From Bacteroidales bacterium (GTDB lineage Bacteria; Bacteroidota; Bacteroidia; Bacteroidales; ML635J-15): a stretch of DNA of 53,297 nucleotides. The notes below the pieces were generated by a model. That model saw only the letters and a program-made list of their open reading frames with translations, was not told the DNA's origin and made no database searches. A program made the position numbers and the translations under genes. Below, piece by piece: positions 1 through 53,297 of this stretch. How positions within the stretch are numbered: position 1 is the stretch's first letter; each line of letters begins with the position of its first letter. Location: the NCBI GenBank assembly GCA_028702675.1, contig JAQVOJ010000007.1, forward strand, positions 1 to 53,297, given 5' to 3'.

Positions 1-10
1 GTTTATTTAT

Positions 11-18
11 TAATTTTG
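11..18 (+). promoter_or_regulatory. Candidate -7 promoter element of the Crp/Fnr gene
   Basis: The octamer TAATTTTG is an exact fit to the Bacteroidota -7 consensus TAnnTTTG and lies 23 bases before the ATG at 42. The -33 region would fall outside the window, so only half of the promoter can be judged. In DNA this AT-rich such octamers also occur by chance. Confidence 0.4.
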
Positions 19-41
19 ATTTGTAACTAAGCTAAAGGCTT

Positions 42-704
42 ATGTGTGAAAAACTTGGTGAATGCTTTGATAAACTTTCAGTTGACGAAAAGGATTTTTT
101 AGCCTCTCAGAAAAAGCAGTTAGTTTATGCAAGAGGCGAAAATATTTGTAAACAAGGAGCATTTGCACCTTATGTACTTTATATTTTAGATGGTATGGTT
201 CGCATTTTTGTTGAATCAGGACACGATAAACATTTAAATATTGCAATAGAAAATGTAGGCTCCTACATAGGCTTTAATACAGTTTTTGGTGAAAGCGTAT
301 ATCATTATTCAGCAGTAGCACTTACTGATTCTACAATTTGTATGATTGATAAACAAGCACTAAATAAACTATTTCACAAAAACAAAGATTTTGCATTAAG
401 CATTATATCTCGAAATTGCAGAACCGAAAAATTATTATTGTCGCATCTCAGAACCCAAACCCACAAGCAAATGCCCGGAAAACTAGCAGTAGCCCTATTA
501 TATTTAAATAAGCCTGACTTGCAAAGTAAAAATGTATATAATTTCCTCACACGTAAAGATATTGCCGATTTTGCCGGTATTACTCCCGAGAGTACTATTA
601 AGTTACTTAAAGAATTTGAAAAAGACGGTTTAATAAAATTAGATGGCAAGTCAGTTGTTATTATCGATAATAATAAGCTAAAAGAGCTTTCAATAAGAGG
701 CTAA
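42..704 (+). CDS. Crp/Fnr family transcriptional regulator
   Basis: A 220-residue protein of normal length for this family. Residues about 20-120 form a cyclic-nucleotide-binding-like beta roll (LYILDGMVRIF, then an IGFNTVFGE segment). Residues about 145-215 form a winged helix with the FLTRKDIADFAGITPES pattern typical of Crp recognition helices. Cysteines near the N-terminus (C2 and C8) do not have the spacing of the FNR iron-sulfur site, so oxygen sensing by a cluster is not supported. The ligand is unknown. It stands alone with its own candidate promoter, and the next gene starts about 90 bases on. Its targets cannot be read from the sequence. Confidence 0.88.
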   Translation: MCEKLGECFDKLSVDEKDFLASQKKQLVYARGENICKQGAFAPYVLYILDGMVRIFVESGHDKHLNIAIENVGSYIGFNTVFGESVYHYSAVALTDSTICMIDKQALNKLFHKNKDFALSIISRNCRTEKLLLSHLRTQTHKQMPGKLAVALLYLNKPDLQSKNVYNFLTRKDIADFAGITPESTIKLLKEFEKDGLIKLDGKSVVIIDNNKLKELSIRG

Positions 705-764
705 AAGTTTTTGGCTGTTAAAGATTTAAGTGTTATAATACTTCATTAATTAAAACTTTTTAGT

Positions 765-772
765 TAAATTTG
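765..772 (+). promoter_or_regulatory. Candidate -7 promoter element of the sensor kinase gene
   Basis: TAAATTTG matches TAnnTTTG exactly and ends 24 bases before the ATG at 797. It overlaps the TTG at 770 that would give a ten-codon longer reading frame, which argues against that upstream start. No clear TTG is seen 19-21 bases upstream. Confidence 0.42.
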
Positions 773-796
773 TATTTACACCATACAAGTTTGATT

Positions 797-2410
797 ATGA
801 AAATCGTAGTAAGTAAAATAATTTTGTTACAAATATTATTTAGTATTTGTTTGTCCATATTTGCTTACGACAAGCCCGAACACATTATTGAAGTAGGTAT
901 TTACGAAAACTATCCAAAAGTTTTTGTTAATGACAAAGGAGAACCGGCAGGTATATTTATTGATATATTAGAGTGTATTTGCGAAAACGAAAACATTGAA
1001 ATTAAATACACATTGGGCAGATGGGATGAGCTTATACATAAACTTTCGGTAGGAGAAATTGATGTTTTACCTGATGTATCATATTCGGTGAAAAGAGATT
1101 CTATATTCGTTTTTCCTACGCTTTCGGTTTTAGGTTCGTGGGTAGAGGCTTATGTGATAAGGGGAGAAACTTTAAACTCGATTAGTGATTTAAACGGTAA
1201 AACTATAGGTGTGCTAAAAGGTTCTGTACAAGAACAGTATTTGAAGAATGAATTAGTTAATAAATTTAATATAACTTATAATATTGTAGTTTTTGACGAT
1301 TATAAAGCAACTGTAAATGCTTTAGAGAAAAAGGAAGTAAACGTAATTATTGTTACAAGATTTTTTTATTTCTCAGAACTTTGTAATAGAAATATTGTCC
1401 CAACCGGCATAGTCCTTAGACCTTCGGAGTTGTATTTTGCTTTTAAACCAGATATAAATCCTCAAATTGTCAAAATATTTGACAAAAACTTGTCTGTTCT
1501 TAAAAACAACCCTAAATCTGAATACTATAAATCGCTGCAATATTGGTTAAATAAACAAATCAAAACAGGAATTCCACAGTATTTATTTTTTTTAATTATA
1601 ATTACTCTTATTGTGCTAGCATTTGTATCAGTATTTGCTGTAATTTTACATTATAGAGTAAAAGCTAAAACTAAAGCACTTCGTAAAAGAAACAGGCAAC
1701 TAATTATTGCTAAAGAAAAGGCAGAAGAAAGCGATAAACTTAAAACCGTATTTCTGCAAAATATGTCTCACGAGATACGTACTCCAATGAATGGAATTTT
1801 AGGTTTTATAGAACTTCTAAAAAATCCAGAATTAGGATATGAACGTAAAGAAGAATACATAAAAATAATAAACGAAAGTGGAAAAAGATTGCTCGAAACT
1901 CTAAATAATATTATCGAAATTTCAAAAATTGAAGCTAAACAATTTGAGATACGCTGCAAATCGGAAAACCTTGTTGATATTCTTGCATATTGCGTTAGCT
2001 TTTATAAACCTGCTGCCAAACGCAAAGGACTAGATATCAATCTAAATTGTAAAAAACCCGAATTATACATTGATACAGACAAAAAAATGTTGATTTCAAT
2101 TATTACTAATCTAATAAATAACGCTTTGAAATTTACACAAAAAGGTTATATCGAAATTGGTTGTAACGAAAACGAATCTAGTATAGATATATATGTTAAA
2201 GATACCGGTATTGGAATAAGAAAAGATAGATTAAAAGCTGTATTTAACCGTTTTGAGCAAGCAGATTTGGATATTACACGTCCTTACGAAGGTTCAGGAT
2301 TAGGACTCGCAATTGTAAAAGAATATGTTGAAGCCCTTAAAGGGGAAATTAAGCTCGAAAGTAAGGAAAACTTTGGTAGTACATTTACTGTTAGTTTTAA
2401 TTTAAACTAA
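797..2410 (+). CDS. Membrane sensor histidine kinase with periplasmic solute-binding (SBP_bac_3) domain
   Basis: A 537-residue sensor. A signal or anchor segment (residues 1-23) is followed by a family 3 solute-binding domain to about residue 255 (VFVNDKGEPAGIFID, then a GKTIGVLKGS hinge). A transmembrane helix near 265-288 leads into a short coiled coil, then HisKA with the phosphoacceptor at H325 (MSHEIRTPMNG) and HATPase_c with N box NLINNALKFT, DTGIGI and GSGLGLAIV. No receiver domain is fused and no response regulator lies nearby, so it is an orphan kinase. I chose ATG at 797 over the TTG at 770 because it starts directly on the signal peptide and the TTG sits inside a candidate promoter. 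By analogy with BvgS/EvgS sensors the binding domain should sense a small periplasmic solute. Confidence 0.9.
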   Translation: MKIVVSKIILLQILFSICLSIFAYDKPEHIIEVGIYENYPKVFVNDKGEPAGIFIDILECICENENIEIKYTLGRWDELIHKLSVGEIDVLPDVSYSVKRDSIFVFPTLSVLGSWVEAYVIRGETLNSISDLNGKTIGVLKGSVQEQYLKNELVNKFNITYNIVVFDDYKATVNALEKKEVNVIIVTRFFYFSELCNRNIVPTGIVLRPSELYFAFKPDINPQIVKIFDKNLSVLKNNPKSEYYKSLQYWLNKQIKTGIPQYLFFLIIITLIVLAFVSVFAVILHYRVKAKTKALRKRNRQLIIAKEKAEESDKLKTVFLQNMSHEIRTPMNGILGFIELLKNPELGYERKEEYIKIINESGKRLLETLNNIIEISKIEAKQFEIRCKSENLVDILAYCVSFYKPAAKRKGLDINLNCKKPELYIDTDKKMLISIITNLINNALKFTQKGYIEIGCNENESSIDIYVKDTGIGIRKDRLKAVFNRFEQADLDITRPYEGSGLGLAIVKEYVEALKGEIKLESKENFGSTFTVSFNLN

Positions 2411-2466
2411 ACTGAGTTTGTTAATTTTAAATATAGTAAGTATATGTAAATAAGCTAAACTGTAAA

Positions 2467-3210
2467 ATGAATAAACATTTATTAATAATACTAAAGCCTT
2501 TAATAGCAATAACCTTGTTTTTAGTATGCAATTTTAGTTCACATGCACAAATAAATCCCAAGCTTTTTATCGATTTTGGTAAACATAACGCATCAAACGA
2601 TTACATCGTAAATGCCGGAGTGAGCACATCCTATAAATTTGGAAAAAATAAAATAGGAGCAGGAGTACTATTTGATATTAAACCAAATTCAGAAAAATTT
2701 TTTAAAAACACATTTGCAGAAATTTCACGCGACTTTAAAATTAAAAAGTATAAACTAAATGCTAATGCATTTTTTATGTATAATGACTTTTCAAACTTAG
2801 TTGTAGAATATGATTGGGGGGTTTTTGTGGGTTTAAATAATGAAAAATTTAAGTTTAATTTAGGATTGTTTTCAAAAATATTTTCACTTACATCTTATGC
2901 CATTACAGAGTATATGATTAGTGATAATTATTGTTTCGCTGAAAACTTCGGATTACTATATTGTATTTCTTATCAAATAAAACCGGACGAAAATATTTAT
3001 AATTTGAGTATAGCGATTACTAACAAAGATTATTTTTTATTAACGCGTTCAACAAATCCAATGTTAAAAATTTATACTAATTATAGATTTTCTGAAGATT
3101 TGATGTGGTTTGCCGAAGCATGGCTTAAAACATCAGGCTCTTTTAATCTAAGTATAAATTATTTTGGGTTTTTAGCAAGAACAGGTTTAATATGGCAAAT
3201 AGGAAAATAA
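2467..3210 (+). CDS. Predicted outer-membrane beta-barrel protein, function unknown
   Basis: A 247-residue protein with a cleavable signal peptide ending at about residue 27 (SSHAQ). The mature part is a run of short alternating amphipathic strands rich in Tyr, Phe and Asn with aromatic girdle residues, and it ends in a strand with a C-terminal WQIGK, as expected for a small outer-membrane barrel. I do not recognise a named family. Its last 19 bases overlap the start of the following metallophosphoesterase, so the two are probably co-translated and may work together at the envelope. The barrel call is inference from composition and periodicity. Confidence 0.6.
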   Translation: MNKHLLIILKPLIAITLFLVCNFSSHAQINPKLFIDFGKHNASNDYIVNAGVSTSYKFGKNKIGAGVLFDIKPNSEKFFKNTFAEISRDFKIKKYKLNANAFFMYNDFSNLVVEYDWGVFVGLNNEKFKFNLGLFSKIFSLTSYAITEYMISDNYCFAENFGLLYCISYQIKPDENIYNLSIAITNKDYFLLTRSTNPMLKIYTNYRFSEDLMWFAEAWLKTSGSFNLSINYFGFLARTGLIWQIGK

Positions 3211-4040
3211 AAATATTAATAATAAGTATAATATTGATTTGTAGCATTAGTTCTTGCAACAAAGCAGATTTACGAAGTATGTTTATATCATACGAATCGG
3301 TAAATACACGATTTGAGCAATCATTAAACAAAAATATGCAAACCGGGTATCAAACTATTGAAACCACAAATGATGAGTATCAATTATTTGTAATGAGCGA
3401 TAGCCATGTAGGCAGTACAAAGAACTTAAATACTTTTATGCAAAACGCCGTAAATGCTGATGCTACTGCTGTTGTTATGGTGGGAGATTTAACAACCGGA
3501 AAGGAAGATGATTATGATGTATTTGCTGAAAATATTGAGAAATATCCAACTATGTTAAAATTTCCAATTGTGGGTAATCATGATATTTTTTTTAATGGAT
3601 GGAACTGTTTTTATAAACTTTTTGGTTCTACAGTTTACTATTTTGTTGTAAAAGGAACTGATTTTTCTGATATATACTTTTGTCTAGATACCGGTAGTGG
3701 TACACTTGGCGACAAACAATTAGAGTGGTTTACCAATCAACTTGAAACAAAACGTCAGCTTTATAGACACTGTGTAGTCTTTACTCATAATAACCTGTTT
3801 CGAGCCCGGCACATACCAACTACCGAGCCTATGACAGAAGAACTACTCGTATTATTAGACCTTTTTGTAAAATACAATGTAAATATTGTAATTACAGGCC
3901 ACGACCACAAAAAAGATGTGTCATTTTTTGGAAACACAACACATATTATACTCAGTGCTTTACTCGATAAAAACGTAGATGCAGCTTATTTAAATCTAAT
4001 TGTGAACGATAATATTAATTATGAATTCTTAAATCTTTAA
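3192..4040 (+). CDS. Calcineurin-like metallophosphoesterase, predicted lipoprotein
   Basis: A 282-residue protein beginning with a lipoprotein signal (SISSC lipobox near residue 22), so it is expected to sit in the envelope facing the periplasm or cell surface. The metal-binding motifs are complete and in order: SDSHVG (D70, H72), GDLT near 98, GNHD at 128-131, a histidine in VVFTHNN near 198, and GHDH with H237 and H239. These place it in the dinuclear-metal phosphoesterase superfamily; the substrate cannot be told from sequence. It overlaps the preceding barrel-like gene by 19 bases. The region after the stop (4041-4235) holds no gene. Confidence 0.85.
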   Translation: MANRKIKILIISIILICSISSCNKADLRSMFISYESVNTRFEQSLNKNMQTGYQTIETTNDEYQLFVMSDSHVGSTKNLNTFMQNAVNADATAVVMVGDLTTGKEDDYDVFAENIEKYPTMLKFPIVGNHDIFFNGWNCFYKLFGSTVYYFVVKGTDFSDIYFCLDTGSGTLGDKQLEWFTNQLETKRQLYRHCVVFTHNNLFRARHIPTTEPMTEELLVLLDLFVKYNVNIVITGHDHKKDVSFFGNTTHIILSALLDKNVDAAYLNLIVNDNINYEFLNL

Positions 4041-4160
4041 ATAAATAAAAATTATTTATAATTGAATAATTACAAACAACTAAAATTGCTTTTCTCCGTC
4101 AGTTTATTAAGTTTTAGAATTAATAATTTCTAAGCTTTTTTTCTAAAATGTTAAAAAAGT

Positions 4161-4192
4161 TTGTAATGAATAAGTAAAAATTCTTAAATTGC
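4161..4192 (+). promoter_or_regulatory. Weak candidate promoter of the secreted protease gene
   Basis: TTG at 4161-4163, a 21-base spacer and TAAATTGC at 4185-4192 resemble the Bacteroidota -33/-7 arrangement. The -7 part differs from TAnnTTTG at two bases. The predicted transcript start would lie about 40 bases before the ATG at 4236. Confidence 0.3.
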
Positions 4193-4235
4193 AGGGTTTA
4201 TAAGTTAATTATTTTTTAATGATAAAGACTATATT

Positions 4236-7200
4236 ATGAAAAGTTTTACTATCAGTATTTTAAGCTTGTTTTTTGTATTGAGCTGGTTTACTCTAAACGC
4301 TCAAATTGAACACGGTGGAGCACCGGCAAGTTTTGATTTTAAGCATTTAGATACAGAAGTTGACCATATCAGAGTTAATCCTCCCGACATGAATCAAATT
4401 ATGTTAGAGGATTCACAATACGAAGGTAAGGATGGTCTCTATAGGGTTTCAAGAATTTTACCTATTGAATTAAATATGGAAAATTCAGGTACATGGACAG
4501 AATTACCTGATGGAAGACGCATCTGGAGATTAAAAATTACATCAGAAGGAGCAAAAGCTCTTGCCGTTCATTATAATTATATATATCTGCCAAACGGTTC
4601 ACAATTATTTTTATACAATAATAATCACAGACAGGTAGTCGGAAGTTTCAACCACCTTAATAATGATGCTTTTGCTATTGGAACATCAACCCAAATGATA
4701 CAAGGTGAAACAACATGGATAGAATATGTAGAATCTGAAGGAGTAAACGAAACTCCAATAATAGATATTTATGGCATTTCATATTTTTATCGTTCTGTTG
4801 ATCAGATTGTTGGCTTTTACAAAGACACAAAAGATAAAGCCTATGGAACATCTGGAAATTGCGAGGTTGATATAGCTTGTCCCGAAGGTAACAATTGGCA
4901 ATCTGAAAAACGCGGTGTTGCTTTGATTTACATAATTGATGGATTATTTGGAGGATATTGTTCCGGTACTTTAGTCAATAATACATCTAACGACGGAACT
5001 CCGTATTTTTTATCTGCCGATCATTGTGGTGGCGACGTTTCTGCTTCTGACATGAACCAGTGGCAGTTTTATTTTAATTACGAAGCTCCTACTTGTAATT
5101 ATACCGGAGCAGAGCCAGATTACGATGTTATTACAGGATGTGTAAAGCGTGCCGTTGGTCCAATAAGTGGAGGTTCCGACTTTTTACTCCTCGAACTTAA
5201 CTGCTCCGAAAATGATTTAGGAAATATAAATGCATATTATAACGGTTGGAGTAGAAGTACTACTGCAAGTCCAAACGGAGTTTCTATTCATCATCCCGAC
5301 GGCGATATCAAAAAAATATCAACCTATACTTCCGCATTAACTACTGCAACCTATACCGGTAGTTTATCAAATGCCCATTGGAGGGTTGTTTGGGTAGAAA
5401 CAGCAACTAACCATGGGGTTACCGAACAAGGCTCCTCAGGTTCTCCAATATTTAATTCCGGTAAACTTGTAGTTGGAACTCTAACAGGTGGTAGCGCCTC
5501 TTGTAACAATCTTAACCAACCCGACTATTATGGGAAATTTGATATACATTGGGAGAATTCTGAAAATGGAACTGGAGATGAATCCATGTTAGCTCCTTGG
5601 CTAGACCCCAATAGCACAGGAAACGAAACATGTCCGGGACGTGAACCCGGAGGAGTAGCAAATGAGCTTACTGCCGATTTCGTAGGTAACCCAACTACCG
5701 TAGATGTTGGAGGAACTGTAGATTTTACCGATTTAAGTTCAGGAGGTACAGTTACTTCTTGGAATTGGGAATTTGAAAATGGTGACCCACCTGTTTCGCC
5801 TAATCAAAATCCTAGTGTTGTTTATAATACAGAAGGAACATTCAATGTTACACTAACTGTTTCAGATGGTACCGATAGTGATACTGAAGTAAAAACCGGA
5901 TATATTATTGTGCAAGATGGCGGTGGAGACCCCGGTGATTTAAATGCAGAATTTGTCGCATCAGTTTATGATATATTTGTTGGTGATTGCGTGAATTTTC
6001 AAGACCAATCAACTGGTAACCCAACATCATGGCAATGGACTTTCGATGGTGCAGAAACTCCTAATTCAACAGACCAAAATCCAACTAATATTTGCTACTC
6101 AACACCTGGCACCTACAATGTTACTCTTACTGTTGAAAATGCTACAGATACTGATACTGAAACTATTACCGGTTGTATAACAGTAGAGGCAAATCCAATA
6201 TTGCCGATAGCTCAGTTCGAAGGTAGCCCACTAGTAATCCCACAAGGTGGAGTTGTTAATTTTACAAATTTATCCGAAAACGGTCCTTTTGAGACTTGGG
6301 CATGGGATTTTGAAGAAGGTGACCCTAGCGAAACAAATGATAGCATCCCTCCACCTATTACATATTGGGAAGTGGGAACATTTGATGTAGAACTACGTTG
6401 CGAAAATACTGCCGGAATTCAAGATATTGAACTTAAAGAAAATTATATTAGAGTTATCCCGGAAGCAACAGAACCCCCAACGGCTAATTTTATTGCAAAT
6501 TATACTGTAATCCAACCCGGTGATATGATTAATTTTGTTGATTTAAGTTCTGGTAACCCTTATCAATGGGAATGGTATATAGAAGGTGGCGACCCCGAAG
6601 AAAGCATACAGCAAAATGTAGATGGCGTTTTATTCGAAAACGAGGGAGTTTACGATGTGCAATTAATAGTTAAGAATAATCTTGGTGTAGATACTTTGTT
6701 GAAAGAAGATTATATTTTAGTAACAATAGATGATACTTGTACAAGTGCTCCTGTGGCAAACTTTCGTGCTGCTCCTAGACTAATTCAAGTAGGACAAACA
6801 GTTTATTTCGAAGATTTATCCGAAAATTATCCGCAAAACTGGAATTGGAATTTTGGCCCTGGTGCAAACCCACAATATAGCAACGAAGCTAGCCCAACCG
6901 AGGGTATTATTTATAATGTCGCAAATATTTATAATGTTACCTTAAGCGTTAACAATATGTGTGGCTCTTCGATGCTTACAAAAGATGAGTATATTTATGT
7001 ATTTTCAGGTCCGGTTTATAAATATTGCGACACATTAAGCAATATTGCTCCAAATGAGTCAACTCTTGAGTATGTATTGCCTTCATCTTTTGATGGATGG
7101 GGATACATAGGTGGACACAATAGCGAAAGAATAAGATATTATGCCGACTATTTTAATGATTATACTTTCGATCAAATCGAATCTATTATTGTCCCAATTA

Positions 7201-7850
7201 AGCGAATTTTTTTGGGAACCAATAATTCTCGTATTAGTTTTTATATTTGGGATGCCGCCGGCGATACTATTAGTACAGAATTAGCTAAAAAAAGAGTTTA
7301 TTTACGTGATTTACAAGCCAACTATAGTAATGTAATTACTTTTAGCCCGCCAATTCAAGTTGATGGTCCATTTTACATAGGTTTCGAAATATCTAATGCT
7401 GACTCAAATAATGATGGATATTCTGATGATCTTGTTACTGTACCTATTGTATATCCGCGTGGTACTTCTGAATTACAAAATACTATGTATGTAAACAAAA
7501 GTAATGAGTGGTTCTCAAATGTGGAGTATTTCGGATTTGCAACATCACTTTCTATTAAACCAATAGCTTGTTTGCTTGATGTAGAACAGCTCGTTTTTGA
7601 TGCAAATATTAACGTTTATCCTAATCCAACAAGCGATATAGTTTATATTGAAATAGGTAAAGATTTTGCAGGGCAAGTTCCTGAAATACAAATTTATGAT
7701 GTTCTTGGTAAAATTGTAGAAGTCCCTACAAAAACTGAAGCATACGATAAATTTAGTGTAAATATTAAAGATTACCCCGCCGGATTGTATTTTGTCAATA
7801 TCTTTATGGACGGTAAAATGATAACACGAAAAATTTCTCTTGAGAAATAA
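4236..7850 (+). CDS. Secreted Lys-C-like serine protease with five PKD domains and type IX secretion signal
   Basis: A 1204-residue exoprotein. Order: signal peptide (1-22, ending LNAQ); N-terminal propeptide-like region; a trypsin-fold protease of the lysyl endopeptidase type with SADHCG (histidine near residue 262), DFLLLEL (probable aspartate) and GSSGSPIF (nucleophile serine near 400); paired cysteines; five PKD domains from about 478 to 930 (each with a W-x-W-x-F/I core and a TYNVTLTV-like strand); a roughly 190-residue beta-rich module; and a C-terminal type A Por sorting domain (VYPNPTSD to the end, about 1127-1204). It should cross the outer membrane through the type IX system and be attached or released there. 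Lysine specificity is inferred from the family. A strong terminator follows. Confidence 0.9.
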   Translation: MKSFTISILSLFFVLSWFTLNAQIEHGGAPASFDFKHLDTEVDHIRVNPPDMNQIMLEDSQYEGKDGLYRVSRILPIELNMENSGTWTELPDGRRIWRLKITSEGAKALAVHYNYIYLPNGSQLFLYNNNHRQVVGSFNHLNNDAFAIGTSTQMIQGETTWIEYVESEGVNETPIIDIYGISYFYRSVDQIVGFYKDTKDKAYGTSGNCEVDIACPEGNNWQSEKRGVALIYIIDGLFGGYCSGTLVNNTSNDGTPYFLSADHCGGDVSASDMNQWQFYFNYEAPTCNYTGAEPDYDVITGCVKRAVGPISGGSDFLLLELNCSENDLGNINAYYNGWSRSTTASPNGVSIHHPDGDIKKISTYTSALTTATYTGSLSNAHWRVVWVETATNHGVTEQGSSGSPIFNSGKLVVGTLTGGSASCNNLNQPDYYGKFDIHWENSENGTGDESMLAPWLDPNSTGNETCPGREPGGVANELTADFVGNPTTVDVGGTVDFTDLSSGGTVTSWNWEFENGDPPVSPNQNPSVVYNTEGTFNVTLTVSDGTDSDTEVKTGYIIVQDGGGDPGDLNAEFVASVYDIFVGDCVNFQDQSTGNPTSWQWTFDGAETPNSTDQNPTNICYSTPGTYNVTLTVENATDTDTETITGCITVEANPILPIAQFEGSPLVIPQGGVVNFTNLSENGPFETWAWDFEEGDPSETNDSIPPPITYWEVGTFDVELRCENTAGIQDIELKENYIRVIPEATEPPTANFIANYTVIQPGDMINFVDLSSGNPYQWEWYIEGGDPEESIQQNVDGVLFENEGVYDVQLIVKNNLGVDTLLKEDYILVTIDDTCTSAPVANFRAAPRLIQVGQTVYFEDLSENYPQNWNWNFGPGANPQYSNEASPTEGIIYNVANIYNVTLSVNNMCGSSMLTKDEYIYVFSGPVYKYCDTLSNIAPNESTLEYVLPSSFDGWGYIGGHNSERIRYYADYFNDYTFDQIESIIVPIKRIFLGTNNSRISFYIWDAAGDTISTELAKKRVYLRDLQANYSNVITFSPPIQVDGPFYIGFEISNADSNNDGYSDDLVTVPIVYPRGTSELQNTMYVNKSNEWFSNVEYFGFATSLSIKPIACLLDVEQLVFDANINVYPNPTSDIVYIEIGKDFAGQVPEIQIYDVLGKIVEVPTKTEAYDKFSVNIKDYPAGLYFVNIFMDGKMITRKISLEK

Positions 7851-7866
7851 TTATTAACTATTTTTT

Positions 7867-7908
7867 AAAAAGCTGTCTTTTAGTTATTTTCTATCAGACA
7901 GCTTTTTT
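7867..7908 (+). terminator. Rho-independent terminator after the protease gene
   Basis: A perfect 12-base stem (AAAAAGCTGTCT pairing with AGACAGCTTTTT) closes a 17-base loop and ends in a T run. The A-rich left arm would let it work on the other strand too, but the genes on both sides run rightward. Confidence 0.88.
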
Positions 7909-7915
7909 ATTTTTG
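7908..7915 (+). promoter_or_regulatory. Candidate -7 element overlapping the terminator tail
   Basis: TATTTTTG fits TAnnTTTG exactly but ends only four bases before the ATG at 7920. If it is used, the transcript of the importer operon would start at or next to the start codon and be leaderless. No TTG lies at the expected distance upstream, so this may be chance in a T-rich terminator tail. Confidence 0.25.
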
Positions 7916-7919
7916 CTAA

Positions 7920-9026
7920 ATGAAACACGCATATATATATATTATCTTTATTATAGTCGTTTGTTCTTGCAACAGAGTTAATAATACAACTCATGGTACT
8001 ATATTAAACATCAATTATGCAAATGGTTTTGAAATACGCGAAACGGAAAATGGTTATAATCTTGTTGTAAAAGACCCATTTCAGGGAAGTGATGGAAATA
8101 AATATAATTATGATTTATCTCGAACTTTAAAGAAAGGGCAAATTAAAATCCCAATCGAAAGAGCAGTATGTATGAGTACATCGCATATTGCCTTTTTCGA
8201 AGCTTTGAATGAAACCGATAAAATTTGCGGAATATCAGGTGCTAATTTAGTTTATAGTAAAAATATTATTGAAAAACTTAGAAATGGAAATATTCAAGAT
8301 ATTGGGTATGGTGATTATCTAAATTACGAGAACTTAATAATGCTAAACCCTGATGTTGTATTTGCTTATGGAATTGATAGACAGTCTTTATTGCCATTCG
8401 AAAAACTCGACGAAGCCGGAATTCCTGTTGTGCTTGTTGGTGATTATCTGGAAAACACCGCATTGGGTAGGCTAGAATGGATTAAGTTCTTTGCTTGCTT
8501 CCTTGATATTGTTGATTACTCCGAAATGTTTTTTGATAGTGTAGCAAATAATTATAATATTTTAACTGAACAAGTTGCTACATCAACTGCTACACCAAAT
8601 GTTTTAGTCGGATTGCCATGGCGAGGCACTTGGTATGTGCCGGGAGGAGATTCCTTTTTAAGTAATATGATAGATGATGCCGGTGGTAATTACATTTTTA
8701 ATAACAATCATTCACACGAGAGTTTGCCGTATAGTATCGAACACGTGTTTAATTCTGCACAAAACATAGATATATGGATACATTTAAATAATTGTAAAAC
8801 CAAAAATGAAATTCTACAAAACGACCCAAGGTTTGACTTGTTTAAGCCACTTTTAAATTCGCTTATTTATAATAATAATAAGAAGCTAAATACCCAAAGT
8901 GCCAACGACTATTGGGAATCAGGAGTAGTACATCCCGACATTGTCCTTAAAGACTTAATTAGTATCTTTCACCCCGATTTATTTATAAACTATAATACTG
9001 TGTATTACTCCAAAATTAATGAATAA
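7920..9026 (+). CDS. ABC importer substrate-binding lipoprotein (iron-complex/cobalamin type)
   Basis: A 368-residue lipoprotein: the first 17 residues form a hydrophobic signal ending in a VVCSC lipobox. From about residue 85 it carries the two-lobed TroA/BtuF-like fold of class III binding proteins (RAVCMSTSHIAFFEAL, then YENLIMLNPDVVFAYG and a GIPVVLVGDYLE segment), joined by a long helix. It binds a substrate for the permease and ATPase encoded next, overlapping the permease by eight bases. Substrate choice among cobalamin, haem and ferric siderophore cannot be settled from sequence; no TonB-dependent receptor is adjacent and there is no room for a leader riboswitch. Confidence 0.85.
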   Translation: MKHAYIYIIFIIVVCSCNRVNNTTHGTILNINYANGFEIRETENGYNLVVKDPFQGSDGNKYNYDLSRTLKKGQIKIPIERAVCMSTSHIAFFEALNETDKICGISGANLVYSKNIIEKLRNGNIQDIGYGDYLNYENLIMLNPDVVFAYGIDRQSLLPFEKLDEAGIPVVLVGDYLENTALGRLEWIKFFACFLDIVDYSEMFFDSVANNYNILTEQVATSTATPNVLVGLPWRGTWYVPGGDSFLSNMIDDAGGNYIFNNNHSHESLPYSIEHVFNSAQNIDIWIHLNNCKTKNEILQNDPRFDLFKPLLNSLIYNNNKKLNTQSANDYWESGVVHPDIVLKDLISIFHPDLFINYNTVYYSKINE

Positions 9027-10053
9027 ACTATATAGAAATACTACAATTACTTTTGTATTACTAATAATTATTTTATTAATACTAATTGTATGCGATTTCT
9101 TTACTGGAAGTGCAGAAATAAGCTTTTTGGATTTTCGCAATTGGATATCAGGAAGTTTAAGCACAGACAAAAATACTTTAATTATAATTCGAGAGTTTCG
9201 AGTATCAAGAATATTGATTGCTTTGCTTGCAGGTGCTGCATTGTCGGTTTCGGGACTGTTAATGCAAACAATTTTTCATAATCCCTTAGCTGGTCCATAT
9301 GTTTTAGGGATAAGTTCTGGTGCAGGTTTAGGAGTGGCACTACTCGTTTTAGGTGTGGGTGGAGTTTTACCCACCTTAAGCTTTGGCTTTTCAAGTGGTA
9401 TTATTGTTTTTGCTGCGGCTTTAGGGGCTGCATTAGTAATGTTATTAATATTACTAGCCTCGCTTAAAATTAAAGACATATTTTATATTCTTATATTAGG
9501 TATTTTAATTGGAGCCGCTGTTAGTGCAATTGTTAATTTATTACAATTCTTCGCAAAAGATATAAATGTAAAATCATTTGTAGTTTGGGGAATGGGTAGC
9601 CTTTATGCTGTTTCGTTTAACGAAATAATAATAATTGTACCTATTATTTTAGCTACTATCATTAGTATTATGTTTTTTTCTAAATCACTAAACTTACTGT
9701 TATTAGGCGAAGATTATGCCCAAACATCGGGAGTAAACATTAAAGCTTTGCGTATAGCTGTATTCGTTGCTACAAGTATTCTTGCCGGCACAATTACAGC
9801 TTATTGTGGACCTATTGGCTTTATTGGCGTAGCAGCTCCACATATTACTCGTTGGATATTTCGTAGTGCAAATCATTTTGTGCTTATCCCTGGAAGTTTA
9901 ATAATAGGTGCGCAAATAATGTTGGTTGGCGACCTTATTTCGCATATATGGCTCAGTAAAGGTATTTTACCCATAAATGCAGTAACTGCACTAATCGGGA
10001 TACCATTTATTATTTATTTAGTCTTAAATACTCGTAAAACATCCGTAAAATGA
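9019..10053 (+). CDS. FecCD/BtuC-family ABC transporter permease
   Basis: A 344-residue inner-membrane protein with about ten hydrophobic helices and the signatures of the family: REFRVSRILIALLAGAALSVSG near the N-terminus, GPYVLGISSGAG near 93-106, and CGPIGFIGVAAPHITR near 254-270, which forms the contact helix for the ATPase. Two copies would form the translocation pore for the substrate delivered by the preceding lipoprotein. The start overlaps the upstream gene by eight bases and the stop overlaps the ATPase start as ATGA, so the three are one translation unit. Confidence 0.93.
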   Translation: MNKLYRNTTITFVLLIIILLILIVCDFFTGSAEISFLDFRNWISGSLSTDKNTLIIIREFRVSRILIALLAGAALSVSGLLMQTIFHNPLAGPYVLGISSGAGLGVALLVLGVGGVLPTLSFGFSSGIIVFAAALGAALVMLLILLASLKIKDIFYILILGILIGAAVSAIVNLLQFFAKDINVKSFVVWGMGSLYAVSFNEIIIIVPIILATIISIMFFSKSLNLLLLGEDYAQTSGVNIKALRIAVFVATSILAGTITAYCGPIGFIGVAAPHITRWIFRSANHFVLIPGSLIIGAQIMLVGDLISHIWLSKGILPINAVTALIGIPFIIYLVLNTRKTSVK

Positions 10054-10793
10054 ATGTAAATAATCATATCTATATTAAAGATTTGCATTTAGCTTACGGC
10101 AAAAAAACAGTGCTCAAAATTTCTAATATTTCTGTAGCAGCAAAAAGTTTAATTGTTGTTGTTGGGCGTAATGGATCAGGTAAAAGTACTTTGCTAAGGT
10201 GTTTGGTAAATCTTCAAAAAGCACAATCCGGAGATATTTTTCTAAAGGGTAAAAACATTAATAATTTAAAACCAATCGAAAGAGCAAAACTCATTAGTTT
10301 TGTTAGCCCGCATCCTGTTAATATACCTCATCTTAGTGTTTATGATTTAATAGCAGGAGGGAGGGCTCCTTATACTTCTGCATTAAATAAACTCACTAGC
10401 AAAGACTTAACGCACATTAATAATGCAATCGATTTGTTAAACCTAAACAGTTTTAAAAAACGAAAACTTAACGAACTATCTGATGGTGAAAGACAAAAGT
10501 GTATGATTGCAAGAGCCTGTGCCCAAGATACACCAATAATGATACTCGATGAGCCTACTGCTTTTTTGGATTATCCTTCACGATACGAGTTATTGAATAA
10601 TCTTAAAATGCTTGCAACTGAAGCAAATAAATGTGTGATATTTTCTTCTCACGATATTGATTTAGCAATGCCACAGGCAGATATGTGTTGGTTTTTAGAA
10701 AATAAAAATGCAGTTATAGGAAGCAGAAGCGATATAATACAAAACCCAAACTTTCTTAAATTTATAAATGGAGCCGGTTCTAATAAAAATTAA
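10050..10793 (+). CDS. FecE/BtuD-family ABC transporter ATP-binding protein
   Basis: A 247-residue ATPase with Walker A GRNGSGKST (about 38-46), a Q loop, signature LSDGERQK (about 146-153), Walker B IMILDEP (about 164-170) and an H loop SSHDIDLA near 197. It powers the FecCD-type permease encoded just upstream, with which it shares an ATGA overlap. This closes the importer operon; a strong hairpin follows its stop codon. Confidence 0.93.
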   Translation: MNVNNHIYIKDLHLAYGKKTVLKISNISVAAKSLIVVVGRNGSGKSTLLRCLVNLQKAQSGDIFLKGKNINNLKPIERAKLISFVSPHPVNIPHLSVYDLIAGGRAPYTSALNKLTSKDLTHINNAIDLLNLNSFKKRKLNELSDGERQKCMIARACAQDTPIMILDEPTAFLDYPSRYELLNNLKMLATEANKCVIFSSHDIDLAMPQADMCWFLENKNAVIGSRSDIIQNPNFLKFINGAGSNKN

Positions 10794-10796
10794 GCG

Positions 10797-10846
10797 GGTT
10801 TTGGCATGATTTTGTGCTTTTAAACGCAAAAACTCATGCCAAAACC
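10797..10846 (+). repeat. Long hairpin after the importer operon
   Basis: GGTTTTGGCATGA at 10797-10809 is perfectly complementary to 10834-10846, and inside it a second 7-pair stem (TTTTGTG with CGCAAAA, one G-T pair) continues the hairpin. No T run follows on either strand, so it is not a classical intrinsic terminator. It may end or protect the importer transcript. The rest of 10847-10940 shows nothing I can name. Confidence 0.6.
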
Positions 10847-10942
10847 AGAATTCTATATATAACATGCCCTAAAACATATAGCTTAAACACCAATCAATAC
10901 CAATTATTTGAAGTTATCATTTTAATAGAAAACTAAACTTCT

Positions 10943-10988
10943 TATTTTTGTTAAAAATTTAATTAAATAGTTTAAAATGCTATTTTTG
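10943..10988 (+). promoter_or_regulatory. Two candidate -7 elements before the polyene gene cluster
   Basis: TATTTTTG occurs twice, at 10943-10950 and at 10981-10988, each an exact fit to TAnnTTTG. The second would start transcription about 40 bases before the ammonia-lyase ATG at 11034. Neither has a clear TTG at 19-21 bases upstream. As the first gene of a roughly 26-kb same-strand block, this is where a main cluster promoter is expected. Confidence 0.42.
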
Positions 10989-11033
10989 CAAGTATAATTT
11001 GATTAATTGTTTTTTTGAGTAGATAGAGATATA

Positions 11034-12593
11034 ATGCAACAGGATTTGAATAATAAAGAGGTTCGCTTTACAATTGATTTTTTTGAAAAAGTTTTATTTA
11101 AAGGCAAATTATTAAACTTCGATAATGAGGCGATAGAAAAACTAACTGAGTGTTACATTTTTTTACAAGATTTTTCAAAAGGTAAGTTAATTTATGGAAT
11201 CAATACTGGATTTGGACCTATGGCTCAATACCGGATTGAGCAAAAAGATAGAATTGATTTACAATACAATCTTATAAGAAGCCATTGTGGAGGAGCAGGA
11301 CAGCATATTCCTCCATTGTATGTTAAAGCCGGAATGATTTGTCGCCTAACTAGTATCTTACAAGCAAAATCAGGAATTCATCCCGAATGTGCTTTGTTGC
11401 TTAAAGATATGATCAATAACGACATAATCCCTGTAATTTTTGAACATGGCGGTGTAGGAGCAAGTGGAGATTTGGTGCAATTAGCACACTTAGCATTAGC
11501 TATGATTGGCGAAGGACAAGTATATTATAAAGGGAAAATTACCGACACAGCTAAAGCTTTCGATGATTGTAATCTTAAACCAATTACAATTAGAATTCGA
11601 GAAGGACTTTCGTTAATAAACGGTACATCTATAATGACCGGAATTTCTATCGTAAATCTTATAAGAGCAAAAAACTTGTTTGATTGGTCCTTATTTGCCG
11701 GTTCTATGATAAACGAACTGGTCGATTCATTTGACGATAGTTTTTCAGAAGAGCTTAACAACTCGAAAAAACATTTAGGACAAATAAAAGTGGCCGAGGC
11801 AATGCGAAAAATCCTTGCCGGAAGTAAAATGATAAAGCAACGAAAACTAGCCTTATACAATCGTAATGTTACCGAAAAAATCCTCGCAGAAAAAGTGCAG
11901 GAATATTACTCATTGCGTTGTATGCCACAAATATATGGACCCATTTATGATACAATTGCAAATGCTATCAAGATAGTTTCTAATGAAATAAACTCAGCTA
12001 ACGATAATCCCGTTGTTGATGTAGAAACAAAAAACGTTTATCATGGCGGTAATTTTCACGGAGACTATATGTCTTTAGAAATGGATAAACTTAAAATTGT
12101 TATTACTAAACTTACAATGACAAACGAAAGGCAACTTAACTTTTTACTAAATCCAAAACTAAATGAAAAGTTTGCTCCTTTCGTTAACTTAGGTACACCC
12201 GGATTAAATTTGGGAATGCAAGGTGTACAGTTTACCGCAACTTCAACTACTGCCGAGTGTCAAACTCTTTCTTTCCCGAATTATATTCACAGTATTCCAA
12301 ATAACAACGACAATCAGGATATTGTTAGTATGGGAACAAACTCAGCATTGATAACAAAAAAGGTAATTGATAATGCGTATCAAGTCCTTGCTATTTACTA
12401 CATGGCATTAATACAAGCTGTAGATAATATAAAAGCTAAAGATAAAATGGCACCGGCAACAAAAGAAGTATATATACAGTTAAGAAACTTAGTACCTGCA
12501 TTTTCTAAAGATACTCCAAAGTACAAAGAAATTGAGAATATCAATAACTATTTGTTAAATAATAAACCAGGTATTTTATTTGAATGGGAGTAA
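11034..12593 (+). CDS. Aromatic amino acid ammonia-lyase, tyrosine type (aryl-polyene starter)
   Basis: A 519-residue MIO-dependent lyase. The Ala-Ser-Gly triplet that cyclises to the MIO group is at 143-145, within GGVGASGDLVQLAHLAL. Other active-site segments are INTGFGPMAQYRI near 60-72, NDNPVVDV near 323 and SIPNNNDNQDIVSMGTN near 420. Long stretches agree with what I remember of the Flavobacterium johnsoniae flexirubin tyrosine ammonia-lyase, including the SH pair in LIRSH where HutH also has SH. It should deaminate tyrosine to 4-coumarate, the aryl starter of the polyene. Histidine ammonia-lyase is the alternative, but no hut genes are near and the next gene is a polyene ketoreductase. 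Confidence 0.88.
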   Translation: MQQDLNNKEVRFTIDFFEKVLFKGKLLNFDNEAIEKLTECYIFLQDFSKGKLIYGINTGFGPMAQYRIEQKDRIDLQYNLIRSHCGGAGQHIPPLYVKAGMICRLTSILQAKSGIHPECALLLKDMINNDIIPVIFEHGGVGASGDLVQLAHLALAMIGEGQVYYKGKITDTAKAFDDCNLKPITIRIREGLSLINGTSIMTGISIVNLIRAKNLFDWSLFAGSMINELVDSFDDSFSEELNNSKKHLGQIKVAEAMRKILAGSKMIKQRKLALYNRNVTEKILAEKVQEYYSLRCMPQIYGPIYDTIANAIKIVSNEINSANDNPVVDVETKNVYHGGNFHGDYMSLEMDKLKIVITKLTMTNERQLNFLLNPKLNEKFAPFVNLGTPGLNLGMQGVQFTATSTTAECQTLSFPNYIHSIPNNNDNQDIVSMGTNSALITKKVIDNAYQVLAIYYMALIQAVDNIKAKDKMAPATKEVYIQLRNLVPAFSKDTPKYKEIENINNYLLNNKPGILFEWE

Positions 12594-12616
12594 ATATTAA
12601 AAACAAACAATAAAAT

Positions 12617-13345
12617 ATGAAATACGCATTAATTACAGGAGGTTCTAGAGGTATTGGTAAAGCTGTAGGTATTGAAATATCGAAAATGGGTTATCCTGTC
12701 ATAATTAATTATTGCTCAAACAAACAAGCAGCTAACGAAACTTGTGAAATAATTAAATCGCAAGGAGGGGAAGCCGAAGCATTACAATTTGACGTTTCAA
12801 ATGTTGAAGAAGTTGATAATGCTATAATGAAGTGGCAAGAATCTCATCCCGATGATTATATAGCCGTATTAGTAAATAATGCAGGAGTTCGAGAAGATAC
12901 TATGCTAATGTGGATGAAAAACGAACAGTGGGAAAACATTATAGGAATTCATTTGAATGGCTTTTTTTATGTTACCAGACGCATAATCAAAGATATGCTC
13001 GTAAATAAATATGGGAGAGTTGTAAATATAGTTTCGCTGTCGGGGATTAAAGGATTACCGGGGCAAACAAATTACTCGGCTGCAAAAGCAGGGATTATTG
13101 GTGCAACAAAAGCACTAGCACAAGAAGTAGGCAGAAAAGGTGTTACTGTAAATGCTGTTGCTCCGGGTTTTATTGCAACCGATATGACTAAAGAATTAGA
13201 CGAAAAAACTTTAAAAGAATTAATACCTTTGCGGCGCTTTGGCAAACCGGAAGAAGTTGCTTATGTGGCTGCTTTTTTAGCAAGCGACAAAGCTGCATAT
13301 ATTACAGGAGAGGTTATCTCAATAAATGGTGGATTATATACTTAA
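12617..13345 (+). CDS. 3-oxoacyl-ACP reductase (FabG-like, ApeQ role)
   Basis: A 242-residue short-chain dehydrogenase. It has the NADPH-binding TGGSRGIGKA at 8-17, NNAG near 90, catalytic S140, Y153 and K157 (TNYSAAKAG), and APGFIATDM near 180. Length and C-terminal GGLYT are normal for FabG. In this setting it should reduce the beta-keto group after each extension of the aryl polyene chain. It follows the ammonia-lyase by 23 bases and precedes a ketosynthase by nine, so it is part of the same transcript. Confidence 0.93.
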   Translation: MKYALITGGSRGIGKAVGIEISKMGYPVIINYCSNKQAANETCEIIKSQGGEAEALQFDVSNVEEVDNAIMKWQESHPDDYIAVLVNNAGVREDTMLMWMKNEQWENIIGIHLNGFFYVTRRIIKDMLVNKYGRVVNIVSLSGIKGLPGQTNYSAAKAGIIGATKALAQEVGRKGVTVNAVAPGFIATDMTKELDEKTLKELIPLRRFGKPEEVAYVAAFLASDKAAYITGEVISINGGLYT

Positions 13346-13354
13346 AAATGAATT

Positions 13355-14575
13355 ATGAAGAGAGTTGTTATTACAGGAATGGGAATATATTCTTGTATCG
13401 GGAAAAATCTGGAAGAAGTTGCTAACTCCCTTTACAACGGGAAATCAGGAATAGGAATTGATGAAAATAGATATGAATACGGATATCGTTCTCCTCTAAC
13501 AGGTATTCTCGAAAGACCTAAACTAAAAGGTGTGCTGGACAGAAGGATGAGAACAGGTCTTGCCGAAGAAGCTGAATATGCTTATATGGCTACAAAAGCA
13601 GCTTTAGATCACGCAAATATAGATATGGATTTTCTCGAAAATAACGAAGTCGGTATTTTTTATGGAAACGATTCTTCGGCAAAAGCTGTGATAGAAGCTC
13701 ATGCTGCTGCTGCTGCTAAAAAAGATACAATGATGATGGGATCTGGTGCTATATTTCAGTCAATGAACTCAACAATTACAATGAACTTGACGGTAATATT
13801 TAAACTTAGAGGAATTAATATGACTATTAGCGCTGCTTGTGCAAGTGGTTCGCATAGCCTTGGCTTAGGTTATTTGTTTATAAAAAACGGTTGGCAAAAA
13901 ACCGTTATTTGCGGTGGCGGACAAGAAACAAATACATTTTCAATGGGTAGCTTCGATGCTCTTAATGCTTTTTCTATTAACACTAAAGACCCAACTAAAG
14001 CATCTAAACCATTCGATAAAAACAGAGACGGATTAGTACCCAGCGGAGGTGCTGCAACTCTTATCCTCGAAGATTATGATCACGCAATTGCACGTGGAGC
14101 TAACATTATTGCTGAAGTAACCGGATATGGATTCTCTTCTAACGGAGGTCATATTTCACAACCTAATGATGATGGCTCTTATATTGCAATGCAAAGGGCT
14201 CTTGTTGACGCTGGGCTAAACCCTACTGAGATAGATTATATTAGTGCTCATGCTACATCTACTCCACTTGGAGATATGTACGAAGCAATGGCAATTAATA
14301 AACTTTTTGGTAATAATACTGTCCCCGTAAGCTCCACAAAATCTATGACAGGACACGAATGCTGGATGGCAGGCGCAAGCGAGATTATTTATTCCATTTT
14401 AATGATGCAAAACTCTTTTATCGCTCCAAATATTAATTTTGATACTCCTGATGAGTATTCGGCAAAACTTAATATTATCAATAAAACTAAAGAGCAAAAA
14501 ATTAATACATTCTTATCCAACTCGTTTGGTTTTGGAGGAACTAATAGTGCCATTGTTGTGAAAAAGCTTGAATAA
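13355..14575 (+). CDS. 3-oxoacyl-ACP synthase (KAS I/II-type, ApeO/ApeR-like)
   Basis: A 406-residue ketosynthase with the full catalytic triad: C162 in SAACASGSHS, H299 in SAHATSTPLGD and H334 in SMTGHECW, plus the C-terminal NSFGFGGTNS loop. It condenses malonyl-ACP with an acyl or aryl-acyl starter. Three intact ketosynthases lie in this cluster; which one extends, and which acts on the starter or the fatty acid side, cannot be told here. An ACP gene follows 32 bases on. The FabB-like look of the first 50 residues is compatible with ApeR or ApeO. Confidence 0.92.
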   Translation: MKRVVITGMGIYSCIGKNLEEVANSLYNGKSGIGIDENRYEYGYRSPLTGILERPKLKGVLDRRMRTGLAEEAEYAYMATKAALDHANIDMDFLENNEVGIFYGNDSSAKAVIEAHAAAAAKKDTMMMGSGAIFQSMNSTITMNLTVIFKLRGINMTISAACASGSHSLGLGYLFIKNGWQKTVICGGGQETNTFSMGSFDALNAFSINTKDPTKASKPFDKNRDGLVPSGGAATLILEDYDHAIARGANIIAEVTGYGFSSNGGHISQPNDDGSYIAMQRALVDAGLNPTEIDYISAHATSTPLGDMYEAMAINKLFGNNTVPVSSTKSMTGHECWMAGASEIIYSILMMQNSFIAPNINFDTPDEYSAKLNIINKTKEQKINTFLSNSFGFGGTNSAIVVKKLE

Positions 14576-14607
14576 TGATTAAATAGAAACATTAAAGTTT
14601 AAAAATT

Positions 14608-14868
14608 ATGAATAGAGAAGAAATTGTTAAAATCACAAATGAATTCCTTGTTGAGGAAATTGAAATTGAACCGGAATTACTTAACGAAGAAGCATCATTA
14701 AAACATGATTTAGGTATTGATAGCCTCGATTTTGTTGATATAGTTGTTATTGTTGAAAGAAAATTCGGATTTAAAATAAAAGCCGAAGAAATGACCGGAG
14801 TGGATACTTTAGGAGCGTTTTATGACTATATTGAAAAAATGGTAAATTCTAAAAATAGTGACGCATAA
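14608..14868 (+). CDS. Acyl carrier protein
   Basis: An 86-residue acidic four-helix carrier with phosphopantetheine attachment serine S39 in GIDSLDFVD. It should carry the growing chain for the surrounding ketosynthase, ketoreductase and dehydratase. The gene for the lysophospholipid-type acyltransferase overlaps its end by 11 bases, suggesting that this ACP may hand its chain to that enzyme. A second ACP lies at 19487. Confidence 0.95.
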   Translation: MNREEIVKITNEFLVEEIEIEPELLNEEASLKHDLGIDSLDFVDIVVIVERKFGFKIKAEEMTGVDTLGAFYDYIEKMVNSKNSDA

Positions 14869-15757
14869 TAATGATTGGCAAGGCAAAACCGGCGGAGGGA
14901 ACCTTGGGCAAAAATTATTGTTCCTCTATTTTAAATATGGTAGCATAGCATTTGCATATTTTATTGTTAGTATTGTAGTATTATTCTATTTACCAATTAA
15001 TTATAAAGCTACTGCTAATATCTATAATTATTTTAGGTTAAGGCAAGGTTTCAGTTTATTTAAATCAGCAATTGCTACTTACAAAAACCATTTTGTCTTT
15101 GGTAAATCAATAGTAGATAAGTTTGCAGTTTTTGCAGGACGAAAAAATGCTTTTAAAATTGAAGTTATTGGACAAGAAATTTACGATAATATTATTAATG
15201 ACAACAATACCGGAGCATTAATTTTAAATTCACATGTTGGAGTTTCTGAAATTGCCGGTTATTTGCTAAAACAAAATAAAAAAAAGTTTAATGCATTAGT
15301 ATTTGGAGGAGAAGAAGAAGCAATACAGAAATATAGGGCAGAAGTGTTAAGCAAACAAAATATAAACCTTATACCTATTGTTGATGGGTTTTCGCATTTT
15401 TTAAAAATTCATTTTGCTATTAAAAATGCTGAATTAATTGGTGTTGCTGCCGATAGAACATATCATGGTTCTAAAAATTTATCCTGTGAGTTTTTGGACG
15501 CTAAAGCATTGTTCCCCTTAAACCCTTTTCAAATTGCTCATAAATTAAAAATCCCTGTAATTGCATTCTTTGTAATGATTGCTGGTTTTAAAAAATACAG
15601 AGTGATTGTAGCTAATATCAGTAACAACCAAACTATTGAAAACATAGAAGGTACATATCCAGAAAAACTCCTGAAATCTTATGTAAATGAACTTGAGAAT
15701 ATCGTAAAAGATTATCCTTTACAATGGTTTAATTTTTATAAATTTTGGAATGAATAA
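14858..15757 (+). CDS. LpxL/HtrB-family acyltransferase (ApeD-like)
   Basis: A 299-residue membrane-associated acyltransferase. A WQGKTGGG opening and one or two hydrophobic helices (about 22-48) match the amino end of lipid A late acyltransferases. The H-x4-E catalytic motif is at H126 to E131 (SHVGVSE), followed by an IGVAADRT segment near 192. It starts with GTG inside the ACP gene; the only close ATG is out of frame and the conserved WQGKTGG would be lost with a later start. It may transfer the finished aryl-polyene acyl chain from ACP to a lipid acceptor. The acceptor is unknown. Confidence 0.85.
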   Translation: MTHNNDWQGKTGGGNLGQKLLFLYFKYGSIAFAYFIVSIVVLFYLPINYKATANIYNYFRLRQGFSLFKSAIATYKNHFVFGKSIVDKFAVFAGRKNAFKIEVIGQEIYDNIINDNNTGALILNSHVGVSEIAGYLLKQNKKKFNALVFGGEEEAIQKYRAEVLSKQNINLIPIVDGFSHFLKIHFAIKNAELIGVAADRTYHGSKNLSCEFLDAKALFPLNPFQIAHKLKIPVIAFFVMIAGFKKYRVIVANISNNQTIENIEGTYPEKLLKSYVNELENIVKDYPLQWFNFYKFWNE

Positions 15758-15790
15758 TTAATTATATTGATAATTACTAATATAGAACAA

Positions 15791-16855
15791 ATGGCATACG
15801 AATTTGGAAATGATAAAAAATCGGCATTTCAAGCACAATATGATGCTCAAAAGATTGCTTTTGCTCCAATAATGTTTCAAGCTGCAAGAGCTTTACGTGA
15901 TTTAGGAATACTGGAAACTGTAAAAAAACACAAACAAGGAATTACAATTGAAGAAGTTGCAGACAAACTAAATTTACCGGTTTATGGAGTAAAAGTTTTG
16001 CTCGAAGCCGGCTTAAGTATAGAACTCGTTTATGCAAAGGATCATAAGTTTTTTATTACTAAAACAGGTTGGTTCATAATGAACGATGAATTAACAAAAG
16101 TAAACATGGACTTTACTCACGATGTTAATTATTTAGGATTCTTTAAACTAAAAGAAGCAGTAAAGTCAGGTAAGCCCGAAGGGCTAAAGGTTTTTGGAGA
16201 CTGGAATACTATATATGCTGCTTTATCTGAATTACCTGACCATGTAAGAAAAAGTTGGTTCGGTTTCGATCATTATTATTCTGATGATTCGTTCCCGCAA
16301 GCATTACCTATAATTTTCAATAATAATCCGTATAAAATACTCGACGTTGGTGGCAATACAGGTAAATTTGCAATTAAATGTGCCGAATACAATCCTAATG
16401 TTAAAATAACTATCCTTGATTTACCAGGACAACTTGCTGATGCTTATAAAAATATTAACGATAAAGGTTTAAATGAAAGAATTGATGGATACCCAATTGA
16501 TTTGTTAGACCACTCTTTACCATATCCCCAAAATTTTGATGTTGTGTGGATGAGCCAATTTCTTGATTGCTTTTCGCAAGATGACATTGTTGAGCTACTC
16601 AAAAAAGCTAAAGCTGCATTAAATCCTGATGGTGCAATTTATATTATGGAAACTTTTTGGGATAATCAACGCACTGATGCCGGTAGATATAGTCTGGTAG
16701 CAACTAGTTTATATTTTACTTGTATGGCTAATGGTTGCAGTCAAATGTATCACACCGAAGATATGATTAATCTTATTGAAAAAGCTGGACTCAAACTTGA
16801 TGAAACATTCGAAAAAATTGGCGTAAGTCATACAATTTTTAAATGTGTAATTTAG
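15791..16855 (+). CDS. SAM-dependent methyltransferase (O-methyltransferase fold)
   Basis: A protein of 354 residues if read from the ATG at 15791; a TTG at 15767 would add eight. Residues about 20-95 form the winged-helix dimerisation domain of plant-type O-methyltransferases (ITIEEVADKLNL, then a KTGWFIM wing). From about 182 comes the Rossmann domain with motif I ILDVGGNTGKFA, an ILDLPGQ acidic loop and DVVWMSQFLDCF. It probably methylates the aryl head group; known flexirubins carry a ring methyl group, so a C-methylation role is also possible. It lies between the ApeD-like acyltransferase and a dehydratase gene in the same transcript. Confidence 0.85.
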   Translation: MAYEFGNDKKSAFQAQYDAQKIAFAPIMFQAARALRDLGILETVKKHKQGITIEEVADKLNLPVYGVKVLLEAGLSIELVYAKDHKFFITKTGWFIMNDELTKVNMDFTHDVNYLGFFKLKEAVKSGKPEGLKVFGDWNTIYAALSELPDHVRKSWFGFDHYYSDDSFPQALPIIFNNNPYKILDVGGNTGKFAIKCAEYNPNVKITILDLPGQLADAYKNINDKGLNERIDGYPIDLLDHSLPYPQNFDVVWMSQFLDCFSQDDIVELLKKAKAALNPDGAIYIMETFWDNQRTDAGRYSLVATSLYFTCMANGCSQMYHTEDMINLIEKAGLKLDETFEKIGVSHTIFKCVI

Positions 16856-16859
16856 AGTT

Positions 16860-17273
16860 ATGATTGATATCGATATTAAAACCATATTGCCACAAAAAGA
16901 ACCATTCGTAATGATAAGCTCATTGTTACATTGCGACAAAATTCTTACTATTACTGAATTTGAAATTAGAGAAAATCATATTTTTGTACTCGATGGTGTG
17001 CTGACAGAACCTGGCATTATCGAAAATATTGCACAAACCTGTGCTGCTAGAATGGGGTATGTTAATAGTGTAATTAATAAAGGTAATGTTAAACTGGGTT
17101 TTATCGGCTCTGTTAAAAATCTGGTAATTAAAGGTTTACCACACACAGGAAGTAGAATTACAACATCTATCGAAGTTAAAAACGAAGTCTTTAATATGCT
17201 TTTAGTTAAAGCTGTCGTAAAATCTAATAACATAGAAATAGCCAATTGTGAAATGAAAATATCAGAGCAATGA
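16860..17273 (+). CDS. Hotdog-fold dehydratase-like protein (FabZ/ApeP-related)
   Basis: A 137-residue single hotdog domain. The opening ILPQKEPFVMI and the TEPGIIENIAQTCAAR helix align with FabZ-like 3-hydroxyacyl-ACP dehydratases, keeping the helix glutamate (E56). The GHFP catalytic histidine segment of FabZ is missing, and the early LPH position carries glutamine. Related proteins in Bacteroidota polyene loci look the same as far as I recall, so it may be a divergent dehydratase or a non-catalytic partner of the one at 23584. The stop overlaps the thioesterase start as ATGA. Confidence 0.72.
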   Translation: MIDIDIKTILPQKEPFVMISSLLHCDKILTITEFEIRENHIFVLDGVLTEPGIIENIAQTCAARMGYVNSVINKGNVKLGFIGSVKNLVIKGLPHTGSRITTSIEVKNEVFNMLLVKAVVKSNNIEIANCEMKISEQ

Positions 17274-17692
17274 AATTATTATTTGCGAAAAAAGAAATAG
17301 AAGTAAGATTTAGCGAAGTTGATTCCATGGGTATTGTTTGGCATGGTACATATGCAAAGTATTTTGAAGATGCCAGAGAAGAGTTTGGTAAAAAATATGA
17401 TTTAGGATATTTAAAAATTTTTGGAGAAGGATTTTATGCTCCATTGGTAGAATTGGATTTTAAATATAAACAACCGCTAATTTATGGCGACTTCGCAATT
17501 GTTGAAGCAATATACAAACCCGTAAGTGCCGCAAAGATTTGCTTTAACTACAATATATATTCTCTTAAAGATAATTCAATAATTGCTAAAGGGTCTAGTG
17601 TGCAGGTCTTTCTTGATAAAGAATACAAATTAATATGGAATAATCCTAAGTTTTATAATGATTGGAAACAGAAAAATAATATAGAAGTATAG
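17270..17692 (+). CDS. Acyl-CoA/ACP thioesterase, 4-hydroxybenzoyl-CoA thioesterase family (ApeK-like)
   Basis: A 140-residue hotdog thioesterase. The family motif EVRFSEVDSMGIVWHGTYAKYFE has the expected catalytic aspartate at D18 and the W/H-x-x-Y-x-x-Y/F-E helix start. It hydrolyses acyl thioesters and in aryl-polyene loci is thought to release or proofread the chain on ACP. It overlaps the dehydratase-like gene by four bases and is one base from the next ketosynthase. Confidence 0.88.
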   Translation: MKLLFAKKEIEVRFSEVDSMGIVWHGTYAKYFEDAREEFGKKYDLGYLKIFGEGFYAPLVELDFKYKQPLIYGDFAIVEAIYKPVSAAKICFNYNIYSLKDNSIIAKGSSVQVFLDKEYKLIWNNPKFYNDWKQKNNIEV

Positions 17693-17693
17693 T

Positions 17694-18854
17694 ATGAGTT
17701 GTATATACCAAATATCTCACAATATTGTTTCAAGTTTGGGATTTAATTCCAAAGAAAATTACAATGCTGTAGTAAACAATATTTCGGGTCTTAAAATGTA
17801 TCCCGAAAATTCAATGAATATACCTGAAGCTTTTTGTGCTTCTGTAATTGATAATACAAGGTTTGAAGATATTTCTAAGCAAGTAAGTAATCTATCTGAT
17901 TATAACTTTTTCGATAAACTATGTATTTATTCTGCTTACGAAGCTCTCCAAAAAACAGATATTGATCCTGCTGACCCATCTTGCTTATTTATTCTTTCTA
18001 CAACAAAAGGCAATATTGATTTATTAGAGAATCATAGCTTGGAGCAAAATATAGATAATAGTTTGTTTTTATGGCATAGTGCTAATATTATTGGCAAATA
18101 TTTTAATAACCCGAATAAACCCATAGTAGTTTCAAATGCCTGTATATCTGGCGTGTCGGCTCAAATTGTTGCAAAACGTTTGCTAAATTTTAAAAAATAC
18201 AATTATGTCGTTGTTATTGGTGCTGATTTAGTTTCAAGATTCGTAGTTTCAGGCTTTCAATCTTTCAAAGCTTTATCTCCCGAATTATGTCTGCCGTTTG
18301 ATGCTCAAAGAAAAGGCTTAAACATTGGAGAAGCTGCTGCTACTATTATTTACGGAATAGATGAAACTTGCGAAAATTTAGAAAATGATACAATAATATT
18401 AGATGCAGGTACAATTACCAACGATGCAAACCACATATCAGGACCCTCGCGTACTGCCGAAGGACTTACATTAGCAATTAATAAATGTTTAGAAAATTCC
18501 GGAAATATTAAACCGGATTTTATTTCTGCACATGGCACTGCCACGCCATATAACGACGATATGGAAGCCTTAGCTTTTACTCGTTGCAAGTTAGAAAATA
18601 CACCTGCATTTAGCTTGAAAGGGTATTTTGGGCATACTTTGGGAGCTGCAGGATTACTTGAAACAATAATTTCGTCAATGGCTCTTAAAAACAATATGGT
18701 AATTAAAAGTGCTGGTTATAGTAGATGTGGAGTAGATAATCCTGTTAATATTATTTCAAAAAATCAAAGCTTAAAGGCATATTCATTTATTAAAACTATT
18801 TCAGGTTTTGGTGGATGCAATGCAGCAATTTTAATTAAAAAACTAGTTAAATGA
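17694..18854 (+). CDS. 3-oxoacyl-ACP synthase, second ketosynthase
   Basis: A 386-residue ketosynthase, divergent over its first 130 residues but with an intact triad: C150 in SNACISG, H280 in SAHGTATP and H314 in FGHTLGAAG, and the terminal SGFGGCNAA loop. It may pair with the short ApeC-like protein encoded immediately downstream, since the two genes overlap as ATGA and ketosynthase/chain-length-factor pairs are usually co-translated. In Xenorhabdus the ApeO-ApeC pair extends the polyene, which is the model for this suggestion. Confidence 0.88.
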   Translation: MSCIYQISHNIVSSLGFNSKENYNAVVNNISGLKMYPENSMNIPEAFCASVIDNTRFEDISKQVSNLSDYNFFDKLCIYSAYEALQKTDIDPADPSCLFILSTTKGNIDLLENHSLEQNIDNSLFLWHSANIIGKYFNNPNKPIVVSNACISGVSAQIVAKRLLNFKKYNYVVVIGADLVSRFVVSGFQSFKALSPELCLPFDAQRKGLNIGEAAATIIYGIDETCENLENDTIILDAGTITNDANHISGPSRTAEGLTLAINKCLENSGNIKPDFISAHGTATPYNDDMEALAFTRCKLENTPAFSLKGYFGHTLGAAGLLETIISSMALKNNMVIKSAGYSRCGVDNPVNIISKNQSLKAYSFIKTISGFGGCNAAILIKKLVK

Positions 18855-19480
18855 TAAAAATTATTAAACATAGTGTAATTTCTGATTTTAAAGCATTTAC
18901 TGATAACAAGCTTATATATACTCATACTGATAATGATAGATTCTCTGAATTTCTTTCGAGCCTTTACCGATTTTTAGTTATTAGCTATCCAAAGTTTTTT
19001 AAAATGGATATGCTATCAAAATTAGGCTTTCTAGCTACCGAACTTTGTGTTGCACAAACAGAATTCTCAAAAACAGAAAATAAAATTAATACTGCTATAT
19101 ATTTGTTAAGCAATGCTTCTTCGCTTGATACTGACATTAATTATCAAAAGACTTTAAATCCTGAAGCGTATTTTCCAAGCCCTAAAGTTTTTGTATATAC
19201 ATTGCCAAATATTGTTATTGGCGAAATTGCAATAAAACATAAAATATTTGGAGAAAACACTTGTTTTATTTGCCAAGAATTTCCCGATAAAACTGTTTTC
19301 GATTATATTTATCAAAGTTTTTTAGAAACAGATATAAAAAATGCTATAGTTTTGTGGGCAGACTATATTAATGGTAATGGTAAAGCCTATGCTTTTTTGA
19401 TTGAAAGAGAAACTAGTAGTAATATTGACAAAGATGATTTTAATGAAAAAACGATAAATTTTTTAATTTTTAATAAATAA
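18851..19480 (+). CDS. Short beta-ketoacyl-synthase-like protein (ApeC-like, Ketoacyl-synt_2)
   Basis: A 209-residue protein resembling the N-terminal half of a ketosynthase only. The pattern YPKFFKMDMLSKLGFLATEL, then SLDTDINYQ, YFPSPKVFVYTLPNI and VIGEIAIKHKIFGE is that of the Ketoacyl-synt_2 family found in aryl-polyene loci as ApeC. It has no ketosynthase active-site cysteine context and no histidine motifs, so it is probably a chain-length-factor-like partner and not an enzyme. Its start overlaps the stop of the preceding ketosynthase and an ACP gene follows by seven bases. Confidence 0.75.
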   Translation: MIKIIKHSVISDFKAFTDNKLIYTHTDNDRFSEFLSSLYRFLVISYPKFFKMDMLSKLGFLATELCVAQTEFSKTENKINTAIYLLSNASSLDTDINYQKTLNPEAYFPSPKVFVYTLPNIVIGEIAIKHKIFGENTCFICQEFPDKTVFDYIYQSFLETDIKNAIVLWADYINGNGKAYAFLIERETSSNIDKDDFNEKTINFLIFNK

Positions 19481-19486
19481 ATAACT

Positions 19487-19744
19487 ATGGACGAATTAAT
19501 TTTAAATTTAAAGCAGGAGATAATTGAAGTGTTAAATCTAGAAGATTTAAAACCTGAAGATATAGACGAAAATGCTCCTTTATTTGGCGAAGGTTTAGGA
19601 CTTGATTCTATTGATGCACTTGAGTTAATTGTTTTAATGGAAAAAGATTATGGCATAAAACTCGAAGATGCTAATCAAGGACGAGAAATATTTAAGTCTA
19701 TTGCTACAATGGCTGAATACATTAACAAGCACAGAAAGGATTAA
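19487..19744 (+). CDS. Acyl carrier protein, second copy
   Basis: An 85-residue acidic carrier with attachment serine S41 in GLDSIDALEL. It lies between the ApeC-like protein and the third ketosynthase, two bases from the latter, as the ApeE/ApeF carriers do in other polyene loci. Its helix II sequence differs from the ACP at 14608 (DSIDALELIV against DSLDFVDIVV), so the two carriers probably serve different partners, for instance starter loading versus extension. Confidence 0.95.
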   Translation: MDELILNLKQEIIEVLNLEDLKPEDIDENAPLFGEGLGLDSIDALELIVLMEKDYGIKLEDANQGREIFKSIATMAEYINKHRKD

Positions 19745-19746
19745 AT

Positions 19747-20940
19747 ATGTTAGACGAAATTGTTGTTAGCGGAATGGGTAGTATTTCCGGTATTGGAAAT
19801 AATCTTGACGAAACCCTTCAATCTTGCTTACAAATGAAGTGTGCAATTAAAGAGTTGCAACACATAAAGTCTATTCATAAATTGCCTTGTGCAGAAGTAA
19901 GTTATACTGATGCAGAAATGAAGGCTATCTTAAATATTGCCGATTCTGAAACAGCAACAAGAACGGCTTTAATGGGAATGATAGCTACACAAGAAGCTTT
20001 GAATAATGCTAAAATTACCTATGATTCTAAATATAGAATAGCATTCTTAAACGGGACCACAGTAGGAGGAATGGAAAAAAGCGAGATGTATTATTTCGAC
20101 TTTTTAGAAAACGATAAATTTAATCACTATATCGAAGCTCACGATTGTGGCGCATGTACCGAAAAAATTGCTGACTATTTCGGTTGTTTTAGTTATGTAG
20201 GAACTCCATCAACAGCTTGTTCTTCGGCTGCTAATGCAATTATGCTGGGAGCAGAATTAATCCGTAATGGTGAAGTGGATATTGTGGTTGCCGGAGGCAG
20301 CGAGTGTATTACTAAGTTTCACTTAAATGGGTTTAATTCTCTAATGATTTTGGATAAAGAAATCTGCCGCCCATTTGATGAAACTCGTGCCGGTTTAAAT
20401 TTAGGTGAAGGTGCGGCTTACATTGTAATAGAATCAAGTAAACTTGCTGAAAAAAGAAAAATTAAGCCTTTATGTAAGCTTAGTGGTTATGGAAATGCTT
20501 GCGATGCTTATCATCAAACGGCTTCATCGCCTGACGGCGACGGAGCTGTAATTGCAATGACAAATGCTCTGGAAACAAGCGGTATAGAACCAAAAGATAT
20601 TGATTATATAAACGCACATGGTACCGGTACTCCCAATAATGACGAGTCAGAAGGTAAAGCAATTGCTAGAGTTTTTTTGGAAAAAATACCTTATATTAGT
20701 TCAACAAAATCGATTACAGGACACACAACAAGTGCAGCAGGCGGAGTTGAATCTGTAATTTCAATTTTATCTTTAAATAACAGATTTGTTCCAGGAAATT
20801 ATAATTTTAAAACACAAATGAGTTGCTTGCCTTTCAAGCCTGTTAGTGAGGTTATTACTAATGTTGATCTTAAGCATGTTTTATCAAATTCTTTTGGGTT
20901 TGGTGGCAATAATTCTTCGCTAGTGTTTTCTAAAATTTAA
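19747..20940 (+). CDS. 3-oxoacyl-ACP synthase, third ketosynthase
   Basis: A 397-residue ketosynthase with C158 in STACSSAANA, H291 in NAHGTGTPNND, H326 in SITGHTTSAAGG and the NSFGFGGNNSS loop. This is the most canonical FabF-like of the three intact copies. The next gene encodes a ketosynthase fold without these residues, eight bases on, so this pair could form a ketosynthase/chain-length-factor heterodimer as in type II polyketide systems. Confidence 0.93.
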   Translation: MLDEIVVSGMGSISGIGNNLDETLQSCLQMKCAIKELQHIKSIHKLPCAEVSYTDAEMKAILNIADSETATRTALMGMIATQEALNNAKITYDSKYRIAFLNGTTVGGMEKSEMYYFDFLENDKFNHYIEAHDCGACTEKIADYFGCFSYVGTPSTACSSAANAIMLGAELIRNGEVDIVVAGGSECITKFHLNGFNSLMILDKEICRPFDETRAGLNLGEGAAYIVIESSKLAEKRKIKPLCKLSGYGNACDAYHQTASSPDGDGAVIAMTNALETSGIEPKDIDYINAHGTGTPNNDESEGKAIARVFLEKIPYISSTKSITGHTTSAAGGVESVISILSLNNRFVPGNYNFKTQMSCLPFKPVSEVITNVDLKHVLSNSFGFGGNNSSLVFSKI

Positions 20941-20947
20941 TATAAAT

Positions 20948-22018
20948 ATGCTAAACAAACCTATATATATTAATGGTGCTGCTGCAATATCAATTCAGGA
21001 ACCTTTGAATGAAACTGTTATTTATAATCCTCTAAATTATTCACAAGTTCATGTAAGGTGTATCGATCCTGTTTTTAAAGAGCATCTTAATCCTATTGCT
21101 GCTCGTAGAATGAGTCTGATTATAAAAAGAGCTATTATTACTGCCCGATATGCAGTAAAAATGGCAGAAATAGAAAAACCGGACGCTATTATTACAGGTA
21201 CCGGATTGGGTTGTGTGCAGGATACAGAAAAATTTCTCGAAGCTATGATACGTAACAAGGAGAAATTTCTGCAACCTGCTTTTTTTATACAGTCAACGCA
21301 CAATACTATTAGCTCTCAAATTGCAATTGACTTAAAATGTAAAGCTTATAACAATACATATATTCATCGTGGTGTATCATTCGAGAATGCCTTAATTGAC
21401 GCTTTGCTTCAGCTTAATAAACCCAAAATAGATTCTGCTCTAGTTACAGGAAACGATGAGATGACTCCTGCATATTTTAAATTACTTCAACGATTGAATT
21501 ATTGGAAAAATAGTGTGGACAGTTCTCTTAATATAGTTGATAGCGAAAATTCCATTGGTTCGTTTGCCGGCGAAGGTAGTGTTAGCTTAGTCTTGTCTAA
21601 AAATAAGATTAAAAATTCCTTTGCTACTATCAATGATATTAAATTGCATTATAATCCAAATGGTATAGATGAAAAGTTTATTGTGGATTTTTTGTTAAAA
21701 AACGGATTAAACACAGACGATGTTAGTTTATTTATTACCGGTGCTAACGGAGATTTCAATAATGATTTGGTTTATAAAAAGCTAGATAATCTATTTGATA
21801 ATAATAGAATAGGACATTACAAAAACATTTGCGGAGAGTTTTATACAGCTCCTGCATTTGGATTGTATGCTGCAGCTATTTGCTTAAAAAATAATACAGT
21901 ACCCAAAACAATGATGCTCTCAAACAATAATCTTAATAATATCAATAATATTTTATTTTATAATCATTTTCAGAATAGAGATCATTCACTAATTCTTTTA
22001 TCGAAATGTATAAATTAA
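20948..22018 (+). CDS. Degenerate ketosynthase, probable chain-length factor
   Basis: A 356-residue thiolase-fold protein keeping the ketosynthase frame (GAAAISIQEPL opening, AARRMSLIIKRA, GTGLGCVQDTEKFLE, THNTISSQIA). The active-site cysteine is absent: the nucleophile-elbow region reads YIHRGVSFENA. Neither histidine motif is kept; the places of HGTGTP and GH are taken by TGANGDFN and CGEFYTAPAFG. The length and order fit a chain-length-factor-like subunit for the ketosynthase just upstream. It overlaps the next small membrane protein gene by 13 bases. Confidence 0.78.
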   Translation: MLNKPIYINGAAAISIQEPLNETVIYNPLNYSQVHVRCIDPVFKEHLNPIAARRMSLIIKRAIITARYAVKMAEIEKPDAIITGTGLGCVQDTEKFLEAMIRNKEKFLQPAFFIQSTHNTISSQIAIDLKCKAYNNTYIHRGVSFENALIDALLQLNKPKIDSALVTGNDEMTPAYFKLLQRLNYWKNSVDSSLNIVDSENSIGSFAGEGSVSLVLSKNKIKNSFATINDIKLHYNPNGIDEKFIVDFLLKNGLNTDDVSLFITGANGDFNNDLVYKKLDNLFDNNRIGHYKNICGEFYTAPAFGLYAAAICLKNNTVPKTMMLSNNNLNNINNILFYNHFQNRDHSLILLSKCIN

Positions 22019-22359
22019 TATTTCTTGCAACAGTACAGTCCTTATTTCTTGTGTCATCACAAATTTTTTTAAAGCTTGCCACAGCACGAATGGGGAAGTT
22101 TAGTTTTACATTGGATTATTTTAAACAAGTTTTAGTTAATTGGCAACTAGCTTGTTCCGGAATATCAATTGTAATTGCAACAGTACTCTGGATGTATATT
22201 TTAAAACATTTTGAGTTTAGTGCAGCATACCCATTAATTAGTATAAGTTATATTTTTGGAATGCTTGCTGCTATGTTTATATTTCACGAAACAATTCCTA
22301 TTACCCGCTGGGTAGGGTTAGGCTTTATAATTCTTGGAGTGATTTTTGTCGTGAGATAG
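22006..22359 (+). CDS. Small four-helix membrane transporter (SMR/EamA-like)
   Basis: A 117-residue protein with four predicted membrane helices (about 3-22, 45-66, 72-92, 99-117). The second half, AAYPLISISYIFGMLAAMF then FHETIPITRW, is typical of half-size EamA/SMR proteins such as the ArnE/ArnF lipid-linked sugar flippase subunits. A small lipid or glycolipid flipping role would fit the glycosyltransferase encoded further on at 23976. No acidic residue of the EmrE type is seen in the first helix. Substrate unknown. Confidence 0.75.
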   Translation: MYKLIFLATVQSLFLVSSQIFLKLATARMGKFSFTLDYFKQVLVNWQLACSGISIVIATVLWMYILKHFEFSAAYPLISISYIFGMLAAMFIFHETIPITRWVGLGFIILGVIFVVR

Positions 22360-22381
22360 AGTTTTATTAAAAATTATAAGT

Positions 22382-23026
22382 ATGAAATTTACAAAAATCA
22401 TTACATCAATAATAGCTCTTTTATTTATAAGTTATTCTTATTCACAAACTTATGTTGCGGCTACTAACGAGCAAAAATCATCTCTTATTAAGTTAATTAA
22501 CGAAGCTTCTCAAAACACAAGAACACTTAAATGTGAATTTGAACAAGAAAAAACTGTTTCAATTCTGTCTGAAACAATCATTTCAAAAGGTGTAATGTAT
22601 TTTAAAAAAGAGAATAAACTTCGTTGGCAATACAATCAACCGTATCCTTATATATTTATTCTTGCTAATGGAAAAGTTACAATTAAAAACGATAATAGAA
22701 TAGATAATTTTGATACAAATTCGAATAAAATGTTTAAAACTATTAGTGAAATAATGATTGGGGGCGTAAATGGCGATTTGCTTAAAGACGAAAACAATTT
22801 TAAATCAGAAATATTAGTAGGAGATAACAATATTATAGTGAAATTGATTCCTCAATATAAAGACCTTGCTAAACTAATGAATACAATTACGCTTAGTATT
22901 AGTAAACAAGATTGGTTGGTAGAATCAATTGAAATGATAGAAACCGGTGGAGATAATACTTTAATCAAGTTCACAAATAAAATTGTTAATGCAGAAGTTA
23001 AAGACGATAAATTCATTATTAATTAG
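22382..23026 (+). CDS. LolA-like outer-membrane lipoprotein/lipid carrier (ApeL-like)
   Basis: A 214-residue periplasmic protein with signal peptide 1-21 (SYSYSQ). The LolA pattern is clear: LKCEFEQEKTVSILSETIISKG, then MYFKKENKLRWQY and PYPYIFILANGKVTI. The half-barrel would carry a hydrophobic moiety across the periplasm. LolA homologues are regular members of aryl-polyene loci, where they are thought to help deliver the polyene lipid to the outer membrane. The following lipoprotein gene starts inside its last 13 codons. Confidence 0.88.
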   Translation: MKFTKIITSIIALLFISYSYSQTYVAATNEQKSSLIKLINEASQNTRTLKCEFEQEKTVSILSETIISKGVMYFKKENKLRWQYNQPYPYIFILANGKVTIKNDNRIDNFDTNSNKMFKTISEIMIGGVNGDLLKDENNFKSEILVGDNNIIVKLIPQYKDLAKLMNTITLSISKQDWLVESIEMIETGGDNTLIKFTNKIVNAEVKDDKFIIN

Positions 23027-23600
23027 CATTTTACTTATTGTTTTTCTTGTAGGTGCCTGTAAAATAAGCCAACAGACAAATAGATATAACAATAATGCTA
23101 CAAGAATTTCGGCTTTACCTGTTATTGAAAATCAATTGATAAAACTAAAGACTAAAATAAAATTTAAAAAATCATTAATAAGTGGAATTACTGCATATAA
23201 GCTAAGCAACGACACAATAAGCGGAGTATTTATGAATGAGTTTGGAATTAAAGCTTTTGAATTTGTGATATATGAAGATAAATGCATTATTAATAACATA
23301 ATAAAACCTCTTGATAAATGGTATATCAGAAATACAATTAAAAGCGATTTTGAATTCATTTTTAATCGATTGTCCATTGATAATACAGATTACATAATAT
23401 ACAAATCAAGAGAGAATAAAAAGTGTTTTTATAGTTACTATTTTTCAGAAAACAATCTCTCAAAAGTCAAAAGGTTTAATCGAAAAAACCTTACAGGAAC
23501 TATTAAGTTACTATCAGACACAAGCATAATTGTAGAAAATTGTAAAAAAAATGTAGAATATAATTTTAACATTATAAATTACCATGAATTACGAAAATAA
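22989..23600 (+). CDS. Small lipoprotein of the polyene cluster (ApeN-like position)
   Basis: About 203 residues from the ATG at 22989; a TTG six bases earlier is less likely. The signal peptide (MQKLKTINSLLISILLIVFL) ends in a VGAC lipobox at about residue 24. The mature part is Lys/Asn-rich, mostly beta by eye, with no motif I recognise. Its place after the LolA gene, which it overlaps by 38 bases, is where other aryl-polyene loci encode a small lipoprotein (ApeN). It may be the LolB-like acceptor for LolA. Function is inferred only from position. It overlaps the next gene by 17 bases. Confidence 0.68.
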   Translation: MQKLKTINSLLISILLIVFLVGACKISQQTNRYNNNATRISALPVIENQLIKLKTKIKFKKSLISGITAYKLSNDTISGVFMNEFGIKAFEFVIYEDKCIINNIIKPLDKWYIRNTIKSDFEFIFNRLSIDNTDYIIYKSRENKKCFYSYYFSENNLSKVKRFNRKNLTGTIKLLSDTSIIVENCKKNVEYNFNIINYHELRK

Positions 23601-23979
23601 AAACTTTTTTAAAGACAATTTTTACTCTATTAAAAGAATCGAAAATAATGATTCAGGGTTTATAGCTCACATTCAGCTTAACGAGAAGCATTGGATATAT
23701 TCATCTCATTTTCCGGAAAATCCGATAACTCCAGGTGTTTGCTTGGTGCAAATAGCAAGAGAGCTAATTGTAATAAATCTTAAACAAAATTTGAATATAA
23801 CAACTGTTAAGAATATAAAATTTTTAAATATTATAGTTCCAGGCAAAAGCGATTTTATAACTTTTAAAATAGCAATAAAAAAAGACGAGGATGATGCAAA
23901 AATTAAAGCAAATATTGTAATTGAAGATTCTAAAATTGCTTATACAAAAATCAGTATGGTTTTAGACCCTAAATTATGA
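23584..23979 (+). CDS. 3-hydroxyacyl-ACP dehydratase-like hotdog protein
   Basis: A 131-residue hotdog domain with the FabZ-type catalytic segment SSHFPENPITPGV, giving catalytic histidine H42. The acidic partner of FabZ in the central helix (GVLILEAMAQ) is replaced here (GVCLVQIAREL, Q in place of E), as I recall for many Bacteroidota members of this group. It probably removes water from the 3-hydroxyacyl-ACP to make each trans double bond. The stop overlaps the glycosyltransferase start as ATGA. Confidence 0.8.
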   Translation: MNYENKNFFKDNFYSIKRIENNDSGFIAHIQLNEKHWIYSSHFPENPITPGVCLVQIARELIVINLKQNLNITTVKNIKFLNIIVPGKSDFITFKIAIKKDEDDAKIKANIVIEDSKIAYTKISMVLDPKL

Positions 23980-24761
23980 CAGTAAACACACAATATAAAG
24001 ATAGGTTCAACGAACTAAATGCATGCGTTTTAATTCCTACTTATAATAATGGTAAAACTTTAAACCAAGTTATTGATTCAGTTTTTTCTTACACCGATAA
24101 TGTTATTGTGGTAAACGACGGAAGTACCGATAATACGCACAAAATTCTTGAGGGATATGGTGATATTTTACATGTTATTTCGTATCAGAAAAACAAAGGG
24201 AAAGGCTTTGCTCTAAAAACAGGTTTTAAAATTGCACGAAATTTAGGTTTCAATTATGTAATTAGCATTGATTCAGATGGTCAGCACTATGCATCAGATT
24301 TACCTGTATTTATAGAAACAGTTGAAAAGCATCCCAATTCATTAGTAATTGGGAGTAGGGTTTTAAAACACGATAATATGTCGAAAGGAAGTACTTTTGC
24401 AAACCGTTTTTCTAATTTTTGGTTTACTGTGCAAACTTCTATGAAGTTACCCGATACACAGTCGGGATATAGAGCTTATCCATTAAACAAAATGGGTAAT
24501 ATGCCGATTTGGAGCAACAGGTACGAAGCCGAGCTGGAGATATTAGTGTTTTCGGCATGGAGAAGAATTAAAATAGTTCCTGTATCAATATCAGTTTATT
24601 ATGCTCCGCCATCCGAAAAAATATCGCATTTTAATCCTATTAAAGATTTTACAAGAATAAGTATATTAAATACATTGTTGGTTTTTACTTCAATACTTTA
24701 TGGATATCCGGCAATGGCTGTTAGGTATATTGTTTCTTTGTTTGTTGATGAAAAAAAATAA
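23976..24761 (+). CDS. Family 2 glycosyltransferase, dolichyl-phosphate-mannose-synthase-like (ApeJ-like)
   Basis: A 261-residue GT-A enzyme: ACVLIPTYNNGKTL, VVNDGSTDNT, a GKGFALKTGF loop, the metal-binding DSDGQH (D99, D101) and DTQSGYRAYPL near 160. A C-terminal hydrophobic stretch (about 228-252) may touch the membrane. It should transfer a sugar from a nucleotide sugar to a lipid carrier or to a lipid head group; in polyene loci a glycosyltransferase of this type is thought to build the lipid to which the polyene is attached. It follows the dehydratase with an ATGA overlap. The next gene is 81 bases on. Confidence 0.9.
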   Translation: MTVNTQYKDRFNELNACVLIPTYNNGKTLNQVIDSVFSYTDNVIVVNDGSTDNTHKILEGYGDILHVISYQKNKGKGFALKTGFKIARNLGFNYVISIDSDGQHYASDLPVFIETVEKHPNSLVIGSRVLKHDNMSKGSTFANRFSNFWFTVQTSMKLPDTQSGYRAYPLNKMGNMPIWSNRYEAELEILVFSAWRRIKIVPVSISVYYAPPSEKISHFNPIKDFTRISILNTLLVFTSILYGYPAMAVRYIVSLFVDEKK

Positions 24762-24842
24762 TATTATTTTGCTATTATTATTAATAGATAAATAAGAAAA
24801 TCATATAAATTATTAATTGGTTGATTACTACAATTTTAAACC

Positions 24843-25865
24843 ATGAATAAAAGAATTGATAAATTGAAAAATACTGGAAGTAGATACACGAAATTGACAG
24901 CATGTTTAATTATCTTGTTTTTTTCAACTCAATATGTATTTGCAGATGGTGTTAAGAACTTTCTATCTCCACATCCTTTTGGCGATTCTTATGTAAAGGA
25001 TATTGACAGTAAAATCGGTCTTTCGGCAGATTATAATATTAACTTTACAAATTTTGCCTTACTTGGTAATGATAAAACAAGACACTTTTCATACTTTCCT
25101 AATCTCAGAGGTATAATCACACTTGGTGCACGCTACAAGTTTTTTAGAATCTCTTATTCTTTTAATTTTAAAAATTCTACTGATTATAACGAATACTATG
25201 GTACTACCGATTATTTTAATTTTCAATTCGGAATTAAAACCAGAGCAGTTTGGTTGCAGTTTTATTATTCAAAGTATCATGGATTTTATTATACCGAAGA
25301 AGATATATGGTTTCCAAAATTTACTCTTGATTCAATATACCCACAAAACAACGACTTGTCTAGCTTTGAACTAGGATTGAAATCTAATATTATTTTTGAT
25401 ACCGATTTCTCTATGGAAGCCGCATTCGATTACACCGAAATACAAACTAAAAGTGCAGGGTCTTTTTATGTTTTAGTTAATCCTGAGATTAGTAATATCA
25501 AATCAGAAAATAAGGCAATAATTCCGGAAGAATATCAAGAGCATTATTCAGGACTCAAAGATTTTAATAAAGCATTTTTTGTTTCTTTTGCTACAGGGCT
25601 TGGTTATGGATATTCATTGATATTGGGACCTGTAAATTTTTCTAATACAGTATTTGCCGGACCTAATTTGCAAATCTACTCACATAATGGATTGCGAGTA
25701 AAACTACCATACGATTTAGCCTTTAAAAGTTCGCTAAGCTTAAATCTCGAGAATTTTTATACAGGTGCTATGGTTAGTCTCGATATCAACAATCATTATT
25801 TTGATAAAGACATAATTAGAAAAAAAATATTAGTGTTTACTTATAGAATGGGAATAAGATTATAA
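24843..25865 (+). CDS. DUF4421-like outer-membrane beta-barrel protein
   Basis: A 340-residue protein with a signal peptide ending near residue 35 (YVFADG). The mature part alternates short strands typical of a barrel, including PNLRGIITLGARYKFFRISYSF and LQFYYSKYHGFYY, which match what I recall of DUF4421 proteins of Bacteroidota. Residues about 205-240 are more polar and may be a surface loop. Its place between a glycosyltransferase and the MMPL exporter suggests an outer-membrane role in export or display of the polyene lipid. That role is inference. Confidence 0.68.
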   Translation: MNKRIDKLKNTGSRYTKLTACLIILFFSTQYVFADGVKNFLSPHPFGDSYVKDIDSKIGLSADYNINFTNFALLGNDKTRHFSYFPNLRGIITLGARYKFFRISYSFNFKNSTDYNEYYGTTDYFNFQFGIKTRAVWLQFYYSKYHGFYYTEEDIWFPKFTLDSIYPQNNDLSSFELGLKSNIIFDTDFSMEAAFDYTEIQTKSAGSFYVLVNPEISNIKSENKAIIPEEYQEHYSGLKDFNKAFFVSFATGLGYGYSLILGPVNFSNTVFAGPNLQIYSHNGLRVKLPYDLAFKSSLSLNLENFYTGAMVSLDINNHYFDKDIIRKKILVFTYRMGIRL

Positions 25866-25933
25866 AAACTGATAGGAGAGTAATAATTGTATGAAAACAA
25901 GAAATATTAATTGTAAAATATGCTTTTAAATTT

Positions 25934-28900
25934 ATGACAAAGCATATTATTAACATATACAGGTTTCTAAAAAAGCATAAATGGCTTAGAAGAGTAGGGT
26001 TGATTTCGCTTATCCTTTTTCTTGGATATTTTGCTTTGCATTTGTCTTTAGAAGAAGATATTGCTGGCTTTATGCCATCAGATGAGAGTAACGAGAGGAT
26101 CAATTATGTTTATAAAAATATTGGGATAGCAGAAAAAACAATCATCAAGTTTTCTTACGACGATAGTGTAAGCAATGAGTCAAAAAATATGCTTATAGAA
26201 GCAGCCGATAGTTTTGCTACCTATTTAAATTCTATAACTGTTGATAAAAATCTTGTTAAAGAAGTGTTTTATAAAATTGACCAACAAAAAATATTTGAAC
26301 TTACAGATTTTTTAACCTCAAATGCAGTTTACTATTTAGAAGATTCAGATTACGAATATATTGAGAGTATTTTAAACCCCGACAGTATTAGTTTAATTCT
26401 CGAAAATAATAAAAAACTTCTTATTTCACCTGCAGGAATGGTGCTAAAAAACCATATTATGGCAGACCCCTTGCACTTTACTACAGGGGCTCTGTCTCGA
26501 TTAAAAAGCTTGCAAGTAAGTAAACAGTATAATCTCTATAACGATTACATTTTTTCTTCAGACGAAACTTGCCTTTTTATGTTCATAACTTCAGAAAATC
26601 CTGTGAGTGAAACAAATCTAAACGAAGACTTAGTAAACTGTATTGAAAAATCTGTTAATCACGTTCTTGGAAATTATGATATTGATATTACATATTTTAG
26701 TCCGGCAGATGTTGCTGTTACCAATGCAAAACGAATAAAAAGGGATAGCTATTTGTCAATTATAATTGCTGTAATTTTAATATTGAGCTTGTTATTATGG
26801 TTTTTCCGAAGCATAAAATCAATATTGCTAATAGCTGTTCCTGTGGTGTTTGGAGCAATTATGGCTTTGGCAGCACTATTCTTTATTAAAGGAACTATTT
26901 CTGCAATAGCTATTGGCGCAGGTTCCATTATTTTTGGTATTGCATTAAATTATTCCCTGCATTATTTAATTCATGCAAAACATGGTATTAACCCCCAAAA
27001 TGTATTAAAAGACATTGCCTCTCCAATGATAGTAGGAAGCATTACTACTGTAAGTGCATTTTTAAGTTTACTCTTTATTAGTGCAGAATCAATGAGGGAT
27101 TTTGGTTTGTTTGCTGCTTTTACTTTAACAGGTACACTAATTTTTGTAATAGTGTTTTTGCCTCATATAACTACAAATAGTGGTAAAGAATTTAGCAATA
27201 AGCATCTAGAATTTATTGATAAAATATCTTCTTATAGGTTAGATAAAAACAAATGGGTTTTGTGGTTAATTGCTGTTTTAACTCCACTATTTATTTATTT
27301 TTCTTTCGATGTGAGTTTCGAAAGCGAAATGAATAAAATTAACTATATGACAAAAGATCAAAAAGAATCATTTAATAGATTAAGCAATTTTACAAGTTTG
27401 GGCGAAAAATCAATGTACCTAATTGCTGATGATACTGGACTTGATGCTGCAATTGAGCAATACGAGGGGCTTAAAACCCAAATAGATTCTTTAGTAAATA
27501 AAGGAGTTGTTACAAATGTTGCAGGAATTGGTTCTTTTTTGCCTTCGGCAAAAATGCAAGAACAAAAAATAAACCGATGGAATGAGTTTTGGCATAATAG
27601 AAGAGATATATTAATGAATTTATTACTGCAACAAGGGACGGAACTTGGTTTTAAAGAAGAGGCTTTCGATAAGTTCAAAAAAATGCTTTATGCTGATTAT
27701 AATATAGAGCAAGTTGAGTATTTCGAAATAATTACAGAAAATTACCTTAAAGATTATTTAATAACAAAAGAAAACAGAGCAATGGTAATTACATTGCTTA
27801 ATGTTAGCCCCGAAAATTCAGATATTGTTTCGCAAGTTTTAACCAAAGATAAAAGTTTTGTGTTCGATTCTGGTAGCATTGCTCAATCGCTAGTAAATAC
27901 TCTGAAAAACGATTTCAATAAAGTTTTGTATATCTGCAGCTTTTTGGTGTTATTGTTTTTAACTTTATCTTTTGGCAGACTAGAGTTAAGCTTAATAGCC
28001 TTTCTTCCTATGCTTATCAGTTGGCTATGGATACTTGGACTTATGGCTGTGTTTAATATTAGTTTTAATATTGTAAATATTATTTTAGCCACATTTATAT
28101 TCGGACTTGGAGACGATTACACAATATTTATGATGGAAGGTGCTATGAGCGAATATTCTACAAGCCGAAAACTTCTCACTTCCTATAAAACCGCCGTTGC
28201 ATTGTCGTCTATTACAATGTTTATCGGAATTGGAACTTTAGTATTCGCTAAGCATCCAGCAATGCGTTCTTTAGCAGATGTTACAATTATCGGAATGTTT
28301 TCGGTAGTTTTAATGTCTTTTGTTATCCCACCATTGCTTTTTAGTATTATTACAAATAAAAATGGGAAAAAACGACTTATTCCGGTTACGTTTATCAATT
28401 TCTTTGCTACGCTTTATAGTTTTATTGTATTCTTAATAGGGTCATTTTTCTTAAATACTTATGGTTTTTTTCTGTTTAATTTTGGCGGAAAAACGAAGAA
28501 AAATAAATTTAGGTATCATAAAGCAATTAATGCCGTAACAACTTTGGTAGCCAATAATATTCCTATGGTTGAATATGAACTTAAAAATACTGCAAACGAA
28601 GATTTTTCAAAACCCGGAATTATTATTAGCAACCATCAATCGCATATAGATTTAATGTTTATTTTATCTCTATCTCCTAAAGTGGTAATTCTTACTAACG
28701 AATGGGTTTGGAAATCACCATTTTACGGACGTTTAGTAAAATACGCTGATTTCTACCCTGTGGCAAATGGAGTTGAAAATAGTCTTGATAAACTTAAAGC
28801 TTTAATTGATGACGGTTATTCAATTATGATATTTCCCGAAGGAACCCGCTCCGAAGATTGTTCTATTCTAAGGTTTAAAAAAGGAGCATTCTATTTAGCA

Positions 28901-29620
28901 GAAAAGTTTAATTTAGATATAATCCCAGTTGTAACTCACGGAATAGGACATGCCTTACCTAAAAAAGAAATGCTCTTACGAAAAGGGAAGGTAACAGTAC
29001 AAATTCTTGATAGAATTGAACCTAACGATTTTTCTTTTGGTAAAGATTATTCCCAACGTTCAAAAAATATTCGTAAGCTCTATAAAAAAGAGTATAAGAA
29101 ACTTGCAAATATTAACGAAACGGCTTCATATTATAAGAGCCTTGTAATACATAATTACATTTATAAAGGTCCTATAATAGAGTGGGAAACAAGACAAATT
29201 TTAAAAAAGTATAATAATTTTGAGCCGATAATCAATATATTACCCAATAAAGGACAGGTTTTGATTCCAAATTGTAATTATGGAGTATTTAGCTTAATTT
29301 GTGCATTAGTTAAAAAAGATTTGCTGATTATTGCTTCTGATAAAAGCATTGATAAACTTGATATTGCCAGAAATTGTATCTCGATACCAAAAAATCTTAC
29401 TTATATTGATTATAATGAATCTGAAATTATTCAAGATTATAATGCTATCGTATTGCAGAATACAGATATAAAAGAATTTGAAGAGTATTGTGTGAAGTAC
29501 TATGCATCAACTGTTTATATGATAAGCGATATCTCAGATATAAATGTTTTAATTTCAGACAAGATTAAAATAGTGAATTGTAAAAATTTTAATATAGTAA
29601 TTAGAGCGGTAAATGAATAA
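25934..29620 (+). CDS. MMPL/RND exporter fused to a PlsC acyltransferase and a methyltransferase-like tail (ApeM-like)
   Basis: A 1228-residue fusion. Residues about 15-860 are an RND/MMPL lipid exporter with two copies of helix, periplasmic loop and helix bundle; the second bundle has FGLGDDYTIFM, an acidic proton-relay-like motif near 725. Residues about 880-1060 are a lysophospholipid acyltransferase with NHQSHID (H901, D906) and FPEGTRSE (967-973). Residues about 1090-1228 recall a Rossmann methyltransferase (GQVLIPNCNYGVFSLICAL) but without the glycine-rich motif, so it is probably inactive. It would flip or export the aryl-polyene lipid while its acyltransferase acts at the inner face. 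Overlaps the next gene by eight bases. Confidence 0.85.
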   Translation: MTKHIINIYRFLKKHKWLRRVGLISLILFLGYFALHLSLEEDIAGFMPSDESNERINYVYKNIGIAEKTIIKFSYDDSVSNESKNMLIEAADSFATYLNSITVDKNLVKEVFYKIDQQKIFELTDFLTSNAVYYLEDSDYEYIESILNPDSISLILENNKKLLISPAGMVLKNHIMADPLHFTTGALSRLKSLQVSKQYNLYNDYIFSSDETCLFMFITSENPVSETNLNEDLVNCIEKSVNHVLGNYDIDITYFSPADVAVTNAKRIKRDSYLSIIIAVILILSLLLWFFRSIKSILLIAVPVVFGAIMALAALFFIKGTISAIAIGAGSIIFGIALNYSLHYLIHAKHGINPQNVLKDIASPMIVGSITTVSAFLSLLFISAESMRDFGLFAAFTLTGTLIFVIVFLPHITTNSGKEFSNKHLEFIDKISSYRLDKNKWVLWLIAVLTPLFIYFSFDVSFESEMNKINYMTKDQKESFNRLSNFTSLGEKSMYLIADDTGLDAAIEQYEGLKTQIDSLVNKGVVTNVAGIGSFLPSAKMQEQKINRWNEFWHNRRDILMNLLLQQGTELGFKEEAFDKFKKMLYADYNIEQVEYFEIITENYLKDYLITKENRAMVITLLNVSPENSDIVSQVLTKDKSFVFDSGSIAQSLVNTLKNDFNKVLYICSFLVLLFLTLSFGRLELSLIAFLPMLISWLWILGLMAVFNISFNIVNIILATFIFGLGDDYTIFMMEGAMSEYSTSRKLLTSYKTAVALSSITMFIGIGTLVFAKHPAMRSLADVTIIGMFSVVLMSFVIPPLLFSIITNKNGKKRLIPVTFINFFATLYSFIVFLIGSFFLNTYGFFLFNFGGKTKKNKFRYHKAINAVTTLVANNIPMVEYELKNTANEDFSKPGIIISNHQSHIDLMFILSLSPKVVILTNEWVWKSPFYGRLVKYADFYPVANGVENSLDKLKALIDDGYSIMIFPEGTRSEDCSILRFKKGAFYLAEKFNLDIIPVVTHGIGHALPKKEMLLRKGKVTVQILDRIEPNDFSFGKDYSQRSKNIRKLYKKEYKKLANINETASYYKSLVIHNYIYKGPIIEWETRQILKKYNNFEPIINILPNKGQVLIPNCNYGVFSLICALVKKDLLIIASDKSIDKLDIARNCISIPKNLTYIDYNESEIIQDYNAIVLQNTDIKEFEEYCVKYYASTVYMISDISDINVLISDKIKIVNCKNFNIVIRAVNE

Positions 29621-31109
29621 GTACGATGTAATAATTATTGGTTCAGGACTTGGTGGATTGTTAAGTGCGTATATACTTAGCAAAAATGGGATGAAAGTAT
29701 TAGTTCTTGAAAAAAACAACCAAATTGGAGGTTGTTTACAGACTTTTACTTATGCCGGCGAAAAGTTTGATACAGGAATGCATTATATCGGAAGTGTAGA
29801 AGATGGTCAAATACTTTACAGGTTTTTTAAATATTTCTCATTACTCAACGATGTTAATTTGCGTAAATTAGATACAGAAGCATACGATACTATTTCGATT
29901 ATAGATAAAACTTATGACTATGCGATGGGTTTTGACCGATTTATCGATAAAATGTCGGGGTATTTTCCAAACGAAAGGGAAAACATTAAAAACTATATCA
30001 ATAAAATTAATTTAATAGCAAGTAAATCCCCGCTATATAATTTGAATGAGATTAATAGTCAGGTTTTGCTAAATATTGATTCCATAAAATTAAGTGTTAA
30101 CGAATTTATTGATTCAATCACAACTAATACAGAACTTCGTAAAGTATTAGCCGGAAACCTACCTTTGTATGGTGGAATAAAAAACATTACACCTTTATAT
30201 ATTCATGCACTTATTCAAAAGTTTTATATAAATAGTGCCTATAGAATTGTAGGAGGAAGCGATAGTATTTCTAAATCATTATACAAATCGATAATTGGTT
30301 TTGGTGGTAAGGTATTAACTAATTCCGAAGTGGTAAAGATTAATTGCAATACAGAAAAAGCAGTTTCAGTATGTCTTAAAAATGGTGAAATTCTCGAAGG
30401 AAATAGTTTTATTTCAAATATGCATCCTTACGAAATATTAAGAATGTTGGATACACATCTTATTCGTAATGCTTATCGACAAAGAATTACAAGTCTCAAT
30501 AACACAATTTCAAATTTTACTATTTACATTAAATTCAAACCTAATACTGTAAAATATTATAATACAAACTTTTATCATTATAACACACCCGATGTTTGGG
30601 GATGCGAAAACTATAATCTTGAAAATTGGCCTTGTAATTTTTTATTTATGCATCAAGCACCCAAAGATAACTCAAACTATGCCACAAGTGCTGTATTAAT
30701 AGCCTATATGCGTTTCGAGGAAGTAGAAAAATGGAAACATACATTCGTTAAAAATCGAGGCAATGATTACAAAGAATTTAAAATAAATAAATCAAAAATA
30801 TTACTAAATGAATTAGAAAAAAAATTCCCAGGCATAAATTCAAATATAGAATCATATACTTGCTCATCGCCACTAACTTATCGTGATTATACCGCCACAA
30901 AAGATGGTTCTATGTATGGAATATTAAGAGATAAGAATTCTCCGATACAATCATTAGTATCACAAAAAACTAAAATTCCAAATTTATTTATGACCGGACA
31001 AAATATAAATTCGCATGGAATACTTGGTGTAACTATTGGTGCATTAATTACTTGTGCAGAATATTTGGGGATGAACTATTTAATAAAACAAATTAAAAAT
31101 GGCGGATGA
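29613..31109 (+). CDS. FAD-dependent oxidoreductase, retinol-saturase/phytoene-desaturase-like (first copy)
   Basis: A 498-residue flavoenzyme with the N-terminal dinucleotide motif IIGSGLGGLLSA (8-19), EKNNQIGGC, and FDTGMHYIGS, which is the pattern of all-trans-retinol 13,14-reductase and carotenoid isomerase proteins. The C-terminal FAD segment LFMTGQNINSHGILG is near 455-470. These enzymes reduce, desaturate or isomerise conjugated polyenes, so an aryl polyene is a sensible substrate. The gene product downstream is a paralogue, joined by an ATGA overlap. The direction of the reaction cannot be predicted from sequence. Confidence 0.85.
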   Translation: MNKYDVIIIGSGLGGLLSAYILSKNGMKVLVLEKNNQIGGCLQTFTYAGEKFDTGMHYIGSVEDGQILYRFFKYFSLLNDVNLRKLDTEAYDTISIIDKTYDYAMGFDRFIDKMSGYFPNERENIKNYINKINLIASKSPLYNLNEINSQVLLNIDSIKLSVNEFIDSITTNTELRKVLAGNLPLYGGIKNITPLYIHALIQKFYINSAYRIVGGSDSISKSLYKSIIGFGGKVLTNSEVVKINCNTEKAVSVCLKNGEILEGNSFISNMHPYEILRMLDTHLIRNAYRQRITSLNNTISNFTIYIKFKPNTVKYYNTNFYHYNTPDVWGCENYNLENWPCNFLFMHQAPKDNSNYATSAVLIAYMRFEEVEKWKHTFVKNRGNDYKEFKINKSKILLNELEKKFPGINSNIESYTCSSPLTYRDYTATKDGSMYGILRDKNSPIQSLVSQKTKIPNLFMTGQNINSHGILGVTIGALITCAEYLGMNYLIKQIKNGG

Positions 31110-32617
31110 GTAAATCATGTTTAATTATTGGTGGCGGAATAGGTGGGCTTGTTACAGCTTGTCTTCTTGCAAAAGAAGATTATAAAATCACTATTCTGGA
31201 ACAACATTATATTATTGGCGGAGGATTGCATTGTTTTCATAAAAATGGTGTAATGTTCGAAACCGGAATACATTACATTAGTGGCTTTCAAGAAGGAGGT
31301 GTTTTAAATAAAATATTTAAATATCTTAATATTGAGGAACATTTAAAAATTAAAAACCTTGATACTAACGGTTTTGATATTGTTCATATAGGAAGCGACA
31401 ATAGTATTATTAAAATGGGTATAGGGAAAGATAATTATATAAAGATTTTATCTGAAAAATTCCCTGAAGAACTTGAAAATATTCAAGCCTATATAGATGA
31501 CCTATATAAAATTACAGATGCTTTCCCTCTATATAATCTTAAAACAGATAGTAAAAATTTATGGTATTTCGATCAGAAGTTTTTAACGCCTGTAGGAACG
31601 TATATAGAACAATATGTAAACGATATTAAATTACAATCAATTCTTGCTTATAATAATTGTTTATATGCCGGCGAAAAATATAACACTCCAATATTCTTAC
31701 ATGCTTTAATTACAAAGTTTTATATTGAGGGAGCTTCTCGGTTTATTGATGGTAGTCAGCAACTTGCAGATGCAATGGTAAAGTTTATTGAGAGCAAAGG
31801 AGGCAGGGTCTATACTTCGGCTAAGGTAGTTAAAGTAAATGTTGAAAATAAAAAAGTTTTAAATGTTGTAACTGAAGATAATCGTAGCTTTGAATCCGAT
31901 TGTTATATTTCAGGAATACATCCTTCTAATTTACTTAAAATGATTGACCAAAAACAAGTACAGCGATCATATAGAGAGAGATTGAAATCTATAAAGAATA
32001 CATATTCTGTTTTTACAATGTTTGTAAGTTTTAAACCAAAAAGTTTTAAGTATCTTAATAGCGTGTATTATTATTTTAATGATTATAGTAATGTTTGGGG
32101 TGCTGTTGATTATACTGACGAAACTTTTCCTCCGGGCTTTATGTTAATTACACCCCCCGAAAAAAATCAAGGTGCATTTGCAAGCAAAGCTATTATAAAT
32201 TGTATGATGAATTTTGATAAAGTAAAAAAATGGGAACATACTGTTTTGGGTAATCGAGATCAGTCTTATTATGATTTTAAAAAAATGTATCAGGATAAGC
32301 TAATCGAAAAGATTTCCGAAGTATTCCCTGAGTTTAAAAATTCGATAAAAGATGTTTTTTCTTCTACGCCTTTAACAATTAGGGATTATTTAGGTTCAAA
32401 AGAAGGCTCATTATACGGATATAAAAAAGAAAGCTCTGATATTGTAAAGTCGCAAGTATTGCCACGCACAAAAATTGAGAACCTTTTATTAACAGGTCAA
32501 AACATAAATTTGCATGGAATTATGGGAGTACCTTTAGGCTCTATAATAACAGCAGGTGTATTATTAGGAGTAGAAAATATTGTAAATAAGATAAATCAAG
32601 CTAATTTTGTAGAATAA
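31106..32617 (+). CDS. FAD-dependent oxidoreductase, retinol-saturase/phytoene-desaturase-like (second copy)
   Basis: A 503-residue paralogue of the preceding protein. It keeps IIGGGIGGLVTACLL, EQHYIIGGG, FETGIHYISG and LLLTGQNINLHGIMG, and shares the central TP-x3-HALI-x-KFYI block. The two differ widely elsewhere, so this is an old duplication or a heterodimer pair, not a recent copy. The likely role is redox or isomer tailoring of the conjugated chain. A radical SAM enzyme gene follows after 15 bases. Confidence 0.85.
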   Translation: MSKSCLIIGGGIGGLVTACLLAKEDYKITILEQHYIIGGGLHCFHKNGVMFETGIHYISGFQEGGVLNKIFKYLNIEEHLKIKNLDTNGFDIVHIGSDNSIIKMGIGKDNYIKILSEKFPEELENIQAYIDDLYKITDAFPLYNLKTDSKNLWYFDQKFLTPVGTYIEQYVNDIKLQSILAYNNCLYAGEKYNTPIFLHALITKFYIEGASRFIDGSQQLADAMVKFIESKGGRVYTSAKVVKVNVENKKVLNVVTEDNRSFESDCYISGIHPSNLLKMIDQKQVQRSYRERLKSIKNTYSVFTMFVSFKPKSFKYLNSVYYYFNDYSNVWGAVDYTDETFPPGFMLITPPEKNQGAFASKAIINCMMNFDKVKKWEHTVLGNRDQSYYDFKKMYQDKLIEKISEVFPEFKNSIKDVFSSTPLTIRDYLGSKEGSLYGYKKESSDIVKSQVLPRTKIENLLLTGQNINLHGIMGVPLGSIITAGVLLGVENIVNKINQANFVE

Positions 32618-32632
32618 TTTAATATAAGTAAT

Positions 32633-33910
32633 ATGATATTTAAACTAATATATCCAAAATGGAAGAAACTTGAAGGGCAAACAACATTTACTTTACCACC
32701 TCACGGGCCTGTTGTAATGGCAGCTTCGCTACCATCATACGTTGATGTTTCTTTTGTTGACGAAAATGTCGAAGAAATAAACTTTGACGAAGACTGTGAT
32801 TTTGTTGGAATCTCAATGATGCTGAGCACACAGGTAAAAAGAGGTTGGGCAATTGCTGAGGAGTATCGTAAAAGAGGTATAAAAGTAATTTTCGGTGGAA
32901 TTTCTACTATGCTACATGCCGAAGAAACTCTGCAATATGCAGATTCTATATTTCTAGGCGAAAGCGAAGGTAAAATGGAAGAGGTTTTTACGGATTTTAA
33001 AAATAATTCCCTTAAAAAAGTTTATAACCACATGAACAATCGCCCCCCGATTGAAATAGTAGGACCGGCAAGACGTGATATTCTTAAACGCGAACTTTAC
33101 AATCATAAGGGTGTGCAAATGGTTGACTTATTTCACGCTTCAAGAGGGTGTAGATTTAATTGCTATCCATGTGCCGTAGCTTTTCTTGGCGGTAGAGAAT
33201 TTAGACCTAGACCTATAGATAAAGTGCTTGAAGAACTTGAAACTATTGAAAACAATAGACTTTTTATAGTTGATAACTCTTTAGCTCAAAGCACCGAATG
33301 GGAAATGGACTTATTCCGAAATATGATACCGATGAAGAAAAAATGGATAAGCCACACAATCGAAGATAATCCAAAAGTTCTGGATTTAGCTGCACAAGCC
33401 GGAGCATGGTATGTCTATCAAGCTGTTTTCGATACATCAGATTATATAAAAGAAAGAATAAAACGATACCACGATTATGGCATTGGAGTAGAAGGTACAA
33501 TATTACTAGGACTTGATAATCAAAGCGAAGATGATATTAAACGACTAATCGATTTCTTGCTTGAAATTGATTTGGATTTAGCAGAGTTTACTGTGCTTAC
33601 TCCATTTCCACATACTAAAGTATATGACGATTTTAAAAGACAAAATCGTATTTTTGATACAAATTGGGATAATTATAATGCCGATACAGTTGTTTATCAG
33701 CCTGCACAAATGAGCCCCGAAAGATTACATGAATTATATCGATATGCATGGGATATGTTTTATAAAGATGAAACTCAAGAACAAAAAATGTTCAAGCTCT
33801 TTACAAAAGTTGTGCTTAGAGAAATGCAGGATAATACATATAAACCACGAAACAGAGACTTAGCAAACCATTCATTCGGAAAAAAAGTTGTAAGAAATAG
33901 AATTGATTAA
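32633..33910 (+). CDS. Cobalamin-binding-domain radical SAM enzyme
   Basis: A 425-residue enzyme. Residues about 25-135 are a B12-binding Rossmann domain (DFVGISMMLSTQV, VIFGGISTMLHAEE, IFLGESEG) lacking the DxHxxG histidine, as in base-off BchE/HpnJ-like proteins. Residues about 165-370 are the radical SAM barrel with the cluster-binding CxxxCxxC at C173, C177 and C180, then EGTILLGLDNQSEDD near 286 and a TVLTPFPHTKVY segment. This class does methylations, cyclisations and C-C bond changes on unreactive carbons. Here it probably tailors the aryl ring or the polyene chain; its exact reaction is unknown. A short unknown protein is encoded six bases on. Confidence 0.87.
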   Translation: MIFKLIYPKWKKLEGQTTFTLPPHGPVVMAASLPSYVDVSFVDENVEEINFDEDCDFVGISMMLSTQVKRGWAIAEEYRKRGIKVIFGGISTMLHAEETLQYADSIFLGESEGKMEEVFTDFKNNSLKKVYNHMNNRPPIEIVGPARRDILKRELYNHKGVQMVDLFHASRGCRFNCYPCAVAFLGGREFRPRPIDKVLEELETIENNRLFIVDNSLAQSTEWEMDLFRNMIPMKKKWISHTIEDNPKVLDLAAQAGAWYVYQAVFDTSDYIKERIKRYHDYGIGVEGTILLGLDNQSEDDIKRLIDFLLEIDLDLAEFTVLTPFPHTKVYDDFKRQNRIFDTNWDNYNADTVVYQPAQMSPERLHELYRYAWDMFYKDETQEQKMFKLFTKVVLREMQDNTYKPRNRDLANHSFGKKVVRNRID

Positions 33911-33915
33911 TAGCA

Positions 33916-34287
33916 ATGAAAATTCAAAAGAAAGATGTTGATATAATTTTTGATTTTAAAGGCTTGTGGGATATGCCTTCAAAATGCGGTCTAAAAATAT
34001 ATCACAAAAAAGATAAAACAGTAGTAATTGTTACTGAACTGTATAAAGAAAACTCAGGTACTTCTATTACAGACGTAACAGTATCGCTTGCAAAACAAAT
34101 TTGTGAAAAATATGCCATAGAACCAGAGAAATTGATTTATATCGAAAGAAATCCCGAAACAAACTCAAAACTAAGCTTTTATTCAGAAAAAAACTATCAA
34201 GTTAGTTTTGATATCGAAGATGGAAACATTTCAAACCCTTCTTATATCGAAGTATCTGCTGATGATTTAAAAGAATTACTAGACTAA
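33916..34287 (+). CDS. Unknown 123-residue protein of the polyene cluster
   Basis: No family recognised. It is a soluble-looking acidic/basic mix with no signal peptide or membrane helix. A beta-strand-rich start (VDIIFDFKGLWD, then TVVIVTELYKENSG) is followed by a helix (VTVSLAKQICEKYA) and more strands. Only one cysteine early and one later, so no metal motif is evident. It follows the radical SAM gene by five bases and a candidate promoter follows it, so it belongs to the upstream transcript and may be a partner of that enzyme. That pairing is inference. Confidence 0.6.
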   Translation: MKIQKKDVDIIFDFKGLWDMPSKCGLKIYHKKDKTVVIVTELYKENSGTSITDVTVSLAKQICEKYAIEPEKLIYIERNPETNSKLSFYSEKNYQVSFDIEDGNISNPSYIEVSADDLKELLD

Positions 34288-34298
34288 ACCTCCACAAG

Positions 34299-34306
34299 TA
34301 TGTTTG
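34299..34306 (+). promoter_or_regulatory. Candidate internal -7 promoter element
   Basis: TATGTTTG fits TAnnTTTG exactly, 24 bases before the ATG at 34331, in the only open gap of the cluster's last third. It could give the esterase, AMP-ligase and acyltransferase genes a separate start. No matching TTG is visible upstream. Confidence 0.35.
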
Positions 34307-34330
34307 TAATTTGTATTTAAACCAAAAGAA

Positions 34331-35194
34331 ATGAAACGATATATATTTGTAAGAATTTTGCTTGCATTTAGTTTTTGTTTAACAGCTAATAGTGATTCAT
34401 TCAATATTTGGAGTGAAGTTGATTCTGTAGTTGACTTTAAAGCTAAGCTCCATGTTTTTAAAGCAGATTCATCTTTTAATAATCATAAAGCAATTATTAT
34501 TTGTCCGGGAGGTAGCTATCACCATTTAGGCATGAAACACGAAGGGTTTGAAGTTGCTAAGTGGTTAAATACCTTAGGATTTAATGCATTTGTTTTGCAA
34601 TATAGAGTTGGAGTAAAGGGATGGAGACACCCTGCAATGATACAAGATTTGCAAAGAACGATTCAAGTACTGAGAGAAAATCCCAATAAATATGAAATAA
34701 ACCCAAATTCAATCGGATTAATGGGCTTTTCTGCTGGTGGACATTTAGTGGGTATAGCTTCAATTTACTATGAAACAAACTATTTAGAAGAATTAGGCAT
34801 TTTCCCAAATGTATCTCTTAAACCTGATTTTTCAGTTCTAGTGTATCCTGTAGTATCTATGCAAGATAGTTTAGTACACAAACGTTCTCGTAAAAACTTA
34901 CTAGGAAAAAATCCCAAAAAGCAATTAATCGATAAATTTTCGTTAGCAGAAAATATACACAAGAACATCTCTCCAATGCTTATTATACATTGTAAAGACG
35001 ATAATGTTGTAGATTATAAAAATAGCTATTACTTATATTCACACCTTAAATCTTTGAATGGTCTTGTCGATTTAGTTTTATACAAAGTGGGAGGTCATGG
35101 CTTTGGACTTAAAAACAACAAAGATATTGTTAATGAATTTAAAAAAGATTTAGTTGAATGGTTTTTCAAATTAGGAATATTAGTTAATAAATAA
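34331..35194 (+). CDS. Secreted alpha/beta-hydrolase esterase (BD-FAE/lipase_3-like)
   Basis: A 287-residue hydrolase with a signal peptide (about 1-21). The oxyanion region CPGGSYHHLGMKHEG is followed by the nucleophile elbow GFSAGGH with S134, an aspartate in KDDNVVD near 222 and the histidine in GGHGFGL near 256, so the catalytic triad is complete. The fold matches acetyl-esterase-like carbohydrate esterases often called endo-1,4-beta-xylanase-like. In this locus an ester-acting enzyme in the periplasm could trim or transfer the polyene ester. Substrate unknown. The next gene starts five bases after the stop. Confidence 0.82.
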   Translation: MKRYIFVRILLAFSFCLTANSDSFNIWSEVDSVVDFKAKLHVFKADSSFNNHKAIIICPGGSYHHLGMKHEGFEVAKWLNTLGFNAFVLQYRVGVKGWRHPAMIQDLQRTIQVLRENPNKYEINPNSIGLMGFSAGGHLVGIASIYYETNYLEELGIFPNVSLKPDFSVLVYPVVSMQDSLVHKRSRKNLLGKNPKKQLIDKFSLAENIHKNISPMLIIHCKDDNVVDYKNSYYLYSHLKSLNGLVDLVLYKVGGHGFGLKNNKDIVNEFKKDLVEWFFKLGILVNK

Positions 35195-35198
35195 ATAA

Positions 35199-36533
35199 AT
35201 GAATACTATTAATAAACTTATACCCGAAATAGAAAAAGAGAGTTTAACGGTAATTAAAAAATATCAAGAAAGACAGCTTCCCAAGGTATTAGAATATCTT
35301 AATGAACGCTCTACTTATTATAAAAGACTTTTTTCTAACAATAAAATTAATATTAATAGAATAAAAACTCTTGAAGACTTAACACACATCCCTTTTACCG
35401 ATAAATCAGATTTACAGACAAATAATGCAGATTTTTATTGTGTTGAAAAAGAAAAGATTGTAGATTACATAACTACTTCGGGAACCTTAGGCGATCCGGT
35501 AACATTTGCAATGACAGATAAAGACCTTGACCGGTTAGCCTACAACGAAGCAATATCTTTTGCATGTGCCAATGGAAAACCTGGCGATATATACCAACTA
35601 ATGACTACTATAGACAAAAGATTTATGGCAGGATTAGCATATTTTTTGGGTATAAGAAAACTTGGTGCAAGTATTATTAGAGTTGGCAATGGAATACCCG
35701 AATTACAATGGGACAGCATAATGCGTATTTCTCCAGACACAATTGTTGTAGTCCCTTCATTTATTCTTAAAATTATTAAATATGCCGAAGAAAACGGAAT
35801 TGATTATAAAAATACTAGCATTAAAAAAGCTGTTTGTATAGGCGAAAATCTGAGAGAACAAGATTTTTCATTAAACCTGCTTGGACGAAAAATTAAGGAG
35901 AAGTGGGACATTGAACTATATTCAACATATGCCTCTACCGAAATGGCAACCAGTTTTACTGAATGCTCGGCAGGAAAAGGCGGACATCATCATCCCGAGT
36001 TAATTATAACAGAATTAATAGACGAGAATGGAAACCCTGTGAAAGAAGGTGAAGAAGGCGAACTTGTTATTACAACAATAGGAGTGGAGGCAATGCCTTT
36101 GCTCAGATTTAAAACCGGAGATATTGCAAAATTCTATAACGATCCATGTAGTTGTGGACGTACTTCAAAGCGTATAGGTCCTATTATTGGACGAAAAAAT
36201 CAAATGATAAAATATAAAGGCACAACATTATATCCTGCTGCAATTTTTGATGTTCTCGATAATATTGAGTATATTGACCATTATTTTGTTGAAGTAAAAA
36301 CTGATGATAACGGAAATGATGATATTGATATTATTGTTCAAAAAAGCAATAAGGAATCATTAAACGAAAATGTATTCAAAAAAGAATTGAAAGATAGATT
36401 TAGAGCAAAGCTTAGGGTTGCTCCAAATGTTAAAACAATGACAGAAAAGGAAATACTTAAAATATGTGCACCTGAAATTAAACGAAAACCTGTAAAATTT
36501 ATTGATAAACGTAATATTACTAACCATGAATAG
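35199..36533 (+). CDS. PaaK-type acyl-AMP ligase (aryl-acid activation, ApeH role)
   Basis: A 444-residue adenylate-forming enzyme of the phenylacetate-CoA ligase/F390-synthetase type. Motifs: TTSGTLGDPVTFAMT near 92-106 (phosphate loop), YASTEMATSFTEC near 246 (A5 region), GELVITT near 288, LLRFKTGDIAKF near 300 (A7) and a GRKNQMIKYKGTTLYP segment near 330. The CSCGRTSKR stretch may bind zinc. It is well placed to activate 4-coumarate from the ammonia-lyase and load it on CoA or ACP. It overlaps the next gene by eight bases. Confidence 0.85.
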   Translation: MNTINKLIPEIEKESLTVIKKYQERQLPKVLEYLNERSTYYKRLFSNNKININRIKTLEDLTHIPFTDKSDLQTNNADFYCVEKEKIVDYITTSGTLGDPVTFAMTDKDLDRLAYNEAISFACANGKPGDIYQLMTTIDKRFMAGLAYFLGIRKLGASIIRVGNGIPELQWDSIMRISPDTIVVVPSFILKIIKYAEENGIDYKNTSIKKAVCIGENLREQDFSLNLLGRKIKEKWDIELYSTYASTEMATSFTECSAGKGGHHHPELIITELIDENGNPVKEGEEGELVITTIGVEAMPLLRFKTGDIAKFYNDPCSCGRTSKRIGPIIGRKNQMIKYKGTTLYPAAIFDVLDNIEYIDHYFVEVKTDDNGNDDIDIIVQKSNKESLNENVFKKELKDRFRAKLRVAPNVKTMTEKEILKICAPEIKRKPVKFIDKRNITNHE

Positions 36534-37671
36534 AGATAATTTTGACGACCTAAGGCCATACCACGATGATGAAATTAATTCTGCTATGCAAAGAATAGCT
36601 GATAACCCATTAATTTCTAAAGTAGCCGATTTTTTGTATCCTGATGTACAAATTGCTGATTTGAAAAATATGCTCAGGAATATTACGACAATCAGAGAAT
36701 TCCAAAAGCAGGTAATGCATCATGCTATAAATAAAATCATTAAAAAATCAATAACAAATTTTTCCTTTAATGGTTTCGAGAATTTGGAAAAAGATAGAGC
36801 ATATATTTTTATCTCAAATCATAGGGATATTCTCTTAGATTCTGCATTATTGCAAATTGCACTTGACGAGAATGGTTTTAATACCTCCGAAATTACTTTT
36901 GGTAGTAATTTAATGGTTTCGGATTTTGTTGTAGATATTGGGAAATCAAATAAAATGTTTAAAGTTATTAGGGGAGGAACTCCTCGAGATTTTTATAAAA
37001 ATTCTTTAAGATTATCACAGTATATAAGGCACGCAATTACTGAAAAAAATGAATCTATTTGGATTGCTCAAAGAAATGGTAGAACAAAAGATGGAAATGA
37101 TAAAACGGACCAAGGTATAATTAAAATGTTTGCAATGAGCAGCGATAAAGTGCTGAATGAGAACATTTTAGAATTAAATATTGCACCTATGGTAATTTCG
37201 TATGAATGGGAAACTTGCGATGCTGCAAAGCTCAAAGAACTTTATGTGTCAAGAACTCAAAAATATGTAAAAGCTCCCGGCGAAGATTTAAATAGTATTC
37301 TTACTGGCATTACACAATTTAAAGGCAATGTTCATATTGAGATTACACAACCCCTAAAAGACGAAGAACTTGTTGGGTTAAAAAACATGGATAAACATGA
37401 AATGTATAATTATATAACTAATTTAATTAACACTAGGATACACACAAATTACAAATTCTGGAAAACAAATTATATTGCTTTCGATATTGAAAATAATTCA
37501 ACGGAGTATTTGAATAAAAAATACACAAAATCTGATTTGGAAAGTTTTGTTGATAGAATGGAAAATACAATAAATAAAATTGAGGGAAATAAATCAGATA
37601 TTAAAAGCATTTATTTAGGAATTTATTCAAATCCCATTAAAAACATAAAACGCAATAATTATATAAAATGA
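36526..37671 (+). CDS. PlsB-like glycerol-3-phosphate/lysophospholipid acyltransferase family protein
   Basis: A 381-residue protein read from the ATG at 36526; a TTG eight codons earlier lies in the preceding gene and is less likely. The acyltransferase block ISNHRDILLDSALLQIAL near 95 carries the histidine and aspartate of the family, later IRGGTPRDFYKN near 144 and IWIAQRNGRTKDG near 180 take the place of the usual FPEGTRS. No signal peptide. It may move an acyl or aryl-polyenoyl group to a glycerolipid. It is the third acyltransferase domain in this cluster and the last clear gene of it. Confidence 0.8.
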   Translation: MNRDNFDDLRPYHDDEINSAMQRIADNPLISKVADFLYPDVQIADLKNMLRNITTIREFQKQVMHHAINKIIKKSITNFSFNGFENLEKDRAYIFISNHRDILLDSALLQIALDENGFNTSEITFGSNLMVSDFVVDIGKSNKMFKVIRGGTPRDFYKNSLRLSQYIRHAITEKNESIWIAQRNGRTKDGNDKTDQGIIKMFAMSSDKVLNENILELNIAPMVISYEWETCDAAKLKELYVSRTQKYVKAPGEDLNSILTGITQFKGNVHIEITQPLKDEELVGLKNMDKHEMYNYITNLINTRIHTNYKFWKTNYIAFDIENNSTEYLNKKYTKSDLESFVDRMENTINKIEGNKSDIKSIYLGIYSNPIKNIKRNNYIK

Positions 37672-37713
37672 TTGTTTAACGGTTTTTAACTTCTATTAAA
37701 CATTTATTAACAA

Positions 37714-37721
37714 TAAATTTG
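37714..37721 (+). promoter_or_regulatory. Candidate -7 promoter element before the small membrane protein
   Basis: TAAATTTG is an exact TAnnTTTG match, about 20 bases before a ten-codon frame at 37741 and 49 before the ATG at 37770. No clear TTG at the -33 distance. Confidence 0.38.
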
Positions 37722-37740
37722 AAAAAAATGAGTTAATTTT

Positions 37741-37773
37741 ATGAAGTTCATAAACTTAATAGTTTTTCTATGA
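37741..37773 (+). other. Ten-codon mini frame coupled to the next start
   Basis: ATG at 37741 opens a frame coding MKFINLIVFL, whose TGA stop overlaps the ATG of the 74-residue protein as ATGA. Placement suggests either a short leader coupled to the next gene or chance. There is no run of one amino acid that would suggest attenuation. Confidence 0.25.
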
Positions 37774-37994
37774 GTGCATTTAGAAAAATATCAGGATACT
37801 TACTGGTAGGTATTGTGTTTTTGCTCACAGCATTAGCGATACTAGGAATATGGGAAGTTATAGATTTTGAGCATGTTGTGCGAAAATCTATAATGTCTCT
37901 TTTTGTGATTTTTGTAGCCGCAGTTGTAATCTTGTTTATTTTAACAGTAATAATAAAAGATAATAAACAACCGAAAAACAATAATATCAGTTAA
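37770..37994 (+). CDS. Small two-helix membrane protein, unknown
   Basis: 74 residues with two predicted membrane helices (about 9-29 and 41-63) joined by a short charged loop, and a Lys/Asn-rich polar tail. No family recognised. It lies after the polyene cluster and five bases before mtnA, with its own candidate promoter, so it may be the first gene of the mtnA-aldolase transcript. No function can be given. Confidence 0.6.
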   Translation: MSAFRKISGYLLVGIVFLLTALAILGIWEVIDFEHVVRKSIMSLFVIFVAAVVILFILTVIIKDNKQPKNNNIS

Positions 37995-37999
37995 GGATA

Positions 38000-39055
38000 A
38001 TGAAAGTAAACGGCAAATGGTATAGAGCAGTATGGATGGAGGGCAATGTTGTTTGCATGATTAATCAAAACAAACTTCCCTTTGAATTTGAAGTGTTTAA
38101 TTGCAAGACACATAAAGAGACATGTGTTGCAATTAAAGATATGATAACACGGGGAGCAGGCTCAATTGGAGCAGCAGCAGCTTTTGCTATGGCTCAAGCA
38201 ACAATTGAAGCAACAAAGCAATCTGCAAATGATTATTTGATGCAAGCAAAATTGAGAATCGAAAACACAAGACCTACTGCACAAAATTTATTCTATGCCG
38301 TAGAAAATGTTTACAATGCAGCCTTAATATCTGTAGAAAATGCCTTAAGAATAGCTCAAAATATTGCCGACGAATGTGCAAATGACGGGAAAAAAATTGG
38401 AGAATACGGTAATTCTCTAATTAAGCAAAATATGAAAATATTAACACACTGCAACGCAGGATGGTTGGCATTACAGGATTATGGCAGTGCATTATCTCCA
38501 ATATATGCAGCAAAAGAAGCCGGTAAAAATCCTTTTGTATGGGTTGACGAAACCAGACCACGCAACCAAGGAGCAAGGCTTACTGCATGGGAACTTTACC
38601 ATAACGATATAGAGCATAAAATAATTTCGGATAATGTTGCTGCATTTTTAATGAAGAATAAAGAAGTAGATATGATAATTACCGGAGCCGACAGAATCGT
38701 CGCCAACGGTGATACTGCAAATAAAATTGGAACACTTAGTAGAGCATTAGCAGCAAATTATTTTGGGATACCGTTTTACATAGCTGCCCCAATTAGTACA
38801 TTTGATTTAAGTCTTGCAAATGGAAATGAAATTGAGATTGAATTGCGAGACCAAAACGAAGTTAAATTAGCAAAAGGTAAAGATGCTGAAGGTAATTGGC
38901 ATGAGGTATATACAGCATTCCCTGATTCAAATGCTTATAATCCTGCTTTTGATATTACACCGGCAGAACTTATTACAGGAATAATTACTAATAAAGGGAT
39001 AATTAAAGCAAATACATTAGAAATCAAAACAATTATTAAAAATGGAATTCAATAA
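38000..39055 (+). CDS. mtnA: S-methyl-5-thioribose-1-phosphate isomerase
   Basis: A 351-residue isomerase of the MtnA/eIF2B family at normal length. Signatures: RGAGSIGAAAAFAMA near 52, LTHCNAGWLA with the catalytic cysteine C151, ETRPRNQGARLTAWEL near 183 and ITGADRIVANGDTANKIGT with catalytic aspartate D231. It converts methylthioribose 1-phosphate (or 5-deoxyribose 1-phosphate) to the ribulose form. The adjoining gene encodes a class II aldolase and overlaps it by 14 bases, so the two steps are linked. Confidence 0.93.
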   Translation: MKVNGKWYRAVWMEGNVVCMINQNKLPFEFEVFNCKTHKETCVAIKDMITRGAGSIGAAAAFAMAQATIEATKQSANDYLMQAKLRIENTRPTAQNLFYAVENVYNAALISVENALRIAQNIADECANDGKKIGEYGNSLIKQNMKILTHCNAGWLALQDYGSALSPIYAAKEAGKNPFVWVDETRPRNQGARLTAWELYHNDIEHKIISDNVAAFLMKNKEVDMIITGADRIVANGDTANKIGTLSRALAANYFGIPFYIAAPISTFDLSLANGNEIEIELRDQNEVKLAKGKDAEGNWHEVYTAFPDSNAYNPAFDITPAELITGIITNKGIIKANTLEIKTIIKNGIQ

Positions 39056-39662
39056 AGAAAAACAAGAAGTAGCATATTGGATGCGAAGACTTTACGAACA
39101 GAATCTAACATCGTGTAGTGGTGGTAATGTTAGCATGCGTACCGAAGATGGGCATATTCTTATAACACCATCCCAAATAGATAAAGCTAGAATTGAAGCT
39201 AAAGATATTTGTGTAATATCACCTGTGTGGAAAAACTTAACTCCTGACTTAAAACCTAGTATGGAAACATCGCTCCACATGGCTGTATATCAGAGCAATA
39301 GTAACATTAAAGCAATTATTCATGCTCATCCGCCAAAAGCTAGTGCATGGGCTTGTAGCGAAAATTCGCTTATGAATAATCTCACAGGAGAAGCCAGATA
39401 TATACTGGGAAAAATTGCTAAAGCAAAATATGAGATCATGGGCTCTGTAAAACTTGCTTCAGAAGCTGCTAAACATACCGAAAATCATAATGTAGTATTA
39501 CTGGCAAATCATGGTGCTTTATGTGCAGGAGAAAATTTATTTCAAGCCTTTGATAGAATGGAAGTTCTTGAGCATCTAGCCGAAATGAGTATGTATGTAA
39601 AAATAATAAAGAAAAAACAAGTATTATCAGCAGCTCTATTGAAAGATATTGATAATTTATAG
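39042..39662 (+). CDS. Class II aldolase/dehydratase (MtnB or 5-methylthioribulose-1-phosphate aldolase type)
   Basis: A 206-residue class II aldolase/adducin-domain enzyme. Zinc ligands are seen as H94 and H96 (IHAHPPKASAW) and H157 (LANHGAL), with the acidic catalytic residue E75 in SMETSLHMAV. SCSGGNVSMR near 21-30 is the phosphate-binding loop. Overlap with mtnA points to the ribulose-1-phosphate product as substrate: it would either cleave it to dihydroxyacetone phosphate and an aldehyde (DHAP shunt) or dehydrate it (MtnB). No mtnC, mtnD or mtnX is near, which favours the aldolase role. A terminator follows. Confidence 0.82.
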   Translation: MEFNKEKQEVAYWMRRLYEQNLTSCSGGNVSMRTEDGHILITPSQIDKARIEAKDICVISPVWKNLTPDLKPSMETSLHMAVYQSNSNIKAIIHAHPPKASAWACSENSLMNNLTGEARYILGKIAKAKYEIMGSVKLASEAAKHTENHNVVLLANHGALCAGENLFQAFDRMEVLEHLAEMSMYVKIIKKKQVLSAALLKDIDNL

Positions 39663-39727
39663 CTTATAATAAATATTTGTAAAAAAAGAATGTAAATTCT
39701 ATTATGTTCTCTTTTTCATTAATCATA

Positions 39728-39757
39728 AAAAAGCCTGTCTTCGGAGACAGGCTTTTT
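39728..39757. terminator. Bidirectional intrinsic terminator
   Basis: A 13-base perfect stem (AAAAAGCCTGTCT with AGACAGGCTTTTT) around the loop TCGG, with A and T runs at both sides. It lies between the plus-strand aldolase and the minus-strand universal stress protein and can stop both. Confidence 0.92.
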
Positions 39758-39783
39758 AGTTAAGTATTTTTTATTTTTACAAT

Positions 39784-40632
39784 CTATCCGGCAGCATCAA
39801 AACCAAAAGTATGATACAAACCTTTGGGGGTTACACTTAATACCGGAATGGGAGAACTATGCAACATTTGTTGTGCATAAGAACCCAAAAGCATATTTGC
39901 TAAAGTAGATGTTTGTTCGGTCATAATTGCAATTAAATCAGCCTCTACTGTTTCTGCATAATCAATCGTAATATCGGTAATATTATCGCCAACTAACAAA
40001 CTCTTTTCCCATTTTACGCCTTGTTCATCAAAATAATGTCTTAACTGACGACTATATAATCTAAGCTTATTATGAATGCCTTCGTTAGTTGAGCTAGTAA
40101 CCTTTACTATATGTACAGTCGCCCCAAAAGTTTTTGCAATATGAGCTACCAAAGGAACTTTTTCGCGTGTTTCTTTAGTAATGTCAATAGGCATTACAAT
40201 TGTTTTTACATCATTATTAAACTTATCGGCTGTGATAGATAAAACAGGACGCTGAGTTGCCTGAATTATACGGTAAGCATTACTCCCCATAAATAAGTTT
40301 GTAAAACCAGATTCACCGTGTGTAGAGCAAATAACCATGCTATCATCAAAAGCTTCTGCCTGTCCAACTACTCCATCACTAATTTTTCCTTCACGTACTT
40401 TGTACGAAAATTCACAATCCTGAAATAACTTATCTCTATAATTTCTTAAAATATCTTCAAGTTTTTCCATTGCCCATTCTGTTTTGCTTTTCCGCTTTGT
40501 GGCAGAATCATAATTCTTGATTACATGCACTAATTGCAGATTAGCTTTAAAGGCATTGGCATAAACAATTGCTAAATCCAATCCCTGAAGGCTTTCAGGT
40601 GAGAAGTCGAGAGGAACAATAATTATTTTCAT
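39784..40632 (-). CDS. Tandem-domain universal stress protein
   Basis: A 282-residue protein with two UspA domains (about 1-140 and 145-275). The first keeps much of the nucleotide loop (CSTHGESGFTNLFMGSNA), though its first glycine is serine; in the second (MTEQTSTLANMLLGSYA) the glycines are mostly lost. Tandem Usp proteins of this size are common in Bacteroidota; the role is in stress tolerance, ligand unknown. It is transcribed towards the shared terminator and its start faces anmK. The 179-base divergent gap (40633-40811) is AT-rich and shows no clean promoter match on either strand. Confidence 0.9.
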   Translation of the reverse strand: MKIIIVPLDFSPESLQGLDLAIVYANAFKANLQLVHVIKNYDSATKRKSKTEWAMEKLEDILRNYRDKLFQDCEFSYKVREGKISDGVVGQAEAFDDSMVICSTHGESGFTNLFMGSNAYRIIQATQRPVLSITADKFNNDVKTIVMPIDITKETREKVPLVAHIAKTFGATVHIVKVTSSTNEGIHNKLRLYSRQLRHYFDEQGVKWEKSLLVGDNITDITIDYAETVEADLIAIMTEQTSTLANMLLGSYAQQMLHSSPIPVLSVTPKGLYHTFGFDAAG

Positions 40633-40811
40633 ACTTGCTTAATCTTAGTTTTGCGCTAAATTATAAAAATGTTTTTTAATTTGCTACTTTTATGTTTGAT
40701 ACTTTAAAAATTTTATGTTTTTTATTAGAAAAAAATAAATAAAATTATTCTAATTTGTAGTCAAATATGATGTAATATGCAGAATAACAGCTAATTAAAA
40801 AGAATAATTGT

Positions 40812-41858
40812 ATGATTAATAAAATTATTGGAATAATGTCGGGAACATCTCTAGATGGTTTAGATATAGCTCTATGTAAATTTTCAAAAATCAATGAGCA
40901 TTATAATTTTGATATACTGCAAGCTGAAACTATAGAATATTCAAGCGAATGGAGAAATAGATTGAAGAATGCTGCATCGATGAGTGCTAGCGATTTTTGC
41001 CGGCTAAATGCCGATTATGGAAATTTTATCGGAGATAGAATAGCCGATTTTATTGGAAATACATACAATAGCAATTTGGCTGTAGGATCGCATGGACATA
41101 CTATTTTTCACCAACCAATAAATGGGATTACCGTACAAATTGGTAGTGGGGCACATATTGCTTCAAAATTAAAAATCCCTGTAGTTTGTAATTTTAGGGA
41201 ATATGATGTTGCATTAGGTGGACAAGGAGCTCCATTAGTTCCAATTGGCGATAAATTATTATTTCAAAAATATGATATGTGCATTAATCTGGGAGGGTTT
41301 TCTAATATATCATTTGATAATAGTTCTGGTGTACGAGTCGCTTACGATATTTGTCCTGTTAATATTTTAATAAATTACTTTGCAAAAAAGAAAGGTTTAG
41401 ATTATGACGAAAATGGGAAAATCGGTAGAACAGGAGAGATAAATATTCGGCTCTTGAAAAAACTGAATGATTTAGATTATTATAAAAAGTCATATCCTAA
41501 AAGTCTAGGACGAGAATGGGTAGAGAAAGAAGTATTAAGTTTAATTTTTGATAATATCCCAATACGTGATGTTTTAAGAACTTTATATGAACATATTGCA
41601 ATACAAATATCAACTAATATTAGTTCTTCTTCTAAAGTATTGTTTACGGGAGGTGGGGTGTATAATAGCTTTTTAATGGAGCTAATAAACAAATATAGTA
41701 ATGCATATATTATAATTCCTGATAAAAACCTAATTAACTATAAAGAAGCCTTAATATTTGCTTTTTTAGCCTATCTTAAGCTTAATAATGAAATAAATGT
41801 TTTGGCCTCTGTTACAGGTGCTTCAAAAGATCATTCGGCAGGGATTATTTATAATTAA
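40812..41858 (+). CDS. anmK: Anhydro-N-acetylmuramic acid kinase
   Basis: A 348-residue sugar kinase with the defining IIGIMSGTSLDGLDIAL start, SHGHTIFHQP near 95, a GGQGAPLVP segment near 138, and LFTGGGVYNSFL near 277. It opens 1,6-anhydro-MurNAc from cell-wall turnover and phosphorylates it to MurNAc-6-phosphate. The next gene, 90 bases on, encodes an AmgK-like kinase joined to a RapZ domain, so the pair probably serves peptidoglycan sugar recycling. The family is slightly shorter in this lineage than the 369-residue E. coli protein. Confidence 0.94.
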   Translation: MINKIIGIMSGTSLDGLDIALCKFSKINEHYNFDILQAETIEYSSEWRNRLKNAASMSASDFCRLNADYGNFIGDRIADFIGNTYNSNLAVGSHGHTIFHQPINGITVQIGSGAHIASKLKIPVVCNFREYDVALGGQGAPLVPIGDKLLFQKYDMCINLGGFSNISFDNSSGVRVAYDICPVNILINYFAKKKGLDYDENGKIGRTGEINIRLLKKLNDLDYYKKSYPKSLGREWVEKEVLSLIFDNIPIRDVLRTLYEHIAIQISTNISSSSKVLFTGGGVYNSFLMELINKYSNAYIIIPDKNLINYKEALIFAFLAYLKLNNEINVLASVTGASKDHSAGIIYN

Positions 41859-41899
41859 TGTGTTAACAATAATAAGTGTAAAATTCTCAATATAAATAC

Positions 41900-41929
41900 T
41901 TGTAATCCCCTTTTTCATTTTTATCTTTA
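41900..41929 (+). promoter_or_regulatory. Candidate promoter (-33/-7) of the kinase-RapZ gene
   Basis: TTG at 41900-41902, a 19-base spacer and TATCTTTA at 41922-41929 (seven of eight bases of TAnnTTTG) give the best two-part promoter in the window. Transcription would start about 15 bases before the ATG at 41949. Confidence 0.5.
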
Positions 41930-41948
41930 GTGAAACTAAAACAATAAT

Positions 41949-43385
41949 ATGGAAATTCTTGAATTATTAATAAAGAAATGGTGTGGTAAAAACTCTTATG
42001 CAGTAAAGCCTCTTAAACAGGCAGGTTCTAATAGGAGGTATTTCAGAATTACTTGCAACAAAACATCGGTAATTGGTGTAGTAAACGACAATGTAGCAGA
42101 AAACCAAGCATTTATTTATTTTAGTCGGCATTTTAGAAATAAAGGAGTTAATGTTCCTGAGATTTACTTAGTTTCGGCAGATGAACGAGCATACCTACAA
42201 CAAGATATTGGTAATGTAAATTTGTTTGATTTATTAACAGATAATCGTAATGATTATGAGATTCCTCAAACTGAAATTATCAATTATTATTTAAAAAGTA
42301 TTGAGCATCTTGCATATATGCAAATAGTTGCTTCTGACGGTTTAGATTATAACTATGCATTCCCTTCAAAAGTGTTTGGTAAACGTTCTATGAAATACGA
42401 TCTCAACTATTTTAAGTATTATTTTATCAAAACAAATGGAATAGAATTCAACGAACAAGAACTACAAGACGATGTAGAAAAACTTACATCTGAACTTGAG
42501 GTAGCTGGTGCTAAATACTTTATGTTTAGAGACTTTCAGGCTCGCAATATTATGATTTTTAATAATGAGCCTTACTTTATTGATTATCAAGGAGGAAGAA
42601 AAGGACCATTACAATACGATATTGCTTCTTTATTGTTTCAAGCTAAGGCAGCATTACCCGAAGAAATACGAATTAAGCTATACAGGCATTATTTAAATTG
42701 TGTAAGCAAACATATAACTATCAACACAGAGTTATTTACACAACATTATTTTGGATTTGTTCTTATAAGGGTACTTCAAACACTTGGCGCATATGGTTTT
42801 AGAGGTTTAATCGAAAATAAGCCTCACTTTATTCAAAGTATCCCATATGCACTTAATAATCTGAAATTTTTACTATACCAAACGGATGTATTAGACAAAT
42901 ACCCTGTATTAAAGGATATTTGTACGCAAATATTGGAGCTTAAAGCATTTCAAAATAATTCTGAATCAAAGCTTAAGGGTTTAAAAATCTGCATTACGAG
43001 TTTTTCTTACAAAAAAGGGATTCCTATCGATTTGTCTGGCAATGGCGGAGGATTTGTTTTTGATTGTAGGGGGATATATAATCCTGGAAGAATTGAGGAA
43101 TATCGAGAACTTACCGGAAGAAACCAAGATGTAATCAAGTTCTTAGAAGAAAAATCAAATATTAAGGAATTTGTGAAAAGAACATTTGAAATTCTTAAAC
43201 CCACAATACTAAATTACAAAGAACGGCAGTTTAGCAATTTAATGATCAATTTTGGTTGCACAGGAGGGCAACATCGAAGTGTTTATTGTGCCGATAATTT
43301 AGCAAAAATGCTTAGTTCTGTACCAAATATTACAGTTTATTTATGGCATCGTGAACAAAATATTCGGGAGACCTTTACTTATTAA
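41949..43385 (+). CDS. AmgK-like phosphotransferase fused to a RapZ C-terminal domain
   Basis: A 478-residue fusion. Residues about 1-325 are an aminoglycoside-phosphotransferase-fold kinase: MFRDFQARNIMIF with catalytic D195, and IDYQGGRKGPLQYDIASLL with D212, which closely recalls the AmgK N-acetylmuramate/GlcNAc kinase. Residues about 342-478 match the RapZ C-terminal domain: FDCRGIYNPGR, ELTGRNQDV and GCTGGQHRS at 436-444. RapZ uses this part to bind glucosamine-6-phosphate and RNA. The join with anmK upstream suggests a cell-wall sugar kinase with a metabolite-sensing or RNA-binding tail. Its stop overlaps that of pyruvate kinase by four bases, in convergent orientation. Confidence 0.83.
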   Translation: MEILELLIKKWCGKNSYAVKPLKQAGSNRRYFRITCNKTSVIGVVNDNVAENQAFIYFSRHFRNKGVNVPEIYLVSADERAYLQQDIGNVNLFDLLTDNRNDYEIPQTEIINYYLKSIEHLAYMQIVASDGLDYNYAFPSKVFGKRSMKYDLNYFKYYFIKTNGIEFNEQELQDDVEKLTSELEVAGAKYFMFRDFQARNIMIFNNEPYFIDYQGGRKGPLQYDIASLLFQAKAALPEEIRIKLYRHYLNCVSKHITINTELFTQHYFGFVLIRVLQTLGAYGFRGLIENKPHFIQSIPYALNNLKFLLYQTDVLDKYPVLKDICTQILELKAFQNNSESKLKGLKICITSFSYKKGIPIDLSGNGGGFVFDCRGIYNPGRIEEYRELTGRNQDVIKFLEEKSNIKEFVKRTFEILKPTILNYKERQFSNLMINFGCTGGQHRSVYCADNLAKMLSSVPNITVYLWHREQNIRETFTY

Positions 43386-44812
43386 TCTACAATTGTAAGT
43401 TTAATCATATTAGTTCGGTCGCGAGCCAAAATGGGGGTACTCCCAATATGTACTACTAAGTCGCCTGTTTTTAAAACTTTTTTAGATTTTAAAACTTCAA
43501 TAGAATAATTGATAGCCTTATCAATATTATCGAAATTAGGAATATGGAATGTTTTAATTACACCCCAAATCAATGGTAATTTACGCAATAACTTATCATT
43601 ACCAGTAAACGCATATATCTCTGCTTTAGGGCGATGACTCGACAATCGAAATGCTGTATATCCCGAATAAGTAAATGTTACAATTGCTTTTGCTTTTGTT
43701 TGTTCTGCCATTAAACTTGCATTATAACAAACACTGTCGGGTAAATAATCTTCGGAAAAAACTCCAGGTTTTTGATTTCTGTGATAAATAGTATTGTTTG
43801 CTTCTGTATATTCAATTATGCGTTCCATTGCTTCAATGCTTTCTACAGGATAAGCACCTACAGATGTTTCTCCACTAAGCATTAATGTATCAGCACCATC
43901 TAAAACTGCATTAGCAACATCGTTAGCCTCAGCTCTAGTAGGAGCAAAATTTTGTATCATGCTTTCAAGCATTTGAGTTGCAATAATTACAGGTTTTGCT
44001 GCTGATATGCATTTTGTAATAATGTTTTTTTGAATTGTGGGAACCTGGCAAAAATCAACTTCTACACCCAAATCTCCTCGTGCTATCATTATTCCGTCAG
44101 TTTCTAAAATAATAGAATCTATATTCTTTACAGCTTCGGGCTTTTCTATTTTGGCAATTATATTTAAATCTGCATTATTATTGCGTATTAATTTCTTTAA
44201 ATTTATGATGTCCTCGCTTGATCTAACAAAGGATAGAGCTACCCAATCAATATCATTATTTACAATGAATTGCATATCATTTAAATCTTTATCGGTAAGA
44301 CTCGGAAGTTCAATAATTGTATCAGGTAAATTTACACCTTTTCGAGAATGAGCAACTCCGCCAACAATTACTTTAGCTTTAACTATATCCTTTTTATTAG
44401 TTTCGGTAACTTTTAATTTAATTTTACCATCATCAATTAGAATTAAATCCCCCAGCTTTGTATTTACAGCAAATTTGTCATAGTTTATAAAAAACGAATC
44501 TGATGAATCTTGGGAGGTAGAAAAAACTACCTCACTGCCGGTTTCTAATTTTATTCCATTTGCAGGAAGCATACCTAAACGGATTTTTGGTCCCTGTAAA
44601 TCAGCCAAAATAGCAACACATACATTTAGCTCTTCTTCAATAGAACGTATTAACGAAATAATTCTAACTTTTTCTTCATAATCACCATGAGAAAAATTAA
44701 GCCTAAACACATCAAGACCCGCAATTATCATTTTTCGGAGTATTTCTCTATTGCTTGTAGCAGGTCCTAAGGTTGCAATTATTTTTGTTTTCGAATTAAA
44801 AATCTCTATCAT
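43382..44812 (-). CDS. pyk: Pyruvate kinase
   Basis: A 476-residue pyruvate kinase with TKIIATLGPATSNRE at 8-22, the NFSHGDYEEK substrate loop, an IAKIEKPEA active-site strand, MIARGDLGVE near 235-244 and MLSGETSVGAYPVE. The C-terminal regulatory domain is present (about 345-476). It converts phosphoenolpyruvate and ADP to pyruvate and ATP in glycolysis. The gene is single and convergent with the kinase-RapZ gene, sharing a TTAA at the stops. The upstream region shows no clear -7 element. Confidence 0.96.
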   Translation of the reverse strand: MIEIFNSKTKIIATLGPATSNREILRKMIIAGLDVFRLNFSHGDYEEKVRIISLIRSIEEELNVCVAILADLQGPKIRLGMLPANGIKLETGSEVVFSTSQDSSDSFFINYDKFAVNTKLGDLILIDDGKIKLKVTETNKKDIVKAKVIVGGVAHSRKGVNLPDTIIELPSLTDKDLNDMQFIVNNDIDWVALSFVRSSEDIINLKKLIRNNNADLNIIAKIEKPEAVKNIDSIILETDGIMIARGDLGVEVDFCQVPTIQKNIITKCISAAKPVIIATQMLESMIQNFAPTRAEANDVANAVLDGADTLMLSGETSVGAYPVESIEAMERIIEYTEANNTIYHRNQKPGVFSEDYLPDSVCYNASLMAEQTKAKAIVTFTYSGYTAFRLSSHRPKAEIYAFTGNDKLLRKLPLIWGVIKTFHIPNFDNIDKAINYSIEVLKSKKVLKTGDLVVHIGSTPILARDRTNMIKLTIVD

Positions 44813-45066
44813 AGATATTTAGTTTGTTTATTATGTAAATATGCAAAAAATTGTTTACCTGTATAACATATTTAAACTATTTATTTTAAATATTAACATT
44901 ATTATTCAAAAATAAATCAATAAAAATTAAGTATTTAAAATTTTTAGTAAGATATATTATCTATTCAATTAAAAATAATAAATAAGAAATATTTATTTAC
45001 ATAAGCAGTTTAAACATATATTTGTGCTCATATTTAATATAGGTTTAATATTTAAATTTAAAAATT
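44813..45066. other. Divergent intergenic region, AT-rich
   Basis: 254 bases between pyruvate kinase and a lipoprotein gene. It is very AT-rich with several TATTTAT-like runs; the only element I can support is the -7 candidate at 45017-45024. No small gene or hairpin of note. Confidence 0.5.
45017..45024 (+). promoter_or_regulatory. Candidate -7 promoter element of the lipoprotein gene
   Basis: TATATTTG matches TAnnTTTG exactly, 42 bases before the ATG at 45067. No TTG is seen at the -33 distance. Confidence 0.42.
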
Positions 45067-46092
45067 ATGAAGAAAAAGTGGATGATGTATTTGATGAGTT
45101 TGTTGCTGATAGGTTCGGTAACATTTGTAGGTTGTAATAAAGACGATGATGAAGATGACGAGCCGGAAATAACTGGAAAAATCGGAGGTTTAACAGCTAC
45201 TCTTGCTACCTATAATGGGAGAACCATTTTTTTGTCGTTTAATAATGAAGCTGCAGAACATATAACAAGCTTAGATGCTTATGATGTTTATCAGTCAGAA
45301 GACGGGGGAGAGTTTGAAAAAATCAAAAGTAACTTATCAGACACAACTTATACTGACAATAGGACTACTCATGGGAAAACTTATAGATACTTTATTAATT
45401 TTGATGGTATGTATAGCGACACCATTGAGATAGCTACAGCTCATCCTGCGATGCCATGGGTAAGTGCACGTGCAAGAGTTACAGGCGAGGGGTCAGAAGC
45501 TTATATTGAGCATATAAAACTAGAGTATTTCATTGGAGCATCAAGTGCAAAAGATGTAGTTGATAAATTCGAATTTTATCGAAATAATGAAAAAATTGGA
45601 GAATATCAAATTTCGCCAGTAACCAACAGTAATAGTTTCGATTATATTGATGACGATATCACATTTAATTTTGATGAGGAATACACTTACTACATTATTG
45701 CTATTACAACCGAAGGAGAACAAATACAAAGCCTTGATGCAGGTGTAACAGCAAATATTCCTGATGCAATTGATAGACCGGCACCTCAAGTTTCCGGAAT
45801 TAGTACTGATCAAGAGAATAATCTTATTTTTGTTCATGTTAATGATGTTTCTAATAGTGCAAGTTATATCGAGCTTTATGCTGATTTAGACGATGGTGCT
45901 TGGATATGGGAAGGATCAGCAGGTGTGTCTGAGCTTTCAACAGATGAAAACAATAATTACAAATTTGCTTTATCAACAGAAGATATTCCCGGTGGCTTTA
46001 AAACACTAGAATATAAAGCAAGAGTTACAATAATGAATAAAAATAGTGATTGGAGCAATTGGGGTATTTCAACGGTATTTATTCATTTCTAA
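45067..46092 (+). CDS. Predicted surface lipoprotein with fibronectin type III-like repeats
   Basis: A 341-residue lipoprotein: signal MKKKWMMYLMSLLLIGS and lipobox FVGC at about residue 23. The cysteine is followed by NKDDDEDDE, an acidic stretch resembling the Bacteroidota lipoprotein surface-export signal. The rest looks like three beta-sandwich repeats (about 40-125, 130-235, 240-341), each with a TYTDNRTTHGKTYRYFI-like or YTYYIIAITTEGE-like strand typical of fibronectin type III modules. No catalytic motif. It is a single gene ending in an intrinsic terminator; role unknown, perhaps adhesion or binding. Confidence 0.72.
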   Translation: MKKKWMMYLMSLLLIGSVTFVGCNKDDDEDDEPEITGKIGGLTATLATYNGRTIFLSFNNEAAEHITSLDAYDVYQSEDGGEFEKIKSNLSDTTYTDNRTTHGKTYRYFINFDGMYSDTIEIATAHPAMPWVSARARVTGEGSEAYIEHIKLEYFIGASSAKDVVDKFEFYRNNEKIGEYQISPVTNSNSFDYIDDDITFNFDEEYTYYIIAITTEGEQIQSLDAGVTANIPDAIDRPAPQVSGISTDQENNLIFVHVNDVSNSASYIELYADLDDGAWIWEGSAGVSELSTDENNNYKFALSTEDIPGGFKTLEYKARVTIMNKNSDWSNWGISTVFIHF

Positions 46093-46125
46093 GGACGTTT
46101 ATAAAACGCAAATTATTAGTTAATT

Positions 46126-46165
46126 AAGAGCAGGATCAATAATATGTTTGATTCTGCTCTTTTTA
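46126..46165 (+). terminator. Rho-independent terminator after the lipoprotein gene
   Basis: AAGAGCAGGATCA at 46126-46138 pairs with TGATTCTGCTCTT at 46149-46161 (13 pairs, one G-U), followed by a short T run. Confidence 0.87.
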
Positions 46166-46403
46166 AATTTTGAATATTATATTTTATGACGCTCATGCAA
46201 TCAATTTATTGTTAATCGGTTGCCATGAATATTAGTTAATCTCAGATGGGGACTATTTAAAAATAGTGTGGCTATGTAGCCATGTTTCTTTGAGTAATTA
46301 TGAGCCTGAGTGAAGTTCTATTCTAATAATTGTTGTGATTAGATATCACACTAACTCTTTAAAGAATTAGTAAAAGGATAACTCAAAAACATGGTGTTAC
46401 AAA
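46166..46403. repeat. Gene-free stretch with nested inverted repeats
   Basis: No gene is seen. CCATGTTTCTTTGAGTAAT at 46281-46299 is an imperfect inverted match of ATAACTCAAAAACATGG at 46378-46394. Inside lie TGTGAT/ATCACA (46334-46350) and ACTAACTCTTT/AAAGAATTAGT (46350-46371, one mismatch). Just before the left arm is the palindrome TGGCTA-TG-TAGCCA (46270-46283). Together they could form a branched RNA or be a small mobile-element remnant. Confidence 0.5.
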
Positions 46404-46535
46404 TTACATATCTTCTTCGCCGTCTTTTTTTAATCGTTTATGAAAATAGTTGATTGCTAAATTCGAGAGCCATACGGCTATAACAATAAATACAGGCCAT
46501 GCTAATAAACTGATTATTTCGGAAATATATTTCAT
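46404..46535 (-). CDS. 43-residue single-helix membrane protein downstream of cydB, possible bd-oxidase small subunit
   Basis: This short frame starts with ATG 11 bases after the cydB stop, same strand. The product begins MKYISEIISLLAWP, has one membrane helix (about 9-30), then FHKRLKKDG and an acidic end EEDM. Size, topology and position after cydAB recall CydX of E. coli (37 residues, one helix, acidic end), but the sequence itself is not alike. CydX stabilises the haem sites of cytochrome bd. Function here is inferred from context; the coding call rests on operon spacing, a sensible topology and the helix. Confidence 0.6.
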   Translation of the reverse strand: MKYISEIISLLAWPVFIVIAVWLSNLAINYFHKRLKKDGEEDM

Positions 46536-46546
46536 TATTCTAAAAT

Positions 46547-47686
46547 TTAATAAGTATGTTCATTTTTATCATTTATTTCGTCTTCTGTGATTTTCTTTTT
46601 ATTGATTAAACGCCATGCAAACACTATATATGCAATTACAAAAGGCACCAATAACGACACTATACTCATAGTTTTTAGGGTATAGAGGCTACTACTGGCA
46701 TTTTGTATAGTTAATGAATCGTTGATATTGTGCAAAGAAGGATAAAATGCTGTATTATTGTATCCGGCAATAAGAAATAGAGTCAGAACTACTAAAAATG
46801 TTCCGATTCCTGCAAACCAAATTCCTTTATCATATATCTTTTTTGAAAAAATGGAATTTAGAATACCGTAAAGAACTCCTACAACACCTAAAACAAAAAT
46901 TATAATTAATACAGGCATTTGCAATAAATTATTCAAATATTTAAAAGATTGCATTGAAACAATTCCTGAAGTAGGGTCAACAGCAAAACCATCTTTAATA
47001 AGTAAATAAATAACAAAACTCAGAAAAAACACTATAAAAGGGATTGTATTATAAATCAAATGCTTTTTTGACCTTTTAAGGATGTCTATTTGTTCTATGC
47101 TATTGATAAAATACAAAATTGCAAGAATTCTTGCTAGGAAGAATACGGTTAGCCCTAATGATAAATTATGCAAATTTAAAATAGCTTCGAGTCCACGAGC
47201 CAATCCATGCCACGAAACTCTATTAAGAGAATCGAGTTCAAATGGAACGCCATTGAATAGAGTTCCAACAACTACTCCAAGTAAAACTGTGCCAAACAAG
47301 CCATTAATAAAGAGCATTATTTCAAATGTTTTTTTGCCTAAAACATTATTTGGTTTTGACCTAAATTCGTAACTAACTGCTTGAATAGTAAATGCAAGAA
47401 GAATAGTTATCCAAAGCCAGTAAGCTCCGCCAAAACTTGAAGAGTAGAATAGGGGAAAAGATGCGAAAAAAGCACCTCCAAAAGTAACTAAAGTTGTAAA
47501 AGTGAATTCCCATTTACGACCTAGCGTGTTTACAATTATGTTTCGTTCTGTTTCTGTTTTTCCGATTTGATATATTAAAGTTTGTCCGCCCTGCACAAAT
47601 AAAAGAAATACAAGTGCTGCTCCAAGAACTGAAACGATTAACCACCAATATTGCTGAAAAAACAGCAGAGAAATTTCGTTTATCAT
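46547..47686 (-). CDS. cydB: Cytochrome bd ubiquinol oxidase subunit II
   Basis: A 379-residue membrane protein with eight to nine helices, of normal CydB length. The WWLIVSVLGAALVFLLFVQGGQTL start and EWEFTF/WKFTF-type segment (GRKWEFTFTTLVTFGGAFFA) are characteristic of the Bacteroidota form. It pairs with CydA to reduce oxygen to water with quinol electrons at the inner membrane, giving high-affinity respiration or oxygen removal in an anaerobe. The start shares one base with the cydA stop, and a small membrane protein gene follows. Confidence 0.92.
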   Translation of the reverse strand: MINEISLLFFQQYWWLIVSVLGAALVFLLFVQGGQTLIYQIGKTETERNIIVNTLGRKWEFTFTTLVTFGGAFFASFPLFYSSSFGGAYWLWITILLAFTIQAVSYEFRSKPNNVLGKKTFEIMLFINGLFGTVLLGVVVGTLFNGVPFELDSLNRVSWHGLARGLEAILNLHNLSLGLTVFFLARILAILYFINSIEQIDILKRSKKHLIYNTIPFIVFFLSFVIYLLIKDGFAVDPTSGIVSMQSFKYLNNLLQMPVLIIIFVLGVVGVLYGILNSIFSKKIYDKGIWFAGIGTFLVVLTLFLIAGYNNTAFYPSLHNINDSLTIQNASSSLYTLKTMSIVSLLVPFVIAYIVFAWRLINKKKITEDEINDKNEHTY

Positions 47687-49251
47687 TATTTGTTTCCTCC
47701 TTCTTTAGTTTTAGGACCTGTTTTAATCATTCTTGTCATAATGCTTACTTCAGCAATTAGAAGAGCAGTAAATATAAATGCAAATATCCAGAATGTAGTT
47801 TGAACAGAAGCTGAGCTAATATCGGTAACGCCTGCAGATACTGTTAATAAATCCTGTACTACCCAAGGTTGACGTCCTACCTCTGCAACTACCCATCCTA
47901 ATTCGGAAGAAATAAAACTCATTGGAATTGTAATAATACCAAGAATAAATAGAGGCTTACCCCATTTCAACTTATCAATCTTGTTTGTCATGCTTAACCA
48001 TAGAAATACAGCAAATACGAGTACGAAAAAGGTTCCGAATATTACCATAATATGAAAACTATAAAAAACCAGTGAAACATTAGGAACAATATCTTCAGGT
48101 TTTTCGAGGTATCCGTAACCTAAATGCTCAAAGTTTTTTTCAAATGTTTTTAAATGCATATTAGCACTTGTTTTGTCTTCGTGTTTTAAAGCTTTTTTAT
48201 ACTCTTTAAGTGAGTGTATTGCTAATTTACCTCTATTAATGCGTTCTTGTGCGGGAAGTATTCCAAATTCGGGATTTCCATGCACAAGGTCTTCGACACC
48301 AGCAACAAATGAGTTTTTATCAAAATTTATAAGATATGAAAGCACTCCTTTAAAACCAATTTTGAATAAGAATGGTTTTTCTTGGTTATTAACATCTTTT
48401 TTAGGGTTAAGTATTCCAATTCCAATTAATTCGGCACTTTCACCACCTTTATATAAACCTTCCATGGCGGCAAGTTTCATTGGTTGTTTTTGAGCAACTT
48501 GCACTGCCGAACCATGACCGGTAAATATTACAGCAAATATTGCCATAAGTCCAAATACGCCTGAAATAATTATACTGCGTTTAGCTAGTAAAACTTCTCT
48601 TTTTCGTAATAAGAAATAGCTGCTAACACCTATAACGAAAATAGCAGCAACAACATATCCGCTGGTTATTGTATGTAAGAATTTGTTAACTGCAACCGGC
48701 GATAGAAAAACGTCCCAAAAGTTAAGCATCTCGTTACGAGCTGTTTCAGGATTAAATGCCATTCCTACAGGATATTGCATCCAACCGTTTGCAACAAGTA
48801 TCCATAAAGCCGACAAATTAGCTCCAAGTGCTGTTAGCCAAGTTGCAGTAAGATGCATTTTTTTACTTACTTTATTCCACCCGAAAAACATTATTGCAAT
48901 AAAAGTTGATTCAAGGAAAAAAGCCATAATTCCTTCGATAGCTAGAGGTGCTCCAAAAATATCTCCTACAAACCACGAGTAGTTAGACCAATTAGTTCCG
49001 AATTCAAATTCAAGGATAATCCCTGTGGCTACGCCAATTGCGAAATTAACTCCGAATAGTTTCATCCAAAATTTTGTAATTCTCTTCCATTCGAGGTCGC
49101 CAGTTTTTACGTATCTGGTTTCCATTATTGCAATAATAAATAATATCCCAAGTGTAATAGGGACAAATATCCAGTGATACATTGCAGTAAGGGCAAATTG
49201 AGCCCGCGACCAATCAACTAAAGACGGATCAATGTTTAATAGTGTCATCAT
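47686..49251 (-). CDS. cydA: Cytochrome bd ubiquinol oxidase subunit I
   Basis: A 521-residue subunit with SRAQFALTAMYHWIFVPITLG (H26, matching the haem b595 ligand region), a conserved WMQYPVG near 157, and GRQPWVVQDLL near 458. The loop between helices 6 and 7 (about 255-375) is long, so it is a long-Q-loop oxidase. It carries haems b558, b595 and d and the quinol site. Its start overlaps the upstream DUF4492 gene by 23 bases. The order DUF4492-cydA-cydB is usual in Bacteroidota. Confidence 0.95.
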   Translation of the reverse strand: MMTLLNIDPSLVDWSRAQFALTAMYHWIFVPITLGILFIIAIMETRYVKTGDLEWKRITKFWMKLFGVNFAIGVATGIILEFEFGTNWSNYSWFVGDIFGAPLAIEGIMAFFLESTFIAIMFFGWNKVSKKMHLTATWLTALGANLSALWILVANGWMQYPVGMAFNPETARNEMLNFWDVFLSPVAVNKFLHTITSGYVVAAIFVIGVSSYFLLRKREVLLAKRSIIISGVFGLMAIFAVIFTGHGSAVQVAQKQPMKLAAMEGLYKGGESAELIGIGILNPKKDVNNQEKPFLFKIGFKGVLSYLINFDKNSFVAGVEDLVHGNPEFGILPAQERINRGKLAIHSLKEYKKALKHEDKTSANMHLKTFEKNFEHLGYGYLEKPEDIVPNVSLVFYSFHIMVIFGTFFVLVFAVFLWLSMTNKIDKLKWGKPLFILGIITIPMSFISSELGWVVAEVGRQPWVVQDLLTVSAGVTDISSASVQTTFWIFAFIFTALLIAEVSIMTRMIKTGPKTKEGGNK

Positions 49252-49471
49252 ATTCTGAAAATTTTGTTAGTTGATCCAATACATATTCGCTTCTTTCGGA
49301 ATCTGAATCAAAGTTTGTTTTTAGATAATTTGGAAAGAAAATAAACTTAACAAGTACAAATACTAATAGTCCTTTAAGGATAATAATCGTCCACAGAGTT
49401 TTACCCCAACGAGGCATATCTCTAAAGCCTTCATAATAGAACTTAAATACTTTTTTTAATGCTTTAATCAT
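49229..49471 (-). CDS. DUF4492 small membrane protein of the cyd operon
   Basis: An 80-residue protein: KVFKFYYEGFRDMPRWGKTLW, one membrane helix (about 24-46, IIILKGLLVFVLVKFIFF) and a charged tail. I recognise the YxGFRxMxxWGKTLW pattern of DUF4492, which in Bacteroidota and Campylobacterota lies directly before cydA. It overlaps cydA by 23 bases and has a candidate promoter upstream. It may help assemble or regulate the bd oxidase; the function is not established as far as I know. Confidence 0.85.
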   Translation of the reverse strand: MIKALKKVFKFYYEGFRDMPRWGKTLWTIIILKGLLVFVLVKFIFFPNYLKTNFDSDSERSEYVLDQLTKFSEYDDTIKH

Positions 49472-49496
49472 TACGAATTATTGGAATATTCACATT

Positions 49497-49504
49497 CAAA
49501 TATA
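49497..49504 (-). promoter_or_regulatory. Candidate -7 promoter element of the cyd operon
   Basis: Read on the minus strand this is TATATTTG, an exact TAnnTTTG match 25 bases before the DUF4492 ATG and within the 41-base gap after hydE. No -33 TTG match. Confidence 0.42.
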
Positions 49505-49512
49505 CAAACAAT

Positions 49513-50613
49513 TTATTTTGATTTATTAATTCGATTAAAATAGTGCTTAGAATCTCCCCACTTACCATATCCAATATCATCTCCTGCCATTCTAATACTG
49601 CTTTCTAAACAATTCATACAATGTTCTGCTTCTTCGTCGGTACATGGCTTATCTTCGTATAGTAAATAACCTTCACGATATTTTACAGGAGTTAAGTTTG
49701 GCATAATAACATTGGCACCGGCTTTTAATGCTTTTTCTCGTCCTACCGGATCTATTGCCTGCATAGCGGTAGTAGCAGCAATATTAATGTCTTTCAATAT
49801 TATACGTAAAAGAGCAAGCATTTTTAAACTCAATTCAAATCTTTCTTTACGGGGTAATAATAAATCTTTATATTGATATAGGGGTGTATCTTCATGCTCA
49901 ATATATGGTCCCATACCAGCCATGTCTATATCAAAATCTCTAAAAAAAACTAAATCTTGAGCTAAGTGTTCTAATGTTTGAAAAGGAAGTCCTATCATCA
50001 CTCCTGTACCAGTTTGGTACTCTAATTTCTTTAATGTGTAAAGAGATTCTAAGCGAGTGTCGAAGTCATGCTTTTTATTGTCGGGGTGCATTTTACGGTA
50101 TAAATCTCGATTAGAAGCCTCTATCCTTAGTAAATATCGTCTTGCTCCATTTTCTTTCCATATCCTAAAAGTTTCTTCGGTTTGTTCTCCAAGCGATAGG
50201 GTAATCCCCAAACTATTATCTGTTGCTTTATTTATCTTTTGTAAAAGAGAAGTTATCTTGTTAATAAAACTTTTGTCATTTCTTTCCCCGCCTTGTAGTA
50301 CTATCGAAGAATAATTGTTTTTATATGCGAACACAACGGCTTCAATTACTTCATCATCAGTCATTTGATATCGATCAAGCTTTTTGTTTCCTCCTCTAAT
50401 TCCGCAATAAAAACAGTTTTTTGAACAAATATTAGAATATTCGATAAGTCCTCGATAATACACTATATTTCCAACGTAATGCTTTTTTATCTCTGCGGCT
50501 TTGTCAAGAAGAGCTTGAAAACTTTCTCCAGTAGTTGCGAGAAGAAAAACTAAATCATCTTTATTAAGAAAATCTTTTTTAAGGATTTTATGAGTTTTTA
50601 AAATATTATCCAT
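49513..50613 (-). CDS. hydE: [FeFe]-hydrogenase maturation radical SAM protein HydE-like
   Basis: About 366 residues from the ATG at 50613; a TTG seven codons upstream would lengthen it but is less likely. The radical SAM cluster motif is C63, C67, C70 (CSKNCFYCGIR), followed by LQGGE, and the HydE-typical YQTGTGVMIGLPFQT and DMAGMGPYIEH segments. HydE helps build the dithiomethylamine-bearing subcluster of [FeFe] hydrogenase. HydF, HydG and the hydrogenase itself are not in the window, so the partners must lie elsewhere or this is a HydE-like enzyme such as a pyrrolysine PylB relative. It lies 55 bases after folD. Confidence 0.87.
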   Translation of the reverse strand: MDNILKTHKILKKDFLNKDDLVFLLATTGESFQALLDKAAEIKKHYVGNIVYYRGLIEYSNICSKNCFYCGIRGGNKKLDRYQMTDDEVIEAVVFAYKNNYSSIVLQGGERNDKSFINKITSLLQKINKATDNSLGITLSLGEQTEETFRIWKENGARRYLLRIEASNRDLYRKMHPDNKKHDFDTRLESLYTLKKLEYQTGTGVMIGLPFQTLEHLAQDLVFFRDFDIDMAGMGPYIEHEDTPLYQYKDLLLPRKERFELSLKMLALLRIILKDINIAATTAMQAIDPVGREKALKAGANVIMPNLTPVKYREGYLLYEDKPCTDEEAEHCMNCLESSIRMAGDDIGYGKWGDSKHYFNRINKSK

Positions 50614-50668
50614 GTCAGGATTATTTAATATCAAATGTTATTCTTTAACCTATAATTAAAACCTTTGT

Positions 50669-51547
50669 TCACTTAATATTAGATAAATATGCCTGCCATG
50701 TGTTTAGGAGTAAAGAGACGATTGTCATAGGACCAACACCGCCTGGTACAGGAGTAATATAGCTAGATTTAGGGGCAACATTCTCAAAATCCACATCACC
50801 AACTAATTTGAAGCCTGACTTAGTTTTATCGCTTTTTATTCTGGTAATACCAACATCAACCACAATGGCGCCATTTTTTACCATATCGGCAGTTACAAAA
50901 TTTGGTTTTCCCATAGACACTACTAAAACATCTGCCTGTTTAGTAATGTCTTTAAGATTTTTTGTTCTACTATGGCATAGTGTTACTGTTGCATTTCCGT
51001 ACTCATTGTTTTGGCTTAGCAATACACTTACCGGTCTGCCTACAATATTACTCCTGCCAATCACAACGCAATGTTTACCACTGACAGATAGATTGTTATG
51101 CCTTAGTAGTTCAACTATTCCTTTAGGCGTTGCTGAGACAAAAGAAGGTAATCCTGCCATCATCTTACCTAAGTTAACCGGATGAAACCCGTCAACATCT
51201 TTTTCTGGAGCAATTGTTTCAATTATTTTTTGTTCGTTAACTTGTTTGGGTAGTGGAAGTTGAACAATAAAACCGTCTATTTCTTTATCATTATTGAGCT
51301 CAACTATTTTTTTTAAGATTGTATTCTCTTCTACGTTTTCGGGATACCGAATTACTTCTGAAGTAAATCCAACTTGTGCACAAGCTTTTTCTTTGTGTCC
51401 TACATAAGTTTCGCTTGCCCCGTCGTTTCCGGCTATAATTGCAACAAGGTGGGGAGGGCGAAAACCTTTATTAACATATTCATTTACTTTTTCAGTAATT
51501 TCTTGTTTTATTTTTGCCGATGTAGCTTTTCCGTCTAAAAGGTTCAT
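50669..51547 (-). CDS. folD: Bifunctional methylenetetrahydrofolate dehydrogenase/cyclohydrolase
   Basis: A 292-residue FolD with YVGHK (catalytic K52), the GFIVQLPLPKQV substrate loop, DGFHPVNLGKM, GRSNIVGRPV in the NADP domain and PVPGGVGPMT near the end. It interconverts methylene-, methenyl- and formyl-tetrahydrofolate in the cytoplasm. It is 37 bases from ffh on the same strand, so it may be read from the ffh transcript. Confidence 0.96.
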   Translation of the reverse strand: MNLLDGKATSAKIKQEITEKVNEYVNKGFRPPHLVAIIAGNDGASETYVGHKEKACAQVGFTSEVIRYPENVEENTILKKIVELNNDKEIDGFIVQLPLPKQVNEQKIIETIAPEKDVDGFHPVNLGKMMAGLPSFVSATPKGIVELLRHNNLSVSGKHCVVIGRSNIVGRPVSVLLSQNNEYGNATVTLCHSRTKNLKDITKQADVLVVSMGKPNFVTADMVKNGAIVVDVGITRIKSDKTKSGFKLVGDVDFENVAPKSSYITPVPGGVGPMTIVSLLLNTWQAYLSNIK

Positions 51548-51584
51548 GGTAATATTATTTTTTAATCGTCTTTTTAACTAATAC

Positions 51585-52907
51585 TTATTTCATTTTACGC
51601 ATCATTTTTTTTGCATTTTTATTTGTAGTCATCATTTGCATCATTTTGCGTGTTTCACTAAACTGTTTTATCAGTCTATTTACTTCTTGAATAGATGTAC
51701 CACTACCTTCTGCAATTCGTTTTTTTCTAGTGCCACTTAAAACTTTAGGATTTTGTCTTTCTTCGGGTGTCATGCTATAAATAATAGCTTCAATCCCTTT
51801 AAAAGCGTCGTCGTCTAAATCAAGGTTGCGTAGAGCTTTTCCTACACCGGGGATCATACTGGCAAGTTCTTTAAAATTCCCCATTTTCTTGATTTGATGA
51901 ATTTGTTTAAGAAAATCGTCGAAGTTGAACTGGTTTTTTGCTATTTTCTTTTGTAGCTTCCTTGATTCTTCTACATCATACTGTTCCTGTGCTCTTTCTA
52001 CAAATGTAACAATATCACCCATTCCAAGAATACGGTCTGCCATACGTTTTGGATGAAAAACGTCTATAGCATCCATTTTTTCGCCTGTTCCAACAAACTT
52101 AATGGGTTTGTTTACCACACTTTTAATACTTAAGGCAGCACCGCCTCTAGTATCACCATCAAGCTTAGTTAGAATTACGCCATCAAAATCTAGAATATCA
52201 TTAAATGCTTTTGCAGTATTTACAGCATCTTGTCCTGTCATTGAGTCAACAACGAAGAGGATTTCATTGGGATTAACGGCTTTTTTGATAGCTGAAATCT
52301 CTTCCATCATTTGTTTGTCAATAGCTAAACGTCCGGCCGTATCAATTATAACAACATCTTTACCGTAATCTTTTGCATATTTAATTGCATTCTTTGCAAT
52401 TTGAACAGGATTCTTATTATCATCTTCGGAATATACAGGCACTTCTAATTGCTCTCCAAGAATCTTGAGCTGTTCAATAGCAGCTGGACGGTAAACGTCT
52501 CCTGCAACAAGTAATGCTTGCCGTCCACGTTTTGTTTTAAGCATGTTTGCCAGCTTGCCGCTAAAAGTAGTTTTACCCGAACCTTGTAAGCCAGACATGA
52601 GAATTACCGAAGGTTTACCTGATAAATTAATGTCAACTGCTTCATCGCCCATTAGTTTTGCCAAATGATCGTGAACAATTTTTACCATCATTTCTCCGGG
52701 TTTAACTGCTTTAAGAACATCTTGACCTAATGCTTCTTCTTTAACTGCATCGGTAAAAGATTTAGCTGTTTTGTAGTTTACGTCTGCATCTAATAATGCT
52801 CTACGAACATCTTTTAAAGTTTCGGCAACATTTATTTCTGTTATTCTTCCTTGTCCTTTTAATAACCTGAACGATTGCTCAAGTCTGTCGCTAAGATTTT
52901 CAAACAT
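51585..52907 (-). CDS. ffh: Signal recognition particle protein (SRP54 GTPase)
   Basis: A 440-residue Ffh with N domain (about 1-90), GTPase domain with GLQGSGKTT (106-114), DTAGR near 190, TKLDGDTRGG near 248, and the methionine-rich M domain from about 320 to the terminal MMQMMTTNKNAKKMMRKMK. It binds 4.5S RNA and signal sequences and delivers ribosomes to FtsY. Normal length; the start follows a candidate promoter by 17 bases. Confidence 0.97.
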   Translation of the reverse strand: MFENLSDRLEQSFRLLKGQGRITEINVAETLKDVRRALLDADVNYKTAKSFTDAVKEEALGQDVLKAVKPGEMMVKIVHDHLAKLMGDEAVDINLSGKPSVILMSGLQGSGKTTFSGKLANMLKTKRGRQALLVAGDVYRPAAIEQLKILGEQLEVPVYSEDDNKNPVQIAKNAIKYAKDYGKDVVIIDTAGRLAIDKQMMEEISAIKKAVNPNEILFVVDSMTGQDAVNTAKAFNDILDFDGVILTKLDGDTRGGAALSIKSVVNKPIKFVGTGEKMDAIDVFHPKRMADRILGMGDIVTFVERAQEQYDVEESRKLQKKIAKNQFNFDDFLKQIHQIKKMGNFKELASMIPGVGKALRNLDLDDDAFKGIEAIIYSMTPEERQNPKVLSGTRKKRIAEGSGTSIQEVNRLIKQFSETRKMMQMMTTNKNAKKMMRKMK

Positions 52908-52924
52908 ATCAATTCAATTTTTTG

Positions 52925-52932
52925 CAAAAATA
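52925..52932 (-). promoter_or_regulatory. Candidate -7 promoter element of ffh
   Basis: On the minus strand this is TATTTTTG, an exact TAnnTTTG match 17 bases before the ffh ATG. No TTG at the right distance further upstream. Confidence 0.42.
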
Positions 52933-53025
52933 ATAATATTATGTTAACAGATATAATCAAATGATCATAAGGTTTTTGAAAATCGATTTTAAATAATCTT
53001 TAAAAAGGTGAAAACTATTAAAACG

Positions 53026-53178
53026 TATCAGAAACTGAAAACAACCACTAAGACACGAAGTACACGAAGAATACTAAAAACTCTGTGTCCTCTGTGCCTC
53101 TGTGGTAAAAACTAATATAAACATATCAGAAACTGAAATAACCACTAAGACACGAAGTACACGAAGAATACTAAAAAC
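53026..53178. repeat. Direct repeat of about 56 bases, two copies, with 9-base internal units
   Basis: 53026-53081 and 53124-53178 are the same sequence apart from one small indel/substitution, starting TATCAGAAACTGAAA and ending ACTAAAAAC. Each contains three 9-base units (ACCACTAAG, ACACGAAGT, ACACGAAGA). Between them, 53081-53106 (CTCTGTGTC CTCTGTGCC TCTGTGGT) is an imperfect inverted copy of these units, so copy one folds as a hairpin. The rest of 52933-53025 shows nothing notable. Confidence 0.8.
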
Positions 53179-53201
53179 CTGAGTTCGATATAAGCAAGTG
53201 C

Positions 53202-53297
53202 TTAATACAAAGCTAATTGTCCATAAGTTTCTTCCGTGTCGTATTTAATAGATGGTTTTTTAGGAAAAAAAGAATATGCTAAAAGTCCTGAAATTAT
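53202..53297 (-). CDS. 3' end of a gene running in from beyond the window
   Basis: An open frame enters from the right edge and stops at 53204-53202 after 31 codons: IISGLLAYSFFPKKPS, then a polar tail ending YGQLALY. The first residues look like the end of a membrane helix followed by a cytoplasmic tail. No stop interrupts it to the window edge, but with so little sequence the family cannot be named and chance is possible. Confidence 0.45.
   Translation of the reverse strand: MISGLLAYSFFPKKPSIKYDTEETYGQLALY

Follow-up and report, generated by a model that had tools for sequence, protein, structure and literature searches.

The window analyzed here, a stretch of 53,297 nucleotides, makes up contig 11 of a genome (G000) of 3.09 Mb that is 98.9% complete and, to judge by its relatives, of Bacteroidales type. 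We give an even chance to the reading that its four adjacent genes at 29613-34287 form part of that end of an anaerobic Bacteroidales bacterium's aryl-polyene (flexirubin-type) operon which serves tailoring and anchoring, and that a radical SAM enzyme (rSAM) and a small protein of 123 residues (p123) encoded there would modify the polyene. Few bacterial pigments are as widespread as the aryl polyenes. Our literature search found no paper joining flexirubin with a radical SAM enzyme and no description of the aryl polyene products of anaerobic Bacteroidales.

Four genes within a flexirubin-type operon

The four open reading frames are all encoded on the forward strand; the first two overlap by 4 bases, and the next two junctions measure 15 and 5 bases. 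This confirms the first-pass annotation, which had described four genes in a row with gaps of at most 15 bases. The motifs that it had read in them, FDTGMHYIG in the flavoprotein FAD1, FETGIHYIS in the flavoprotein FAD2 and C173/C177/C180 in rSAM, are likewise all present. These genes sit within an operon of ~27 kb, spanning about 11034 to 37668, whose features are as follows.

11034..12593, + strand: FlxA, tyrosine ammonia-lyase, polyene starter context (NF053541, 819 bits, cut-off 700)
12617..25865, + strand: polyene core and export context genes (FabG, three KS-type, two ACP, dehydratases, thioesterase; also EmrE-like, LolA-like, GT2, DUF4421)
15767-16855, + strand: FlxJ-like methyltransferase (FlxJ model 530 bits, cut-off 560)
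25934..29620, + strand: MMPL/RND exporter fused to an acyltransferase domain, 5' of FAD1 (Pfam MMPL, Acyltransferase; same position in canonical flexirubin loci)
29613..31109, + strand: FAD1, CrtD/CrtISO/RetSat-like flavoprotein, 498 aa (37-46% identical relatives after MMPL; tree)
31106..32617, + strand: FAD2, second flavoprotein, 503 aa (separate Bacteroidales paralogue clade)
32633..33910, + strand: rSAM, radical SAM enzyme with N-terminal B12-type Rossmann domain and C173/C177/C180, 425 aa (Pfam, alignment, fold)
33916..34287, + strand: p123, putative small partner protein, 123 aa (without Pfam/NCBIfam match; co-occurs with rSAM)
34331..35194, + strand: BD-FAE-type esterase (Pfam BD-FAE)
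35199..36533, + strand: FlxY, acyl-CoA ligase, 4-coumarate activation (NF053551, 707 bits, cut-off 520)
36502..37671, + strand: AT2, acyltransferase-like, final operon gene (weak Pfam Acyltransferase; kept 3' of FlxY)

Both FlxA and FlxY score above their curated cut-offs, which marks this operon as one of the aryl-polyene/flexirubin type. The BD-FAE esterase occupies the slot that is taken in canonical loci by a C45-type autoproteolytic acyltransferase/hydrolase. Since dozens of Bacteroidales loci show the same rSAM-p123 arrangement, as a rule preceded by FAD genes and followed by FlxY, the gene order is not due to chance.

Flavoproteins FAD1 and FAD2

The earlier reading of FAD1 and FAD2 as retinol-saturase-like flavoenzymes, with patterns of polyene reductases/isomerases, was supported in that both resemble carotenoid desaturases, isomerases and retinol saturases. 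FAD1 and FAD2 reached 113 and 133 bits, respectively, with the CrtD model (cut-off 550) and 103 and 95 bits with the CrtISO model (cut-off 587). As these scores are far under the cut-offs, both proteins are superfamily relatives and not members of the CrtD or CrtISO families; the retinol-saturase part of the label is an assumption based on a motif. Judging from their superfamily, FAD1 and FAD2 would most likely act on C=C bonds in the polyene by reduction, desaturation or isomerisation.

In the majority of the canonical, Flavobacterium-type loci read, namely G174, G314, G226, G300, G238, G586, G558, G487 and others, a FAD1 homologue (37-46% identity) lies directly 3' of the MMPL exporter, and in G308 the homologue is separate from the exporter. 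The protein following MMPL was recognized as a CrtI/RetSat-type flavoprotein in G174, G314, G300, G238, G558 and others, and the motif FDTGIHYIG is present in the FAD1 homologues of several of the canonical-type loci. Judged by this conserved gene order, FAD1 is a core gene of flexirubin loci and therefore provides no evidence of an unusual product. The available part of PMC3992019 assigns no role to a FAD1-like protein.

FAD2 was placed apart from FAD1 in a tree of 66 proteins, in a separate clade of 15 rows, all from Bacteroidales, with 100/100 support, and it is thus by phylogeny a Bacteroidales-only paralogue. Members of this clade also occur in two loci without rSAM (G373 and G595). The earlier suggestion that the four genes make up a single tailoring cassette was consequently rejected, since FAD1 belongs to the core, FAD2 is also found where rSAM is missing, and only rSAM and p123 act as a unit. 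Likewise, a fixed place in flexirubin loci can be assigned to FAD1, but not to rSAM and p123, which are absent from canonical loci. The analysis thus separates what is core in this operon (FAD1) from what is special (rSAM-p123), and it is the pair that constitutes its real puzzle.

Distribution of rSAM and p123

Among GTDB genomes, the best 80 matches share 75-86% identity with rSAM, and almost all of them come from Bacteroidales. A search of 392 genomes of the phylum detected no orthologue outside the window genome, other matches being at most 34% identical, and the closest non-orthologous Bacteroidota radical SAM proteins (30-34% identical) fell into no curated family and gave no functional hint. 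Our sample of 344 Bacteroidales genomes contained an rSAM orthologue in 36, FlxY in 87 and DarB in 40. FlxY was found in 32 of the 36 genomes with rSAM versus 55 of the 308 without it (Fisher p about 1e-17, which here and below measures association and overstates independence, the genomes being related by descent). Accordingly, rSAM is absent from 55 of the 87 FlxY-bearing Bacteroidales genomes, and it was found in none of the 33 FlxY-bearing genomes outside this order. The four rSAM genomes without FlxY (G526, G603, G587 and G433) have FAD1 together with a C45-type protein on the rSAM contig, and three of them have p123, the contig of G433 stopping inside rSAM.

In a profile search of 80 genomes, p123 was detected in 32 of 34 rSAM genomes, the exceptions being G414 and G506, versus none of the 46 flexirubin-type genomes without rSAM (p about 3e-20). 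The two genes are not always adjacent: in Tannerella forsythia (G688) rSAM is located on contig 1 beside DarA/DarB/DarG/DarH and p123 on contig 216 beside FlxY, and in loci L043 and L067 p123 lies beyond FlxY and AT2, on the opposite strand. This co-inheritance even of non-adjacent genes is good evidence of shared function. The genomes compared thus show rSAM and p123 to be an optional module of two genes that are inherited together. In those loci and genomes read that were well covered, this module accompanies aryl-polyene or dialkylresorcinol genes. Presence or absence of the pair in otherwise matching operons, such as that of G373, which has the same order (MMPL-FAD1-FAD2-BDFAE-FlxY-AT2) with the rSAM-p123 pair missing, provides a natural with/without comparison that would reveal the tailoring step and the role of p123 as a new small protein family.

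Sequence and fold of rSAM and p123

The cysteines of the CX3CX2C motif (C173/C177/C180) are invariant in 40 rSAM orthologues, as befits a radical SAM enzyme, and the protein is strongly conserved (84% mean column identity). The Pfam B12-binding model (PF02310) was passed marginally by the window protein, by 0.4 bits (32.5 bits, cut-off 32.1), and the Radical_SAM model gave 29.2 bits, just under its cut-off of 29.5; all 40 orthologues match both models. No curated family accommodates rSAM among those compared, since it scored below the cut-offs for TIGR04072 (44.5 bits, cut-off 360), TIGR04013 (56.5, cut-off 251) and the AprD4 family model NF033070 (23, cut-off 500), and its weak matches to BchE (45.8, cut-off 481), HpnJ (46.7, cut-off 578) and HpnR (34.7, cut-off 650) are far under the family cut-offs.

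The structural model of rSAM (pLDDT 77.9, with low confidence in the active-site region 164-189) found its best fold match in AprD4 (6FD2; Z 25.7, 361 aligned residues, 16% identity), which is also the sole profile match to rSAM in PDB sequences. AprD4 is similar in length and has the same B12-type Rossmann domain and radical SAM barrel, but belongs to an aminoglycoside pathway. Further matches were MgmA (Z 19.5), TsrM (18.4), CysS (17.6) and OxsB (17.4); these cobalamin-dependent radical SAM enzymes, together with TokK, share the domain order and fold of rSAM, with Z about 13-20. AprD4 is a radical SAM diol dehydratase that is not known to use cobalamin and, as it provides the best fold, the B12-like domain alone is no proof of cobalamin use. 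The B12 domain assigned to rSAM in the first reading is therefore upheld as a Rossmann domain of the B12 type, whereas the claim to B12 itself is weaker than had been stated, given the marginal Pfam score and the proximity to AprD4. Just upstream of the operon, a BtuC-like permease and ATPase (9019-10793) stayed under the curated cut-offs of the BtuC/Fec models that they matched, and a cobalamin riboswitch was not detected; the idea of a neighboring B12 supply gene was discarded on these grounds.

As for p123, no match was obtained in Pfam or NCBIfam. Its fairly confident model (pLDDT 84.8) has the order beta-beta-beta-alpha-beta-beta-beta-alpha, and G16, C24, G25, L26, L42, N46, G48, T52, E77, P80, L86, F88 and E91 are invariant. 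Foldseek returned no structure with E <= 0.001, and the best VIA match was a weak one to a histidine racemase domain (Z 5.7). Judging by their co-occurrence, p123 may be a dedicated partner of rSAM that presents the substrate, delivers electrons or completes the reaction, whether as a partner subunit, a substrate presenter or a second enzyme.

Proposed reaction and alternative explanations

We postulate that rSAM would bind a [4Fe-4S] cluster at C173/C177/C180, cleave SAM and, with p123 as partner, modify the aryl polyene, either carrier-bound or newly released. The aryl polyene is the likeliest common substrate because the module is found whether DarB is present or absent, and near BD-FAE as well as near a C45-type protein. 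Cobalamin-dependent radical SAM enzymes catalyze methylation, ring contraction, ring formation and thioether formation (reviewed in PMC13331322). Provided that cobalamin is bound by the Rossmann domain, the most likely single reaction would be a methylation at carbon, either in the polyene chain or in the aryl head; the main alternative, as a second guess, would be a cobalamin-free radical dehydration/deoxygenation or rearrangement. Through the pair, the pigment probably acquires an additional chemical mark. The earlier proposal of a carbon modification of the polyene stays reasonable. More tentatively, with somewhat less than even confidence, we suggest that rSAM-p123 could be a new two-component radical system that installs an undescribed group (an extra C-methyl, a ring or a deoxygenation) in the aryl polyenes of gut, rumen and oral anaerobic Bacteroidales, including Tannerella forsythia, with p123 founding a new family of partner proteins. 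A simple replacement of the ring methyltransferase FlxJ by rSAM is not indicated, as FlxJ is present in 17 of the 34 genomes that have rSAM and in 33 of 46 without it, a difference (p 0.06) that is not decisive.

A cobalamin-free enzyme resembling AprD4 would strip a hydroxyl from the sugar or lipid that anchors the polyene, or else from a chain intermediate that bears one, with p123 or a flavoprotein completing the reduction. We regard this as unlikely, albeit with a real share of the probability: AprD4 clearly leads the structural matches and is the sole profile match in the PDB, rSAM like AprD4 is without an extra C-terminal domain, and the operon encodes a GT2 glycosyltransferase, but the identity is only 16%, all orthologues match the Pfam B12-binding model, and GT2 is also found in canonical loci without rSAM. 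There is little chance, in our judgment, that the cluster is an ordinary flexirubin cluster in which the four genes are standard and rSAM is an accessory without effect on the product, for instance in maintenance under anoxia. Although FAD1 is standard and rSAM orthologues are common in Bacteroidales loci, the absence of rSAM from most FlxY-bearing Bacteroidales genomes and all those of other orders, its strong conservation and its co-inheritance with p123 argue against it.

The neighborhood of rSAM in Tannerella-type loci, where it lies directly 5' of DarA/DarB (L012, L064, L075), and in G506, where DarA adjoins it, would fit an action on the dialkylresorcinol branch (alkylresorcinol tailoring) instead of the polyene. 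We disfavored this reading and hold it to be quite improbable, because 26 of the 36 rSAM genomes, the window genome included, are without DarB, and DarB is found less often in FlxY genomes that have rSAM (10/32) than in those that do not (27/55). Still more remote is a ladderane-like pathway, in which the flavoproteins would set up the unsaturation and rSAM would start a radical cyclisation of the polyene. Candidate clusters of anammox bacteria also join FabF/ACP/FabZ with phytoene-desaturase-like proteins and B12 radical SAM proteins (PMC2649909, PMC4790861), and the ladderane-type model TIGR04072 matches rSAM weakly, but its cut-off is far above the score, ordinary flexirubin loci, whose products are not cyclised, have such a flavoprotein as well, and the assignment of these genes to ladderanes is itself only proposed. 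The anammox clusters, which share FASII-type genes besides those two protein types with the window (PMC2649909), moreover come from unrelated bacteria with unrelated products.

End product and relation to known clusters

Turning back to modification of the aryl polyene as the preferred reading, a search for DarB in the window genome yielded FabH-like weak matches only, with no NF005293 match at E <= 1e-80; this dialkylresorcinol search covered DarB, in a genome 98.9% complete. As DarB was not found, the classical flexirubin ester is unlikely. The finished polyene would probably be attached to a lipid or glycolipid instead of a dialkylresorcinol, since the GT2, AT2, LolA-like and MMPL-acyltransferase genes resemble the gammaproteobacterial attachment and export genes in the available part of PMC8253772. 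In terms of gene content, the cluster is of the flexirubin/aryl polyene type without a recognizable DarB and with an added rSAM-p123 module.

With the flx/dar clusters of Chitinophaga pinensis and Flavobacterium johnsoniae (PMC3992019), the operon has in common FlxA, FlxY, FabG, several KS, ACP, dehydratase, thioesterase, LolA, GT2 and the MMPL exporter, and FAD1 has the same place, 3' of the exporter, in canonical-type flexirubin loci. It differs in having no DarB in its genome, in the replacement of the C45-type protein by BD-FAE, and in the extra genes FAD2, rSAM and p123. The gammaproteobacterial aryl polyene clusters (E. coli ApeA-R), which have no dialkylresorcinol genes, share ACPs, KS, dehydratases, KR, thioesterase, acyltransferase, glycosyltransferase/acyltransferase, LolA, RND exporter and methyltransferase. 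The window operon differs from them in its TAL/FlxY start, and the E. coli gene table, in the portion of PMC8253772 available, lists neither such a flavoprotein nor a radical SAM enzyme.

A second radical SAM protein at the FlxJ position

In the window, the gene for the FlxJ-like methyltransferase occupies the slot between AT1 and the first dehydratase. A radical SAM protein of ~452-459 aa, distinct from rSAM (the enzyme with the B12-type domain), is encoded at this same position in the following loci:

L077:567-1925, minus strand, distinct radical SAM gene
L139:4523-5881, minus strand, distinct radical SAM gene
L039:3447-4805, minus strand, distinct radical SAM gene, split
G586 locus (L120/L121), distinct radical SAM gene

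FlxJ is absent from genomes G586 and G477, and the protein at its position may be an alternative aryl methylase.

Neighbours of rSAM and p123 in other loci

In the Marinilabiliales-type loci L060, L076, L077 and L079, rSAM and its 123-residue neighbour p123 are flanked by a sulfotransferase-like gene, an extra ACP, and ACPS-like and FabD-like genes, from which it may be supposed that the module acts on a dedicated carrier-bound substrate. The genes 3' of p123 in genome G526 (L142:6073-10585), which encode a thioesterase-like protein, two enoyl-CoA hydratase-like proteins, a divergent KSIII and a further B12-type radical SAM protein, suggest an extended tailoring set. A conserved ~190-aa protein, whose start resembles a signal peptide and which has no Pfam match, often lies between p123 and the BD-FAE esterase (L034:11710-12282 and ~23 other loci); it was not seen there in the window.

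Among Tannerella-type genomes (L012:10001-14804, L064, L075) the rSAM orthologue is followed directly by the dialkylresorcinol genes DarA and DarB, with DarG and DarH additionally present in L012, and four DarH-like (BtrH-related) genes lie in tandem near the rSAM-p123 locus at L073:8056-12278. A contig binned as Treponema also carries rSAM (77% identical) and p123 (47% identical) (L069:819-2490), reflecting either transfer or mis-binning.

Uptake genes preceding FlxA

Directly before the tyrosine ammonia-lyase gene FlxA lies a predicted uptake system for either B12 or iron-siderophore:

a FecCD/BtuC-type permease together with a binding protein and an ATPase, at positions 7920-10793 of the window
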